Assembly (NCBI RefSeq): GCF_020177335.1
Contig: NZ_JAIVMG010000020.1
Coordinates: forward strand, 1 to 53,558
Direction: 5' to 3'
DNA length: 53,558 nucleotides
Origin: Stappia indica
Lineage (GTDB): Bacteria > Pseudomonadota > Alphaproteobacteria > Rhizobiales > Stappiaceae
The notes under the pieces: generated by a model
The model's input: the letters and a program-made list of their open reading frames with translations, nothing else
Told to the model about the DNA's origin: nothing
Database searches by the model: none
Shown here: positions 1-53,558 of the stretch, piece by piece
How the letters are laid out: each line of letters opens with the position of its first letter
Numbering within the stretch: the stretch's first letter is position 1
Made by a program: the position numbers and the translations under genes

Positions 1-11
1 CGACAGCTCAA

Positions 12-62
12 GGCGCCGGCCAAACCCCGGCGCCGCCGTCGTTGTGGGAGCTATATACCCAC
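12..62. other. Two adjacent inverted repeats at left edge
   Basis: Positions 12-19 (ggcgccgg) pair perfectly with 27-34 (ccggcgcc) around a 7-nt loop. Positions 44-48 (gtggg) pair with 58-62 (cccac) around a short A/T-rich loop. They could be the terminator or leader structure of a gene lying to the left of the window. No T-tract follows, so a simple intrinsic terminator is not shown. Confidence 0.4.
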
Positions 63-400
63 CGCCCCCGCAAACCGTCAAGCCCGACACCCAGAAAAAA
101 ACGCAAGACCCCAAAAAACACACCAAGCACACCCAACCCCTTGTGAACAACACACCCCGACAAACACAAAAATACAAACAATCTCAACATCTTGAAACTA
201 TCAACAGCCGCAAATCCCCAGCCAAACGCCACCGCAACAGCCCCCGCTTCCCCCGCCAAAACCCACCCAAAACACCCAAAACGCACAGCCAAACAAACCA
301 CAAACGTCAAACAAACGTCATCGGAAGCCGCCAGGATCAACGATTAAACTCAAGAGAACCGCGACACGTTGCCCACCGCTCCGCCACACGCCGGTGCCCC
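63..400. other. A+C-rich, G/T-poor non-coding stretch
   Basis: About 280 bases (63-340) consist almost only of A and C on the plus strand, unlike the rest of the window. A plus-strand reading frame stays open here only because such sequence rarely forms stop codons; its translation is low-complexity (Pro, Gln, Lys, Asn, His, Thr) and it has no ribosome-binding site. A C-rich, G-poor RNA is what Rho utilisation sites look like, so a Rho-dependent terminator for a transcript entering from the left is possible. That is inference. No gene is seen here. Confidence 0.5.
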
Positions 401-416
401 GTTGACCCAGGTCAAC
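401..416. promoter_or_regulatory. FNR/FixK-type palindrome upstream of the efflux operon
   Basis: GTTGACC-CA-GGTCAAC is a perfect inverted repeat. Its core, TTGAC-CCAG-GTCAA (402-415), follows the TTGAN-N4-NTCAA pattern bound by FNR/FixK/FnrL regulators. It lies 87 bases before the HlyD start codon, compatible with class II activation (centre near -41) and a transcript starting around 450. This suggests induction of the export operon at low oxygen. The match is seen; the regulator is inferred. Confidence 0.6.
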
Positions 417-502
417 ACATGACCGAGGTTTGTTCGCTATTCCCCTGTCCAGGGATGGGCCCCAGCACCGCTGATCGGCGCCCGGTTTTCAGCGAGAGAA
501 GA

Positions 503-1486
503 ATGTCCAAGACCCACTGGCTTATATTGCTTGTCCTATCGGCCGCTCTTGGCCTGGCGGGCTTCTTTGCCTGGCAGCACTACGCGGCGCCTTTACTCCC
601 AGAAGGGATCGTCTCATCCAACGGGCGCATCGAGGCAGAGCGCATCGACGTTTCCGCCAAGCTTCCGGGCCGCGTGGCCGAGGTCTTCGTCTCGGAAGGT
701 CAATGGGTGACCGCCGGCACCCTGGTCGCGCGGCTCGACACGCTGGAGGTCGACGCCCAGCTGCATCAGGCTGAAGCCATGGTCAAACAGGCGGAACAGC
801 AGAAGCTCCAGTCAGACGCCCTTCTGAAGCAGCGCGAGGCCGAACTGGAGTTCGTCAAGCTGGAGGTCACGCGGACCGAACAGCTCGCCGCCAAGGGCCA
901 CGCCACCCAGCAACAGCTCGACCAGCTCAAGACCGCCCAGGCCAGCGCAGCCGCGGGCGTTGCCGCAGCTGAAGCGGGCATTGACCTCGGTGTCGCCACC
1001 ATTGCCTCGGCCAAGGCCTCGGTGGAGCGCCTGCAAAGCATCAAGGACGACGCCTCGCTGTTCGCCCCCCGCGACGGCCGGGTTCAGTATATCCTGACGA
1101 AGGCCGGCGAAGTCGTGGGAGCCGGCGGCAAGGTGGTGACGCTCACCGACCTCACCGACATCTACATGACCATCTTCCTGCCCGCACGAAATGCCGGGCT
1201 GCTGGCGGTCGGCGCCGAGGCCCGGCTGATCCTCGACCCGATCCCGGACTACGTGGTGCCGGCACAGGTGAGCTTCGTCGCCAGCACCGCCCAGTTCACC
1301 CCCAAGTCGGTGGAAACCGCCGATGAGCGCGATCAACTGATGTTCCGCGTCAAGCTGAGCATCCCACCGTCCCTTTTGGCGAAATATCAAGAGCAGGCAA
1401 AGGCCGGCGTCGCCGGGGTTGGCTATGTCCGGCTCGACGCCAAGACTGACTGGCCGGACTGGCTTCAGGTGAAGCTGCCGCAATGA
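503..1486 (+). CDS. HlyD-family periplasmic adaptor (YbhG-like)
   Basis: A 327-residue membrane-fusion protein that would link the inner-membrane ABC exporter encoded by the next two genes to the outer envelope. It has an N-terminal membrane anchor (about residues 6-25), then a lipoyl/barrel-sandwich half (SAKLPGRVAEVFVSEGQ), an alpha-helical coiled coil rich in Gln/Ala/Glu (about 80-185), the second lipoyl half (FAPRDGRVQYILTKAGEVV), and a beta-barrel end. The reading frame is open much further upstream, but the ATG at 503 is preceded by a purine-rich site (gcgagagaaga) and is followed directly by the anchor helix, so it is chosen. The stop overlaps the next start (ATGA), indicating translational coupling. 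Substrate is unknown; drugs or other hydrophobic compounds are usual for this family. Confidence 0.88.
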   Translation: MSKTHWLILLVLSAALGLAGFFAWQHYAAPLLPEGIVSSNGRIEAERIDVSAKLPGRVAEVFVSEGQWVTAGTLVARLDTLEVDAQLHQAEAMVKQAEQQKLQSDALLKQREAELEFVKLEVTRTEQLAAKGHATQQQLDQLKTAQASAAAGVAAAEAGIDLGVATIASAKASVERLQSIKDDASLFAPRDGRVQYILTKAGEVVGAGGKVVTLTDLTDIYMTIFLPARNAGLLAVGAEARLILDPIPDYVVPAQVSFVASTAQFTPKSVETADERDQLMFRVKLSIPPSLLAKYQEQAKAGVAGVGYVRLDAKTDWPDWLQVKLPQ

Positions 1487-4212
1487 CCCCCGCGCCGATC
1501 GTCCACCTGTCATCGGTGAGCCACCGCTATGGGGCGACCTGCGCCCTGGATGACGTGACACTGGACATCCCGGCGGGCTGCATGGCGGGCCTGATCGGCC
1601 CGGATGGCGTGGGCAAGTCGACCTTGCTTGCGCTGGCCGCCGGAGTGCGCCGGCTGCAAACCGGCGCAGCCACCGTTCTGGGCGGCGATATCACCATCCG
1701 CGCCCATCGGCGGTCCTGCAATCACCGGATCGCCTATATGCCGCAAGGGCTCGGCCGGAACCTCTACCCGACACTCTCGGTCTACGAGAATCTCGACTTC
1801 TTCGGCCGGTTGTTCGGCCAGCCGGAGGCCGAACGCCGTGCCCGCATCAACGAGCTGCTGCGCGCCACCGGGCTCGACCCGTTCCCGGACCGGCCCGCCG
1901 GCAAGCTGTCCGGCGGCATGAAGCAGAAGCTGTCGCTGTGCTCGGCGCTGATCCACGACCCGGACCTGGTGATCCTTGATGAACCGACCACCGGCGTCGA
2001 TCCCCTGTCGCGCCAGCAATTCTGGGACCTGATCGACCGGATCCGCGCGGAACGCCCGGCCATGAGCGTGATCGTCGCCACCGCCTATATGGAAGAGGCG
2101 GAGCGCTTCGACTGGCTGGCGGCCATGTCCGCCGGCAAGGTCATCGCCACCGGCACCCCGCAGGAGATCCGGGACGCCGCGCACCAGCCGACGCTGGAAA
2201 AGGCCTTCATTGCCATGTTGCCCGAGAGCGAACGCCAGGGCCACCGGGAGGTGGTGGTGCCGCCACGCATCGCCTCCGACGGCCCACCGGCCATCGAAGC
2301 ACGCGGCCTGACCCGCCGTTTCGGCGATTTCGTCGCGGTCGATCACGTCGACTTTAAGATCGGGCGCGGTGAGATTTTCGGTTTCCTCGGCTCGAACGGC
2401 TGCGGCAAGACCACGACCATGAAGATGCTGACCGGCTTGCTGCCGGCCAGCGAGGGCGAGGCGCTGCTGTTCGGCGAAAAACTCGACGCAAGAGACATGG
2501 AGACCCGCCAGCGGGTCGGCTACATGTCGCAATCCTTCTCACTCTACAGCGAATTGACCGTCCGGCAGAACCTGGAGCTGCACGCTCGGCTCTATCATCT
2601 GCCACCGGACCACCACGAGACACGGATCGCCGAGGTTCTGACGAGCTTCGACCTCACCGAGGAAGCCGATCTGCGGCCCGAAGGCCTGCCGCTTGGCATC
2701 CGCCAGCGCCTGCAATTGGCCGTCGCCGTGCTGCATTCGCCCGAAGTGCTGATTCTCGACGAGCCGACATCGGGCGTCGATCCGGTCGCCCGCGACGGGT
2801 TCTGGCAACACCTGATCAAACTGTCGCGCGAAGACGGGGTGACGATCTTCGTCTCCACCCATTTCATGAGCGAGGCGGAGCGCTGCGACCGCATCTCGCT
2901 GATGCATGCCGGCAAGGTGCTGGCCATGGGCGCCCCGCAGGAACTGACCGAGAGCAAGGGCGCGGCAACCCTTGGCGAGGCCTTCGTCGACTATCTGCGT
3001 GCGGCCGCCGGCGAGGACAGCACCGACACCGCGCCCGCCGCCCCGGCGCAGCCCGCTACAGCCACCGCCCCGGCAGCGGAACGGCGGTTCGACCTTGCCC
3101 GCCTGTGGGCCTTCGCCCGGCGTGAGACCACCGAGATCCTGCGTGACCGGATGCGGCTTGCCTTTGCCTTTCTCGGGCCGATCATCCTGATGCTGACCTT
3201 CGGCTACGGCATCTCCTTCGACGTGCAGGATCTGTCCTATGCGGTCTATGACCGGGACCGGACAGCGGAAAGCCGGGAGCTGCTGGAGAGCTTTTCAGGC
3301 TCCCGCTACTTCTCCGAAAAACCGGAGGCCAGCAGCGTCAGCGAGCTGGATGCCCGCATGCGCAATGCCGAGCTGGTGTTCGCGGTGGAGATCCCCCCTG
3401 GCTTCGGCAAGGCGCTGGTCAGCGGCGAGCGGCCAGAGGTACGGGTTGCGGTGGATGGCGCCATGCCCTTTCGCGCCGAAACGACGCGCGGCTATCTGCA
3501 AGGGCTGGCGGGCGCATATCTGAACGACCAGATCGAACGCCGCTACGGACGGACGGTCGATCTCTCCGCCGCCAGCGTCGAAACGCGCTTTCGCTACAAC
3601 CAGTCCTTCAAGAGCGTCTTTTCCATGGTGCCTTCCGTCATCATGCTGATGCTGGTGCTGATCCCCTCAATGATGGCGGCCATGGGCGTGGTGCGGGAAA
3701 AGGAAACCGGTTCGATCGCCAATTTCCGCTCAACCCCGGTGACCCGCGCCGAATTCCTGCTGGGCAAGCAACTGCCCTATGTGGTGATCGCGCTGATCAG
3801 CTTCGCCTCACTGGTGCTGGTCTCCTATGCGGTGTTCGGCGTGCCGATCAAGGGATCAGTCGCCGCCCTGCTTGTCGGCACTCTGTTCTATGTCTTCGCC
3901 ACCACCGGGTTCGGCATTCTGATTTCCACCTTTACCCGGACCCAGGTGGCGGCCACCTTCGCCACCGCCGTGGTGGCGATCATCCCGGCGGTCAATTTCT
4001 CCGGCCTGTTGGTGCCGGTCTCCTCGCTCGAAGGCGGCGCCCGGTTCTTCGGGCTGGCCTTCCCGGCGGTCTGGTATCAGCAGATCAGCGTCGGCACCTT
4101 CACCAAGAGCCTCAGCTTCGCGGAGCTTTGGCAGGACCACCTTGCCCTTGCCGGCTTTGCGGTGCTGTTCATTGCCATTTCCATCCTGGCCCTCAAGAAG
4201 CAGGAGGCATGA
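1483..4212 (+). CDS. Fused ABC exporter: two ATPase domains plus ABC-2 permease (YbhF/RbbA-like)
   Basis: A 909-residue protein with two nucleotide-binding domains and a membrane domain in one chain. NBD1 has Walker A GPDGVGKST (about 39-47), signature LSGGMKQK (about 143) and Walker B LVILDEPTTGVDP. NBD2 has Walker A GSNGCGKTT (about 303), Walker B VLILDEPTSGVDP, but a degenerate signature, LPLGIRQR, in place of LSGGQ. After a Pro/Ala-rich linker (about 505-535) comes an ABC-2 permease with a first helix near 560, a large extracytoplasmic loop and five C-terminal helices. This layout resembles E. coli RbbA and fused YbhF-type proteins. It probably forms a heterodimer with the next permease and works with the preceding HlyD adaptor. 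The substrate cannot be read from sequence. Confidence 0.9.
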   Translation: MTPAPIVHLSSVSHRYGATCALDDVTLDIPAGCMAGLIGPDGVGKSTLLALAAGVRRLQTGAATVLGGDITIRAHRRSCNHRIAYMPQGLGRNLYPTLSVYENLDFFGRLFGQPEAERRARINELLRATGLDPFPDRPAGKLSGGMKQKLSLCSALIHDPDLVILDEPTTGVDPLSRQQFWDLIDRIRAERPAMSVIVATAYMEEAERFDWLAAMSAGKVIATGTPQEIRDAAHQPTLEKAFIAMLPESERQGHREVVVPPRIASDGPPAIEARGLTRRFGDFVAVDHVDFKIGRGEIFGFLGSNGCGKTTTMKMLTGLLPASEGEALLFGEKLDARDMETRQRVGYMSQSFSLYSELTVRQNLELHARLYHLPPDHHETRIAEVLTSFDLTEEADLRPEGLPLGIRQRLQLAVAVLHSPEVLILDEPTSGVDPVARDGFWQHLIKLSREDGVTIFVSTHFMSEAERCDRISLMHAGKVLAMGAPQELTESKGAATLGEAFVDYLRAAAGEDSTDTAPAAPAQPATATAPAAERRFDLARLWAFARRETTEILRDRMRLAFAFLGPIILMLTFGYGISFDVQDLSYAVYDRDRTAESRELLESFSGSRYFSEKPEASSVSELDARMRNAELVFAVEIPPGFGKALVSGERPEVRVAVDGAMPFRAETTRGYLQGLAGAYLNDQIERRYGRTVDLSAASVETRFRYNQSFKSVFSMVPSVIMLMLVLIPSMMAAMGVVREKETGSIANFRSTPVTRAEFLLGKQLPYVVIALISFASLVLVSYAVFGVPIKGSVAALLVGTLFYVFATTGFGILISTFTRTQVAATFATAVVAIIPAVNFSGLLVPVSSLEGGARFFGLAFPAVWYQQISVGTFTKSLSFAELWQDHLALAGFAVLFIAISILALKKQEA

Positions 4213-4213
4213 C

Positions 4214-5341
4214 ATGACCCGATGGCTCTCCAATGTCTTCCGCCTGGGGCTGAAGGAACTGCGCAGCCTGTGGGCCGATCCGGTTCTCATCCTGTTGATC
4301 GTCTATGTGTTCAGCATCGCGGTCTATTCGGTCGCGACCGGTGCCAAGCTGGAGGTGACCAACGCGGCAGTCGCCTATGTGGACCAGGACCGCTCGGCCC
4401 TGACCGGGCGGATTCTCGGCGCGATCCTGCCGCCGCAATTCAAGGCCGCCGAGGAAATAGCGGCCGATGAAGTCGAAGAAGCGATGGACAACGGCCGCTA
4501 TGTGTTCGTGCTCTCCTTCCCGCCGAGCTTTGAAGCGGATGTCCTGGCCGGCCGCAAGCCGCAAGTGCAATTGAACGTCGATGCAACAGCCATGGCTCAG
4601 GCAGGCAATGGCGCGGTCTTCCTGCAACAGATCATCCGTGCCGAGGTTGCGAAATTCGTCTCCCGTCTCGATGAGACGCCGGAGCTGCCCATCGATCTGG
4701 TGGTGACCACCCGCTACAATCCGAACCTGAACTCCGTGTGGTTTTCCTCGGTGATGCAGGTGATCAACAACATCACCATCCTGTCGGTGCTTTTAACCGG
4801 TGCCGCGCTGATCCGCGAACGCGAGCACGGCACCATTGAGCATCTGCTGGTCATGCCGGTGACGCCGTCCGAAATCATGGTCGCCAAGATCTGGGCCAAC
4901 GGACTGGCGATCATCGTTGCCGCCATTTTCTCGCTCTGGCTGGTGGTGCAAACCCTGCTTCAGGTGCCGATCGCCGGATCGATCCCGCTCTTTATCTTCG
5001 GCGCGGCGCTCTACCTCGTCTCGGTGACCGGGCTCGGCATCCTGCTGGCGACCTTCACCAGCTCCATGCCGCAATTCGGACTTCTGGCCCTGCCGGTGCT
5101 GGTGGTGATGAACCTCCTGTCCGGCAGCACCACACCGATGGAAAGCATTCCGGACTGGCTGCAGTTTCTGATGCAGGCCGCGCCCTCAACCCATTTCGTC
5201 TCCTTTGCCCAGGCGATCCTCTATCGCGGCGCCGGATGGAGCACGGTGTGGCCCGACATGTTGGTGATGGTGGGGCTCAGCGGGGTGTTCTTCCTGATTG
5301 CCCTGCAGCGGTTCCGCAAGACCATGGCCACCATGCATTAG
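4214..5341 (+). CDS. ABC-2 type permease (YbhS/YhhJ-like)
   Basis: A 375-residue inner-membrane permease, third gene of the export operon, one base after the stop of the fused ABC gene. An N-terminal transmembrane helix (about residues 22-42) is followed by a roughly 140-residue periplasmic region, then five or six helices from about 180 onward with the ABC-2 hallmark TGAALIREREHGTIEHLL. The start at 4214 is preceded by caggaggcatgac, which contains a strong ribosome-binding site. It would pair with the permease half of the upstream protein to form the membrane channel. Family assignment is firm; cargo is unknown. Confidence 0.88.
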   Translation: MTRWLSNVFRLGLKELRSLWADPVLILLIVYVFSIAVYSVATGAKLEVTNAAVAYVDQDRSALTGRILGAILPPQFKAAEEIAADEVEEAMDNGRYVFVLSFPPSFEADVLAGRKPQVQLNVDATAMAQAGNGAVFLQQIIRAEVAKFVSRLDETPELPIDLVVTTRYNPNLNSVWFSSVMQVINNITILSVLLTGAALIREREHGTIEHLLVMPVTPSEIMVAKIWANGLAIIVAAIFSLWLVVQTLLQVPIAGSIPLFIFGAALYLVSVTGLGILLATFTSSMPQFGLLALPVLVVMNLLSGSTTPMESIPDWLQFLMQAAPSTHFVSFAQAILYRGAGWSTVWPDMLVMVGLSGVFFLIALQRFRKTMATMH

Positions 5342-5380
5342 CGCCGGTTCTGGACGGACCAGGGGCTCGCCACTCCTGAA

Positions 5381-6952
5381 TCACTTGCCCACAAGCTTGC
5401 GCGCCAGCAGGTAGCCCGAGCCAGCGCCGGTTCCCGCCCCCGGCCAGACCGCCGCGCCGGTCATGTGCAGATTGCGGATGGGGGTCGACCCATCCGCCGC
5501 GCCCACCGCCGGGCGGAAGACGAAATGCTGCGACAGGTGATGGCTGCCGCAGATCTGATCACCGCCGACGAGATTCGGGTTCGCCGCCTCGAACATCGGC
5601 GGGGTTACCACATGCCGGGCAAGGATCCTGTCGCGGATCCCCGGCGCATACCCATCGAGAATATCGAGAACACGCTCGGCCATCGGCTCGGCGGCCGTCT
5701 CCCAGTCGCGCGCGGCAATCCGGCCGGCGGCATCGCCCTGGATGTCTCCCGGCACCATGCGCACCTGCAGCCAGAGCACATGCTGTCCCACCGGCGCGCG
5801 ACTGTCGTCGAATACCGTCGGCTGGCCGGCAACGATCACCGGTTCGTCGGGCAGCAGCCCGGCGCGGGCCTGCTGATAAGTGCGCGCCATCTGGTCGAGC
5901 GAGGGGGCGAGATGCACATAGGCAAAGCGCCGCAGCACCTCCCCGGCCCGCCAGTTCGGTAGGTCCGACAAGGCCAGGTGCAGCATCATCGTCCCCGGCG
6001 CGTGGGAAAACCGCGTCATCTTGCCATCGAAGGCAGGCTTGCCCGTGCCGCCGGTCAGCCGCACCAGAGCGCCGGGCGCGACGCCGGCGATCACCGCCCG
6101 CCCCGCCGAAAAGCGCCGCCCGTCGGCCAGCTTTACCCCGGACGCCTTCCCGCTCGAATGCAGGATCCGCGCAACCGGTGCCTCGCACTCGACAACGCCG
6201 CCACGGGCACGGATCGCCGAGACCAGGGCGCGGGTCACCGTGTCCGCACCGCCCTTGCCGATCACCATGCCGAAGGCCTGCCCCGCCATGCCTTCCAGAT
6301 ACGGGAACACGGCACCGCCGGAAATGTCCGGCGCATAATCGAGATGCATGCCCCAGGCGCCGAGCAGCGCTTGAACCTTGGGATGTTCGAAGGTCTCCTC
6401 CAGCCAGGCACGCGGTGACGACGCCAGGAACCGCGCGAACTCCAGGCTGCCGCGCAGGCCCTTCGCCCTCAAAACCTTGAATAGAAAAGATGCAAATGCA
6501 TTTATTTTCATCGACGCACCGAGAAGCCGCAGGATATGCTCCGCCTCCCCGTCGAAAGCATCGGAAAGCCTGTCCCAGGTCTGCGCGTCGACCTCCGACA
6601 GTTCCGCAATGCGCGCGCGCGTCGCCGCCGTGTCGGTCTCCACGCCCAGCCAGCCGTCGTCAGGGAAGACCGAGGCGAAAGGCCGGTTCACCGGAACGAA
6701 CTCAAGCCCGTTTCGTGCCAGCTCTTCCGCATAATCTCCGTGAAACTTCGACCCGGCGAACAGGGAGAGGTTCATCGCCGCGAAATCATGGCGAAAGCCC
6801 GGAAGGGTGTAGGCGCCGCTGCGCACCGCCCCGCCCGGTTCGGGCGCCTGCTCGAATACTGCGACCCGCCAGCCGCGCGCGCAAAGATGCAGCGCGCAAG
6901 CCAGCGCATTGTGTCCCGCCCCGACCAGTATGGCGTCGAATTTACCGTCCAT
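5381..6952 (-). CDS. Phytoene-desaturase/PYROXD2-like FAD oxidoreductase
   Basis: A 523-residue flavoprotein. It begins with a Rossmann FAD-binding motif (DAILVGAGHNALACAL, about residues 6-21) followed by the acidic residue of the fold (AVFEQ) and a GG doublet (EPGGAVRSG). The C-terminal part has the second FAD-contacting segment near LHMTGAAVWPGAGTGAGSG. Such proteins oxidise or isomerise C-C bonds of diverse substrates; only a minority act on carotenoids. The start at 6952 is chosen because the Rossmann strand follows at once; the frame is open far upstream only as the antisense of other genes. It is divergent from the isatin-hydrolase-like gene and related to the flavoprotein at 7862-9460, which suggests a shared pathway. 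The exact reaction is unknown. Confidence 0.82.
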   Translation of the reverse strand: MDGKFDAILVGAGHNALACALHLCARGWRVAVFEQAPEPGGAVRSGAYTLPGFRHDFAAMNLSLFAGSKFHGDYAEELARNGLEFVPVNRPFASVFPDDGWLGVETDTAATRARIAELSEVDAQTWDRLSDAFDGEAEHILRLLGASMKINAFASFLFKVLRAKGLRGSLEFARFLASSPRAWLEETFEHPKVQALLGAWGMHLDYAPDISGGAVFPYLEGMAGQAFGMVIGKGGADTVTRALVSAIRARGGVVECEAPVARILHSSGKASGVKLADGRRFSAGRAVIAGVAPGALVRLTGGTGKPAFDGKMTRFSHAPGTMMLHLALSDLPNWRAGEVLRRFAYVHLAPSLDQMARTYQQARAGLLPDEPVIVAGQPTVFDDSRAPVGQHVLWLQVRMVPGDIQGDAAGRIAARDWETAAEPMAERVLDILDGYAPGIRDRILARHVVTPPMFEAANPNLVGGDQICGSHHLSQHFVFRPAVGAADGSTPIRNLHMTGAAVWPGAGTGAGSGYLLARKLVGK

Positions 6953-6979
6953 GAGATCCTCCGTCGCCGTCGATAGTTG

Positions 6980-6997
6980 CAAATGCATATATAATTG
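6980..6997. promoter_or_regulatory. Candidate MarR-type operator in divergent promoter
   Basis: In the 111-bp gap between the divergent flavoprotein (start 6952) and the isatin-hydrolase-like gene (start 7064) lies an A/T-rich imperfect palindrome, caaatgcatatataattg; 12 of its 18 positions match its own reverse complement. Size and symmetry suit a MarR dimer, and a MarR gene sits downstream at 9457. An 11-base part of it (tgcaaatgcat) also occurs inside the flavoprotein gene at 6491-6501. Confidence 0.35.
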
Positions 6998-7063
6998 TCT
7001 AGCGTGCTCAAACGTACGGCCGTTGGAGGCGGCCAGACGGTTTGACCTTGGGAGGAATCTGGA

Positions 7064-7855
7064 ATGGACGCGAATTCGATCGTCGCCAATCTTGGCGCGC
7101 AGCTTCTGGCTGGAACGGTGAAGGTGGTGGATTGCTCGGGCACGCTCGGCCCCGACACGCCGATCCTGCAATTGCCGGAAGACTTCGCCAAGAACACGCC
7201 AAAGGTCGAGATCCACAAGATCAGCGAATATGACGAGGACGGCCCGTTCTTCGCCTGGAACTGGATGGTTCTGGGCGAGCATTCGGGCACCCACTTCGAC
7301 GCCCCGCATCACTGGGTGACCGGCAAGGACTATCAGGACGGCTTCACCGACACGCTGGACGTGCAGCGGCTGATCGCACCGGTCAACGTCATCGATTGCT
7401 CGAAGGAAAGCGCCGAGAACGAGGATTTTCTGCTGACCGCCGATCTGGTCAAGGCTTGGGAAGCCGAGCATGGCGAGATTGGCAAGGGCGAATGGGTGGT
7501 GATGCGCACCGACTGGGACAAACGCGCCGATGACGAGGCGAAGTTCCTGAACGCCGACGAAACCGGCCCGCACAGCCCCGGACCGACGCCCGACTGCATC
7601 GAATATCTCCTGTCGAAGGGCATTGTCGGCTGGGGCTCGCAGTGCATTGGCACCGACGCCGGCCAGGCCGGCGGCATGACCCCGCCCTTCCCGGCCCACA
7701 ATCTCCTGCACCGCGACAATTGCTTCGGGCTCGCCTCGCTGGCCAATCTCGACCAGCTGCCGGCCAAGGGGGCCATCCTGATCGCCGCGCCGCTCAAGAT
7801 CGCCCATGGCACCGGCAGCCCGATCCGCGCCCTGGCGCTCGTGCCGCAAGGGTAA
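7064..7855 (+). CDS. Isatin hydrolase-like cyclase-family metalloenzyme
   Basis: A 263-residue member of the cyclase/kynurenine-formamidase fold (PF04199), likely hydrolysing isatin to isatinate with bound Mn2+. The motif HSGTHFDAPHHW places His73, His77 and Asp79 at the metal site, with His82/His83 next to it. Ser225 (in GLASLANL) coincides with the serine described for the proton wire of Labrenzia aggregata isatin hydrolase; the length and these residue numbers match what I recall of that enzyme. The start is well supported by gggagga upstream. Isatin hydrolysis is known from aerobic indole-3-acetate breakdown, and indolepyruvate oxidoreductase genes follow in the same operon, which fits indole metabolism. 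A kynurenine formamidase or other lactonase/amidase is the alternative. Confidence 0.8.
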   Translation: MDANSIVANLGAQLLAGTVKVVDCSGTLGPDTPILQLPEDFAKNTPKVEIHKISEYDEDGPFFAWNWMVLGEHSGTHFDAPHHWVTGKDYQDGFTDTLDVQRLIAPVNVIDCSKESAENEDFLLTADLVKAWEAEHGEIGKGEWVVMRTDWDKRADDEAKFLNADETGPHSPGPTPDCIEYLLSKGIVGWGSQCIGTDAGQAGGMTPPFPAHNLLHRDNCFGLASLANLDQLPAKGAILIAAPLKIAHGTGSPIRALALVPQG

Positions 7856-7861
7856 ATCCCG

Positions 7862-9460
7862 GTGAAGGCGGACCACGTCATTATCGGTTCCGGCATCAAC
7901 GGCCTTGTCGCCGGCGCGCTGCTTGCGCGCAAGGGCGACAGGGTCGTGGTGCTCGAACGCGCCGAAGTGCCAGGTGGCTGCCTGCGCACCGGGGAAATCA
8001 CCCTGCCCGGTTTCCACCATGACATCATGGCGGCAACCTTCGTCTTGTTCCTGACCTCCCCGGCCGGGGCCGAACTGGCCGAGGATCTGGAACGGCACGG
8101 GCTTTGCTACTGCCACAGCGCCCACCCCACGGCGGTTCTGCGCCCCGATGGGTCGGCGCTGGTGCTGACCACCGACCGGCAGGCCAATATCGCCGCCTTC
8201 AACGCCCGCGCGGCTGGCGACGGCGACCGCCATGGCGCGATTGTCGGCCAGATCGAGGCGGATGCCCCGTTCCTCTTTGCCCTTTTGGGCGGTCGCCTCT
8301 GGAGCTGGCCGACGCTGAAGCTGCTGTTCGGGCAGATCCGCAAGCGCGGCCTGCGCGGGCTGGCCACCTGGTTCGGCACGGCTCTGGCGCCGGCACGCGG
8401 CTGGCTGGAAAGCGACTTTGCCAGCGCCGATATCCAGGCCCTGTGGGCGCCCTGGGTGCTGCACACCGGCTTGACGCCGGAAAGCACCTATTCCAGCCAG
8501 ATGGCCAAGGTCATCGCCTTCGCGCTGGAAGCTGCCGGCGCGCCGGTGGTCAAGGGCGGAGCAGGTGCTGCCGCACAGGCCTTCGTCCGGTTGATCGAGG
8601 CCCATGGCGGCGAGGTCCGCTGCGGCGTCGATGTCAGCCGCATCCTGGTGGAGAACGGGCGCGCCTGCGGCGTCGAGACCACCAGCGGCGAACGGCTGGA
8701 GGCGCAAACCGTGCTCGCCTCGGTCGCTCCCGATCAGCTCTATGACCGGCTGCTGCCGCAGGATCCCACAGATACGTCCCCGTCCCCCGACCTGGCGCCC
8801 TCCCTGGCGCCCGACCGGGAGGCCAGCCGCCGGTTCCGTCATGGCCGGGGCAATTTCCAGCTCCACTACGCCCTCGATGCCGCGCCCGACTGGTGCGCCG
8901 AGGGGCTGGACGATGTCGCCCTCATTCACCTTGCCGACGGCATCGATTCCGTGTCCAAGGCCAGCAACGAGGCAGAGCGTGGCCTCCTGCCGGAAACGCC
9001 GACGATCTGCGTCGGCCAGCCGCACCGGCTGGACCCGAGCCGCTGCCCCGAGGGCAAGGCGGTGCTGTGGCTGCAGGTGCCCGATGCGCCGCGTGTCATC
9101 AAGGGCGATGCCGCCGGCAAGATCACTGGGCGGGAGTGGGACGAGGCGACGCGCGAGGCCTTCGCCGACCGGCTGGAGGAAATCCTGCGCCGGCATATCC
9201 GCAACTTCGACCAGATCAAGCGCGCCCGCAAAGCCTATTCGCCCGCCGATCTGGCGGCGCTCAACATCAATCTTGTCGGCGGCGATCCTTATGGCGGCGC
9301 CTGTTCCATCGACCAGTTCTTCATCTGGCGCCCCTTCGCCCATTCGGTGAACGGCAAGACCGGGGTCAAGAACCTCATCCACATCGGCGCCTCCACCCAT
9401 CCCGGACCGGGACTTGGCGGCGGATCGGGCTATCTGGCGGCGAAAGGACTGGGAGCATGA
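7862..9460 (+). CDS. Phytoene-desaturase-like FAD oxidoreductase
   Basis: A 532-residue flavoprotein starting with GTG, six bases after the previous stop. The N-terminal Rossmann motif is HVIIGSGINGLVAGALL (about residues 4-20), with the ribose-binding Glu in VVLERAEVPGG. The C-terminal FAD-contact region is IHIGASTHPGPGLGGGSGYLAAKGL. It is a paralogue of the divergent gene at 5381-6952; both carry the features LPGF(R/H)HD near residue 50 and NLVGGD near the end. Its place between an isatin-hydrolase-like enzyme and iorAB suggests an oxidation step on an indole or aromatic intermediate. Its stop overlaps the MarR start (ATGA). Confidence 0.82.
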   Translation: MKADHVIIGSGINGLVAGALLARKGDRVVVLERAEVPGGCLRTGEITLPGFHHDIMAATFVLFLTSPAGAELAEDLERHGLCYCHSAHPTAVLRPDGSALVLTTDRQANIAAFNARAAGDGDRHGAIVGQIEADAPFLFALLGGRLWSWPTLKLLFGQIRKRGLRGLATWFGTALAPARGWLESDFASADIQALWAPWVLHTGLTPESTYSSQMAKVIAFALEAAGAPVVKGGAGAAAQAFVRLIEAHGGEVRCGVDVSRILVENGRACGVETTSGERLEAQTVLASVAPDQLYDRLLPQDPTDTSPSPDLAPSLAPDREASRRFRHGRGNFQLHYALDAAPDWCAEGLDDVALIHLADGIDSVSKASNEAERGLLPETPTICVGQPHRLDPSRCPEGKAVLWLQVPDAPRVIKGDAAGKITGREWDEATREAFADRLEEILRRHIRNFDQIKRARKAYSPADLAALNINLVGGDPYGGACSIDQFFIWRPFAHSVNGKTGVKNLIHIGASTHPGPGLGGGSGYLAAKGLGA

Positions 9461-9945
9461 CAGCACCAACGGATGCCGGCGGCCCGCAGGAAGAGGCGCC
9501 CCGCCTCGGCGAAATCGGCCTGGGCGGCTTCGCCCCCTACCTGATGAACCGCATCATGGCGCGCTACAATGCCTCCTTGCGCGAAGATGTCGCCGAGCTC
9601 GGACTGACCACGCCGAAGATGCGCACCCTGGCGGTGCTCGCCGTGATGGACGGGCTGTTGATCCGCGAGCTTGCGGTCCATGCGGTGGTCGAGCAATCGA
9701 CGCTGAGCCGGGCGCTCGACCAGCTTGCCGCCGAGGACCTGATCCGCCGCGAGGCCGATGCAAGCGACAGCCGTGCCACCCGGGTCTTTCTGACCGCCGG
9801 CGGGCGCGCGGCCTTCGACATCATGTGGCCGCATATGGCGGCGGCGCATGAACGCATGTTCCAGGGCATTGCCGACGACGAACGGCGCGCCTTCGTCGGG
9901 ACCTTGCAGAAAATGCTCACCAACATTCGCAAACACGAAATCTGA
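9457..9945 (+). CDS. MarR-family transcriptional regulator
   Basis: A 162-residue winged-helix regulator. The DNA-recognition region is LLIRELAVHAVVEQSTLSRA (about residues 68-87), followed by the wing with the typical DSRATRVFLTAGG (about 107-120). It is translationally coupled to the upstream flavoprotein (ATGA overlap) and lies eight bases before iorA, so it is co-transcribed with the pathway it probably controls. A ligand such as an aromatic acid would relieve repression. The candidate operator is the palindrome near 6980-6997. The start is chosen by the overlap; the frame extends upstream only as a shadow. Confidence 0.85.
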   Translation: MTAPTDAGGPQEEAPRLGEIGLGGFAPYLMNRIMARYNASLREDVAELGLTTPKMRTLAVLAVMDGLLIRELAVHAVVEQSTLSRALDQLAAEDLIRREADASDSRATRVFLTAGGRAAFDIMWPHMAAAHERMFQGIADDERRAFVGTLQKMLTNIRKHEI

Positions 9946-9953
9946 GGTTTCCC

Positions 9954-12104
9954 ATGGCCGAACGTTCCTTCAAGGCGGAAGTCGAACATCTGCGGCTTGG
10001 CGCAGGCGAAACCTTCACCGGCGAAGGCATCCTGGCGATCACCAAGGCCCTTCTGGAAAACGGCGTCGGCTATGTCGGCGGCTACCAGGGCGCGCCCATC
10101 AGCCACCTGATGGACGTTCTCGCCGATGCCGAAGAGCTCTTGAGCGAACTGGGCGTGCGCTTCGAGGCCAACGCCTCGGAAGCCGCCGCCGCCGCCATGC
10201 TCGCCGCCTCGGTCCATTACCCCATCCGCGGCGCGGTGACCTTCAAGGGCTCGGTCGGCGTCAATGTCGCCTCCGACGCGCTGGCCAACCTGGCCTCTTC
10301 CGGCGTCACCGGCGGCGCGCTGGTGATCGTCGGCGAGGACTATGGCGAAGGCTCCTCCATCATGCAGGAGCGCAGCCACGCCTTCGCGATGAAATCCCAG
10401 TTCTGGCTGCTGGACCCGCGCCCCAACCTGCCCTCCATCGTCAAGGCGGTGGAGCAGGGCTTCGAGCTGTCGGAAGCCTCGAACACCCCCGTGATGCTGA
10501 TGGTGCGCATCCGCTCCTGCCATGTGACCGGCAGCTTCGAAACCAGGGACAACCAGCGCCCGCCGCTGACCGTGCGCGAGGCCCTGTCAGCGCCGAGGCG
10601 CGATTTCAACCGGGTGGTGCTGCCGCCCATGTCCTTTGCCCATGAACAGGACAAGGTGAACAACCGCTGGCCGGCGGCAGAAAAATTCATTGTCGAGAAC
10701 GGCATCAACGAGCGGTTCGGGCCGGAGGGCGCACGGATCGGCATCGTCTGCCAGGGCGGCATGTACAACGGCGTGATCCGCGCCCTGCAACGGCTTGGCC
10801 TGGCCGATATCCTCGGCCAGACCGACGTGCCGCTTTATGTGCTCAACGCCACCTACCCGCTGGTGGAATCGGAATTCATGGCCTTCTGCGAGGGCAAGGA
10901 AGCTGTACTTGTGATCGAGGAGGGCCAGCCCGAATTCATCGAGCAGGCCCTGTCGACCATGCTCTACCGCGCCGGCTCGGATGTGCGGCTGCACGGCAAG
11001 GACATGCTGCCGATGGCCGGCGAATACACCGGTCAGGTGATGCTCGACGGGGTCACCGCCTTCCTGCGCGCTCATGCACCGGACATGCTGCCCGGCCAGG
11101 TGCGCGCGCCGAACAAGCCCGCGCCGGCGACGCCGGACCTCTCCTCCACCGTGCCGATCCGCCCGCCCGGCTTCTGCACCGGCTGTCCAGAGCGGCCGAT
11201 CTTCGCGGCAATGAAGCTGGTGGAGAAGGAACTGGGCCAGCATCAGATCAGCGCCGACATCGGCTGTCACCTGTTCGCCGCGCTCCCCCCCTTCGAGATC
11301 GGCGGCCAGACCATGGGCTATGGCCTCGGCCCGGCCTCGAACGCGGCCTTCGACGGCGGCGGCGAGAAGCGTGCCATCTCGATCATTGGCGATGGCGGCT
11401 TCTGGCACAACGGCCTGTCCACCTCCATCGGCAACATGGTGTTCAACAAGTCCGACAGCCTCGCCATCGTCGTCGACAACTACTATTCGGCGGCGACCGG
11501 CGGTCAGGACATCCCAAGCTCGCGCGCCGACAATCCGACCAAGGCGACCAACAACCCGATCACCGACGCGGTGAAGGGCATTGGCGTGAAATGGGTGCGG
11601 CAGGTCGACCGCACCTATGACGTGGCGCGGATGCGGCAGGTGATCCGCGAGGCGCTGACCACCGGAGAGCAGGGGCCGAAGGTCATCGTTGCCTCCTCCG
11701 AATGCATGCTCAACCGGCAGCGCCGGGAGAAGCCGCAACGCGCGAAAGCGATCAAGGACGGCCGCCGGATCGAGGCCCCCCGTTTCGGCGTCGATGAGGA
11801 CGTGTGCACCGGCGATCATGCCTGCATCCGCCTGTCGGGCTGCCCGTCGCTGTCGCTCAAGCGGCTGGACGATCCCTTGCGCGATGATCCGGTGGTCGCC
11901 ATCGATCACACCTGCGTCGGCTGCGGCAACTGCGGCGAGGTCGCCGAAGCGGCGGTGCTGTGCCCCAGCTTCTACCGCGCCGATGTGGTGCACAATCCGA
12001 CCGGCACCGAGCGCTGGTTCGCCCGGTTGCGCACCCGCCTGATCGACTGGCTTCAGACCCGGCGCGCGAACCGGCGCCTGACCTTTGTGGAGACTGCCCG
12101 ATGA
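9954..12104 (+). CDS. iorA: Indolepyruvate oxidoreductase alpha subunit, ThDP- and Fe-S-containing
   Basis: A 716-residue subunit for oxidative decarboxylation of aryl-pyruvates (indolepyruvate, phenylpyruvate) to aryl-acetyl-CoA. The N-terminal pyruvate-oxidoreductase-like domain is followed by a thiamine-diphosphate domain with GDGGFWHNGL and VVDNYYSAATGGQ (about residues 478-518) and CTGCPERP (about 407-414). The C-terminus (about 615-665) is a ferredoxin-like region with CTGDHACIRLSGC and CVGCGNC, so Fe-S clusters are carried in the subunit. It overlaps iorB by ATGA. In archaea the enzyme reduces ferredoxin; in proteobacteria the electron acceptor is less clear. The neighbours argue for aromatic amino acid or indole catabolism. 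Confidence 0.9.
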   Translation: MAERSFKAEVEHLRLGAGETFTGEGILAITKALLENGVGYVGGYQGAPISHLMDVLADAEELLSELGVRFEANASEAAAAAMLAASVHYPIRGAVTFKGSVGVNVASDALANLASSGVTGGALVIVGEDYGEGSSIMQERSHAFAMKSQFWLLDPRPNLPSIVKAVEQGFELSEASNTPVMLMVRIRSCHVTGSFETRDNQRPPLTVREALSAPRRDFNRVVLPPMSFAHEQDKVNNRWPAAEKFIVENGINERFGPEGARIGIVCQGGMYNGVIRALQRLGLADILGQTDVPLYVLNATYPLVESEFMAFCEGKEAVLVIEEGQPEFIEQALSTMLYRAGSDVRLHGKDMLPMAGEYTGQVMLDGVTAFLRAHAPDMLPGQVRAPNKPAPATPDLSSTVPIRPPGFCTGCPERPIFAAMKLVEKELGQHQISADIGCHLFAALPPFEIGGQTMGYGLGPASNAAFDGGGEKRAISIIGDGGFWHNGLSTSIGNMVFNKSDSLAIVVDNYYSAATGGQDIPSSRADNPTKATNNPITDAVKGIGVKWVRQVDRTYDVARMRQVIREALTTGEQGPKVIVASSECMLNRQRREKPQRAKAIKDGRRIEAPRFGVDEDVCTGDHACIRLSGCPSLSLKRLDDPLRDDPVVAIDHTCVGCGNCGEVAEAAVLCPSFYRADVVHNPTGTERWFARLRTRLIDWLQTRRANRRLTFVETAR

Positions 12105-13651
12105 GTGTCGAAACCGCCCTCGCCCCGCGCATTCCCGATGCCCGGATGGGCCAGGTCATCAAACTTGCCGTCCTCGCCGTTGGCGGTCAGGGCGGCGGCG
12201 TTCTCAGCGGCTGGATCGAGAAGCTGGCGCGCGCGCAGGGCTATGCCTGCCAGACCACATCGGTGGCCGGCGTCGCGCAGCGGACCGGCGCCACCATCTA
12301 CTATATCGAGATGGCCCCGGTCGCCCCCGGCGAAACGCCGATCTTCTCGCTGGCCCCGGCCTCCGGCGATGTCGATATCCTGATCGCGGCGGAGATCATG
12401 GAGGCGGGACGGGCGATCATGCGCGGCTTCGTCACCCCGGATCGCACCACGCTGATCGCCTCGACCCACCGCGTTCTCGCCGTCAGCGAGAAGATGGTGC
12501 CCGGCGACGGCATCGCAGATGCCGATGAGGTGATCGCCGCCGCAGAGACGGCGGCCCAGCGCGCCGTTCTGCTCGACATGGAGCGGCTGGCGGTGGACAA
12601 CGGCTCGGTGATTTCCGCCTCGCTGTTTGGCGGACTGGCCGGCTCTGGCGCCCTGCCGTTCCCTGAAACCGCCTTCGAGGACGCCATCCGCGCCGGCGGC
12701 AAAGGGGTCGACGCCTCCTTGCGCGCGTTCCGCGCCGCAGCCGCTGCCGCCAGGGATGGCGATCAGCCGGTCGCCCCCGCCGCGACGGACCGTCCCGCCG
12801 CAGCGATGGTCGGACCGCAGCGGCTGCAAAAGGACTGGGAGGAGCTGGAGAGCCAGTTGCGCAATCTGCCGGGCGCGGTCGCCGAGCTTGCCCTACCCGG
12901 CCTGCGCAAGGTGGTCGATTTTCAGGATCTGGCCTATGGGCGGGAGTATCTCGACCGGCTTGAGCGGGTCGTTGCCACCGATGACGCGGAACACGGCTTT
13001 GCCCTCTCCCGCGAGGCGGCGAAATACATTGCCAACGCCATGGCCTATGACGATGTGGTCCGCGTGGCGGATCGCAAGACCCGGGCGGCCCGCTTCGACC
13101 GCATCCGCCGGGAAATGTTCGTCAAGGACGACAAGGTGATGCAGCTCACCGAGTTTCTGCATCCGCGCGCGGAGGAAATCGCCGGCCTGTTGCCCGCCCG
13201 CCTTGGCGCCAAGGTCGAGGCCAGCCCGAAATGGATGGCCCGGCTTGATCGCTGGTTCTCCAAGGGGCGGCGCATTCGCACCGACACCCTGCGCGGCTTT
13301 CTGATGCTCTACATGATCGGGGGCTTACGCGGCTGGCGTCGGCGCACCCATCGGCACGCGCTGGAACAGGCCCATCTGGACGACTGGCTCGCCCTGGCGC
13401 TGCGCACCAGCGAAAAGGATTACCAGCTCGGCGTCGAGGTCGTGCGTACCCGGCGGCTGGTCAAGGGCTACTCGGACACGCACACGCGGGGTCTGTCCAA
13501 GTTCGACCGGGTGCTGGCGATGTTGCCGGCGCTTCAGGGGCGCGAGGATGCCGCCGACTGGCTGCGGCGCCTGCGCGAGGCCGCCCTGCTCGATGAGGAG
13601 GGCAAGGCGCTCGACGGCGCGATGCGCACGGTGGAAAGCTTCGCCGCATGA
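12101..13651 (+). CDS. iorB: Indolepyruvate oxidoreductase beta subunit with C-terminal DUF6537-type extension
   Basis: A 516-residue protein. The first 200 or so residues form the pyruvate:ferredoxin oxidoreductase gamma-type domain (AVGGQGGGVLSGWIEKLA near residue 26, and VAGVAQRTGATIYYIEM near 55), the partner of IorA. The remaining 280 residues (from about 235) are an alpha-helical extension that I recognise as the DUF6537 type found in long IorB proteins of proteobacteria; archaeal IorB is only about 200 residues. It is translationally coupled to iorA. The extension's function is unknown; it may serve the electron-acceptor side or stabilise the complex. Confidence 0.88.
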   Translation: MSVETALAPRIPDARMGQVIKLAVLAVGGQGGGVLSGWIEKLARAQGYACQTTSVAGVAQRTGATIYYIEMAPVAPGETPIFSLAPASGDVDILIAAEIMEAGRAIMRGFVTPDRTTLIASTHRVLAVSEKMVPGDGIADADEVIAAAETAAQRAVLLDMERLAVDNGSVISASLFGGLAGSGALPFPETAFEDAIRAGGKGVDASLRAFRAAAAAARDGDQPVAPAATDRPAAAMVGPQRLQKDWEELESQLRNLPGAVAELALPGLRKVVDFQDLAYGREYLDRLERVVATDDAEHGFALSREAAKYIANAMAYDDVVRVADRKTRAARFDRIRREMFVKDDKVMQLTEFLHPRAEEIAGLLPARLGAKVEASPKWMARLDRWFSKGRRIRTDTLRGFLMLYMIGGLRGWRRRTHRHALEQAHLDDWLALALRTSEKDYQLGVEVVRTRRLVKGYSDTHTRGLSKFDRVLAMLPALQGREDAADWLRRLREAALLDEEGKALDGAMRTVESFAA

Positions 13652-13710
13652 ACCGGCCCCGCTTCGCGGAAGTGCCCGGAACCGGTCAGGGCATGTGAGG
13701 GGACGCCCCC

Positions 13711-14484
13711 TCACCCCTCTTCGTCGTGCCTCCCGTCCGCCAGCAGCAGATGCCCGTGTTCAAATTCCGCCGCGATCTCCGGCGGAACCCCATCAGAGAC
13801 CAGGACGTCGATCGCCGACCAGTCGCAGACGTGAATCAGGCCGGATTTGCCGAATTTGGTCGCATCCATCAACAGGATGGTCTGATCGGCGAGCGGGATC
13901 ATCGCCCGTTTGAACTCCGCCTCGAACAGATCGAAATCGAGGCACCCCCGCGCCGCGCCGGCCACCACCGAGGTGACGAAATAGCTCGGGGTGAACTGCG
14001 ACAGGAACTCGATCGTACCGGCGCCGGTGATCGTCCGGTCCTCGGCGCGCAGTTCCCCTGCCGGCAGGATCAAACGGTGCCGGCTGTTGGCAGCCAGGAA
14101 GATCTGCGCGATCTCCAGCGAGATCGTCAGGATCGTCATCGGCTCCCGGTGCACCAGCTCGCGGGCGAGAAAACAGGCGGTGGAGCTGTTGTCGAGCAGC
14201 ACCGTCGCCCCCTCCCGGATGAAGCCGGCCGCCCGCACCGCGATCCGGGTCTTCGCCTCGACCTCCTCGCGCAAGCGCCGGTCGAAGGGTGGTTCGGTGC
14301 GCGGGATCGACAGCCGGACGCCGCCGTGGAACTTCTCAACGATCCCGTCCGCCGTCGGCCCCTTGAGATCCCGCCGGATGGTCTCGTCGGACACCTCGAA
14401 GGTCTCCGCCAGTTCCGTGATCGCCGCTTTCCCCCTGATCTTCAGCAGTGCGAGGATCTGGGTCTGTCGCACCGTGAGTGCCAT
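13711..14484 (-). CDS. DeoR/GlpR-family transcriptional regulator
   Basis: A 257-residue repressor-type regulator. The N-terminal helix-turn-helix is AITELAETFEVSDETIRRDL (about residues 20-39). It is followed by the DeoR C-terminal sugar-phosphate sensor domain, with TVLLDNSSTACFLARELV near 95 and the later LLMDATKFGKSG. It is the last gene of the minus-strand ugp-like operon, 19 bases after the ATPase gene, with the ribosome-binding site aggaggg. The annotation starts at 14484 because that site precedes this ATG; the frame continues upstream without one. Such regulators answer to phosphorylated sugars or glycerol-3-phosphate and likely control the transporter. Confidence 0.87.
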   Translation of the reverse strand: MALTVRQTQILALLKIRGKAAITELAETFEVSDETIRRDLKGPTADGIVEKFHGGVRLSIPRTEPPFDRRLREEVEAKTRIAVRAAGFIREGATVLLDNSSTACFLARELVHREPMTILTISLEIAQIFLAANSRHRLILPAGELRAEDRTITGAGTIEFLSQFTPSYFVTSVVAGAARGCLDFDLFEAEFKRAMIPLADQTILLMDATKFGKSGLIHVCDWSAIDVLVSDGVPPEIAAEFEHGHLLLADGRHDEEG

Positions 14485-14503
14485 GGGGTTCCCTCCTGTC
14501 CGC

Positions 14504-15574
<1,071 letters not shown>

Positions 15575-15595
15575 GAAACGGTCTCCGGATGGGCG

Positions 15596-16471
15596 TCACT
15601 TGACGCCGGTGTGCATGAAGCTGTCGATGAAACGGCGCTGGAAGATCACGAAGGCAAGCAGCAGCGGCGAGACGACGATGACCGTTCCGGCCATCAGCCG
15701 GGTCCAGTCGGCGCCGCTGTCCGACTTGGCAAGCAGCCCCAGCCCGATCGGCAGAGTGCGCACGTTGTCGGAATTGGTGACCAGCAGCGGCCACATGTAA
15801 TCGTTCCAATGGGTCACGACGGAGATGATGCCGAAGGCGATCAGCGTCGGCTGAACCAGCGGCAGGAAGACATGCCACAGGATGCCGAAATGGCCGCAGC
15901 CATCGAGCCTTGCGGCATCGGACAGCTCCTGCGGCACCTGCCGGAACGACTGGCGCAACATGAAGGTGCCATAGCCGGAGGCGACGAAGGGCACGATCAT
16001 CGCCGGCAGCGTGTTGATCAGGCCGAACTCCCGCAAGGTGATGAAATTCGTCAGGAAGATCGCATAGATCGGGAACATCACCTGTAAAAGGAACAGGCTG
16101 AACAGCAGCCGTTTCAGCGGAAACTCCAGCCGGGCGAAGGCATAGGCGGCAAGAGTGATGGTGACGAGTTGCGCCGCCAGGATCGAGCCAGTGACAATGA
16201 TCGAGTTGATCAGATAGGTGCCGAATGGCGCCACCGCGAGCGTTGCCGGGTAGTTGGCGAAGTTCAGCGCCTGCGGCAGAAACCCGGCCTCCGGGTCGAA
16301 CACCTCGGCCTTGGTCTTCAGCGAGGTCAGGACGATCCAGATCAGCGGGCTCATCCACAACAGCGCGACCGGCAGCATGATGAATTGCAGCCAGTTTCCC
16401 TTGAGCCGGGCGAGAACGGACCGGCGGCGCGGCGCATGGGCGGCAGGTTGTGCCTCGGAAATGGCGGTCAT
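15596..16471 (-). CDS. ABC importer permease, UgpE/MalG type
   Basis: A 291-residue inner-membrane permease with six predicted helices. It shows the EAA loop of binding-protein-dependent importers in the form ELSDAARLDGCGHFGILWHVFLP (about residues 185-207). An N-terminal cytoplasmic stretch with Arg-rich RRRSVLARLKG precedes helix 1. The start overlaps the stop of the upstream permease (TGATG), showing tight coupling. It works with the UgpA-like permease and the UgpC-like ATPase. The frame stays open upstream, but only as a shadow of the other permease gene. Confidence 0.88.
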   Translation of the reverse strand: MTAISEAQPAAHAPRRRSVLARLKGNWLQFIMLPVALLWMSPLIWIVLTSLKTKAEVFDPEAGFLPQALNFANYPATLAVAPFGTYLINSIIVTGSILAAQLVTITLAAYAFARLEFPLKRLLFSLFLLQVMFPIYAIFLTNFITLREFGLINTLPAMIVPFVASGYGTFMLRQSFRQVPQELSDAARLDGCGHFGILWHVFLPLVQPTLIAFGIISVVTHWNDYMWPLLVTNSDNVRTLPIGLGLLAKSDSGADWTRLMAGTVIVVSPLLLAFVIFQRRFIDSFMHTGVK

Positions 16472-17373
16472 CAGCGCTCTCCCAGGTAATGGACGCGGCG
16501 GCCAAGGGTCACCGACACCAGACCGATCAGCCCGAGAACGAACACCAGCAGCGTATTGGCCAGGGTCGAGGCATAGCCGATGTCCTGATACTGGAAGCCG
16601 TTCTGGTAGATGTAGAAGGTCAGCACGTTGGTCGCGTCGGCGGGACCACCCTGCGTCATGACATAGACGTAGTCGAAGATCTGGTAGCTGTGCAGCAGAC
16701 CGATCACGATGACGAAATAGAGCGTCGGCGAGATCAGCGGCACGGTGATGTGAATGAGCCGCTGCGGCGCGCTTACCCCGTCGAGCCGTGCCGCCTCGTA
16801 GAGGTCCGAAGGCACCAGCTTCAGCGCCGCCAGCAGGATCAGCATGAAATAGCCGGAGTATTTCCAGATGCTCATCAGCATGATCGCCGGCAAGGCCCAT
16901 TTGCTGCTGTAGAGCCAGTCGAGCCGCGGCAGGCCAAGAAAGGTCAGCGCCTCGTTGATCGGCCCGTATCCCGGTGCATAGAGGAACACCCAGACCATGC
17001 CGGCCGCCACCGAGGGGATCATCACCGGATAGAAGAATGCCGAGCGATAAAGCCCGATACCGCGCAACTTGCTGTCGAGCGCCACCGCCAGCAGCAGCGC
17101 CACCAGAATCGCCAGGGGAATGGTGATCAGCGTGTAGAGGGCCGTGTTGGCGAACACCTTCCAGAACAATCCGTCATCAAGCAGACGCAGGTAATTCTCC
17201 GCGCCCAGCCAGAAGATCTCCGGGTCGCCGAGCACCACGTCATGCAGGCTGAACCAGATCGAACGCAGGATCGGCCAATAGGTAAAGACCGCGAGAAAGA
17301 CGAGCGAGGGGAAGAGGAAGGCATAGGCCAGCAGCGCCTCGTTCCGGCGTGCCCGCGCCACGTTGAGCGACAT
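16471..17373 (-). CDS. ABC importer permease, UgpA/MalF type
   Basis: A 300-residue permease with about six transmembrane helices. The first is LLAYAFLFPSLVFLAVFTYW, with a short cytoplasmic N-terminus (MSLNVARARRNEA). The EAA loop reads LYEAARLDGVSAPQRLIHITVP (about 203-224). The chosen start at 17373 follows the family's usual length. It lies downstream of the solute-binding-protein gene, from which it is separated by a strong intercistronic hairpin, and overlaps the next permease by TGATG. Confidence 0.88.
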   Translation of the reverse strand: MSLNVARARRNEALLAYAFLFPSLVFLAVFTYWPILRSIWFSLHDVVLGDPEIFWLGAENYLRLLDDGLFWKVFANTALYTLITIPLAILVALLLAVALDSKLRGIGLYRSAFFYPVMIPSVAAGMVWVFLYAPGYGPINEALTFLGLPRLDWLYSSKWALPAIMLMSIWKYSGYFMLILLAALKLVPSDLYEAARLDGVSAPQRLIHITVPLISPTLYFVIVIGLLHSYQIFDYVYVMTQGGPADATNVLTFYIYQNGFQYQDIGYASTLANTLLVFVLGLIGLVSVTLGRRVHYLGER

Positions 17374-17410
17374 GTTCGAAGACCTCGATGCGGATCGGAG
17401 AAAGCGAAAC

Positions 17411-17435
17411 GGCGCGGGCCGGAAAGGCCCGCGCC
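17411..17435 (-). promoter_or_regulatory. Intercistronic hairpin after the solute-binding-protein gene
   Basis: GGCGCGGGCC-GGAAA-GGCCCGCGCC forms a perfect 10-bp stem with a 5-nt loop, between the stop of the binding-protein gene (17458) and the start of the first permease (17373). No T-run follows. Such hairpins typically protect the upstream message from 3' exonucleases or cause partial termination, giving more binding protein than permease. Confidence 0.6.
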
Positions 17436-17457
17436 GCAAAGGTTCGAGATGCCGGGA

Positions 17458-18762
17458 TCAGCCCTTCTGACGCCGCAGCAGGCGCTGGATCTCGCGGTTC
17501 GAGTTGGTGTTGGCCTCGATCAGCGCCGCATCGGGCTTGATCTCACCGGCCAGGGTCCGGTCGAGCGCGCTCTTCAGGTATTCGCGCACCCGATGATAGC
17601 CCGGGACCTGCAGGAAGGCGCCGGCGAAGGCGGCCTGCTCGAGCGCGATCTTGGCCTCCGGCACGTCCTGCAGATAGCTCTGCATCTCGGCCGATTCCCA
17701 GGAGGACTTGCGCACGGCGAGATAGCCGGTGGCCTTGCTCCACTTGGCCTGGTTGGCGGTGTTGGTCATCCACCGCGCAAAGGTCCAGCTCGCTTCCTTC
17801 TGCGCGTCGGTCTGGTTCTTGGCAATCATCAGCGGACCACCGCCCTGGGCCGCGCCATAGGTCTTGTTCTTCGGCATGAACGCAACGCCAACCTCGAACG
17901 GCGCCGAGGTGCGCAGGTTGGTGAGCGAACCGGTCGAGTGGTAGAGCATCGCCGTCTGGCCGGCCATGAAGTCATTGGCGGAGCCCTGCCAGGTGGACGC
18001 CGGTGCCATCACCCCGGCATTGACCATCTTGACCCAGAACTCCAGCGCGTCGATCGCCTCGGGCTGATCGAACAGCACCTTGTCCTTGCGCCACGGCACC
18101 AGCTCGTTCTGGCGGCAGTAGCATTCGAACATCCAGTCGTGCCAGCCGCCGCCGATGATCAGACCCCAGCGCTTCAACTCGCCGTTTTCACGGATCGTCA
18201 GCTCCTTGGCCACTTCGAGAAGCTCGTCCCAGGTGTCCGGCGCCTTGGCGATGCCGGCCGCCCGGAAGGCGTCCTTGTTGTAGTACAGCACCGGCGTCGA
18301 GGGCTGGAACGGCAGGCCGTAGAGCCGGTCGTCGGAAACGCAGGTATTGAGGAAGCCCGGCAGGAAATCCTCGTAGATGTCGTCATTGCGGGCCAGATCC
18401 GTCACGTCTTCCAGCGCGTCGAGGCCGAGGAAGGTCTGCAGCGCCGAGTTGATCGGCAGCCAGAGGGACGGCGGCGCGCCGACGCCAAGGCTCGTGATCA
18501 CCTTCTGCTCGGTATTGTCGTAGCTGCCGGCATAGATGGCCTCGACCTCGATGCCCGGATGCTCGGCGTTGAACTGGGCGATCATGCCGGAGACGATCTT
18601 GTTGATGTCCCCCGACACACCGACCGGATACATGAACTGCAGCTTGACCGTGTCGCCGGCCATGGCCGGACGGATCAGACCGGGCATCAGGCCGGCAAGC
18701 GGTGCCATAGCGCCCATGCCGAGGAGTTGCCGCCGCGAGATGTTGGATTTTGTGGAAGTCAT
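17458..18762 (-). CDS. Extracellular solute-binding protein, UgpB type (Tat signal)
   Basis: A 434-residue periplasmic binding protein, first gene of the minus-strand ABC importer operon. The N-terminus carries a twin-arginine signal (SRRQLLGMGAMAPLAGL) with cleavage probably after RPAMA near residue 35. The mature part has the cluster-B binding-protein pattern (QFNAEHPGIEVEAIYAGSYD; FARWMTNTANQAKWS). The ATG at 18762 is preferred because cggag stands nine bases before it; an in-frame ATG at 18783 has no such site. Export of a folded protein by Tat is uncommon for this class. Likely ligands are sn-glycerol-3-phosphate derivatives or oligosaccharides. Confidence 0.87.
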   Translation of the reverse strand: MTSTKSNISRRQLLGMGAMAPLAGLMPGLIRPAMAGDTVKLQFMYPVGVSGDINKIVSGMIAQFNAEHPGIEVEAIYAGSYDNTEQKVITSLGVGAPPSLWLPINSALQTFLGLDALEDVTDLARNDDIYEDFLPGFLNTCVSDDRLYGLPFQPSTPVLYYNKDAFRAAGIAKAPDTWDELLEVAKELTIRENGELKRWGLIIGGGWHDWMFECYCRQNELVPWRKDKVLFDQPEAIDALEFWVKMVNAGVMAPASTWQGSANDFMAGQTAMLYHSTGSLTNLRTSAPFEVGVAFMPKNKTYGAAQGGGPLMIAKNQTDAQKEASWTFARWMTNTANQAKWSKATGYLAVRKSSWESAEMQSYLQDVPEAKIALEQAAFAGAFLQVPGYHRVREYLKSALDRTLAGEIKPDAALIEANTNSNREIQRLLRRQKG

Positions 18763-19094
18763 GCCAGAATTCTCCGTATTCATGTGGGAATCCAGTCTTC
18801 ATCCGCGCCATCCCGTCGGCTGACTGCCAGGAAGGTTTCGCCGAAACCCGGCATCTCCCTCTGAAAACCAGTGACTTTATCGGCATTTTTGCGAGAAATC
18901 GGGAGCAACTCCCGATCGCCCCCCATCAGGCCCCCGATGACGGAATAGAAGGATTCGAGGCGCAATTTCGTCACTTTCCAAAACAGTTTTGTGACGCAGC
19001 CGTATTTTTTGCCTGTCCACCAACACGCCCCCTTGCCTGCGGCGAATGCGGGCGGATAGATGCAAGCGGCGACGACAACAGGGGCGAACAACGG
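18763..19094. promoter_or_regulatory. Divergent promoter region with two inverted repeats
   Basis: This 332-bp gap separates the transporter operon from the phosphodiesterase gene. ATCGGGAG-CAA-CTCCCGAT at 18898-18916 is a perfect 8-bp inverted repeat. Between 18969 and 18996 CGTCAC and GTGACG flank the palindrome AAAACAGTTTT. Either could be the operator of the DeoR-type regulator encoded in the operon. No coding sequence is seen here. Confidence 0.5.
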
Positions 19095-19874
19095 ATGTTG
19101 ATTGCGCAGATCAGCGATTCTCATTTCCTCGCCGGCGGCAAGCGGCTCGCCGGACGTTTCGACACCGGCGCTGCCTTCGCCCGGCTGATCGACAGCCTGG
19201 AGCGCCAGACATCGCGTCCCGACCTGATCCTGTTCTCCGGCGACCTGGGGGAGGATGCGACGGTGGAGGAATATGCCGCCGTCGGCGCCGGACTGCGCCG
19301 CCTCGGCATTCCGGTACTTGCCGTGCCCGGCAACCATGACGCCCGCACCCCGATGCGCGCCGAGCTTCCCGACATGCTGGGCGTGACCGACACCGGGCAC
19401 CTCTGTCTGCTGGAGGAGCGCTTTCCGCTGGCGGTGATCGGCCTCGACACCCTGGTCGAAGGCAAGCCGCATGGTGAGCTCTGCCCCGCGCGCCTTGCCT
19501 GGCTGAAGGCGACACTGGAGCGGGTCGCCGGTCGGCCCGTGTTGATCTTCATGCATCATCCGCCGATGACGACCGGGCTCCGGCACATGGATTCCATGGG
19601 GCTCCTCGAAGGGCGCGAGGCGCTGGCCGATCTGGTCGCGGACCATGGCGCGGTCGAGGCGATCCTGTGCGGGCACATGCACCGGACCATTCAGGGCCGA
19701 TGCGGCAGCGTCCCGGTGCGGGTCGCGCCATCGGCCTCGCATCAGATCGCCTTCGACCTCCGGCCGGAGGAACCCTACCGGTTCAGCACCGAGCCGGCGC
19801 AGTACATGATGCATCTCTGGCAGGAGGGTGCCGGGCTCGTCAGCCATGCGGTTGCCGTCGCGCCGGCCGAGTAG
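19095..19874 (+). CDS. Metallophosphodiesterase, GpdQ/CpdA type
   Basis: A 259-residue cytoplasmic binuclear metallophosphoesterase. The five class motifs are present: Asp8/His10 (ISDSH), Asp50 (SGDLGE), Asn80-His81 (PGNHD), His154/His155 (MHHPP) and His194/His196 (CGHMH). Spacing is almost that of glycerophosphodiesterase GpdQ, whose metal ligands are D8, H10, D50, N80, H156, H195 and H197. It would release an alcohol from glycerophosphodiesters or hydrolyse a cyclic nucleotide. Being divergent from a ugp-type importer it probably acts on the imported compound. The frame is open upstream, but ATG 19095 begins the first beta strand exactly. Confidence 0.85.
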   Translation: MLIAQISDSHFLAGGKRLAGRFDTGAAFARLIDSLERQTSRPDLILFSGDLGEDATVEEYAAVGAGLRRLGIPVLAVPGNHDARTPMRAELPDMLGVTDTGHLCLLEERFPLAVIGLDTLVEGKPHGELCPARLAWLKATLERVAGRPVLIFMHHPPMTTGLRHMDSMGLLEGREALADLVADHGAVEAILCGHMHRTIQGRCGSVPVRVAPSASHQIAFDLRPEEPYRFSTEPAQYMMHLWQEGAGLVSHAVAVAPAE

Positions 19875-20496
19875 CGCTATTCCTGTCCCTTCGCAGGCTC
19901 CGGCACAACCTCCGGAACCTCTCAGGAAACGACACCGCCGAGCAGCGCACCGCCGCCCGACCTGCCGCATCACGTCCCGATAGGACCGCATCCGCCGCAC
20001 TGAGACTGGCCGGTCGAAAGCCTCCGCATGCCTCCCCCGATCGGCTCTCCCGGTTCTGTAGCCTGCGGGTTGTGACACCATACGAAGGGGGGTGTCCCTA
20101 CGTCCAAAGGACAGCAACCTAAACCATTCGAACTACGCCCAGATCGCATCAACAAGAAAATAATAATAAAAAGACTTATTCAACCCATCAATTAAGCCAG
20201 AAAACCAAGGAAAATAGGAAATACCATAAGCACCCCCCGACATGACTACACAACCATAGAATAATATTCGACGAAATAATTGAATTAATTAACAAACAGT
20301 AAACGAAAATTATTGCGATAAATTCGGATTCATGCGGGAATATCCGAGACCAACGATCCCGAAGAAATTCTCGCATGCTTTCCTCGTGCCTCACCTTCAG
20401 AGGGGGAAAGCGGGCACGTCTCGAAGCGCAGACGCCGTTCCGGCGATCTGGACGCTCGATGATTGACTGTAACCGCGTGACATCAGGCAGCGTCCC
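19875..20496. other. Gene-free 620-bp region, AT-rich in its second half
   Basis: No convincing coding sequence is present. Bases 20130-20330 are markedly AT-rich against the high-GC surroundings (for example attgaattaattaac near 20279) and could hold the promoter of the exopolysaccharide-like operon. CATGCGGGAAT (20331-20341) pairs with ATTCTCGCATG (20367-20377) with one G-U, forming an 11-bp stem around a 25-nt loop, 120 bases before the first start codon. This would be a leader structure if transcription starts in the AT-rich part. Confidence 0.45.
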
Positions 20497-21783
20497 ATGA
20501 ACACAGTTTTGCGTCTGCGCCCGACCGAGAAATTCCATTGCGTGCTTTTTCCGCGCGACGACAATATTGCCATACCGGACGGATGGACCAAGAGCAGCAT
20601 CGATAGCGGCGACTGGCCCTTTACCATTGTCATGACGACGCCGCTGGCCGACCCGCTGATCGACCGGCTCCTCAAACGGGTCAACGACCCGCTGGTCCCG
20701 TTGATCAGCCTCCTGCCGGATGATCGCGACTGGTTCGATGCCTCCGGCCCGGGCTGCTGGGAGCAGGCCCTTGCGATCACCGAGCGGCTGGAGAAGTTAC
20801 CCGAGCAAATCCGCAACTCGGCCAATCCTGAAGACATTATCCTGGCCCGGCTGCATTCGCGCGGTGCCGACATGACGGCAAGCTACAATACGACCCAGCA
20901 GGGCATGGTCAGCTATGCCGTGCTCGGCGGCCGGCTCGACGCTCCCGCCGAAGCAGCCAACAAGCTGGTACAGCGCGATTACCTCAGCCGCAGCTTCTTC
21001 GATCGCCTGCACATCTGCCCCCAGTGTCGTGGTTCGGCGCTGAACGTTCGCGAAGAGTGTCATGCTTGCCGCTCCCCGCAGATCGAAGAGGAGGCGATCG
21101 TCCATCACTTCCGCTGCGGCTACGAAGGTCTTGAAAAGACATTCAAGCGCAGCGATGGCGGCCTGCAATGTCCCCAATGCAACGACATGCTGCGTCACAT
21201 CGGCCTCGACTACGACAAGCCCGGCTCGGCGATCGAATGCCTGTCCTGCAACTGCATCAACGACACACCCGCCATCGGTTTCGTCTGCATGAGTTGCCGG
21301 GCGTGGCACGATGCGGCGCAAATGCCGGTGCGCGACTGGTTTTCCTACAAGATAACGCCGGCCGGAACGCGAACCGTTTTCGCCGGCGGCGTCGGCGAAC
21401 TCGCGCCGCCCAGCCGCTCTGACACCTTCAAGCTGATCCTGCAGCAGGCCCTTCAGCACGAAACCGCCTTCCAGACCCCCTTTCAGGTCTTAAGAGGCGT
21501 GTTCGGCGGCGATGCCGCGACACGGACCCACAATCTGCGCCTTGCCAGCCGAACCGAAGACCTGGTCATGGACGTTCTGCGCAGCGCCCTGCGGCCGGTC
21601 GACACCGTGGCCCGTCATGACAATGGCGTTCTCATCCTGCTGCCGCATATGGACAGGGACGGTATCGAGCCCGTCCTTACTGAAATCGCCCAGCGCATGT
21701 CCGAAGTGGTGCGCACCGATCCGGGCCTGCGCTTCGACATCCTCTCCCGGCGCGAAGCGGAACAATTGCTGGAGGAGTTGTGA
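20497..21783 (+). CDS. Multi-zinc-ribbon TackOD1-like protein with degenerate GGDEF-like C-terminus
   Basis: A 428-residue protein. A 170-residue N-terminal part, perhaps a degenerate receiver-like domain, is followed by a Cys-rich module (about 174-267) with pairs CPQC (174/177), CHAC (188/191), single Cys207, CPQC (225/228), CLSCNC (248/251/253) and CMSC (264/267). This is the pattern of the TackOD1 output domain. The last 110 residues (RTEDLVMDVLRSALRPVDTVARHDNGVLILLP) resemble the core of a GGDEF domain, but where the GGDEF motif is expected it reads RHDNGV, so cyclase activity is not expected. It is the first gene of an operon with a GT2 synthase, overlapping it by TGATG, which suggests a regulatory role in polysaccharide synthesis. 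The C-terminal assignment is my inference. Confidence 0.65.
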   Translation: MNTVLRLRPTEKFHCVLFPRDDNIAIPDGWTKSSIDSGDWPFTIVMTTPLADPLIDRLLKRVNDPLVPLISLLPDDRDWFDASGPGCWEQALAITERLEKLPEQIRNSANPEDIILARLHSRGADMTASYNTTQQGMVSYAVLGGRLDAPAEAANKLVQRDYLSRSFFDRLHICPQCRGSALNVREECHACRSPQIEEEAIVHHFRCGYEGLEKTFKRSDGGLQCPQCNDMLRHIGLDYDKPGSAIECLSCNCINDTPAIGFVCMSCRAWHDAAQMPVRDWFSYKITPAGTRTVFAGGVGELAPPSRSDTFKLILQQALQHETAFQTPFQVLRGVFGGDAATRTHNLRLASRTEDLVMDVLRSALRPVDTVARHDNGVLILLPHMDRDGIEPVLTEIAQRMSEVVRTDPGLRFDILSRREAEQLLEEL

Positions 21784-23084
21784 TGGACGCGCTCCACGGT
21801 CCCACAGATGTCCTTGGCGCATTGGACTGGCACACCAGCCTGGCGATGTTCTGGTTCATGGTGCTCCTGGAAATTCCCCGCTTCACCTTCGCCTTCCTTG
21901 TGGTCGCCGGACAGAAGCTGGCGCAGGCGCTACGCCCTGGTTCCGGGCGATCCATGGCGGATGAATTGCTGCTGGAAAATCTGAAGGTGAGCATCGTCGT
22001 CGCCGGTCACAACGAAGCCCATGCCATGCGTGCCTGCATCCGATCGCTGCGCGAGCAGACCCGGCGGATCGATGAGATCATCTGCGTCGATGATGGATCG
22101 ACGGACGGCATGCGCGAGGTGCTGGCGCAGCTCCGCGCTGAGGGGCTGATCGACATCGCCCTTTGCAACCAAGACCGCTGCGGCAAGGTCGCCGGCGCCA
22201 ACCTCGGCATGATGCTCGCCTCCGGCGACATCATCGTCAATCTGGACGCGGATTGTTCTTATGACCGCGATGCAATCGAGCTCTTGATCGCGCCCTTTGT
22301 CGATCCGAACGTCGGGGCGACCTGCGGCAGCATCGGCATTCGCAACCACACCGCCTCGGTCGTCGCCTCCTACCAGGCAATCGAGTACATCATCAGCATC
22401 GGCCTTGGCAAACGGGTGCAGGAGTTTCTCAACATCGTCACCTGCGCGTCCGGGGCCTTTGGCGCGTTTCGCCGCGAATGCTTTCATCAGATCGGCGGCA
22501 ACGAGCCAGCGTCCGGCGAAGATTTCGACATGACCATGCGCATTCGCCGGGCAGGCTGGTCCGTGCGTTTCGTCGCCGACGCCTGGTGTTTCACCGATGC
22601 CCTTCCCACCTTCGGCGGCCTTGTGCGACAGCGCCGGCGCTGGGACCGCGACACGGTGCGCATCCGCCTGCGCAAATTCCGCAGCTCCTTCCTGCCGACG
22701 AGGCGGAGTTGGAGATCGCTGGAGACTGTCGAGCAGTTGGAGTTCCTCATCATGACCCTGGTTCCAACGCTCGTCTTCCCGCTTTACCTCGGCGGAATGC
22801 TGCTCTTTCTCGGCTCCGGTCTTGTCTTCATCATCGGCGCCGTGGCGCTCGTCTATATCGCTCTGGAAGTCTGCGCCTTCCTGCTTGCGGTCTTCATTTC
22901 CGGCCGTTTCCCGGCAAGAACGGTGCTCGAACTGCTGCCCTTCCTCCTGACCAGCGGCCTCTTCAACGGCGGTGTGATGCGACTGGTCCGGCTCTACGCC
23001 TATTTCGAGGAATGGGTGTTCCGCACCTCGAAGGACGATCGCTATTCGCCAAGCCGCGTCCAGCGCATCGCCGCAATCTATTGA
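21783..23084 (+). CDS. Processive family 2 glycosyltransferase (membrane)
   Basis: A 433-residue polysaccharide synthase. An N-terminal membrane helix (about residues 20-42) leads to the GT-A domain: VSIVVAGHNEA, VDDGSTDG (about 101), NLDADCSYD (about 153), SGEDFDM (about 245) and QRRRW (about 283). The D, D, D, QxxRW set marks processive synthases such as cellulose, hyaluronan and PNAG synthases. Three or four C-terminal helices follow. It lacks a PilZ domain, so cyclic-di-GMP control, if any, would need a partner. The ATG at 21783 (TGATG overlap) is preferred over a GTG three bases upstream. Polymer identity is unknown. Confidence 0.87.
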   Translation: MDALHGPTDVLGALDWHTSLAMFWFMVLLEIPRFTFAFLVVAGQKLAQALRPGSGRSMADELLLENLKVSIVVAGHNEAHAMRACIRSLREQTRRIDEIICVDDGSTDGMREVLAQLRAEGLIDIALCNQDRCGKVAGANLGMMLASGDIIVNLDADCSYDRDAIELLIAPFVDPNVGATCGSIGIRNHTASVVASYQAIEYIISIGLGKRVQEFLNIVTCASGAFGAFRRECFHQIGGNEPASGEDFDMTMRIRRAGWSVRFVADAWCFTDALPTFGGLVRQRRRWDRDTVRIRLRKFRSSFLPTRRSWRSLETVEQLEFLIMTLVPTLVFPLYLGGMLLFLGSGLVFIIGAVALVYIALEVCAFLLAVFISGRFPARTVLELLPFLLTSGLFNGGVMRLVRLYAYFEEWVFRTSKDDRYSPSRVQRIAAIY

Positions 23085-23093
23085 GGCCATATC

Positions 23094-24221
23094 ATGATCC
23101 GACAGATTAAGACCCGTACCAAGGCCGACCGTTTCGAAAACGACGTGCGTGCCAGCAAGCCGAAATGGGGACGCTACATCTATCTTGCCGGTGTGCTCGC
23201 CTTCTTCGCCTATATTGCGAACCTGCTGGTCGGACCGATGATCTGGCTACAGGCCGAAGGGCTCGTCACCGCCGACAAGTTCGTCATCGCCTCTCCTTAC
23301 GAGACCCAGGTGATCCGCATGGCCGTCCAGCCGGGACAGGTCGTGCGCGAAGGCCAGCTTCTTGGCGTCGTCCATTCGCCGCAGGTGGCCAGCGTGCTCG
23401 CCAATCTGGCATCGCAGAATGCGGCGACGATCGCCCGTCAGGCGGAGCTGTCGATCAAGGTCGACATCGCCGACACGGTCATGACCACCGCGAAAGCGCG
23501 GCTGGCTGAGGCGGAAGACAGCCTGCGCAAGATGAATGGTGCCCGCGCCCTCGTCACCGGCACCTCTTACAGCAACGCCGTCCAGGAGCATTACGCTGCC
23601 GTCGAGGAGCACGCCGTGCGTGAGGTCGAGCGGCGAACCTCGCTGGCGCAACTGGAAAAGCTGGAAGAGGCACAGGCGGAAGCCATGGCGGCGATGAATG
23701 ACATCCGCTCGCGTTACAATGACGGGAACATCCTTGCGCCGGCCACTGGGGTAATCACCAGCGCCGTGGCACAGCAGGGGGATGTGGTCCGGCCGGGCGA
23801 GCCCATCGCCGAGATGTTCGTCGGCGAGAAATTCGTGCTCGCCTATCTGGAAACCGGAACGCTTTACTCGGTCCACCCCGGCGAGCGGGTCACCGTGTCC
23901 GGCGGTTTCGCCAGCTCAACCGGGACCATCACCGAGATCCTGCCGCTGACCGTGCCTCTGCCGTCCGAGTTCCAGAAAACCTTCCGGCCGACCGCCCGGG
24001 GCCAGGTTGTGCGGGTCTCCCTCGACACGCCCGCCGCCTTCCCCCATTCGGCCGACATCCGCGTGACGGGAGAAAAACTGATACCGGGCAACGACACGAT
24101 CACCACCAGCCGGATCGTCTCGGCCATCTCCGGCGCTGCCTCCACGCTGGTGGCCTGGTTCCGCCCCGCCCCGACGACCGCCAAGACCGCTCAGGCATCG
24201 AAGCCGACCGTGGTCAGGTGA
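23094..24221 (+). CDS. HlyD-family adaptor, Alg44/BgsB-like
   Basis: A 375-residue inner-membrane-anchored periplasmic protein. It has a cytoplasmic N-terminus of about 25 residues, one transmembrane helix (YIYLAGVLAFFAYIANLL), a first lipoyl half (VIRMAVQPGQVVREGQLLGV), a coiled coil (about 105-205), the second lipoyl half (ILAPATGVITSAVAQQGDVV), and a beta-barrel end. It sits directly behind the GT2 synthase gene. Pairs of a GT2 synthase and such an adaptor move polymers across the periplasm in alginate (Alg8/Alg44) and mixed-linkage glucan (BgsA/BgsB) systems, and that role is inferred here. The stop overlaps the next gene's GTG (GTGA). Confidence 0.82.
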   Translation: MIRQIKTRTKADRFENDVRASKPKWGRYIYLAGVLAFFAYIANLLVGPMIWLQAEGLVTADKFVIASPYETQVIRMAVQPGQVVREGQLLGVVHSPQVASVLANLASQNAATIARQAELSIKVDIADTVMTTAKARLAEAEDSLRKMNGARALVTGTSYSNAVQEHYAAVEEHAVREVERRTSLAQLEKLEEAQAEAMAAMNDIRSRYNDGNILAPATGVITSAVAQQGDVVRPGEPIAEMFVGEKFVLAYLETGTLYSVHPGERVTVSGGFASSTGTITEILPLTVPLPSEFQKTFRPTARGQVVRVSLDTPAAFPHSADIRVTGEKLIPGNDTITTSRIVSAISGAASTLVAWFRPAPTTAKTAQASKPTVVR

Positions 24222-25189
24222 GGCTGGCGGGCGCCCTCCTCCTCGCCCTGCTCTGTGCGTTTACGGTCTCTGCACAGGGCGGGGAGAGCCCCCGCCACCC
24301 GCCGCTTGCCATGTGGGTCTGGCGGACGGCCGACCTGCTGTCCGCACGGCACGAAACGGAGCGGTTTCTTGCCACCATCGGCCCTCTCGACCTCAGCGAC
24401 CTCTATCTCTACCTCACCCCCGAAGACTACCGGATCCAAGACGCTGCCTTGCAGGCACTGCTTGCCCGCCTCAAGGCGCAGGGGACACGGGCCTGGGGCA
24501 TGGACGGATGGCGTGGCTACTTCCATGACAGCGATGGACCGTCAGGACTGATGGCGGCGCTGGACAGTCTGATCGCCTTCAACGCCCGCCATCCCGACAC
24601 GGGTTTCACCGGCTTCCATTCCGATCTGGAACCGCAGGACGGTCAGGGCGTCGGACGGGCGCTCTTCCATAATGGACTGGCGGCCAGCCAACTCACCCCC
24701 GCGCAGCGGGCCGACCGCGACCGGCTGATGGCCGACTGGGTGGCCCTGCACGACACCTTGCGCCGACGAACCGAGGAGGCCGGCCTCGCCTATGGCGCCG
24801 CCCTGCCAAGCTGGCTCGACGACTACTACGGCGAGCCGGTGACCATGCGGGTGGAAGGAGACAGGCGCCCGGTGCTCGGGCAAATCCTCGCCCGCGTCGA
24901 TGAGGCCGTGATCATGGCCTACAGCACCCGGCCGGCCAGAACCGCCGCCCGCCTGCGCGGTGAACTGGCGTTTGCCCGCGGCTTGCGGCATCCGCCACGC
25001 ATTCTCTTCGGGGTGGAGACCCATGCGGGGCCGGGACCGGCGGTCAGCTATGCGGACCTGCCGTCAAAAGCGTCCCGCAGGACCGTTCTCAGTGACATCG
25101 CGGCCATCGCGACGGAGCTCGCGCCGGTCGGCCCGCTGTCCGGCGCCGCCATTCACGACTGGCAGGGCTGGAAGACCCTGCCGCCATAG
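24218..25189 (+). CDS. Secreted protein, possible TIM-barrel glycoside hydrolase
   Basis: A 323-residue protein starting with GTG, overlapping the adaptor gene by GTGA. The N-terminal signal peptide (RLAGALLLALLCAFTVSAQ) probably ends near residue 20. The rest has features of a TIM barrel: beta-strand-like LAMWVWRT, DLYLYLTPEDY, GTRAWGMDGW, TGFHSDLEPQD with acidic residues at a likely strand-4 end, AVIMAYSTRP and RILFGVETHAG. I cannot name the family; a hydrolase or deacetylase-like trimming enzyme for the exported glycan is a reasonable guess. It closes the four-gene polysaccharide operon. Confidence 0.6.
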   Translation: MRLAGALLLALLCAFTVSAQGGESPRHPPLAMWVWRTADLLSARHETERFLATIGPLDLSDLYLYLTPEDYRIQDAALQALLARLKAQGTRAWGMDGWRGYFHDSDGPSGLMAALDSLIAFNARHPDTGFTGFHSDLEPQDGQGVGRALFHNGLAASQLTPAQRADRDRLMADWVALHDTLRRRTEEAGLAYGAALPSWLDDYYGEPVTMRVEGDRRPVLGQILARVDEAVIMAYSTRPARTAARLRGELAFARGLRHPPRILFGVETHAGPGPAVSYADLPSKASRRTVLSDIAAIATELAPVGPLSGAAIHDWQGWKTLPP

Positions 25190-25412
25190 ACCGCTCCACT
25201 CCCTCTTCTCCATCGGCAAGGAGCAGACGCATTTACCGCGGCATCAACCGAACGAAGATCACCCAGAAACCCCAATCCCCCAGCCAGGCGATAGGATCGG
25301 TTCACGGCCCCCCATCTTGTCACAGCGGTCGGGCTGCCCCTCGCCATGACCAGGCAGCCTTACGCGGCGGTCAGGTAGCGTAGGTTCTTCTGCGCCCTCC
25401 ACGCCCCCCTCA

Positions 25413-25448
25413 TTGACAGGACAGGCCCAATATATCATAAACTATATA
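25413..25448 (+). promoter_or_regulatory. Promoter and MarR-type operator of the hydroxypyridine operon
   Basis: TTGACA at 25413-25418 is a consensus -35 box; a weak -10 (CATAAA, 25436-25441) follows after 17 bases. It overlaps TATATCATAAACTATATA (25431-25448), whose ends are mirror-symmetric. A similar element lies before the MarR gene at 29793-29812, so both may bind that regulator. The remaining upstream stretch (25190-25412) shows no gene. Confidence 0.5.
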
Positions 25449-25477
25449 AATAACGCTACATAATAGGGAGGGGAACC

Positions 25478-26527
25478 ATGGCGCTCGAGGAGCCGCTCGA
25501 TGAAAAGTGGATCGCCTGTTTTCACGACAGCTTTCGTCTTTCCGGGGTCAAGCAGGGAGACCTGGTGATCGTTCTGTCCGAAACCGCGTCCCGCCCCAGC
25601 CTCATTCACCTCGCCGAACTTGGCCTGGCGCGCGCCGGAGCGCGGGTCGCCCAGGTCAAGCTTCAATCCGCCCGGCAGCCGGCGGGACCGGCCATCCGCT
25701 CGACCGGAAACACCGAAGCGGCCCAGGACTACAGTGACCTTCTGGCGATGCTCGGAGGCGCCGACCTTGTCGTCGATGTCACTGTCGAGGGCATCCTGCA
25801 CAGCCCAGCGCGGCAAGCGCTGCTTGAGGCCGGCGGGCGGGTCTACATGATCTCCAACGAGCATCCCGAGGTGTTGGAACGCTGCCGCCCGAGTACGGCA
25901 CTTGCCGAACGCGTGGCACGCTCGATGCAGCGACTTGGCGCCGCGAAGGAGATGCGCGTGATCTCGCCGGCGGGCACGGACCTGACCGTCGATCTCCGCG
26001 GCGCACCGGTGCGCGGCGGGGCCGGCTTCCTGGCCCCGGAACAACCTGTCGCCTATTGGCCGGCAGGTCTGGCGCTGTGCTTTCCGAAGGCAGGAACCGT
26101 CCGGGGAACGGTCGTACTGGATGTTGGCGACGTGAACCTGACCTTCAAGCGCTACATTGAAAGCCGGGTGCGGATGACGATCGAAGACGATCGGGTGACG
26201 GAGGTTGCCGGAGACGGGCTCGACGCGGTGTCGCTGCGCTCCTACCTGGCCTCGTGGCAGGATCCGGATGCCTATACCGTCAGCCATGTGGGCTGGGGCC
26301 TGAACCCCGGTGCCTATTGGGACAGCCTGCATCTTTACGACAAGAACGAGGTGAACGGCACCGAACTGCGGGCCATCGAAGGCAATTTCCTGTTCTCCAC
26401 CGGCGCCAATGAATTCGCCGGCCGGTTCACCAAATGTCATTTCGACTTCCCCATGCGCAACTGCGATCTGTGGATCGACGACATGCAGGTGCTGAGGGAG
26501 GGGGCACTGACCCCGGCCTTCGCATGA
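25478..26527 (+). CDS. nicX: 2,5-dihydroxypyridine 5,6-dioxygenase
   Basis: A 349-residue non-haem Fe(II) dioxygenase that opens the ring of 2,5-dihydroxypyridine to N-formylmaleamate, as in nicotinate and nicotine breakdown. The metal ligands known from Pseudomonas putida NicX (His265, His318, Asp320; 350 residues) are matched by His270 (in SHVGWGLNPGA), His321 and Asp323 (in CHFDFPMRNC). The fold is that of M29 aminopeptidases, but the context and this C-terminal signature favour NicX. The ribosome-binding site gggagggg precedes the ATG. Its stop overlaps the next start (ATGA), coupling it to the NicD-like hydrolase that uses its product. Confidence 0.87.
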   Translation: MALEEPLDEKWIACFHDSFRLSGVKQGDLVIVLSETASRPSLIHLAELGLARAGARVAQVKLQSARQPAGPAIRSTGNTEAAQDYSDLLAMLGGADLVVDVTVEGILHSPARQALLEAGGRVYMISNEHPEVLERCRPSTALAERVARSMQRLGAAKEMRVISPAGTDLTVDLRGAPVRGGAGFLAPEQPVAYWPAGLALCFPKAGTVRGTVVLDVGDVNLTFKRYIESRVRMTIEDDRVTEVAGDGLDAVSLRSYLASWQDPDAYTVSHVGWGLNPGAYWDSLHLYDKNEVNGTELRAIEGNFLFSTGANEFAGRFTKCHFDFPMRNCDLWIDDMQVLREGALTPAFA

Positions 26528-27354
26528 CCGGCCTGCAACATGTTCCCGGCCGGCCGCGGATCGCCTTCCGGCAGTTGGGCGAAGGCCCCCCGCTCGTGTT
26601 CTTGCACGGTATTGGCGGCAACCATGGCCAATGGGCCGACCAACAGGCGGCCCTGTCGCACGGCTTCACGACCATCGCCTGGGACGCCCGAGGCTATGGC
26701 GCATCCGATGACTATGACGGCGCGCTGGAATTCTCCGACTTTTCAGGCGATTTATGCCGGCTGCTGGATCACCTGAAGGTTCAGTGCGCCCATCTGGTCG
26801 GGCTGTCGATGGGCGCCCGGATCCTGCTGGATTTCGCACCGGACAATCTGGAGCGGATCGGCACGCTGACTCTGTGCGACTTCTTCTTCGGCTTCGACGA
26901 AGCGCTGACGCCTGAGAAGAGGGAGGAATTCATCGCCCTGCGGCAAAAGCCCCTGCGCGAGGGCAAGAGCCTCAGCGACATTGCCGGTCCCCTGCTGACC
27001 TCCCTGTTTGGCGCGAACCCGTCGCCCGAAGCCTGGGAGCGGATGACCGCCAGCATGGAGGCACTGCATATCGAAAGCTATCTCAAGACCATCGCGGCCA
27101 CGCTGCGCTACAATCGCGGCGCCAACCTGGAACGAATTTCCGTTCCCGTGCAGATGATCTTTGGCAGCGAAGACCGGCTGACGCCGCCGTCGATCGGCGA
27201 ACAGGCGAAGTTACGGCTCCCGGATGCGGCCCTGTCGGTGATCCAGGGAGCCGGCCATCTGTCCAATGTCGAGGCACCGCAAGCCTTCAACGAGATCCTG
27301 GGCACCTTCCTCAGCACACATCGCGACCGCGCCGAGTGGCAGGAGGGTACGTGA
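26524..27354 (+). CDS. nicD: Alpha/beta hydrolase, probable N-formylmaleamate deformylase
   Basis: A 276-residue alpha/beta hydrolase. The oxyanion-hole motif is LVFLHGIGGNHGQW (about 24-37), the nucleophile elbow GLSMGA holds Ser95, the acid is probably Asp in FGSEDRL, and the catalytic His is in GAGHLSNVE. Coupled by ATGA to nicX, it most likely deformylates N-formylmaleamate to maleamate plus formate. The sequence alone would also fit a 3-oxoadipate enol-lactonase; the assignment as NicD rests on context. Confidence 0.75.
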   Translation: MTGLQHVPGRPRIAFRQLGEGPPLVFLHGIGGNHGQWADQQAALSHGFTTIAWDARGYGASDDYDGALEFSDFSGDLCRLLDHLKVQCAHLVGLSMGARILLDFAPDNLERIGTLTLCDFFFGFDEALTPEKREEFIALRQKPLREGKSLSDIAGPLLTSLFGANPSPEAWERMTASMEALHIESYLKTIAATLRYNRGANLERISVPVQMIFGSEDRLTPPSIGEQAKLRLPDAALSVIQGAGHLSNVEAPQAFNEILGTFLSTHRDRAEWQEGT

Positions 27355-27647
27355 TGCTGTTCGCGGTGACCCTTCTGGACCGTCCCGGGGCCGACGCCTT
27401 GCGGGACGCCACCAGCGCCGCCCATCGCGATTTCGTCGCCGCCCATGCCGCGCGCATGCTGCTCGGCGGCCCTCTGACCGACGAAAGCGGCACCAGAAAC
27501 ATCGGCTCCCTCATCATCCTGGAGGCCCGGACAGAGGCCGAAGCCCGCGCGCTTCTGACCGAAGAACCCTATTGCAAGGCCGGGGTCTTCGAACAGGTGA
27601 TCCTGCGCCCCTTCCGCCCGGTCCTCCACAATCCTGAACTCATATAA
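27354..27647 (+). CDS. YCII-family small protein
   Basis: A 97-residue protein of the YCII/muconolactone-isomerase-like ferredoxin fold. Visible family features are FAVTLLDRPGADALRD, a central His (AAHRDFVAAHAA), and the closing pattern DPY-like EEPYCKAGVFEQVILRPF. It overlaps the hydrolase stop (TGATG) behind the site aggaggg and lies 11 bases before the monooxygenase. Members accompany aromatic-ring catabolic genes; an isomerase or scaffold role is possible, but the function here is not known. Confidence 0.8.
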   Translation: MLFAVTLLDRPGADALRDATSAAHRDFVAAHAARMLLGGPLTDESGTRNIGSLIILEARTEAEARALLTEEPYCKAGVFEQVILRPFRPVLHNPELI

Positions 27648-27658
27648 AGAGACGCCTC

Positions 27659-29296
27659 ATGACCCCTGACGTACCCATTCTCATCGTGGGCGGCGGTTCG
27701 GTTGGACTGTCGCTTGCCGGCGAACTTGGTTGGCGTGGCGTTCCCTGCCTGCTGGTGGAGCGGTCGGACCATCTCAACCCACACCCCCGCGCCAATGCGG
27801 TGGCCAATCGCACCATGGAATACTACCGCCGCTGGGGGATTGATGAGACGATCGCCAACACCGGCATCCCCTCGGACATGCCCGGCCGCTACTTCTGGGT
27901 TTCGACCCTGGCCGGGCACAAGATCCATCAGATCGACCTGCCGCCGGCGGCGAAGATCAAGGAGAATGCCCGCGGCGGCTATGCCAGCGATGAACACAGC
28001 TGGTCTCCTTACCTGAAAACCATCACCGGACAGGACGAAGTCGAGAAGATCCTGCTCGACCATGCCCGTGCACAACCGAGCGTCGACCTAAGCTTCGGCG
28101 TGGAACTGACAGGCTTCGAAGACAAGGGTGACCACGTGATCACCTCCCTCCGAAACGTGATAACGGGGGAGCAGCGCGAGGTGACCTGCCGCTATCTCGC
28201 GGCCTGCGACGGCGGTCGCTCGCCCATCCGGGAAAGCTTCGGGCGACCGATGAGCGGACGCGCGGCGCTGGCGCGCTTCGTCTCGATCTATTTCCGCTCC
28301 GAGGGGTTTCTCGATGCTGGAAAGTTCGGCCACGGGAACATCTTCTTTCCGCTGCACCGCGACCATCGCGGCTTCATCCTGAACTGGGATGGCAAGGCAA
28401 CCTTCACCTACCACCTGATCCTGCCCGAAGACCGCGACTGGACCGACGTCGATCCGATCGCAACCGTTTGCGATGTGGTCAAGGCCCCCGTCGACGTGGA
28501 GATCTATTCGGTTCAGCCCTGGAATGCCCATGCACTGACCGCCGATGACTACCGGGTGTCGGAGAATATCTTTCTGGTCGGCGACGCCGCTCATCTGTTC
28601 ACCCCCACTGGGGGATTCGGCATGAACACGGGCGTGTCGGACGCCATCGACCTCGCCTGGAAGCTAAAGGCCCGGCTTGATGGCTGGGGCGGTGAGACCC
28701 TCTTGGCCAGCTACAGCGCCGAACGGCAACCGGTCGGCGTGCGCAACACCCGGGCCGCCGCCGGATCGTTCGATGAGCTTTTCGCCTGTATGCAGAACGG
28801 AGACGAACTCGATGCAGAGACCGCCGAGGGCGAGGCCCTGCGCGCCGACCTGCACGCCAGTCTCAAGGAGCAGGAGAAGCTGATTTCCTCCTCCGGCACG
28901 CTCCTTGGCTACCGCTATGAAGGTTCGCCGATCATCCAGCCCGACGGCTCGCCCGAGCCCGAAGATCACCCGCGGCACTATCGTCCGACCGCCCGCCCCG
29001 GGCACCGGGCACCGCATGTCTGGCTCGCCGACGGCACCGCGCTGATGGATCACTTCGGCAAGGACTTCACCCTGCTCGTGACCGATCCCGCCGCCCTGTC
29101 CGCAGCCGAGGAACTCAAGGCATCGTTCGATGAACGGGGCGTGCCGGTCAGACTGCTGCAGGTCAACGAGCGGCGGGTTCGCGACACCTACGAAACCGGG
29201 CTGGTGCTGATCCGGCCCGATATGATGGTGGCCTGGCGGGGGAATGACACGCCGGCGCATCCGACAAAGCTGGTCGACCGGGTCACCGGCGCCTGA
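27659..29296 (+). CDS. Class A FAD monooxygenase (aromatic/hydroxypyridine hydroxylase)
   Basis: A 545-residue flavin hydroxylase. It shows the N-terminal GxGxxG (ILIVGGGSVGLSLAGEL, about 8-24), the DG motif (ACDGGRSPIRESFG, about 180) and the GD motif (FLVGDAAHLFTPTGGFGMNTG, about 305). The C-terminal 150 residues form the thioredoxin-like domain seen in phenol hydroxylase and MhpA-type enzymes. In this operon it would produce or prepare 2,5-dihydroxypyridine from a pyridine compound; it is much larger than NicC (about 380 residues), so the substrate probably differs from 6-hydroxynicotinate. It is the last plus-strand gene before the oppositely oriented MarR. Confidence 0.85.
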   Translation: MTPDVPILIVGGGSVGLSLAGELGWRGVPCLLVERSDHLNPHPRANAVANRTMEYYRRWGIDETIANTGIPSDMPGRYFWVSTLAGHKIHQIDLPPAAKIKENARGGYASDEHSWSPYLKTITGQDEVEKILLDHARAQPSVDLSFGVELTGFEDKGDHVITSLRNVITGEQREVTCRYLAACDGGRSPIRESFGRPMSGRAALARFVSIYFRSEGFLDAGKFGHGNIFFPLHRDHRGFILNWDGKATFTYHLILPEDRDWTDVDPIATVCDVVKAPVDVEIYSVQPWNAHALTADDYRVSENIFLVGDAAHLFTPTGGFGMNTGVSDAIDLAWKLKARLDGWGGETLLASYSAERQPVGVRNTRAAAGSFDELFACMQNGDELDAETAEGEALRADLHASLKEQEKLISSSGTLLGYRYEGSPIIQPDGSPEPEDHPRHYRPTARPGHRAPHVWLADGTALMDHFGKDFTLLVTDPAALSAAEELKASFDERGVPVRLLQVNERRVRDTYETGLVLIRPDMMVAWRGNDTPAHPTKLVDRVTGA

Positions 29297-29311
29297 TCCG
29301 GGGAGCGGGCG

Positions 29312-29770
29312 CTACTCCAGGCGCTCGATCGTCTCCTTCAGCCGCGCCGTCAGCTGGCGGCTGAGATCGGCCCCCAGCATGGTTTCCACATGCTCCCGGC
29401 CGATGAGCGCCCGCTCCCTGATCCGCGCCACCAGCTCTTCCCCCTCCTCGGTCAGCGTGATGACCGTACGCCGGGCATCATCGGGATCGGAATCCTTGCG
29501 CACCAAACCATCCCGGATGGCATTGTCCACCAACTGGGTGACCGAAGGTTGCTTGAGCATCAATCGATCCGTCAGATCGCTGATCGAATAGGGCTGATTC
29601 TCGGACAGCCACACCATCATCCGCCACCGGTTCGGGGGAACCTTGCCGAGCTGCAGTTTGCGGTGAAATTCACGGGTCACCAGAAAGCTGGCACGCTGCA
29701 GCAGATAGGGCAGAAGGTCCGGCAGGATTTTGTCCTCCGCATCCACGGACTGCGATGTTTTGGCCGGCAT
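29312..29770 (-). CDS. MarR-family regulator of the pyridine cluster
   Basis: A 152-residue winged-helix protein. The recognition helix region is SISDLTDRLMLKQPSVTQLV (about 62-81) and the wing includes DSDPDDARRTVITLTEEG. It is convergent with the monooxygenase (16-bp gap) and divergent from the TRAP transporter. P. putida nicotinate genes are controlled by the MarR-type NicR, so a comparable repressor of the nicX operon and TRAP genes is likely. A/T-rich palindromes before its own gene and before nicX are candidate sites. Confidence 0.85.
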   Translation of the reverse strand: MPAKTSQSVDAEDKILPDLLPYLLQRASFLVTREFHRKLQLGKVPPNRWRMMVWLSENQPYSISDLTDRLMLKQPSVTQLVDNAIRDGLVRKDSDPDDARRTVITLTEEGEELVARIRERALIGREHVETMLGADLSRQLTARLKETIERLE

Positions 29771-29792
29771 GGTGCTTTCCTTACATTTACAT

Positions 29793-29812
29793 TTATATAG
29801 AATCTTATATTA
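29793..29812. promoter_or_regulatory. A/T-rich inverted repeat in the marR-dctP intergenic region
   Basis: TTATATA and TATATTA face each other across GAATCT in the 138-bp gap between the MarR gene and dctP, 22 bases before the MarR start on the minus strand. A tandem tttacattta lies just beside it at 29785-29794. Its TATAT-spacer-TATAT form resembles the element at 25431-25448. Confidence 0.45.
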
Positions 29813-29908
29813 TTGACCCGTCTGCAGCAAGCAGGCCCCTTGGTTCGCGCCACGTGTCGACACCAGGGAGCCGGCCATAGATAGCAGGAACACCACGGGA
29901 GGGGTGAT

Positions 29909-30931
29909 ATGGGATTTTGCCGAAAGCTGTTGGTATCGACCATCGCGTCGATGACGCTGTGCGGAGGAGCGGTTGCCCAGGAGGTCACGTTGCGGCTGGC
30001 TGGTTTCCTGCCGCCGAGCCATGCGATCGTAAAAGACATGATCAAGCCCTGGGTCGCGGATGTGAAAGAGGCGACTGAAGGCCGGGTCGCGATTCAGATC
30101 CTCGACGCCCCGCTGGGGCCGCCACCGCTGCAGATCGACCTTGCCGTCTCCGGCGCCGCTGACATTACCTACGGCGTCAACGACTACACGTCGGGACGCT
30201 TTGGCCTGCACGGGATCGTGCAACTTCCCTTCTATGCCGACACCGCCGAGGCCGGCTCCGTCGCCTACTGGCGGATCTACCAAAAGCATCTGGCCGCCGC
30301 CGGGGAGTTCAAGGGCGTTCGACCGCTCGGCCTCTTCACCCATGGTCCGGGCGCCCTGTTCATGCGCGACCGCTCCGTCAGCCCGGTTTCCGACCTCGCC
30401 GGAGCCAAGGTCCGGGTCGCCGGACCGATGACGAACAGCCTGACTGCCAATCTGGGTATGGCGCCGGTCCAGGCCCCTGCCCCCCAATCCTATGAACTGA
30501 TGTCCGGCGGCATCATCGACGGCACCTATTTCCCGGTCGAAGCGGTTCCGTTCTTCAAGGTGGACGAAGAAGTCACCACCGCCCTCACCGCCCCGGGCGG
30601 CCTGTTTAACATCGCCTTCTTCATGGTGATCAATGAGCGCTCCTTCAATCGGCTGTCCGAAGCCGACCGGCAGGCAATCCTGCGGGTTTCGGGCGAGGCC
30701 TTCAGCCGCCGCGCCGGCCAGGCCTGGGATCGCTCCGACGCGAATGCGATGGAGCAAATGCGCGGCCGGGTGAAATTCGTGAAGGCGTCCGATCAAGACA
30801 TTGCCGCCCTCAAAGAGGCCACGAAGCCGCTGCTGGCCGACATCCGGAATGCCTATGAACAGCATGGGCTGGATTTCGACGCCATCCATGAGGAACTGCA
30901 GGCCGAAGTTCAGGCCCTGCAGGCAAAATGA
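29909..30931 (+). CDS. dctP: TRAP transporter solute-binding protein (DctP family)
   Basis: A 340-residue periplasmic receptor. A signal peptide (LLVSTIASMTLCGGAVAQ) is probably cleaved after AQ near residue 24. The mature domain begins EVTLRLAGFLPPSHAIVKDM. The conserved region AGAKVRVAGP (about 168-177) carries the Arg that usually pairs with a substrate carboxylate. Ribosome-binding site gggagggg. It overlaps dctQ by ATGA. Given the catabolic cluster, a pyridine carboxylate or related acid is the likely cargo; this is inferred from neighbourhood. Confidence 0.88.
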   Translation: MGFCRKLLVSTIASMTLCGGAVAQEVTLRLAGFLPPSHAIVKDMIKPWVADVKEATEGRVAIQILDAPLGPPPLQIDLAVSGAADITYGVNDYTSGRFGLHGIVQLPFYADTAEAGSVAYWRIYQKHLAAAGEFKGVRPLGLFTHGPGALFMRDRSVSPVSDLAGAKVRVAGPMTNSLTANLGMAPVQAPAPQSYELMSGGIIDGTYFPVEAVPFFKVDEEVTTALTAPGGLFNIAFFMVINERSFNRLSEADRQAILRVSGEAFSRRAGQAWDRSDANAMEQMRGRVKFVKASDQDIAALKEATKPLLADIRNAYEQHGLDFDAIHEELQAEVQALQAK

Positions 30932-31446
30932 GTCGTCAAGACCACGGGGCGCGCCGACTGGTTCGGTTGCGCCGCCGTCTGCTCTTTGCTGCGTCGCTGT
31001 TGAGCGGGATCATGCTGATCGCCCTGACGGCGGTCACGGTGCTGGACGTTGTCGGACGCTACCTGTTCAACAGCCCGTTGAATGGCGCAGCGGAACTGAC
31101 CGAGTTCCTGCTGATTGGGGTGATCTTTCTCGGCATTCCGGCAATCACCCTCAACGATGAACACCTGACCGTCGAATTGCTGACCGAGCAACTGCGCGGC
31201 AAGGCCGAAGTCATACGCAAGGGCGCGGTGCAGATCATCGTGCTGGCCTTCTTCGCACTGGCCGGCTGGCAAGTGCTGCAACACGCCGACCGCCTGGCCC
31301 TTTACGGCGAGGCGACGACCTATCTCGGCGTGCCCTATGCGCCGATCGCGCGGGTCGCGGGCGGGTTGCTGTTGCTCAGCGCCCTGGTAATTGCCTGGCA
31401 GATGCTCGCACGGATTATCGGCAGGAAAGGTAAGGAGGTCTCATGA
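30928..31446 (+). CDS. dctQ: TRAP transporter small permease (DctQ)
   Basis: A 172-residue membrane protein with four helices: LLFAASLLSGIMLIALTAVT, TEFLLIGVIFLGIPAI, QIIVLAFFALAGWQVL and VAGGLLLLSALVIAWQML. The DctQ hallmark VLDVVGRYLFNSPLNGAAELTE follows helix 1. It is coupled by ATGA to both neighbours and completes the transporter with DctP and DctM. Confidence 0.87.
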   Translation: MSRQDHGARRLVRLRRRLLFAASLLSGIMLIALTAVTVLDVVGRYLFNSPLNGAAELTEFLLIGVIFLGIPAITLNDEHLTVELLTEQLRGKAEVIRKGAVQIIVLAFFALAGWQVLQHADRLALYGEATTYLGVPYAPIARVAGGLLLLSALVIAWQMLARIIGRKGKEVS

Positions 31447-32729
31447 GCTGGCCTATCGGCATCGCCTTTCTCTTTGTCCTGGTGTTCTCGGGCGTCCCGG
31501 TCGCCGTCGCCATGGGCATTGTCGGACTTGTCGGCACTGCCAGCCTGATCGGCTTCGACCCGGCCGGCTTCCTGTTCGGGGCGGTGTATTTCGATTCCGG
31601 ACGCAACTACACCCTGTCCGTCGTGCCCTTGTTCATCCTGATGGGAAATCTGGTGATCCAGTCGGGCGTGGCGACCGACCTCTACAAGACGGCGAACGCC
31701 TGGATGCGGCACTATCGCGGCGGATTAGCCATGGCCACCATTGTCGCCTCGGGTGGGTTTGCCTCGATCTCCGGCTCCTCGCTGGCGACGACCGCGACCC
31801 TTGCCCGGATCGCCTTGCCGGAAATGCGCAGATACGGATATGCCGACCGGCTCGCCGGATCCTCGGTCGCTGCGGGCGGGACCCTTGGCATCTTGATCCC
31901 ACCGTCGGTAATCCTGGTGCTTTACGGCATCATGACCCAGGAGCATATCGGCAATCTGTTCCTCGCCGGCCTGGTTCCCGGGCTCCTCGGCGTGATCTTT
32001 TACCTCGTCGCGGTGCGCCTGTCGTTGCGCGGCTCCGGGCACGCCATGCAACGGCAGGAACGCCTGTCCTTGCAGGAGCGGATCCGCTCGCTCCGCGGCG
32101 TGGTGACGACGCTGGCGCTGTTTTCCTTCGTTCTCGGCGGAATTTACCTGCACGTCTTCACCGCCACCGAGGCGGCCGGCATTGGCGCGGCGGGCGCCTT
32201 CGTCGTGACCGCGCTTCGCGGCCGCCTGACCTGGCCCGAAACCCTCCGCACGCTGTTCGCCACCACCAAGACCACCGCACTGATGTTTCTCATCCTGTTT
32301 GGCGCGATGGCCTTCCTCAACTACGTGAACCTGTCCGGACTGACCAACGACCTGCGGAGTTTCGTGACCGCCTTGGGGGCCCACCCCTATGCGGTGATCT
32401 TCGCGATCTTGCTGGTCTATCTGGTGCTGGGCTGCGTGCTGGAAAGCATCTCGATGATCCTGCTCACCGTGCCGATCTTTCATCCGCTGGTGACATCGAT
32501 GGGATTTGACGGGATCTGGTTCGGGATCGTCGTGGTCATCGCCACCGAACTCAGCTTCATCACGCCGCCGATCGGCATGAACCTGTTCGTCTTGCGGGCA
32601 ACCGCCCGCGACATCCAGATGAACCAGATCTACCGCGGCATCGTGCCCTTCGTCGGCGTCGACCTGCTGCGGCTCTTGCTGATCGTTGCGATCCCCGGCA
32701 TCGTCAGCCTGTTCGGATTGCTGTACTGA
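31443..32729 (+). CDS. dctM: TRAP transporter large permease (DctM)
   Basis: A 428-residue polytopic permease of the DctM/SiaT class, with about 11-12 helices. Typical segments are FSGVPVAVAMGIVG, SVVPLFILMGNLV, GGFASISGSSLATTATLARI and FITPPIGMNLFVL. It is the last gene of the dctPQM operon and is followed by a strong bidirectional hairpin terminator. Confidence 0.9.
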   Translation: MSWPIGIAFLFVLVFSGVPVAVAMGIVGLVGTASLIGFDPAGFLFGAVYFDSGRNYTLSVVPLFILMGNLVIQSGVATDLYKTANAWMRHYRGGLAMATIVASGGFASISGSSLATTATLARIALPEMRRYGYADRLAGSSVAAGGTLGILIPPSVILVLYGIMTQEHIGNLFLAGLVPGLLGVIFYLVAVRLSLRGSGHAMQRQERLSLQERIRSLRGVVTTLALFSFVLGGIYLHVFTATEAAGIGAAGAFVVTALRGRLTWPETLRTLFATTKTTALMFLILFGAMAFLNYVNLSGLTNDLRSFVTALGAHPYAVIFAILLVYLVLGCVLESISMILLTVPIFHPLVTSMGFDGIWFGIVVVIATELSFITPPIGMNLFVLRATARDIQMNQIYRGIVPFVGVDLLRLLLIVAIPGIVSLFGLLY

Positions 32730-32776
32730 TCGCCAGTCGACGAAAGCCGCCGGAGCTTCAGCTTCCCAAACGTTTC

Positions 32777-32804
32777 GGCCTGCCTCTTTCCCAAGAGGCA
32801 GGCC
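32777..32804. terminator. Bidirectional terminator between dctM and gdhA
   Basis: GGCCTGCCTCTT-TCCC-AAGAGGCAGGCC is a perfect 12-bp stem with a 4-nt loop between the convergent genes dctM and gdhA. It is followed on the plus strand by the pyrimidine run gtttcctttcc. Confidence 0.8.
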
Positions 32805-32859
32805 GTTTCCTTTCCGCAAATGCAAGGCGCCTTCACATGAGGCAGAAGCCGCAAGGGGA

Positions 32860-34781
<1,922 letters not shown>

Positions 34782-35186
34782 CTAGATGTGCCGGGAATAG
34801 CGCTTCGTCCCGGCAATCGGCTCCAGCCAGTCCACCGCATGCTCGGTATAGATCTCGGTCTGGGGCCTCAGCCCCGCAAGATCGTCCAGAGTGCCTGCCT
34901 TGAGCACGATTTTGCCCGGAGCCGCCGCGATGGTCGCATAGATCGGCGAGCCGCAGCTGCCGCAAAAGTGACGCATGACCGGATCGCCGCTGTCGCCCGT
35001 ATCGACGAAGACCCGGGTCTCGCCCGTTGCCTCGAAGTCGGTGTCCCGCATGACGAGATTGAGGGAAAACACGCTGCCGCTTTGCTTCTGGCAATGGCTG
35101 CAGTGACAAGCCGTGATCGCCCGAGGCGCTCCTTTCAGGGTGTAGCGGATGGCCCCGCACAAGCATTGCCCGCTCCGTTCCGTCAT
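34782..35186 (-). CDS. GFA/CENP-V-family zinc protein
   Basis: A 134-residue protein of the glutathione-dependent formaldehyde-activating (GFA) family. The zinc-binding cysteines are visible in QCLCGAIRY (about 7-15), ACHCSHCQKQSGS (about 26-38) and HFCGSCGSPIY (about 73-83). Despite the family name, most members have no proven enzymatic role. Gaggag precedes the ATG. It may be transcribed with the MFS gene 48 bases upstream. Confidence 0.87.
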   Translation of the reverse strand: MTERSGQCLCGAIRYTLKGAPRAITACHCSHCQKQSGSVFSLNLVMRDTDFEATGETRVFVDTGDSGDPVMRHFCGSCGSPIYATIAAAPGKIVLKAGTLDDLAGLRPQTEIYTEHAVDWLEPIAGTKRYSRHI

Positions 35187-35234
35187 TCCGCACTCTCCTC
35201 GCTGATGGTTGATCCCTCTGTCCCACGCGCCGGT

Positions 35235-36461
35235 TCATGCCGCCGCCCGCGCCGGCGCACCGTCGTCGGACGGACGCTGCAATGCGTTGACGCAGGCCGC
35301 GAACCCCAGAAAAAGCGGCGAGACCCAGAACCCTGCTGAGATGTCCCCCGTGGCATCGGAGATCACCCCCGCCAGAAGCGGGCCGATCGTCTGGCCGAGT
35401 GCGAAACTGAGGGTCAGGAGAGAAATCGCCGCCGTCCAATAGGTCGGCGACAATTGACGCTGGGCGACAATGGTGATGGCCGTCGGTCCGGCGAGAAAGC
35501 TGCCGCCGAAGATGATCGCCGACACGAACATGGCCACCGGACCGGACCAGATCAGAACCGCGAGCGTCCCGGCCATCGCCGTCACGAACACGATGCTTGG
35601 ACCGAGCCCTCCCTTGAGCGTCCCCAGAACCCGCCCCCAAACCAGGGTGGACACCGCCGACACCAGACCAAGAACCATCCAGAACAGGATCATGCGCTCA
35701 TCGTTCGCGCCCTGGCTCCTGAGAAGGGCGATGACGAAGGTCATGTAGCCGACATAGCCCGCGCCGAAGAGGCCGTAGCCGAAGAAGGTCGGCGCAATCC
35801 GCCGGAACTCGCGGAGCTTGAGCAACGGGGTGCTGCCGCCCAGAGGTTCCTGAATACCGTGCACCGCCCAGGCGGCAATCGGCAGCCCCGCCAACCCGAG
35901 AACACCGAGCGCGATCCATCCGCCGGTCCACTGCGCCACTCCCCCGTTCGTGGCCATCGGCACGGCAATGCCCGCCAGCAGGATGCCGAGCCCCACACCG
36001 GCCACATAGATCCCCACCATCGTCCCTCTGCGCCGTGGGTTCGGCTCCCGGCAGATTGCCGCCGCCAGCGCCGCACCGAGGATGAAGGTATAGGCGGTGG
36101 TCACGCCGCCGAAGGTCCGCACCAGGAACAGCATGGTGAAGTCCGGGAAGACGCCCGTGGCCAACAACGCCAGCGCGCTGAGCAGGAAACCGGCGAGAAA
36201 GGCGCGTTTCGCGCCCCATCGGCTCGCGGCCCAGGGCGCGGTCACCGCGCCGGCGATGTATCCAAAGCCGTTCGCCGTATTCAGCGCCCCCGCCTCGGCA
36301 TAGCTCAACGCCAGATCGGCCTGCATCGCCGGAAGCAGCAGAGCATAGGAAAAACGGGACAGGCCAAGGGCGAGCGCGGCGCCGGTGGACAGCGCAACCG
36401 CGATCGCGAATTCGATCCCGGCCCCTGCCTTGACATCGTCGACTGCCCCGGTGGTATCCAT
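35235..36461 (-). CDS. MFS transporter, YbfB/YjiJ family
   Basis: A 408-residue major-facilitator protein with 12 predicted helices. The region SRFSYALLLPAMQADLALSYAEAG near residue 36 and the loop SRWGAKRAFLAG after helix 2 are typical of the YbfB/YjiJ group. It is divergent from a TetR-type regulator across a short gap packed with operator half-sites, a classic arrangement for a regulated exporter. Substrate unknown. Confidence 0.88.
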   Translation of the reverse strand: MDTTGAVDDVKAGAGIEFAIAVALSTGAALALGLSRFSYALLLPAMQADLALSYAEAGALNTANGFGYIAGAVTAPWAASRWGAKRAFLAGFLLSALALLATGVFPDFTMLFLVRTFGGVTTAYTFILGAALAAAICREPNPRRRGTMVGIYVAGVGLGILLAGIAVPMATNGGVAQWTGGWIALGVLGLAGLPIAAWAVHGIQEPLGGSTPLLKLREFRRIAPTFFGYGLFGAGYVGYMTFVIALLRSQGANDERMILFWMVLGLVSAVSTLVWGRVLGTLKGGLGPSIVFVTAMAGTLAVLIWSGPVAMFVSAIIFGGSFLAGPTAITIVAQRQLSPTYWTAAISLLTLSFALGQTIGPLLAGVISDATGDISAGFWVSPLFLGFAACVNALQRPSDDGAPARAAA

Positions 36462-36545
36462 CCTGCACCTCGGCGAGACCCGAAAATGGCCTCTGTTCAG
36501 TTGACATGAACGGCCTTCGAACCGAACCGGCGGGAAGCGACGACA

Positions 36546-36600
36546 TTGTTCAGCGGACCATTCTTGACTATAATGTCAAACATGACACGACTGTCAAGGA
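36546..36600 (+). promoter_or_regulatory. tetR promoter embedded in a periodic operator array
   Basis: TTGTTC (36546-36551) and a consensus TATAAT (36569-36574), 17 bases apart, form a good promoter for the TetR gene. Half-sites TGAC/TGTCA start at 36565, 36574, 36583 and 36592, exactly nine bases apart and in alternating orientation. They create three overlapping inverted repeats: TTGAC-N6-GTCAA, TGTCA-AACA-TGACA and TGACA-CGAC-TGTCA. They cover the -10 box and start point, so repression by the encoded TetR protein is likely. Confidence 0.65.
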
Positions 36601-36625
36601 TGCTGCCAGCGGAGATATGCAACGC

Positions 36626-37216
36626 ATGGTCGGAACAAGGCAATTCGATGAAGACGCGGTGATGCAGCGCGCGTTGAACGTGTTTCGCCAAAAGGGGCTT
36701 GCGGCCACGTCGATGATCGATCTGGCCGAGGCCACCGGGGTGCATCGCGGGTCGCTCTACAACGCCTATGGCGGCAAGGAAGCGATCTTCCTGTCGGCGT
36801 TCGAAACATACGCGGAAGACTATATGCGCGGGATCCGCTCCGCCCTGGACCAAACGGATGCGCGGCTGGCGCTCGCCGCCTTCGTGGAGACGGTGCTGGC
36901 GAGCATGATCGCCGGGTCGCCGGCGCGCGGCTGCCTTTCGACGCGAACCGCGACGGAAGTGGACGAGGCCGCCCCTGCCGTGAGGGAGCGCATCAAGCTC
37001 TGGCTGGACGACCTGCAGGAGGCCATCGAGACAAGCCTGGGGCAGCCCCACCTTGCGGACCAACTCACCCTCCCCCCTGAGGACGCGGCGCGGTTTCTGG
37101 TGACCTTCACACGCGGACTTGCCGTGATGGAGCGCGTCTATCACGACGAAGCGCAACTGCGCGAAATCTCTGCCTCACTCGTCCGCGTCCTGGTCCGGCA
37201 AGCCGGCAAGGACTGA
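36626..37216 (+). CDS. TetR-family transcriptional regulator
   Basis: A 196-residue regulator. The DNA-binding domain is at the N-terminus: VMQRALNVFRQKGLAATSMIDLAEATGVHRGSLYNAYGGKEAIF, with helix 3 in VHRGSLYNAYG. The ligand domain includes GCLSTRTATEVDEAAP, typical of the AcrR/YcdC-like group with TetR_C_16/PF16925-type ends. The frame opens at 36506, but that lies upstream of the apparent promoter. ATG 36626 has ggag 11 bases before it, while ATG 36617 is only two bases from it. It probably represses the divergent MFS gene and itself. Confidence 0.85.
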   Translation: MVGTRQFDEDAVMQRALNVFRQKGLAATSMIDLAEATGVHRGSLYNAYGGKEAIFLSAFETYAEDYMRGIRSALDQTDARLALAAFVETVLASMIAGSPARGCLSTRTATEVDEAAPAVRERIKLWLDDLQEAIETSLGQPHLADQLTLPPEDAARFLVTFTRGLAVMERVYHDEAQLREISASLVRVLVRQAGKD

Positions 37217-37252
37217 CCCCGGCAAGGGCTGCCCCCGGCAAACGCTGGCCAG
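37205..37252. repeat. Three imperfect 16-bp tandem repeats over the tetR stop
   Basis: Copies GGCAAGGACTGACCCC, GGCAAGGGCTGCCCCC and GGCAAACGCTGGCCAG follow each other directly at 37205, 37221 and 37237. The first contains the TetR stop codon (37214-37216). A recent local duplication could explain them. Confidence 0.6.
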
Positions 37253-37578
37253 GGCCATCTGCCCCTTCGTTGCGCCCCGCCGGATCGCGGCAGCCGTGAT
37301 CTCGCTCGCCTGCCGCGCATCGACACGGCATGAGGCTGAAGACGCACGTCAGGTCACCCAAGCGGTGCGACTTGACGCGCCACGCGCGCCCTTGCCGCAC
37401 CCCGCCCGAAAAGCAGAGTGTCGCCCCCCCTCCCTCAAAACCGGCGGGTATCCAAGCCATCTTTTTGCCCCTAAGGAATCAATCATAGGAATGCGATACA
37501 ATAATAACACAACCTATACGTGAATCGAGAGGCAAAGCCATATCAATGGCTACCAAAACGTCAGGTGCGTGACACACC
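37253..37578. promoter_or_regulatory. Upstream region of the LysR gene
   Basis: No gene is seen in these 326 bases. The first two thirds are GC-rich; from about 37480 the sequence turns AT-rich. ATAGG (37485-37489) and CCTAT (37513-37517) form a loose inverted repeat that could be the LysR autoregulatory site. Confidence 0.35.
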
Positions 37579-38499
37579 ATGGAACAGCAGAGAAACCGGG
37601 TTGAAACACTAGAAGCCAGCTACAAGAAAAACAATTTCAGCAACATCGCGCCCATCCTCGGCCACCTCAGAGCCTTCGAGGCAACAGCCCGCTTGGGAAG
37701 CATGACGCTGGCGGCCAAAGAGATCAACACGACGGTCAGTTCAATCAGCCGCCACAACAGACTGATAAGCGAATATCTCCATGTCGAACTGTTCGAGAAT
37801 ATAAACAGGAGCTTGAGACTGACCGAAGAGGGGTATTTCTTCTACAAATCCATCTCCTCCTCGCTCAGCGGCATTCTTGAGGCGACAGATTACATCACGC
37901 AGCACAACAAGAGCGGATCCATCAAGTTATATTCAAGCTCAATATTCATGTTTAGATGGATCATTCCGAGGATAAGAGCGTTCCTGAACAAGAACAAATT
38001 GGAGTCCGTAAGGCTATTCACCCACGACGCATCCGAAGAAAGATGTTCCCATATATTGTTCTCACTCGAGTCCACATCCGAGAACAGTGAGGTCTTTCTG
38101 CCCGATGAGATCCTGCCGGTTTCCAATCCGAACCGGCTGGCAGTCGGGTCGGACGCGGAAATTCCGCTCATCTGCACGCATCCGGACATGACGGATTGGG
38201 ACGACTGGTTTCAGCTCATTCCAAGCCTGCAGTCCCAGAAAACCTCGAAAATCTTCATTGCTGACGAGAATGCAGCGCTGGAAGCCGCGTGCCAGGGACT
38301 TGGGGTCGCGATCACCCGGCTTTCCGTGGCCCGTGAGGCCCTGGATACGCAGATCCTGTCCCCATTCGGCAATCGCCAGCAGAAAAAGCCAGCCTTTATC
38401 TGGTGCACCCGCCCACAAGGCCGAAGCCTGAACAGAGAGGAGAAACAAATTCTCTCCTTCCTGAAAGCCGAAGCCATTCTGTCCTTCAAGGACCCCTAG
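37579..38499 (+). CDS. LysR-family transcriptional regulator
   Basis: A 306-residue regulator. The helix-turn-helix is near residues 35-60 (FEATARLGSMTLAAKEINTTVSSISRHNRLIS), which keeps the LysR pattern though with His-Asn in place of the usual Gln-Ile. The effector domain starts near 110 (GSIKLYSSSIFMFRWIIPRI), similar in layout to GcvA-type proteins. Codon use and composition are more AT-rich than in the flanking genes (long Asn/Lys/Ser/Ile runs), suggesting recent transfer. It is convergent with the 69-residue gene and is the obvious regulator of the KamA/methyltransferase locus. Confidence 0.83.
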   Translation: MEQQRNRVETLEASYKKNNFSNIAPILGHLRAFEATARLGSMTLAAKEINTTVSSISRHNRLISEYLHVELFENINRSLRLTEEGYFFYKSISSSLSGILEATDYITQHNKSGSIKLYSSSIFMFRWIIPRIRAFLNKNKLESVRLFTHDASEERCSHILFSLESTSENSEVFLPDEILPVSNPNRLAVGSDAEIPLICTHPDMTDWDDWFQLIPSLQSQKTSKIFIADENAALEAACQGLGVAITRLSVAREALDTQILSPFGNRQQKKPAFIWCTRPQGRSLNREEKQILSFLKAEAILSFKDP

Positions 38500-38528
38500 G
38501 CCCCGCCCCGTGAGGAGCCGACGCCGCG

Positions 38529-38738
38529 CTATCGGGCTTCTTCAGCGTCTGACGCGAGGCTGTCTTCGCGCTCCCGGGAGCCGCCGCGGACGTCACCGCC
38601 GATTTCCGGAGTGCAGCCCAAATGCAGCGCCCGAAGATGCTCCTCGGTAAACGCATTCTCACCGACACTCACATCGCTCAGTCTTCGCCAGACTCTCAGG
38701 CATGGGGAAAAGGTCCTGTGAAGCAGAATTCGAAGCAT
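38529..38738 (-). CDS. Small uncharacterised protein (69 aa) in the aminomutase locus
   Basis: The frame is preceded by a near-ideal ribosome-binding site (gcaggaggatactcgc, aggagg eight bases before ATG 38738) and lies 43 bases downstream of the methyltransferase stop, so it is very likely translated from the same message. The protein begins with a basic segment (MLRILLHRTFSPCLRVWRRL), then AFTEEHLRALHLGC, a Gly-rich EIGGDVRGG and an acidic tail. Cysteines are at 13 and 42. I recognise no family. It could be a small accessory protein; a leader-type peptide cut after a GG is a more speculative reading. Confidence 0.6.
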   Translation of the reverse strand: MLRILLHRTFSPCLRVWRRLSDVSVGENAFTEEHLRALHLGCTPEIGGDVRGGSREREDSLASDAEEAR

Positions 38739-38781
38739 GCGAGTATCCTCCTGCTTCAGAAAAGCGGCGCCCCGGCTCGGC

Positions 38782-39786
38782 TCAGGCCTTGATCCCGACC
38801 GCCACCAAGGCGGTACGCGGAACCGTCGCGACGTAATCGTGCCCATCGCGCTCCACCGCTATCGGCCCCAAGATGCGCTCGGCGAGGGGGGCTAGTACCG
38901 GCTCGATCTCGCCCTCGTCCGCCGCGAGCTTGATCAGGTCGTAGCCCTTGTACAGATGCAGGATCGCATGTGTTCTCGCCTCCTCCGGGGAACCGCCGCG
39001 CAGTGTGAAGGGATCGGAAATCTCGAAAAAGCGCAGATCGCGGAACCCGGCAGCCGAGAACAGATCCAGGATTTCAGCGCGCGTGTAATGCGCATGCGGA
39101 TGGCCGGTGCGTGAATAGGGGTGGATGACCTCATCGAAGAAGCGGGCGATCCCACTACCGACCTCGAAGGCATGGAACACCAGACGGCCATTTGGCTTGA
39201 GCGTCCGCCAGGCTTCGCGGACCGCAGCTCCCCGCACGTCATTGGGAAGCAGCTGACTGCCGTAGGCGATCAGGACGCCATCGAGGACATTATCGCGAAA
39301 CAGGCTCCTGGCCGCGGATTGCCGCACATAGGGCAGATGCCTTGCCCGGCATTCGGACATCATATGGTTCGACAAGTCGGCGGTGAACACGGTCGGCGTG
39401 TCCGGCCCGAGCGTGGAGGCAAAATGGGCCACGGCCCCGCTGCCGCCCAGAACATCCAGAATCTTGTACTCCGGCCCTGGGATCTCATCGTAGTGCGGAG
39501 AGAAACACCTGAGCAGCGATGTCATGCCAACACTGCGATTGTCGGCGTTCTTTTGCACGCCGCTCCAGGCCGGCCCCCGGCCGCCACGGTCATTGCCTTC
39601 GAAGACCCATGATGCAGCATTCATTTCCGCGACATAGGGCAGGATCCTGTCATCGGACAGGTTTTCAAGATCCAGAAGATCGTACAGGTCGCGATGCTTT
39701 TCCGAAATCTCGTCGAGATACTCGGAGAACGAGCGATGATCGACATAGTCCTCAGTCCGGGTGGTGGTGACAGCCTCGTTCAGCAT
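38782..39786 (-). CDS. SAM-dependent methyltransferase
   Basis: A 334-residue class I methyltransferase. After a 100-residue N-terminal extension comes motif I, KILDVLGGSGAVAHF (about 108-122), then the acidic residue of strand 2 (FTADLSNHM), DGVLIAYGSQLLPN, and the motif-III-like LKPNGRLVFHAFE. The C-terminus ends in VPRTALVAVGIKA. ATG 39786 is preceded by aaggg ten bases upstream; a TTG at 39813 would add nine residues but has no such site. The methyl acceptor is unknown. Cupin (upstream) and the small protein (downstream) lie in the same orientation and are probably co-transcribed. Confidence 0.83.
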   Translation of the reverse strand: MLNEAVTTTRTEDYVDHRSFSEYLDEISEKHRDLYDLLDLENLSDDRILPYVAEMNAASWVFEGNDRGGRGPAWSGVQKNADNRSVGMTSLLRCFSPHYDEIPGPEYKILDVLGGSGAVAHFASTLGPDTPTVFTADLSNHMMSECRARHLPYVRQSAARSLFRDNVLDGVLIAYGSQLLPNDVRGAAVREAWRTLKPNGRLVFHAFEVGSGIARFFDEVIHPYSRTGHPHAHYTRAEILDLFSAAGFRDLRFFEISDPFTLRGGSPEEARTHAILHLYKGYDLIKLAADEGEIEPVLAPLAERILGPIAVERDGHDYVATVPRTALVAVGIKA

Positions 39787-39919
39787 CGCAGCAAGACCCT
39801 TGTTCCATTTCAAGAATTTGGCGCGAGCGCCGGCAGCTCCGCAGGAGCTTCCGACACCGCCGCCGGAGCGGGGATGCGACCACGATACAGCTCGTGGCCA
39901 CGGCCCGTTGCAGAGAGCC

Positions 39920-40300
39920 TCAAGCCGATTTGTCGTCGACGGTGGCCAGCGGCTCGCTCTTGTTGACCGCGAAGAAACAGAGAACCTTCAGCGTCTTCTC
40001 TCCGCGCACCTTCGCGAAGTGAACCGCATCGACCGGCACCGCATAGGAACCGCCGACCTTCACGCGCTGATCCGGGCGCCCCTCGACCGCGAGGTCGAAC
40101 TCCCCATCAAGAACGTAACCGGTCTCGATGCCGGGATGGGTATGCGGTGACGCATGCGTGCCGGCCGGCACCTCGATGATGCTGACATTGAGCATGAACT
40201 CGTCCGACAACGGCACCTCCTGCAGGAGCGTGCGCTTGATACCACCCTGCACATAGACGGGCTCGGTTGCCGGCAGATCATTCGATTGAGCAAGAGACAT
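39920..40300 (-). CDS. Cupin-domain protein
   Basis: A 126-residue single-domain cupin. Metal-site residues follow the germin pattern: His53, His55, Glu59 (HTHPGIETGYVLDGEF) and His94 (VDAVHFAKV). The site gggag precedes ATG 40300. It is the first gene of the minus-strand half of the aminomutase locus, divergent from the KamA-like gene. Small cupins of this type act as metal-dependent enzymes (dioxygenase, isomerase) or as ligand-binding proteins; which one applies cannot be said. Confidence 0.83.
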   Translation of the reverse strand: MSLAQSNDLPATEPVYVQGGIKRTLLQEVPLSDEFMLNVSIIEVPAGTHASPHTHPGIETGYVLDGEFDLAVEGRPDQRVKVGGSYAVPVDAVHFAKVRGEKTLKVLCFFAVNKSEPLATVDDKSA

Positions 40301-40520
40301 GCAAAATTCTCCCAAATAAAGGTCAGCGAACGTCAATCGGGCACAACCAAAAATGACATGCCGCATCAGTGCGGAGGTCGACGCCCGCCATGATGGTTCA
40401 CCACCATCCGGCAACCCTTGATTTCAAATTCTCGAACGGCATTCAAAATTATAGAAACGAAACCCTATAACCAGATTTTATCCATGTATTTCCTTATTAA
40501 TTTCAACGTCGGGTGCAGAC
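40301..40520. promoter_or_regulatory. Divergent AT-rich promoter region of the aminomutase locus
   Basis: The gap between the cupin and KamA-like genes turns AT-rich from about 40420. TATAG (40450-40454) and CTATA (40465-40469) form a dyad across ten bases, matching the LysR-type T-N11-A layout. Its right half, CCCTATAA, resembles AACCTATAC upstream of the LysR gene (37511-37519). Confidence 0.45.
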
Positions 40521-41930
40521 ATGTCTCTGACCATCAAGCCTGTGTCTGAAAAAGAAGAAAATAATATAAATAACAGAAATTTCGGAGATTTTGCAGCTCC
40601 GAAAGAAATGAGCCTTCACATTGCCAAGCCGGCGAGTCCCCGCTTCATGTCCTATGACAATCGGCGGATACATCTCATTCCCCAACTGGACTTACTGGAC
40701 GACCGCACGCGCAGCGGCCTGCTGCGCGCGGCGAAGATCTTCCCACTGAAGGTCAATTCCTACGTTCTGGAGAACCTGATCGATTGGAATGCCGCACCCG
40801 ACGACCCGATCTATCGGCTTGTTTTCCCGCATCAGGACATGCTCACCGAAGACGCGGACCACGCCTTGGCGGCGCTGGAAACGGGCGCGCTTTCCGCCGA
40901 AGACGCCGCTGCCCGCCTGGTCGAGATCCGGGACACAATGAACCCTCACCCCGCCGACCAGGCGAGCAACATTCCCATCCTCGACGGGATGCAGATCGAG
41001 GGCATTCAGCACAAGTATCGGGAGACGGTTCTCTACTTCCCGAAACAGGGACAAACTTGCCACGCCTATTGTGCCTTTTGTTTCAGGTGGCCGCAGTTCA
41101 TCGAAACAAGCGCGCCCAAATTCGAATCCAAGGACACTGCGCGCCTGCTGGCGTATCTGCGCGGCAATCCGCACGTCTCGGATCTCCTGCTGACCGGCGG
41201 AGATCCGATGGTCATGAACGCGCGGCGGCTCGCGGCCCTGCTCGATCCTCTTCTCGATCCGTCCCTTGCGCATGTGTCGACCATCCGCATCGGCAGCAAA
41301 TCGCTCACCTATTGGCCCTATCGCTTCCTGACCGATCCTGACGCGGACGCCCTGCTCGACCTGTTCAAGAGACTGGCCGACGGCGGCAAGCACATCGCCT
41401 TCATGGCCCATATCAACCATTGGCGGGAGATCGAGCCGGAACCGGTGCAAGCCGCGATTGCCAGGCTCAGGCAAGCCGGCGTCACCATCCGGTCCCAGGC
41501 ACCGCTGATCCGGCGGGTGAACGACAATGCAGACACCTGGCGCCGGCTCTGGAGCCGGCAGGTCGAGCTGGGCATTCAGCCGTATTACATGTTCGTGGAG
41601 CGCGACACCGGAGCCACTCACTATTTCGGCGTCACGCTTGCCGAAGCGCATCGCATCTACAAAGGGGCGATCTCTTCCGTCAGCGGGCTGGCCCGCACGG
41701 CCAGAGGGCCGGTGATGAGTACCAGCGCCGGCAAGGTGCAAATCCTCGGCCCGACCTCCTTGAACGGGCAGAAAGCCCTGGCACTGACGATGCTGCAGTC
41801 CCGAAATCCGGACACCGTCCACGACCCGTTCCTGGCCAAATATTCGGAAGAGGCGACCTGGATCGATCAACTGGAGCCGTTCGACCCCGTCGGCGCGTTC
41901 CCGTTCGGCCAGAAAAAGGGGGCAGCGTAA
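40521..41930 (+). CDS. KamA-family radical SAM aminomutase-like protein
   Basis: A 469-residue radical-SAM enzyme of the lysine 2,3-aminomutase family. The [4Fe-4S] cluster motif is Cys180, Cys184, Cys187 (CHAYCAFCFRW), followed by LLLTGGDPMVMNARRL. The C-terminus keeps the pattern IQPYYMFVERDTGATHYF and a Lys405 in STSAGKVQILG, the probable PLP lysine. Clostridial lysine aminomutase has VVDAPGGGGK there; its substrate-binding Asp is not evident, so lysine may not be the substrate. An N-terminal 35-residue Asn/Glu/Lys-rich, AT-rich stretch is unusual; a later ATG (40608) is possible. The reaction would shift an amino group from C2 to C3. It starts an operon with the flavoprotein one base downstream. 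Confidence 0.83.
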   Translation: MSLTIKPVSEKEENNINNRNFGDFAAPKEMSLHIAKPASPRFMSYDNRRIHLIPQLDLLDDRTRSGLLRAAKIFPLKVNSYVLENLIDWNAAPDDPIYRLVFPHQDMLTEDADHALAALETGALSAEDAAARLVEIRDTMNPHPADQASNIPILDGMQIEGIQHKYRETVLYFPKQGQTCHAYCAFCFRWPQFIETSAPKFESKDTARLLAYLRGNPHVSDLLLTGGDPMVMNARRLAALLDPLLDPSLAHVSTIRIGSKSLTYWPYRFLTDPDADALLDLFKRLADGGKHIAFMAHINHWREIEPEPVQAAIARLRQAGVTIRSQAPLIRRVNDNADTWRRLWSRQVELGIQPYYMFVERDTGATHYFGVTLAEAHRIYKGAISSVSGLARTARGPVMSTSAGKVQILGPTSLNGQKALALTMLQSRNPDTVHDPFLAKYSEEATWIDQLEPFDPVGAFPFGQKKGAA

Positions 41931-41931
41931 G

Positions 41932-43815
41932 ATGGACCAGGTCAACATCTGCCTCATTGGCGGCGGCCCGAGAGCCCTGGTGACGCTCAATGCCTTGCGC
42001 CGGCATATTCTCGAATTCGACAATCCCGACGTGCAGTTCGTCATCGCCATCGTCGATCCGAACACCCATGGCAGCGGCTGCCATGACCCGAACCAGCCCT
42101 ATCATCTGTACACCAACACCCTGGCGTCTCAGCTCACCGCGTTCTATCCCGCCCCGGCTGGTGAGGAGGCGACCAACTGGCTTACCGGCCCTTCCTTCAC
42201 CGAATGGGCGCGAATGACCGGCATCGAGAACATGTCCGGGCAGTTCGATCAGAGCCTCGACGGGACGCCACTCAAGCTGGTTTCCGAACTCGACTATCTG
42301 CCCCGCTCATTGCTCGGGCAGTATCTGGCCTGGGCCTTTCGCCGGCTCCGCGCATCGTTTCCAGACAGGGTCACCGTGCGGCCCTATCACGCGATGGCGC
42401 TCGAAGTGGAACAGGATGGCGATGCCCGGTTCACCGTGCAGCTCTCCAACGGTGGATCGCTGACGGCGGACTATCTGTTCGTCTCCACCGGTCACTCCAC
42501 CAACCAACCTTCGCCTTTTGCGCAAGTGTTGCAATCCTTCGCCGAGGCAGGCGCGAGCCATAATCCCGACCTTTTGTTCCTGCCGCAGTGCTACCCCACC
42601 ACCCGGTTGGAACGGATCTCGCCGGACGCCCGCGTGGCAATCCAGGGCCTCGGGCTGACCGCATGGGACGCCATCGCCGAGCTTACCGAAGGCCGGGGCG
42701 GCCGGTATGACAACCACGGCGGCAAGGTGGTGTACCGACCTTCGGGGTCAGAGCCATCGATCGCCCTGTTCTCGCGCAAAGGGTTGCCGTTCGCGGCGCG
42801 GGGGATCAACCAGAAAGGTCTGACCGGCCGTCACCAGGCCCGTTTCTTCACCCCTCAGGCCGTCGAGGCCATCCGCGCGGAGAAACTGGCACGAACGGGC
42901 AATCGCCAGCTCGACTTCGAAACCGAGATCCTGCCGCTCCTCTTGCGCGAAATGGCCTTTGCCTATCGGCAGACGCGGCTTGGACGGCCGATAGAGACAC
43001 GCGGCTTCGCCCCCACGGCCGAGGAAATGGCAGCGCTTCAGCGTGAGTTTGAACCGTTCGGCGAGCATGTGTTCGGCTCGCTGGATGAGTTCCGAAATGC
43101 CTTCCTCCACCGTGTGCGGGCTGATCTGGCGGAAGCGGAGAAAGGCAATCTCGGATCGCCGATCAAATCCGCGACCGACGTCATTCGCGATTGCCGGGCG
43201 GCGATTTGCGCCGCCGTGGAATATCGGGGTCTCACGCCAGACTCCGAACGCTGGTTCCGGCAGGAACTGGTGCCCACCATGAACCGGATCTCCTTTGGCC
43301 CGCCGCTGTTTCGGAATCACCAGCTCTTGGCCTTGTTTCACGCCGGCGTGGTCGATCTGGCCGCTGGCCCGGCCAACAAGGTCAAGCTCGACAAGACCCA
43401 CTGGCGCTATGTCATCGAGACGGACTTTGCCAGAACCCCCAGCCGCGTTGAAGCCGATGTGCTCATCATCGCCCGCCTCGATCCCTTCGTTCCGGAGGCC
43501 GACGCCAATCCTCTTACCGCCGCACTTCTGCAGAACGGGCTGGTGCGCCCGTTGCAAAACGGCAGCTTTCGCCCCGGCGGATATGATGTCACCCCGGACT
43601 TCCAGCCGGTCGGCCGCGACGGCAGCCCCACCCGCAACATCTGGATCATGGGCTACCCGACCGAAGGCGCCACGTTCTACACTCACGCAATCCCCCGGGC
43701 CGGTCTCGCCTCGCCGCAATACGCGGCGGCCAACACCTGTGTGTCGCAGATGTTCGCCGACCTGGCCGCGTACCGTCCGGCCAGACCTGCGCCCCTTGTG
43801 CAGATGACGACATGA
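41932..43815 (+). CDS. FAD/NAD(P)-binding protein (PF13454-type)
   Basis: A 627-residue flavoprotein. The N-terminal Rossmann motif is ICLIGGGPRALVTLNAL (about 6-22). The segment HDPNQPYHLYTNTLASQLTAFYP is typical of the FAD_NAD_binding (PF13454) family, in which such a His/Pro-rich stretch follows strand 2. A second dinucleotide-type strand appears in RVAIQGLGLTAWDAIAEL (about 226-243), and the C-terminus has RNIWIMGYPTEGATFYTHAIPR. It would oxidise or hydroxylate the pathway intermediate, perhaps at nitrogen as in distantly related N-monooxygenases; this is a guess. Coupled to the lactonase gene by ATGA. Confidence 0.75.
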   Translation: MDQVNICLIGGGPRALVTLNALRRHILEFDNPDVQFVIAIVDPNTHGSGCHDPNQPYHLYTNTLASQLTAFYPAPAGEEATNWLTGPSFTEWARMTGIENMSGQFDQSLDGTPLKLVSELDYLPRSLLGQYLAWAFRRLRASFPDRVTVRPYHAMALEVEQDGDARFTVQLSNGGSLTADYLFVSTGHSTNQPSPFAQVLQSFAEAGASHNPDLLFLPQCYPTTRLERISPDARVAIQGLGLTAWDAIAELTEGRGGRYDNHGGKVVYRPSGSEPSIALFSRKGLPFAARGINQKGLTGRHQARFFTPQAVEAIRAEKLARTGNRQLDFETEILPLLLREMAFAYRQTRLGRPIETRGFAPTAEEMAALQREFEPFGEHVFGSLDEFRNAFLHRVRADLAEAEKGNLGSPIKSATDVIRDCRAAICAAVEYRGLTPDSERWFRQELVPTMNRISFGPPLFRNHQLLALFHAGVVDLAAGPANKVKLDKTHWRYVIETDFARTPSRVEADVLIIARLDPFVPEADANPLTAALLQNGLVRPLQNGSFRPGGYDVTPDFQPVGRDGSPTRNIWIMGYPTEGATFYTHAIPRAGLASPQYAAANTCVSQMFADLAAYRPARPAPLVQMTT

Positions 43816-44618
43816 CCTACGATCTCTTTGCCCTGCGCTATGGACGCCAGCCGGACCTCGCGATCGAGGAAACCGGCGTCTTCCCACAGGACTGGACTCC
43901 GGAAGAGGAGCGCCAGCCGTTCTCCTACTACTTCTGGCTTGCAAGGTCGGCTTCGTCCTGCGTGCTGGTGGATTGCGGCTTTTCACCGGAACAGGGGCAC
44001 GCGCGGGGAAAGGAAACGATCCTGCCGGTGGGCGACCTGCTCGATGAGATCGGCGTCTCTCCGGATCAGATCGAGGACATCGTCCTCAGCCATCTCCACT
44101 ACGATCACGTCGGCAACCTGGGCCTCTTTCCTCGGGCACGGCTGCATGTTCACGCGCGCGAGTGGGCGTGGGCAACCGGCCTGGCGATGGCCGACGCGGC
44201 GGCCAGCCGGTATTATGACCGCAGCGACATGACGGTGCTTCTCGACCGGCTTTTCTCAGGCAAGCTGCGGCTGATCGCGCAAGATCACCTTGAGTTCAAG
44301 GGATTAGGTCTCACTCATGTTGGCGGACACAGTCCCGGCCAGATGATCATCGAGGTTCCTACCTCTACCGGACCTGTCGTGCTGGCGAGCGACGCCAGCC
44401 ACCTTGATCGCAACTGGCAGCAGCGCAATCCGTTTCCGATCATTCACGAGCAGGCGGCCTCTCTCGATGCCTGCGCCCTTCTCGCCCGCAAGGCGGAGGA
44501 CGGCGCCAGGATCATCGCCGGGCACGAACCATCGGTCTTGCAGAAACATCAGTCGGCAGGCCGCAGCGGCAACGTGGTCGCTCTGCACCGGCCCATCGGA
44601 AATGCGGGCATGATTTGA
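43812..44618 (+). CDS. Metallo-beta-lactamase-fold hydrolase, AHL-lactonase family
   Basis: A 268-residue metallo-hydrolase. The metal-binding motif HLHYDH is at 94-99, a further His is in THVGGHSPGQ, Asp in LASDASH and a final His in IIAGHEP. This is the pattern of AiiA-like N-acyl-homoserine lactonases. Here, coupled to a flavoprotein and a radical-SAM aminomutase, it may open a lactone or hydrolyse an ester of the pathway product rather than act on quorum signals. The stop lies 27 bases from the convergent YaiI-type gene. Confidence 0.83.
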   Translation: MTYDLFALRYGRQPDLAIEETGVFPQDWTPEEERQPFSYYFWLARSASSCVLVDCGFSPEQGHARGKETILPVGDLLDEIGVSPDQIEDIVLSHLHYDHVGNLGLFPRARLHVHAREWAWATGLAMADAAASRYYDRSDMTVLLDRLFSGKLRLIAQDHLEFKGLGLTHVGGHSPGQMIIEVPTSTGPVVLASDASHLDRNWQQRNPFPIIHEQAASLDACALLARKAEDGARIIAGHEPSVLQKHQSAGRSGNVVALHRPIGNAGMI

Positions 44619-44625
44619 AGGAAGC

Positions 44626-44641
44626 CCGGGGAGAACCCCGG
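44626..44641. terminator. Short hairpin between convergent genes
   Basis: CCGGGG-AGAA-CCCCGG forms a 6-bp stem with a tetraloop in the 27-bp space between the lactonase stop and the YaiI-type stop. No T-tract is present, so efficiency is uncertain. Confidence 0.4.
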
Positions 44642-44645
44642 CGCA

Positions 44646-45122
44646 TCAGCCTTTGTCGCTGCCCTCTTGCCGCTGTTTCCGGGCCTGCCGGACGAGCCTG
44701 TCCAATGCCTGCAGGAAACGAGAGCGGTCGGCGTTCGAAAAGGCCCGGCCGCCGCCCTGGTGAAACGGGTCCGCCGCCCGGATATCCTGCATCAGATCCC
44801 GGGTCGCGAGCCGGCCGCCGATATTGGCAAGGCTCAGGATCTGACCATCATGCTGCACAACCAGCGCGCCGGCCTTCAGGCACCGATCGGCAAGCGGAAT
44901 GTCGGCGGTGACCACCACATCGCCCGGCCCGCAACGCTCGGCAATCCATTTGTCGGCCACATCCGGTCCCTCGGCGACGATCTGCAGCGAGATGAGCGGA
45001 TTGCGTGACGGCCGTATTCCGCCATTGCACACCAGCACCACCGGGACATTCAACCGGGTCGCCACACGCTCCACCTCGGATTTCACCGGACAAGCATCGG
45101 CATCGACATAGAGCGTGGTCAA
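44646..45122 (-). CDS. YaiI/YqxD (DUF188) family protein
   Basis: A 158-residue protein with the family start [19 protein letters not shown], followed by [16 protein letters not shown] and [12 protein letters not shown], matching E. coli YaiI in order and length (about 150). The PIN-like fold suggests a nuclease-related activity, not proven. I place the start at TTG 45122, with agggga ten bases upstream; the frame continues upstream but that translation has no family similarity. Confidence 0.85.
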
Positions 45123-45384
45123 GTCTCGAAATTCCCCTGTTGGCCGCAGCGCTTCGGACGACGAACGGCATCCGGTCTTATACATGGCGAACTGCGCGTT
45201 TGAAAAAACCGATTTGCCGCGATTGGTTGGCTGGGCGTCGTCGCAAGCTTGCCGGCAACGGCCAAGCCCACGGACTACGGCATCGTCCCCGCATCGCCGC
45301 TCCAGCCGTCCCCTACGGGCCTGAACCGCCTCCACGACCATCCACAGCCCCAAAGGCAACGGTCGACAGAAGCGCGCCAAGAAA

Positions 45385-45394
45385 TTATCTATAA
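45385..45394. promoter_or_regulatory. BioR box before bioR
   Basis: TTATCTATAA is the recognition sequence of the alphaproteobacterial biotin repressor BioR. It lies three bases before the bioR ATG and overlaps a TATAAT (45390-45395), indicating autoregulation. Confidence 0.85.
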
Positions 45395-45397
45395 TTC

Positions 45398-46066
45398 ATG
45401 ACATCTCGCACCGAAGAAACCCAGGCCGCACGCATTGCGCGCATTCTTGGCGAGCGGATCATTTCCGGCTCCCTCCCCCCTGGCGCCCACCTCAGGCAGG
45501 ACCACATCGCCACCGAATTCGGCGCAAGCCACGTCCCCGTGCGCGAAGCCTTCCGGCAGCTTGAAGCCCGAGGTCTGGCGGAATGCCTACCCCGGCGCGG
45601 CGTCCGGGTCACCGAATTCGACGTGGCCGAACTGCGGGAGGTCGCGGAAATGCGCGCCAGCCTGGAAGCGCTGGCCCTGCGCCACGCCGCCCCCAATATG
45701 ACGCGCGCAATCCTGCAGGAAGCTGAAGAGGTTACACGCCGCGGCGATCGCGCCGACACCGTGCAGGACTGGGAAGACGCCAACCGCCGCTTTCACCGGC
45801 TGATCCTTACCCCCTGCCACATGCCGCGCCTGCTGAAGACCCTTGACGACCTTCACGCGGCAAGCGCCCGCTTCCTGTTCGCCGCCTGGCAACAGGAATG
45901 GGAAACACGCACCGACCACGACCATCGCGCCATCCTCCAGGCCCTGCGACGAGGACAGACCGACCTGGCCTGCGCAACGCTCGCCCGCCACGTGAGCTGG
46001 CTCGGGAAACGCAAGCCCGCAAAAAGAAATGCTGAAGAAAGAGAGACTTATGAAATTTTCGGATAA
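45398..46066 (+). CDS. bioR: GntR-family biotin regulator BioR
   Basis: A 222-residue regulator of the FadR-like GntR group. The winged helix is at the N-terminus (SLPPGAHLRQDHIATEFGASHVPVREAFRQLEARGL, about 25-60) and an all-helical FCD ligand domain follows. Identity as BioR rests on two exact BioR boxes flanking it and on the downstream bioY-bioB operon; BioR represses biotin synthesis and uptake genes in alphaproteobacteria. The ATG lies right after the box, so the message may be leaderless or start upstream of the annotated -10. Confidence 0.88.
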   Translation: MTSRTEETQAARIARILGERIISGSLPPGAHLRQDHIATEFGASHVPVREAFRQLEARGLAECLPRRGVRVTEFDVAELREVAEMRASLEALALRHAAPNMTRAILQEAEEVTRRGDRADTVQDWEDANRRFHRLILTPCHMPRLLKTLDDLHAASARFLFAAWQQEWETRTDHDHRAILQALRRGQTDLACATLARHVSWLGKRKPAKRNAEERETYEIFG

Positions 46067-46076
46067 TTATCTATAA
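46067..46076. promoter_or_regulatory. BioR box before bioY
   Basis: A second TTATCTATAA begins one base after the bioR stop and overlaps a TATAAT (46072-46077). A transcript starting near 46084 would give bioY a 60-nt leader. This is the expected control point of the bioYB operon. Confidence 0.88.
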
Positions 46077-46146
46077 TCTGCCTTGATGGTCGGATTTCCG
46101 TTTCGCAATCATGGAGGGAAGCTCTCTATCAGCGAAAGGAAACGCC

Positions 46147-46707
46147 ATGCCTTCACTGGCTCACGGTGCCGCCGTCACCGCCACCCCGCTCTGGCGCGGA
46201 CTGACACTCACGCTCTGCGGCGCAGCCCTGATCACGCTGGGCGCCAAGATCCAGATTCCCTTCTGGCCCGTACCCATGACTCTGCACACATTGGCCGTTT
46301 TTCTCACAGCAGCCGCCTTGGGCCCACGCCTCGGCCTTGCCGCCATGACCGCCTATCTCGGTGCCGGCGCCCTGGGCCTGCCGGTCTTCTCCGGCACGCC
46401 GGAGCGCGGGATCGGGCTGGCCTACATGGTTGGCCCGACCGGCGGCTACCTGCTCGGATACTGGCTTGCCGCCAGTCTGATCGGCGCCCTTGCCCACAGG
46501 CGCAAGTGGGTCGTCCAGACATTGGCCATGCTGGCGGGCCTTGCCGTTGTCTATGCCGCCGGTCTTGCCTGGCTGGCCAACTTCGTTCCCGCCCGCGATC
46601 TTCTTGCTGCCGGTTTCACCCCCTTCGTTCTCGGCGACCTCGTCAAGATCGCGCTGGCCTGCCTGCTGCTTTCGGGCGCCCGCCGGTGGACGGGAGCCGC
46701 GCAATGA
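46147..46707 (+). CDS. bioY: Biotin transporter BioY
   Basis: A 186-residue membrane S-component for biotin uptake, with six predicted helices. Family motifs are [18 protein letters not shown] (about 37-54) and [16 protein letters not shown] (about 97-112). The ATG at 46147 follows aaggaaacgcc; an earlier in-frame ATG (46111) lacks a similar site. No bioM/bioN energising genes are seen nearby, so it may work alone or with a shared ECF module. Overlaps bioB by ATGA. Confidence 0.92.
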
Positions 46708-47693
46708 CAGAAGCCGTCATCCGGACCGACTGGACCCTTGAGGAGGCACGGGCGATCCACGCCCTGCCGCTTCCCACCCTGATGGCCCGCGCTCAGGCTG
46801 TCCACCGCGCTCATTTCGATCCAACCGTGATCGAAACGGCCAGTCTGCTCAGCATCAAGACCGGCGGCTGCCCGGAGGATTGCGGCTATTGCTCGCAATC
46901 CGCTCATCACGCGACCGGCGTCAAGGCAACCAAACTGCTGGACGCTGACACCGTCCTTGCCGCCGCAAGACGCGCAAAGGCGGCGGGCGCCCAGCGCTTT
47001 TGCATGGGCGCTGCCTGGCGCAGCCCCAAGAACCGGGACATGGACGCGCTCTGCGACATGGTGAAGGGCGTCGCCGACCTGGGGCTGGAGACATGCATGA
47101 CGCTGGGGATGCTGACCCCGGACCAGGTTGCGCGGCTCAAGGCCGCCGGCCTCGACTTCTACAATCACAACATCGACACGTCTCCAGCCTATTATTCCGA
47201 AATCGCCACCACCCGGACCATGGAAGATCGGCTCGATACGCTGGAGCATGTGCGCGCGGAAGGCATCAAGGTCTGCTGCGGCGGTATCCTCGGCATGGGG
47301 GAAGCGGAGGACGACCGCATCGCCCTGCTGGTGACGCTGGCCACCCTGCCCACCCACCCCCAGAGCGTGCCGGTGAACCTGTGGACCGAGATCGAAGGCG
47401 TCCCCGTCCAGTCGCGAGCCCGTCCCGTGGAGCCCTTTTCGCTGGTCCGGGCCATCGCCCTCGCCCGCATCCTGATGCCCGCTTCCGTGGTGCGCCTCTC
47501 AGCCGGACGGCTGGAAATGGGCGACGAATTGCAGGCCCTCTGCTTTCTTGCCGGAGCCAATTCGATTTTCGTCGGCGACCAGCTTCTGACTACCGACAAC
47601 CCGGCTCCGGCACGCGACGCCGACCTGCTCGCCCGGCTGGGACTGCGGATAGCCCCTGCCGTGCCGCATGCCCCACCCATCGCCGCGGAGTAG
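46704..47693 (+). CDS. bioB: Biotin synthase
   Basis: A 329-residue radical-SAM enzyme that inserts sulfur into dethiobiotin. The cluster motif is [11 protein letters not shown] with Cys56, Cys60 and Cys63; also visible are [21 protein letters not shown] and GMGEAEDDR, all standard for BioB. The other biotin genes (bioF, bioD, bioA) are not in the window. Translationally coupled to bioY and under the BioR box at 46067. The stop is 38 bases from the convergent dnaE2 stop. Confidence 0.95.
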
Positions 47694-47731
47694 GCCGACA
47701 AGCTTCCCTCGCCTGCTCTCGGCCGCCTCCG

Positions 47732-50700
47732 TCAGTGGAAGTCACGACTCGGGAAGAGCCTCTTGGCCTGTTCGCGCGGGTGGCGGGCGGTTGGGGGATG
47801 CCGTCGCGGGCGGGGGGCCTCATCGGCCTGCGGCTGGGTGATCCCGATGGCATCGTTGAGGGGATGGCCCAGATCCGCAAGGCGGTGGGACAGGTCCTCG
47901 ATATGATCGGCGATGAGGTGCACGACGATACCCTCACGTTCGAGCCGTCCGGTGACCCGCAAGAGGCGGCCTCCCATGACGGCGCGGCGAAAACGTTCAT
48001 AGACCTTCGGCCAGACGACGATATTGGCAACCCCGGTTTCGTCCTCAAGCGTCAGGAAGATGACGCCGGACGCCGTTCCGGGGCGCTGGCGGGTAATGAC
48101 CAGCCCGCAAACGCTGGTGCGCCTGAAGGGCGCCTCAATCAACTGGCCATGGGGCGTCAGGCCCGGAATCGAAGGACGCAGCAGCTCCATCGGATGCTTG
48201 CGCAGCGTCAGCCGCATCGCAACATAATCCTCGACCACCTCCTCGCCGAGATGCATGGGCGGCAGGCACATCTCCGGCTCCCGGATGCCTTCGCCATCAA
48301 GGGGATCGGAGAAGAGCGGCAGGGGTTTCGGTGCGCGGATGGCACGCACTTGCCAAAGCGCATCACGGCGGGTGAGGCCCATTCCGATAAAGGCATCCGC
48401 CTCTGCGAGCCGTTCCAGAACGGCTGGAAGGATGCCCGCCCTGAGCCAGACGCTCTCAGGGTCGGGATACCCGTTGCCGCGCGCCGCCACGATCCAGTCT
48501 GCGTTCTCCTCGCGGAAACCCTTGATCTGGCGCAAGCCAAGACGCAGGGCCCAGGTTCCATCTGCCCGGCGTTCAAGCGTGTTGTCCCAGGCGCTGCTGT
48601 TCACGCAAATGGGGCGCACCTCCACTCCGTGATCGCGCACATCGCGCACGATCTGCGCGGGCGCATAAAAGCCCATCGGCTGGGAGTTCAAAAGCGCGCA
48701 GGCGAAGATCGCCGGGTAGTGGCACTTGAGCCATGAGGACACATAGGTGAGCATGGCGAACGCCGCTGCGTGGCTTTCGGGAAAGCCGTAATCGGCAAAG
48801 CCCTCGATCTGGGAGAAACAGGCCTCCGCCGTTTCGCGCGAATAGCCGTTTTTCATCATCCCGTTCACGAAGCGCGTGTGGTGTCGCTCGATCGTTCCCA
48901 TGCGGCGGAAGGAGGCGAGCGAACGGCGGAGCTGGTCGGCCTCCTCGGGAGAATAGCCCGCTCCGACCACGGCGATCTGCATCGCCTGCTCCTGGAACAG
49001 CGGCACCCCAAGCGTCTTGTGGGTGACTTCCGCAAGTGCGGGGCCGAAAGGTTCCGGTTTTTCCAGCCCCTGCCGTCGCCGGATATAGGGTTTGACCATG
49101 CCGCCCTGGATGGGACCGGGGCGAACGATGGCGACCTCGATAACAAGATCGTAGAAGGTCCTCGGCTTCATCCGGGGGAGGAAGTTCATCTGCGCCCGGC
49201 TTTCGACCTGGAACACGCCCACGGCATCGGCGCGGCACAGCATGTCATATGTCGGCTTGTCCTCCTGCGGGACTGTGGCCAGCGTGAGCTGTTTCTTCTC
49301 ATGCTGCGCCAGGAGCTCGAAGCTTTTGCGCAAACAGGTGAGCATTCCCAGCGACAGGATATCGACCTTCAGAATGCCGAGCGTATCGATGTCGTCCTTG
49401 TCCCATTCGATGACCGTGCGCCCTTCCATCGCCGCGTTCTCGATGGGGCAGAGTTCATCGAGCCGGCCGCGGGTGATGACGAACCCGCCCACATGCTGGC
49501 TGAGGTGACGGGGAAAGCCGATGATCTCGCTGATAAGACGCAAGGTCTGGGCAAGGCGCCGGTTTTGCAGATCGAGGCCCAGTTGGCGCGCATGATCCAG
49601 ATCGGCGCCCTTGTTCGAAAGCCCCCAGATCTGACCCGAGAGGTTCGCGGTCACGTCTTGACTGAGGCCCATCACCTTCCCCACCTCGCGGATCGCGGCA
49701 CGGGTCCGGAAATGGATCACGGTGGCGCACAGCCCCGCGCGATCGCGGCCGTATTTCTCATAGATCCATTGAATCACTTCCTCGCGGCGCTCATGCTCGA
49801 AATCCACGTCGATATCGGGCGGCTCCTTGCGATGACGGGAGATGAAGCGCTCGACAACCATACCGATCATATCCGGTGATACGCCGGTGATCTCAAGCAG
49901 GTAGCACAGGATGGAATTGGCGGCCGACCCACGCCCCTGGCAAAGAATGCCTCGGGATCGCGCCTCCTGCACGATGTCGCGCACGGTCAGGAAATAAGCT
50001 GCGTAGCCAAGCTCCTCGACGAGGCAAAGCTCCTTCTCCAGCAACGTGTGAACCCGCTCCGGGGCGCCATTGGGATACCGGCGCTCGACCCCAGCGCGCG
50101 CAAGCCGGTCGAGCCGGGCCTGAGGTGTTTCACCTTGCGATACCTCATCGGGATATTCGTAGCTGAGCTCGGAGAGATCGAAACTGCAACGCACGGCGAT
50201 CTCAAGCGTGCGGCGCAAGGCTGCCGGGTGGTGGCGATAAAGCCGCGCCATGTCGGAGGCGCCCTTGAGGCGGCGCTCCGCATTGGGCAGCGCGCGGGTG
50301 CCGATCCGATCGATGGTGACATTCTCCCGCATGCATGTCAGCACATCTGCGAGTTGCCGCCGCCCTCCATGATGCATGAGCACATCCCCGACCGCCACCA
50401 TGGGCGCGGATGTTCGCAATGCGAGGGCCGCACAGACGTTGAACCATGGCGGGTCCGAACCGTCATACCGGGGCGCCGCACCGAGGAAGACATTCCCGGG
50501 AAAGCGCCGCGACAGCGTTTGTATGGGCGCCTGCGGGCAGAAGGGCCCGCGCGGCGGCAGCGCGATGAGGATCATCCCCTGGCAGCCCTCCTCCAGATCG
50601 GCCAGATAGAGGTGACAGTCCCCTTTCCCCGTGCGTTGCTTGCCAACGGTGAGAAGGCGGGCGAGACGGTGATAGGCCGGGCGATCGGTCGGCAGGGCGA

Positions 50701-51088
50701 CCCAGTCGATCGGGCAATCGCGCAGCACGAGGCGGGCGCCGACGATGAGCTTCGGAAGCTTGACGATTGCCGGGCGGGGCAAATCGAGCCTTGGATTGCT
50801 CCTTTGGCGCGAGCTGTGGTCGACCTGATCCTGGGAGCGGATGTGCAGGATCGCATTCACCTCTTCACGCAGCGTTTTCAAGGCGGAGTAAGCTCTGACC
50901 ACGCCTGCCAGCGTGTTGCGGTCGGTAATGGCAATCGCCTCAAGCCCGAGCTCCGCGGCGCGTAGCACCAATTCCTCCGGATGGGACGCACCGGTGAGAA
51001 AGGTGAAGTTCGAGGTCACGCACAGCTCGGCGTAGCAGCGCGGACCGATTGGCAAACCTTCAGCATCCGGACAAAAATGCAGGGTCAT
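47732..51088 (-). CDS. dnaE2: Error-prone DNA polymerase DnaE2
   Basis: An 1118-residue C-family polymerase that works with ImuA and ImuB in damage-induced mutagenesis. The N-terminal PHP domain begins AELCVTSNFTFLTGASHPEELV. The catalytic palm has PPDIDVDFEHERREEVIQW (about 418-436), and the C-terminal OB domain is seen near TSVCGLVITRQRPGTASG. Length and motifs are typical of DnaE2 rather than the replicative DnaE. Last gene of the imuA-imuB-dnaE2 operon; its ATG overlaps the imuB stop and is preceded by gggagaatttcc. Confidence 0.94.
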   Translation of the reverse strand: MTLHFCPDAEGLPIGPRCYAELCVTSNFTFLTGASHPEELVLRAAELGLEAIAITDRNTLAGVVRAYSALKTLREEVNAILHIRSQDQVDHSSRQRSNPRLDLPRPAIVKLPKLIVGARLVLRDCPIDWVALPTDRPAYHRLARLLTVGKQRTGKGDCHLYLADLEEGCQGMILIALPPRGPFCPQAPIQTLSRRFPGNVFLGAAPRYDGSDPPWFNVCAALALRTSAPMVAVGDVLMHHGGRRQLADVLTCMRENVTIDRIGTRALPNAERRLKGASDMARLYRHHPAALRRTLEIAVRCSFDLSELSYEYPDEVSQGETPQARLDRLARAGVERRYPNGAPERVHTLLEKELCLVEELGYAAYFLTVRDIVQEARSRGILCQGRGSAANSILCYLLEITGVSPDMIGMVVERFISRHRKEPPDIDVDFEHERREEVIQWIYEKYGRDRAGLCATVIHFRTRAAIREVGKVMGLSQDVTANLSGQIWGLSNKGADLDHARQLGLDLQNRRLAQTLRLISEIIGFPRHLSQHVGGFVITRGRLDELCPIENAAMEGRTVIEWDKDDIDTLGILKVDILSLGMLTCLRKSFELLAQHEKKQLTLATVPQEDKPTYDMLCRADAVGVFQVESRAQMNFLPRMKPRTFYDLVIEVAIVRPGPIQGGMVKPYIRRRQGLEKPEPFGPALAEVTHKTLGVPLFQEQAMQIAVVGAGYSPEEADQLRRSLASFRRMGTIERHHTRFVNGMMKNGYSRETAEACFSQIEGFADYGFPESHAAAFAMLTYVSSWLKCHYPAIFACALLNSQPMGFYAPAQIVRDVRDHGVEVRPICVNSSAWDNTLERRADGTWALRLGLRQIKGFREENADWIVAARGNGYPDPESVWLRAGILPAVLERLAEADAFIGMGLTRRDALWQVRAIRAPKPLPLFSDPLDGEGIREPEMCLPPMHLGEEVVEDYVAMRLTLRKHPMELLRPSIPGLTPHGQLIEAPFRRTSVCGLVITRQRPGTASGVIFLTLEDETGVANIVVWPKVYERFRRAVMGGRLLRVTGRLEREGIVVHLIADHIEDLSHRLADLGHPLNDAIGITQPQADEAPRPRRHPPTARHPREQAKRLFPSRDFH

Positions 51089-52569
51089 GGAAATTCTCCC
51101 TGCACGAACCAGCCGGGATGCTGCGGTGTATGAAAGAGCCAGAGCCGGCGGCCCTGCCGTGTGCTGACCTTCCAGTAGTCGCGCAGACCGGTGCGCCAGT
51201 TGTCGTCCTCAAGCCACCATTCCGGCGCGATCCGTTCCGGTCCGGCGGCATGGGCGGTGGTGAAGGGCATGCGCCGCCAGCGGAAACGGTCCGGGGGAAG
51301 ACTGCCCGAACCGGTGATCGGCTCGGGAGAGAACAGATGAATCGGGCGCGGACGCGGACTGGCCCAGCCGCCCTTCGGGTCATTGGCAAACGCCGGCGAG
51401 AGCGAGAAGGCCCGTTCCGGGATATGGCTGTCGGCGGGAAGAAAGCGCTGAACGTTCTCGATCCCGATCCTGGTACCGATGCGGTTGATGAGGTCATCGA
51501 GCCGCGTCGTTCGCTCAGTGGCAATGGCACTGATCTGTTCGGAAGGCAGGGCGGCAACCTCGACCGCCTCAAGCCGGATCAGATCAATGCCGAAGCCGGC
51601 ATCCACATCCCCGACCTCGCGTTCGAACAAGGGGAGAATGCGCGTGGCGTCGCGCAAAGGACGGGCCAGGCGCAGTTCGACCGTCTGCGCCGCCCGATCG
51701 ACACGATAAAGGGTCAGCAAGAGGATGCGTGCCCCCGCTTCATTCTCGGCCAGTCTGGAGCAAAGCCGGTCGAGCAGTCGGGCGGTAGATTCCATGACGT
51801 CGGCAACCAAACCGATCGGCTCGGGGAACGTCATGCGCAGCCCATAGTGGGGAGGCTCGATCAAGGCAGAAATCTGCTCTGGTTGCCGCCCCATGGCCTG
51901 ATCGAGGCGGCGCAAAAGAGCGGGACCGAAGCGGCGTGCGAGTGAAGCGCGATTTGCGGCCTCAAGTGTTTCGATGGTGCGCAAACCGAGACGCTGGAGC
52001 GCGGTCTCCGTCCCCGCGTCCAGTCGCAGGGCGGCGACTGGCAAGCCGCCAAGCACGGCAAGCGGATTGCCCGGCTCGCAGCGATCGCTCCCCTCGCCAT
52101 GATGGGCGAGCGCCCAGGCCGCCGCCCGGGTATCGGCCAGTCCGAGACGAACGGACAGCCCCGCCCGCCCGAGCCGCTGACGCATGTCGGCGAGCATCGG
52201 CTCCTCGCCGGAGAAGAGATGCGCAGAGCCGGTGATATCGAGCACAAGACCGTCGCGCCCCTCGATCCCGACCCAGGGGCAGTAGCGCAAGGCCCATCGG
52301 CGCAGGGCATGGAGGAAGCGTGCATCGAGCGCGGGATCGGCAGGGGCGCTTTGCAGCTCGGGACAAAAGATGCGGGCATCGGAATAGGACATGCCGCAGG
52401 AAAGCCCCTGGCGTTCGGCTTTCGCGTTCAGGCAATAGATGCGGTTCGCATTGTTGGTGTTGAGCGTGAGTGCAAAAGGGCCGTCAACCGGGCGCGCCCT
52501 CAGAGCCCGGTCGCTTGCCAACCGGGGGAACCACATGGAGACAACGCGTTTCCGGATCCCATCGAACAT
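51085..52569 (-). CDS. imuB: ImuB, inactive Y-family polymerase-like protein
   Basis: A 494-residue Y-family-fold protein that recruits DnaE2 to the sliding clamp. The start region RKRVVSMWFPRLASDRALRARP is characteristic. The position of the polymerase SxDE motif reads LVLDITGSAHLF, as in other ImuB proteins lacking the catalytic acids. The segment EQISALIEPPHYGLRMTFPEPI marks the family's middle part. The start at 52569 overlaps imuA by 86 bases; a Met at 52536 is an alternative. The frame remains open upstream only as antisense of imuA. Confidence 0.92.
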   Translation of the reverse strand: MFDGIRKRVVSMWFPRLASDRALRARPVDGPFALTLNTNNANRIYCLNAKAERQGLSCGMSYSDARIFCPELQSAPADPALDARFLHALRRWALRYCPWVGIEGRDGLVLDITGSAHLFSGEEPMLADMRQRLGRAGLSVRLGLADTRAAAWALAHHGEGSDRCEPGNPLAVLGGLPVAALRLDAGTETALQRLGLRTIETLEAANRASLARRFGPALLRRLDQAMGRQPEQISALIEPPHYGLRMTFPEPIGLVADVMESTARLLDRLCSRLAENEAGARILLLTLYRVDRAAQTVELRLARPLRDATRILPLFEREVGDVDAGFGIDLIRLEAVEVAALPSEQISAIATERTTRLDDLINRIGTRIGIENVQRFLPADSHIPERAFSLSPAFANDPKGGWASPRPRPIHLFSPEPITGSGSLPPDRFRWRRMPFTTAHAAGPERIAPEWWLEDDNWRTGLRDYWKVSTRQGRRLWLFHTPQHPGWFVQGEFP

Positions 52570-53071
52570 CCCAGGCCTCCAATGTTCCTGTTTTGTTCTT
52601 GATAATTTCCCAGCGCATGAGAGTCGAGTCCTCTCGTTCCAGATCCAGAACCGGCGCGGCGTGCCAGCGCGTCTCCGCCGCGTTCGACCCCATGCCTTCG
52701 GGAATGATGCAAAGCCCCGTCGTCTGCCCCGTCCTGGCCGCCAGTTGCAAACGCCGTCCTTCGCGCAGGTCCAGCGGCTGGGTGATGTCAATCACCACGA
52801 AGGACAACGCGCCGCTCCTGAGCGCCTCTTCGGCAACGGCGAGGCCATCCGCTTGCGTATCCGCCTGGGCAAGGAGAACGCGCGAAGGATCGAGAAAAGG
52901 CGCAAGACCAAGGGGGTATACCGTTCCCCCGAGCCTGGTCCTGCGCACCCACAAGACCTGGTCTCCCGCCGAGGCGGCGGCAATCGCGGCAAAAGTCAGG
53001 GCCGCCGGGCCGCAAACCTCATGGACCCGCGCCTTGCGCAAGGGGAAAGCTGGAATGCTGTTTTCGGACAT
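52484..53071 (-). CDS. imuA: ImuA, SOS mutagenesis accessory protein
   Basis: A 195-residue RecA-like-fold protein, first gene of the mutasome operon. Visible parts are VHEVCGPAALTFAAIAAASAGDQVLWVRR (about 14-42) and LSFVVIDITQPLDLREGRRLQLAARTGQTTGLCI. It is shorter than many ImuA proteins (about 230-260). The ATG at 53071 is chosen because similarity begins there. I could not find an exact GTTC-N7-GTTC LexA box in the 120 bases upstream, although this operon is normally LexA-controlled. Confidence 0.85.
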   Translation of the reverse strand: MSENSIPAFPLRKARVHEVCGPAALTFAAIAAASAGDQVLWVRRTRLGGTVYPLGLAPFLDPSRVLLAQADTQADGLAVAEEALRSGALSFVVIDITQPLDLREGRRLQLAARTGQTTGLCIIPEGMGSNAAETRWHAAPVLDLEREDSTLMRWEIIKNKTGTLEAWDVRWDPETRCLHVVPPVGKRPGSEGAPG

Positions 53072-53198
53072 GCGCCTAGAATGCCAGCGAAGGATGCGCT
53101 TTTCAAACCCATGCGGAGCGCCAATGTGCGAAGATGCCCTCTGGAGAGCAGAACAAACATGCCGGGAGTCCCAGATCCAAAGACGGAGCACATCTCCG

Positions 53199-53375
53199 CT
53201 AACGGCGCAGCCCAATCGCCTCAATCAATGGACCGACAACAAGATCGGCGCCTTCGACGGTTAAGTGATCACTATTCCAGTACAGCGCAATCCCATCGCG
53301 GAAGATGGCACAGGTTTCAGTATTGCATAGCAACACCGTGGGATCGAAGAACCGAACCGCAGGCGCACGAGCGAG
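53199..53375 (-). pseudogene. 3' remnant of an SGNH-type acyltransferase gene
   Basis: Reading leftward from 53375, the minus strand encodes about 58 residues without a start codon, ending at TAG (53199-53201). The translation includes FFDPTVLLCNTETC and LYWNSDHLTVEGADLV, the C-terminal Asp-x-x-His block of the SGNH domain fused to acyltransferase-3 (OafA-like) proteins. The upstream part is missing; an in-frame stop stands at 53376-53378 and IS-like sequence begins at once. The gene was most likely cut by insertion of the adjacent IS3-type element. Confidence 0.7.
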
Positions 53376-53558
53376 CTACCCCCCGAAATTCGGACACTGA
53401 CATAAGCTACGATTTGCAGTCTGCTGATCTTCGATGAGGAGGAGATCAGAGATGTCGAAACGCAAGCAGCACGCGCCTGAGTTCAAGGCGAAGGTCGCGC
53501 TGGAAGCCCTGAAGGGTGAAGAGACGGCGGCCGAGCTGGCGAGCCGGTTCGGGGTGCA
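53376..53558 (+). mobile_element. IS3-family insertion sequence, left part (continues past window)
   Basis: Just right of the acyltransferase remnant the sequence changes: a palindrome ccgaaattcgg (53383-53393) and a short leader lead into a transposase OrfA gene. The exact terminal inverted repeat cannot be fixed because the right end is outside the window; the left boundary lies within 53376-53400. Confidence 0.6.
53452..53558 (+). CDS. IS3-family transposase OrfA, truncated by window end
   Basis: The first 35 codons of a HTH_21/IS911-like Orf[21 protein letters not shown], then [10 protein letters not shown], the helix-turn-helix of IS3-family OrfA. A strong site (gaggaggagatcagag) precedes the ATG. 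In intact elements OrfA is about 90-110 residues and is joined to the OrfB integrase by a -1 frameshift. Confidence 0.85.

Follow-up and report, generated by a model that had tools for sequence, protein, structure and literature searches.

The window analysed here, the whole 53,558-nucleotide stretch of a Stappia indica contig, contains six supported genes between positions 37579 and 44618, arranged as two divergent arms and a LysR-family regulator. The regulator (37579-38499, plus strand; PF00126, E 3.7e-13) is convergent with a minus-strand arm of two genes, a class I SAM-dependent methyltransferase (38782-39813; PF13649/PF08241) and, as the first gene of the arm, a small single-domain cupin (39920-40300; 126 aa from the likely ATG). 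The plus-strand arm is composed of a KamA-family radical SAM enzyme (40521-41930; 469 aa), a PF13454 flavin N-monooxygenase of the L-aspartate N-hydroxylase (FzmM/CreE) family (41932-43815; 627 aa) and a metallo-beta-lactamase-fold hydrolase of the AHL-lactonase type (43812-44618; PF00753, E 3e-18). Coupling in this arm is as tight as an earlier note on the sequence had described, with a single base between the KamA-like and flavoprotein genes and a 4-base overlap between the flavoprotein and hydrolase genes; three of the locus genes are translationally coupled, or nearly so. The same note had counted a seventh gene, a "small protein" (38529-38846, minus strand). This ORF had no family match in Pfam or NCBIfam, single-base indels break its frame relative to Stappia taiwanensis, and its substitutions (22/16/25 by codon position) lack a coding pattern. 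It was rejected on these grounds and is probably not a gene, leaving six of the seven.

Selection was tested by counting substitutions at codon positions 1/2/3 against S. taiwanensis (L005). Counts were 13/2/62 for the LysR gene, 21/11/51 for the methyltransferase, 1/0/17 for the cupin (counted from 40300), 18/7/59 for the KamA-like gene, 24/13/98 for the flavoprotein and 12/11/45 for the hydrolase. The six genes aligned without internal gaps, and gaps were seen solely at the ends of cut stretches. By this pattern, all six are judged to be under purifying selection between the two species. Since substitutions in the stretch upstream of the cupin (40301-40414; 3/4/2) show no coding signal, a cupin start at 40300 appears more likely than one at 40414. 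The divergent intergenic region between the cupin and the KamA-like gene (40301-40520, from coordinates) differs by 23 substitutions and no gaps, and is likely to have a regulatory role.

Among 87 Stappiaceae genomes, two carried the locus, both of them Stappia. At 27 of the 28 other KamA-subfamily loci, the flavoprotein, hydrolase, methyltransferase and cupin were missing (tblastn using the window's proteins), S. taiwanensis being the exception, and KamA and the flavoprotein were not found together at any examined locus outside Stappia. Scattering of the genes in other genomes, which the earlier note had named as refuting its reading, was therefore seen in part; within Stappia the six stay together under selection. 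On these sequence comparisons, the set is a rare, narrow combination within Stappia and not a widespread conserved cluster. This combination of enzymes was not found described in the literature, and each family is known. GC content, calculated in 1-kb steps, was 0.566 at 37-38 kb, 0.602-0.606 at 38-40 kb and 0.557 at 40-41 kb, compared to 0.609-0.697 per step outside the locus (except 20-21 kb, at 0.553), so part of the locus is AT-richer, as previously noted. The GntR-to-BioB flanking block was present without the locus in all three sister Stappia genomes opened for it, and the MFS-TetR flanking block in both of the two opened for it, which agrees with an acquired segment and with the transferred cassette suggested before.

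The KamA-like protein shares with the lysine 2,3-aminomutase (LAM)/KamA family (2a5h; TIGR00238, TIGR03820) the radical SAM cysteines (CHAYCAFC at residue 180, matching CxxxCxxC), the PLP-lysine column (K405) and a conserved CFR, but its match begins approximately 53 residues later (158 vs 105). The cysteines were kept in 34 of 34 full-length proteins and the PLP lysine in 28 of 29 subfamily members. In LAM, we take Asp293 and Asp330 to be the residues that bind the lysine side chain. An ungapped profile alignment sets R361 against Asp293 of 2a5h, and an alternative pairwise alignment uses a gap to set E360 there. The Asp330 column is occupied by V398. Of the 29 subfamily proteins, 28 have Arg in the Asp293 column, and all have V, S or I, never Asp, in the Asp330 column; in the five shorter KamA-type proteins (L039-L043), the two Asp columns and the PLP-lysine column read D, D and K (5/5). 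The protein fell under all NCBIfam cut-offs, scoring 109.3 bits for TIGR03820 (AblA lysine 2,3-aminomutase; cut-off 525.4), 139 bits for TIGR00238 (general KamA family; cut-off 199.2, which five of five tested subfamily relatives also failed to reach) and 91.2 bits for TIGR04368 (glutamate 2,3-aminomutase; cut-off 650), the lowest of six aminomutase-type models. By these scores and the change of both Asp columns, the protein is not a plain lysine 2,3-aminomutase, the case that the earlier note had named as refuting its reading. Any resemblance to glutamate 2,3-aminomutase would be functional only, suggested by Arg361 and by the genomic context of a relative.

That relative, a KamA-subfamily member, belongs to a type I PKS cluster of Streptomyces. 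The cluster also encodes a proline iminopeptidase, an acyltransferase, a phosphopantetheine-binding protein, a PLP enzyme and two AMP-binding proteins, and in Amycolatopsis AA4 a homologue of the PLP enzyme (50% identity) lies next to the KamA relative. For incednine, IdnL4 (radical SAM) and IdnL3 (PLP decarboxylase) are given a route from L-Glu through beta-Glu to 3-aminobutyrate, with IdnL4 described as a putative glutamate 2,3-aminomutase whose in vitro activity was unseen (PMC11284099). By analogy with that route, the Streptomyces relative appears to sit beside its PLP enzyme where a macrolactam-type cluster expects a beta-glutamate-forming enzyme, and IdnL4, judged by this cluster context, would belong to the KamA subfamily. 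The Stappia locus differs in having neither a PKS nor such a PLP enzyme. In B. arboris and Rhodococcus, KamA relatives have MetRS-like proteins and lysine/ornithine N-hydroxylases as neighbours, and could use other substrates. Relatives such as those of Marinobacterium (L007) and alphaproteobacterial loci L050-L054 had no obvious biosynthetic partner when ORF lists were inspected by eye.

The only PDB sequence match of the flavoprotein (E up to 1) was the L-aspartate N-hydroxylase 8cp2 (E 1.6e-61, residues 5-600), and its assignment as a full-length relative of the N-oxygenase type is well supported. Residues N62, R266, R409 and R412 (8cp2 numbering), shared with the nitrosuccinate synthases FzmM and CreE (8cp2/8cp5), were conserved throughout the 10 sequences aligned. 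Aspartate entry-chamber roles have been reported for R13, R276, N413, R416 and R577 of 8cp2 (PMC10404684). Three of these five (R13, R276 and R577) are kept in the Stappia flavoproteins, but A423 and C426 stand at the places of substrate-contact N413 and R416; position 416 is Cys in Stappia flavoproteins, and Ala at 413 occurs only in the two Stappia sequences. Because these aspartate-contacting residues are replaced, plain aspartate is a poor substrate candidate. Unlike FzmM and CreE, the flavoprotein gene adjoins an aminomutase gene, and no nitrosuccinate lyase gene was found among the locus genes (coordinates, Pfam, NCBIfam). Such a lyase gene is adjacent in aspartate N-hydroxylase biosynthetic clusters; in the FzmM/CreE-type locus of Streptomyces Mg1, the N-hydroxylase gene is followed by a gene annotated pcaB, which is presumably the lyase.

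The hydrolase contains the motifs HLHYDH (94), GHSPG (172), ASDA (192) and GHEP (237). The first fits the HxHxDH pattern of AHL lactonases, and together with H173, D194 and H238 it presumably provides the metal ligands. These motifs and the fold family are common to AiiA, AttM and GcL. The hydrolase nonetheless scored under all NCBIfam lactonase cut-offs (highest AttM, 61.7 bits against 390) and lies in a biosynthetic-looking operon; its top PDB match was 8x78, named a glyoxylase (E 1.2e-15), followed by AHL lactonases from E 2.4e-11. The methyltransferase has a glycine-rich DVLGGSG motif at residue 120 and a TTG start as listed, with a later in-frame ATG possible. Its rare homologues are in Tistrella, Cereibacter and Streptomyces plasmids, and asparagine synthase/synthetase genes were near its relatives at all three loci opened (methylaspartate mutase at one). 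The cupin carries an HxHxxxE motif and, taken as the longer ORF (39920-40414), matched PF07883 with E 6.5e-13; the LysR protein was most similar in NCBIfam to GcvA (125.5 bits, cut-off 288).

We tentatively favour the reading that the cassette makes an N-oxygenated beta-amino acid from an acidic amino acid, probably glutamate. The KamA-like enzyme, with SAM, a 4Fe-4S cluster and PLP, would shift the amino group to the beta position, most likely converting L-glutamate to beta-glutamate. The flavoprotein, with NADPH and O2, would then oxidise the amino group to a hydroxylamine, and possibly carry the oxidation on as far as a nitroso/oxime or nitro group. Spontaneous decarboxylation, as shown by nitrosuccinate, would not be expected of a beta-nitro diacid. 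The methyltransferase may cap a carboxyl or N-OH group, and the metal cupin may rearrange or dehydrate an intermediate. An N-hydroxy-beta-amino acid could close on itself to an isoxazolidin-5-one, a candidate for the lactone-like ring or ester that the hydrolase, judged by its active-site motifs, would open. Both arms would be under LysR control. Any particular count of oxidation rounds, like the sequence given here for the final steps, is speculative. A beta-amino-acid-derived small molecule, as the earlier note had it, is thus still the best reading, with its "oxidise" sharpened to N-oxygenation and one of its seven genes unsupported. The fuller logic, in which a charge-reversed aminomutase supplies beta-glutamate, a re-tooled N-oxygenase yields a stable beta-N-oxy or beta-nitro diacid, and the product or its isoxazolidin-5-one serves as a signal or an inhibitor, with the dedicated lactonase-type hydrolase opening its ring, is rather unlikely.

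If correct, the pathway would reach beta-N-oxygenated amino acids with two enzymes. We know of one related bacterial route, that to 3-nitropropionate, which forms when nitrosuccinate loses CO2. Rearrangement followed by N-oxygenation would also mean that many annotated "lysine 2,3-aminomutases" are acidic amino acid 2,3-aminomutases. Arg in place of LAM Asp293 suggests an acidic substrate for proteins over several phyla, a sequence rule of interest even if the Stappia pathway proves different.

The same logic with lysine, arginine or a neutral amino acid as the aminomutase substrate is rather unlikely. Thirteen of the 16 annotated relatives among H1-H19 carry the name "lysine 2,3-aminomutase", the lysine and general KamA models outscore the glutamate model, and lysine/ornithine N-hydroxylases accompany the relatives noted above; against this, both presumed lysine-reading Asp columns are changed and the three kept Asp-contact arginines of the flavoprotein suit an acidic substrate. 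In the loci examined outside Stappia, the KamA-like and flavoprotein families occur apart, which favours a reading in which the two serve separate molecules, with an alpha-amino acid N-oxygenated directly, as by aspartate N-hydroxylases (among them the characterised relative), and the KamA-like enzyme supplying something else. This is decidedly unlikely, as the genes are one base apart and conserved together in S. taiwanensis, and aspartate itself is a poor candidate.

An N-N bond pathway, in which the cupin couples an amino acid carrying an N-hydroxyl group with a second amine in the manner of hydrazine synthetase, perhaps with enzymes encoded elsewhere, is improbable. A cupin-MetRS mechanism has been reported (PMC11705231), and contig C8 of the same genome encodes a PF09334 (MetRS-type) protein with an apparent cupin domain beside lysine N-hydroxylase-like and DAO-like proteins (all but the PF09334 match named by sequence appearance); such genes also adjoin KamA relatives in Rhodococcus and B. 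arboris. Hydrazine synthetase clusters share a cupin and an N-hydroxylase with the Stappia locus, but no MetRS-like or lysine N-hydroxylase gene was found among the locus genes (Pfam), its N-hydroxylase is PF13454 and not PF13434, and the annotated cupin adjoining the Rhodococcus KamA member has no BLAST similarity to that of the window. There is similarly little probability that the operon breaks down or quenches a small molecule from outside (an acyl homoserine lactone, for example) through LysR, cupin and hydrolase, with KamA and the flavoprotein in the route. The AHL-lactonase-type motif set is intact, and plasmids of Rhodococcus and Variovorax encode relatives of the hydrolase amid genes annotated for catabolism, but the hydrolase is far under every AHL-lactonase cut-off and the characterised N-hydroxylases of the flavoprotein family are biosynthetic. 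Finally, unrelated genes assembled by chance on an acquired segment would fit a set known from two species only, and are very improbable given the purifying selection on all six genes and the translational coupling, or near coupling, of three.

The locus is best described as a putative small N-oxygenating biosynthetic cluster, of a known kind with a new gene combination. Every enzyme in it is of a known family; their combination turned up neither in the literature searched nor, beyond Stappia, in any genome searched. No paper on a KamA enzyme together with an aspartate-type N-hydroxylase was found, which is weak evidence of absence given that subscription papers lay mostly outside the search.

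The window forms part of contig C20 of a 4.66-Mb genome. Six genes under selection make up a LysR regulator (37579-38499, forward strand) and two divergent arms, with a methyltransferase (38782-39813, reverse strand) and a cupin (39920-40300, reverse strand, given from its likely start) on one side, and a KamA-like radical SAM enzyme (40521-41930), a PF13454 flavoprotein (41932-43815) and an MBL-fold hydrolase (43812-44618), all on the forward strand, on the other. When compared with Stappia taiwanensis, all six genes had substitutions biased toward third codon positions and no internal gap. The earlier note had listed seven genes; the small protein at 38529-38846 was dropped because of single-base indels and substitutions of 22/16/25 at codon positions 1/2/3. 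The 5′ portion of the originally listed cupin ORF was without coding signal in the same comparison (3/4/2). Scans for promoters (three sites vs 2.0 expected from shuffles) and terminators (three found vs 7.1 expected) were uninformative, and no tRNA was found in the window. Genes near the locus, named by sequence appearance, included a glutamate dehydrogenase-like gene (32860-34245, reverse strand) and a BioY-BioB-like pair (46111-47693); ORFs resembling an ImuA-ImuB-DnaE2 mutagenesis cassette (47732-53224, reverse strand) were named in the same way.

The KamA-like enzyme matched lysine 2,3-aminomutase (LAM; structure 2a5h) with an E value of 4.5e-19 (5.9e-28 by profile). Both it and the five relatives tested scored under every NCBIfam cut-off, and the glutamate aminomutase model gave it the lowest score among six related NCBIfam models. 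A total of 35 distinct proteins were aligned, namely one fragment, 29 subfamily members (that of the window included) and five shorter, putatively KamA-type proteins used as a contrast (L039-L043). The tree split the 29-member subfamily from the shorter proteins with 100/100 support, the forks within the subfamily being partly unresolved and some branches long. Radical-SAM cysteines were kept in all 34 full-length proteins, and the PLP lysine was present in 28/29 subfamily members and 5/5 shorter proteins; loss of this lysine in the Stappia enzyme was ruled out, as K405 occupies the column. At the column of LAM Asp293, placed by chain count in the profile alignment, Arg was found in 28/29 subfamily members and Asp in all five shorter proteins. 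The Asp330 column held V, S or I throughout the subfamily (29/29) and Asp in the shorter proteins (5/5). The most distant subfamily member (L019) was the sole exception for both the Arg and the PLP lysine. A gap in the pairwise alignment with LAM sets E360, not R361, against Asp293, and the ungapped profile alignment, with R361 in that position, was preferred.

We take D293 and D330 to be the residues of LAM that bind the side-chain amine of lysine; the roles of D293, D330, K337 and R134, and their glutamate-aminomutase counterparts, are taken as background. Because both lysine-binding Asp columns are changed, a preference for lysine is not expected in the subfamily; Arg in the Asp293 column would suit an acidic side chain. 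A plain lysine 2,3-aminomutase was rejected on these two columns together with the scores below the NCBIfam cut-offs. The sequence rule, in which Arg in this column predicts an acidic substrate, would extend beyond the Stappia locus.

The neighborhoods of KamA relatives bear on this acidic-substrate reading from both sides. In Streptomyces NBC_00334, a subfamily member lies inside a type I PKS gene cluster that also has a proline iminopeptidase, two AMP-binding proteins, a phosphopantetheine-binding protein, an acyltransferase and a PLP enzyme, and in Amycolatopsis AA4 a PLP enzyme (50% identical) adjoins the subfamily member. The NBC_00334 context, as one clear case, agrees with an acidic substrate. 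Its cluster setting resembles that of IdnL4, a putative glutamate 2,3-aminomutase of the incednine pathway, which is described with the PLP decarboxylase IdnL3 for a route from L-Glu through beta-Glu to 3-aminobutyrate; in vitro activity of IdnL4 was reportedly not observed (PMC11284099). The contexts in Burkholderia arboris (L020, 8998-15794) and Rhodococcus (L026, 9004-15798), where subfamily genes lie near lysine/ornithine N-hydroxylase and MetRS-like genes, count against an acidic substrate, and with these two loci the subfamily recurs in nitrogen-oxidizing clusters. Further members had no obvious biosynthetic partner, as judged by eye. A separate hydrazine-type cluster was observed on contig C8 of the same Stappia genome (~13.4-19.4 kb; L088, 3443-9397) as a row of lysine N-hydroxylase-like, DAO-like, cupin-MetRS-like (683 aa) and AMP-binding-like proteins, named from sequence appearance except for a PF09334 match.

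The sole PDB sequence match of the flavoprotein was 8cp2 (E 1.6e-61, nearly full length), the L-aspartate N-hydroxylase of Streptomyces sp. V2. This class B flavoenzyme is described as converting Asp to nitrosuccinate in three oxidation rounds, after which nitrosuccinate decarboxylates to 3-nitropropionate (PMC10404684). Using 8cp2 numbering, N62, R266, R409 and R412 were invariant in ten aligned sequences, and the Stappia flavoproteins retain the aspartate contacts R13, R276 and R577. The N413 column holds Ala in the Stappia pair, Asn in the Streptomyces Mg1 enzyme and Asp in the other seven, and Cys for R416 was found only in the two Stappia sequences. In the same study, hydroxylation was lost in the N413E mutant and the N413A row of Table 2 gives an aspartate KM > 1 mM (PMC10404684). 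Judging from the residues kept (R13, R276, R577) and changed (N413, R416) and from these mutants, the flavoprotein is an N-oxygenase whose substrate is probably an acidic amine and probably not aspartate. On a Deefgea piscis plasmid (L047, 3457-7296), a homologue adjoins SbnA and SbnB, which suggests N-oxygenation of 2,3-diaminopropionate; the homologue of B. stagnalis lies beside PhyH and AMP-binding genes, and that of Streptomyces Mg1 is followed by a pcaB-annotated gene. These varied neighbors point to several amine substrates within the family. Homologues were also observed directly before an MFS gene annotated as YbfB/YjiJ-type on a Vibrio crassostreae plasmid (L046, 8956-11953) and before an MFS transporter of similar appearance in genome G735 (L090, 6749-10148).

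The hydrolase has the full set of AHL-lactonase-type motifs, yet scores far under the equivalog cut-offs. Its best PDB match, 8x78, is named a glyoxylase; AHL lactonases came next, and the two relatives opened both lie among catabolism-annotated genes. The cupin has an HxHxxxE motif, and weak relatives, with no stronger ones, were found in 14 records of the plasmid collection. The methyltransferase is rare, with matches in 11 of 72,556 plasmid records (seven with good coverage) and in 1/398 phylum-sample genomes, that of the window itself. Relatives occur near an asparagine synthase-type gene and a LysR gene in Tistrella, with radical SAM, homocitrate synthase-like, PLP and asparagine synthase-type genes on Cereibacter sphaeroides 2.4.1 plasmid pDE (L071, 8833-16390), and on a Streptomyces NBC_00829 plasmid in an NRPS cluster (L072, 6828-21091) that also has a methylaspartate mutase, an asparagine synthetase A and a glutamate synthase-related protein. 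The neighbors in these three loci hint at acidic amino acid chemistry.

In the pathway proposed here, an acidic amino acid, probably glutamate, would be rearranged to a beta-amino acid, the nitrogen of which would then be oxygenated. Shifting the nitrogen ahead of oxidation would avert a spontaneous CO2 loss as in nitrosuccinate. The N-hydroxy form could cyclize, as N-hydroxy-beta-amino acids can, to an isoxazolidin-5-one, a candidate substrate for ring opening by the lactonase-type hydrolase. The order and roles given to the methyltransferase, cupin and hydrolase are guesses. Among the literature matches listed (15 of 23), none gave a biological route to isoxazolidin-5-one rings and two termed such rings masked beta-amino acids in the title or abstract.

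The KamA-like gene was found in 2/87 genomes of the family, and the flavoprotein in the same two, a third genome giving a partial match at 31%. Across 385 alphaproteobacterial genomes, the flavoprotein occurred in four and a KamA-type protein (E ≤ 1e-30) in 11, both together only in the genome of the window; phylum-wide, the flavoprotein (E ≤ 1e-40) was present in three of 398 genomes, this one included, in a sample that overlaps partly with the earlier genome samples. The full set was found only in S. taiwanensis among 15 loci from genome contigs and in none of the eight KamA loci opened from 132 matching plasmid records. Among 28 other KamA-subfamily loci (L005-L027 and L050-L054, with a short flank downstream at L006 and upstream at L013), only the S. 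taiwanensis locus (L005) was hit when the flavoprotein, hydrolase, methyltransferase and cupin were searched for by tblastn. For unannotated GC-rich records, genes were called either on ORF lists or with a simple GC-position script. The grouping of KamA, flavoprotein and hydrolase put forward earlier held in both Stappia carriers, and the genes were scattered elsewhere.

The right-hand block (45363-47646), with GntR named by Pfam and the BioY-BioB pair by appearance, was present without the locus in all three congener stretches opened, as was the left-hand MFS-TetR block (~35260-37208) in two congeners, and the KamA gene was absent from all five genomes carrying those blocks. Membership of the YbfB-type MFS gene (35235-36461, PF06779) in the locus was unsupported, since the MFS-TetR pair occurs without the locus in two sister Stappia genomes. 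GC was low at 37-38 and 40-41 kb of the window, which bears out the earlier remark that part of the locus is AT-richer, as for a transferred cassette. The low GC and the flanks that occur without the locus fit acquisition of the locus before the split of the two carrier species.
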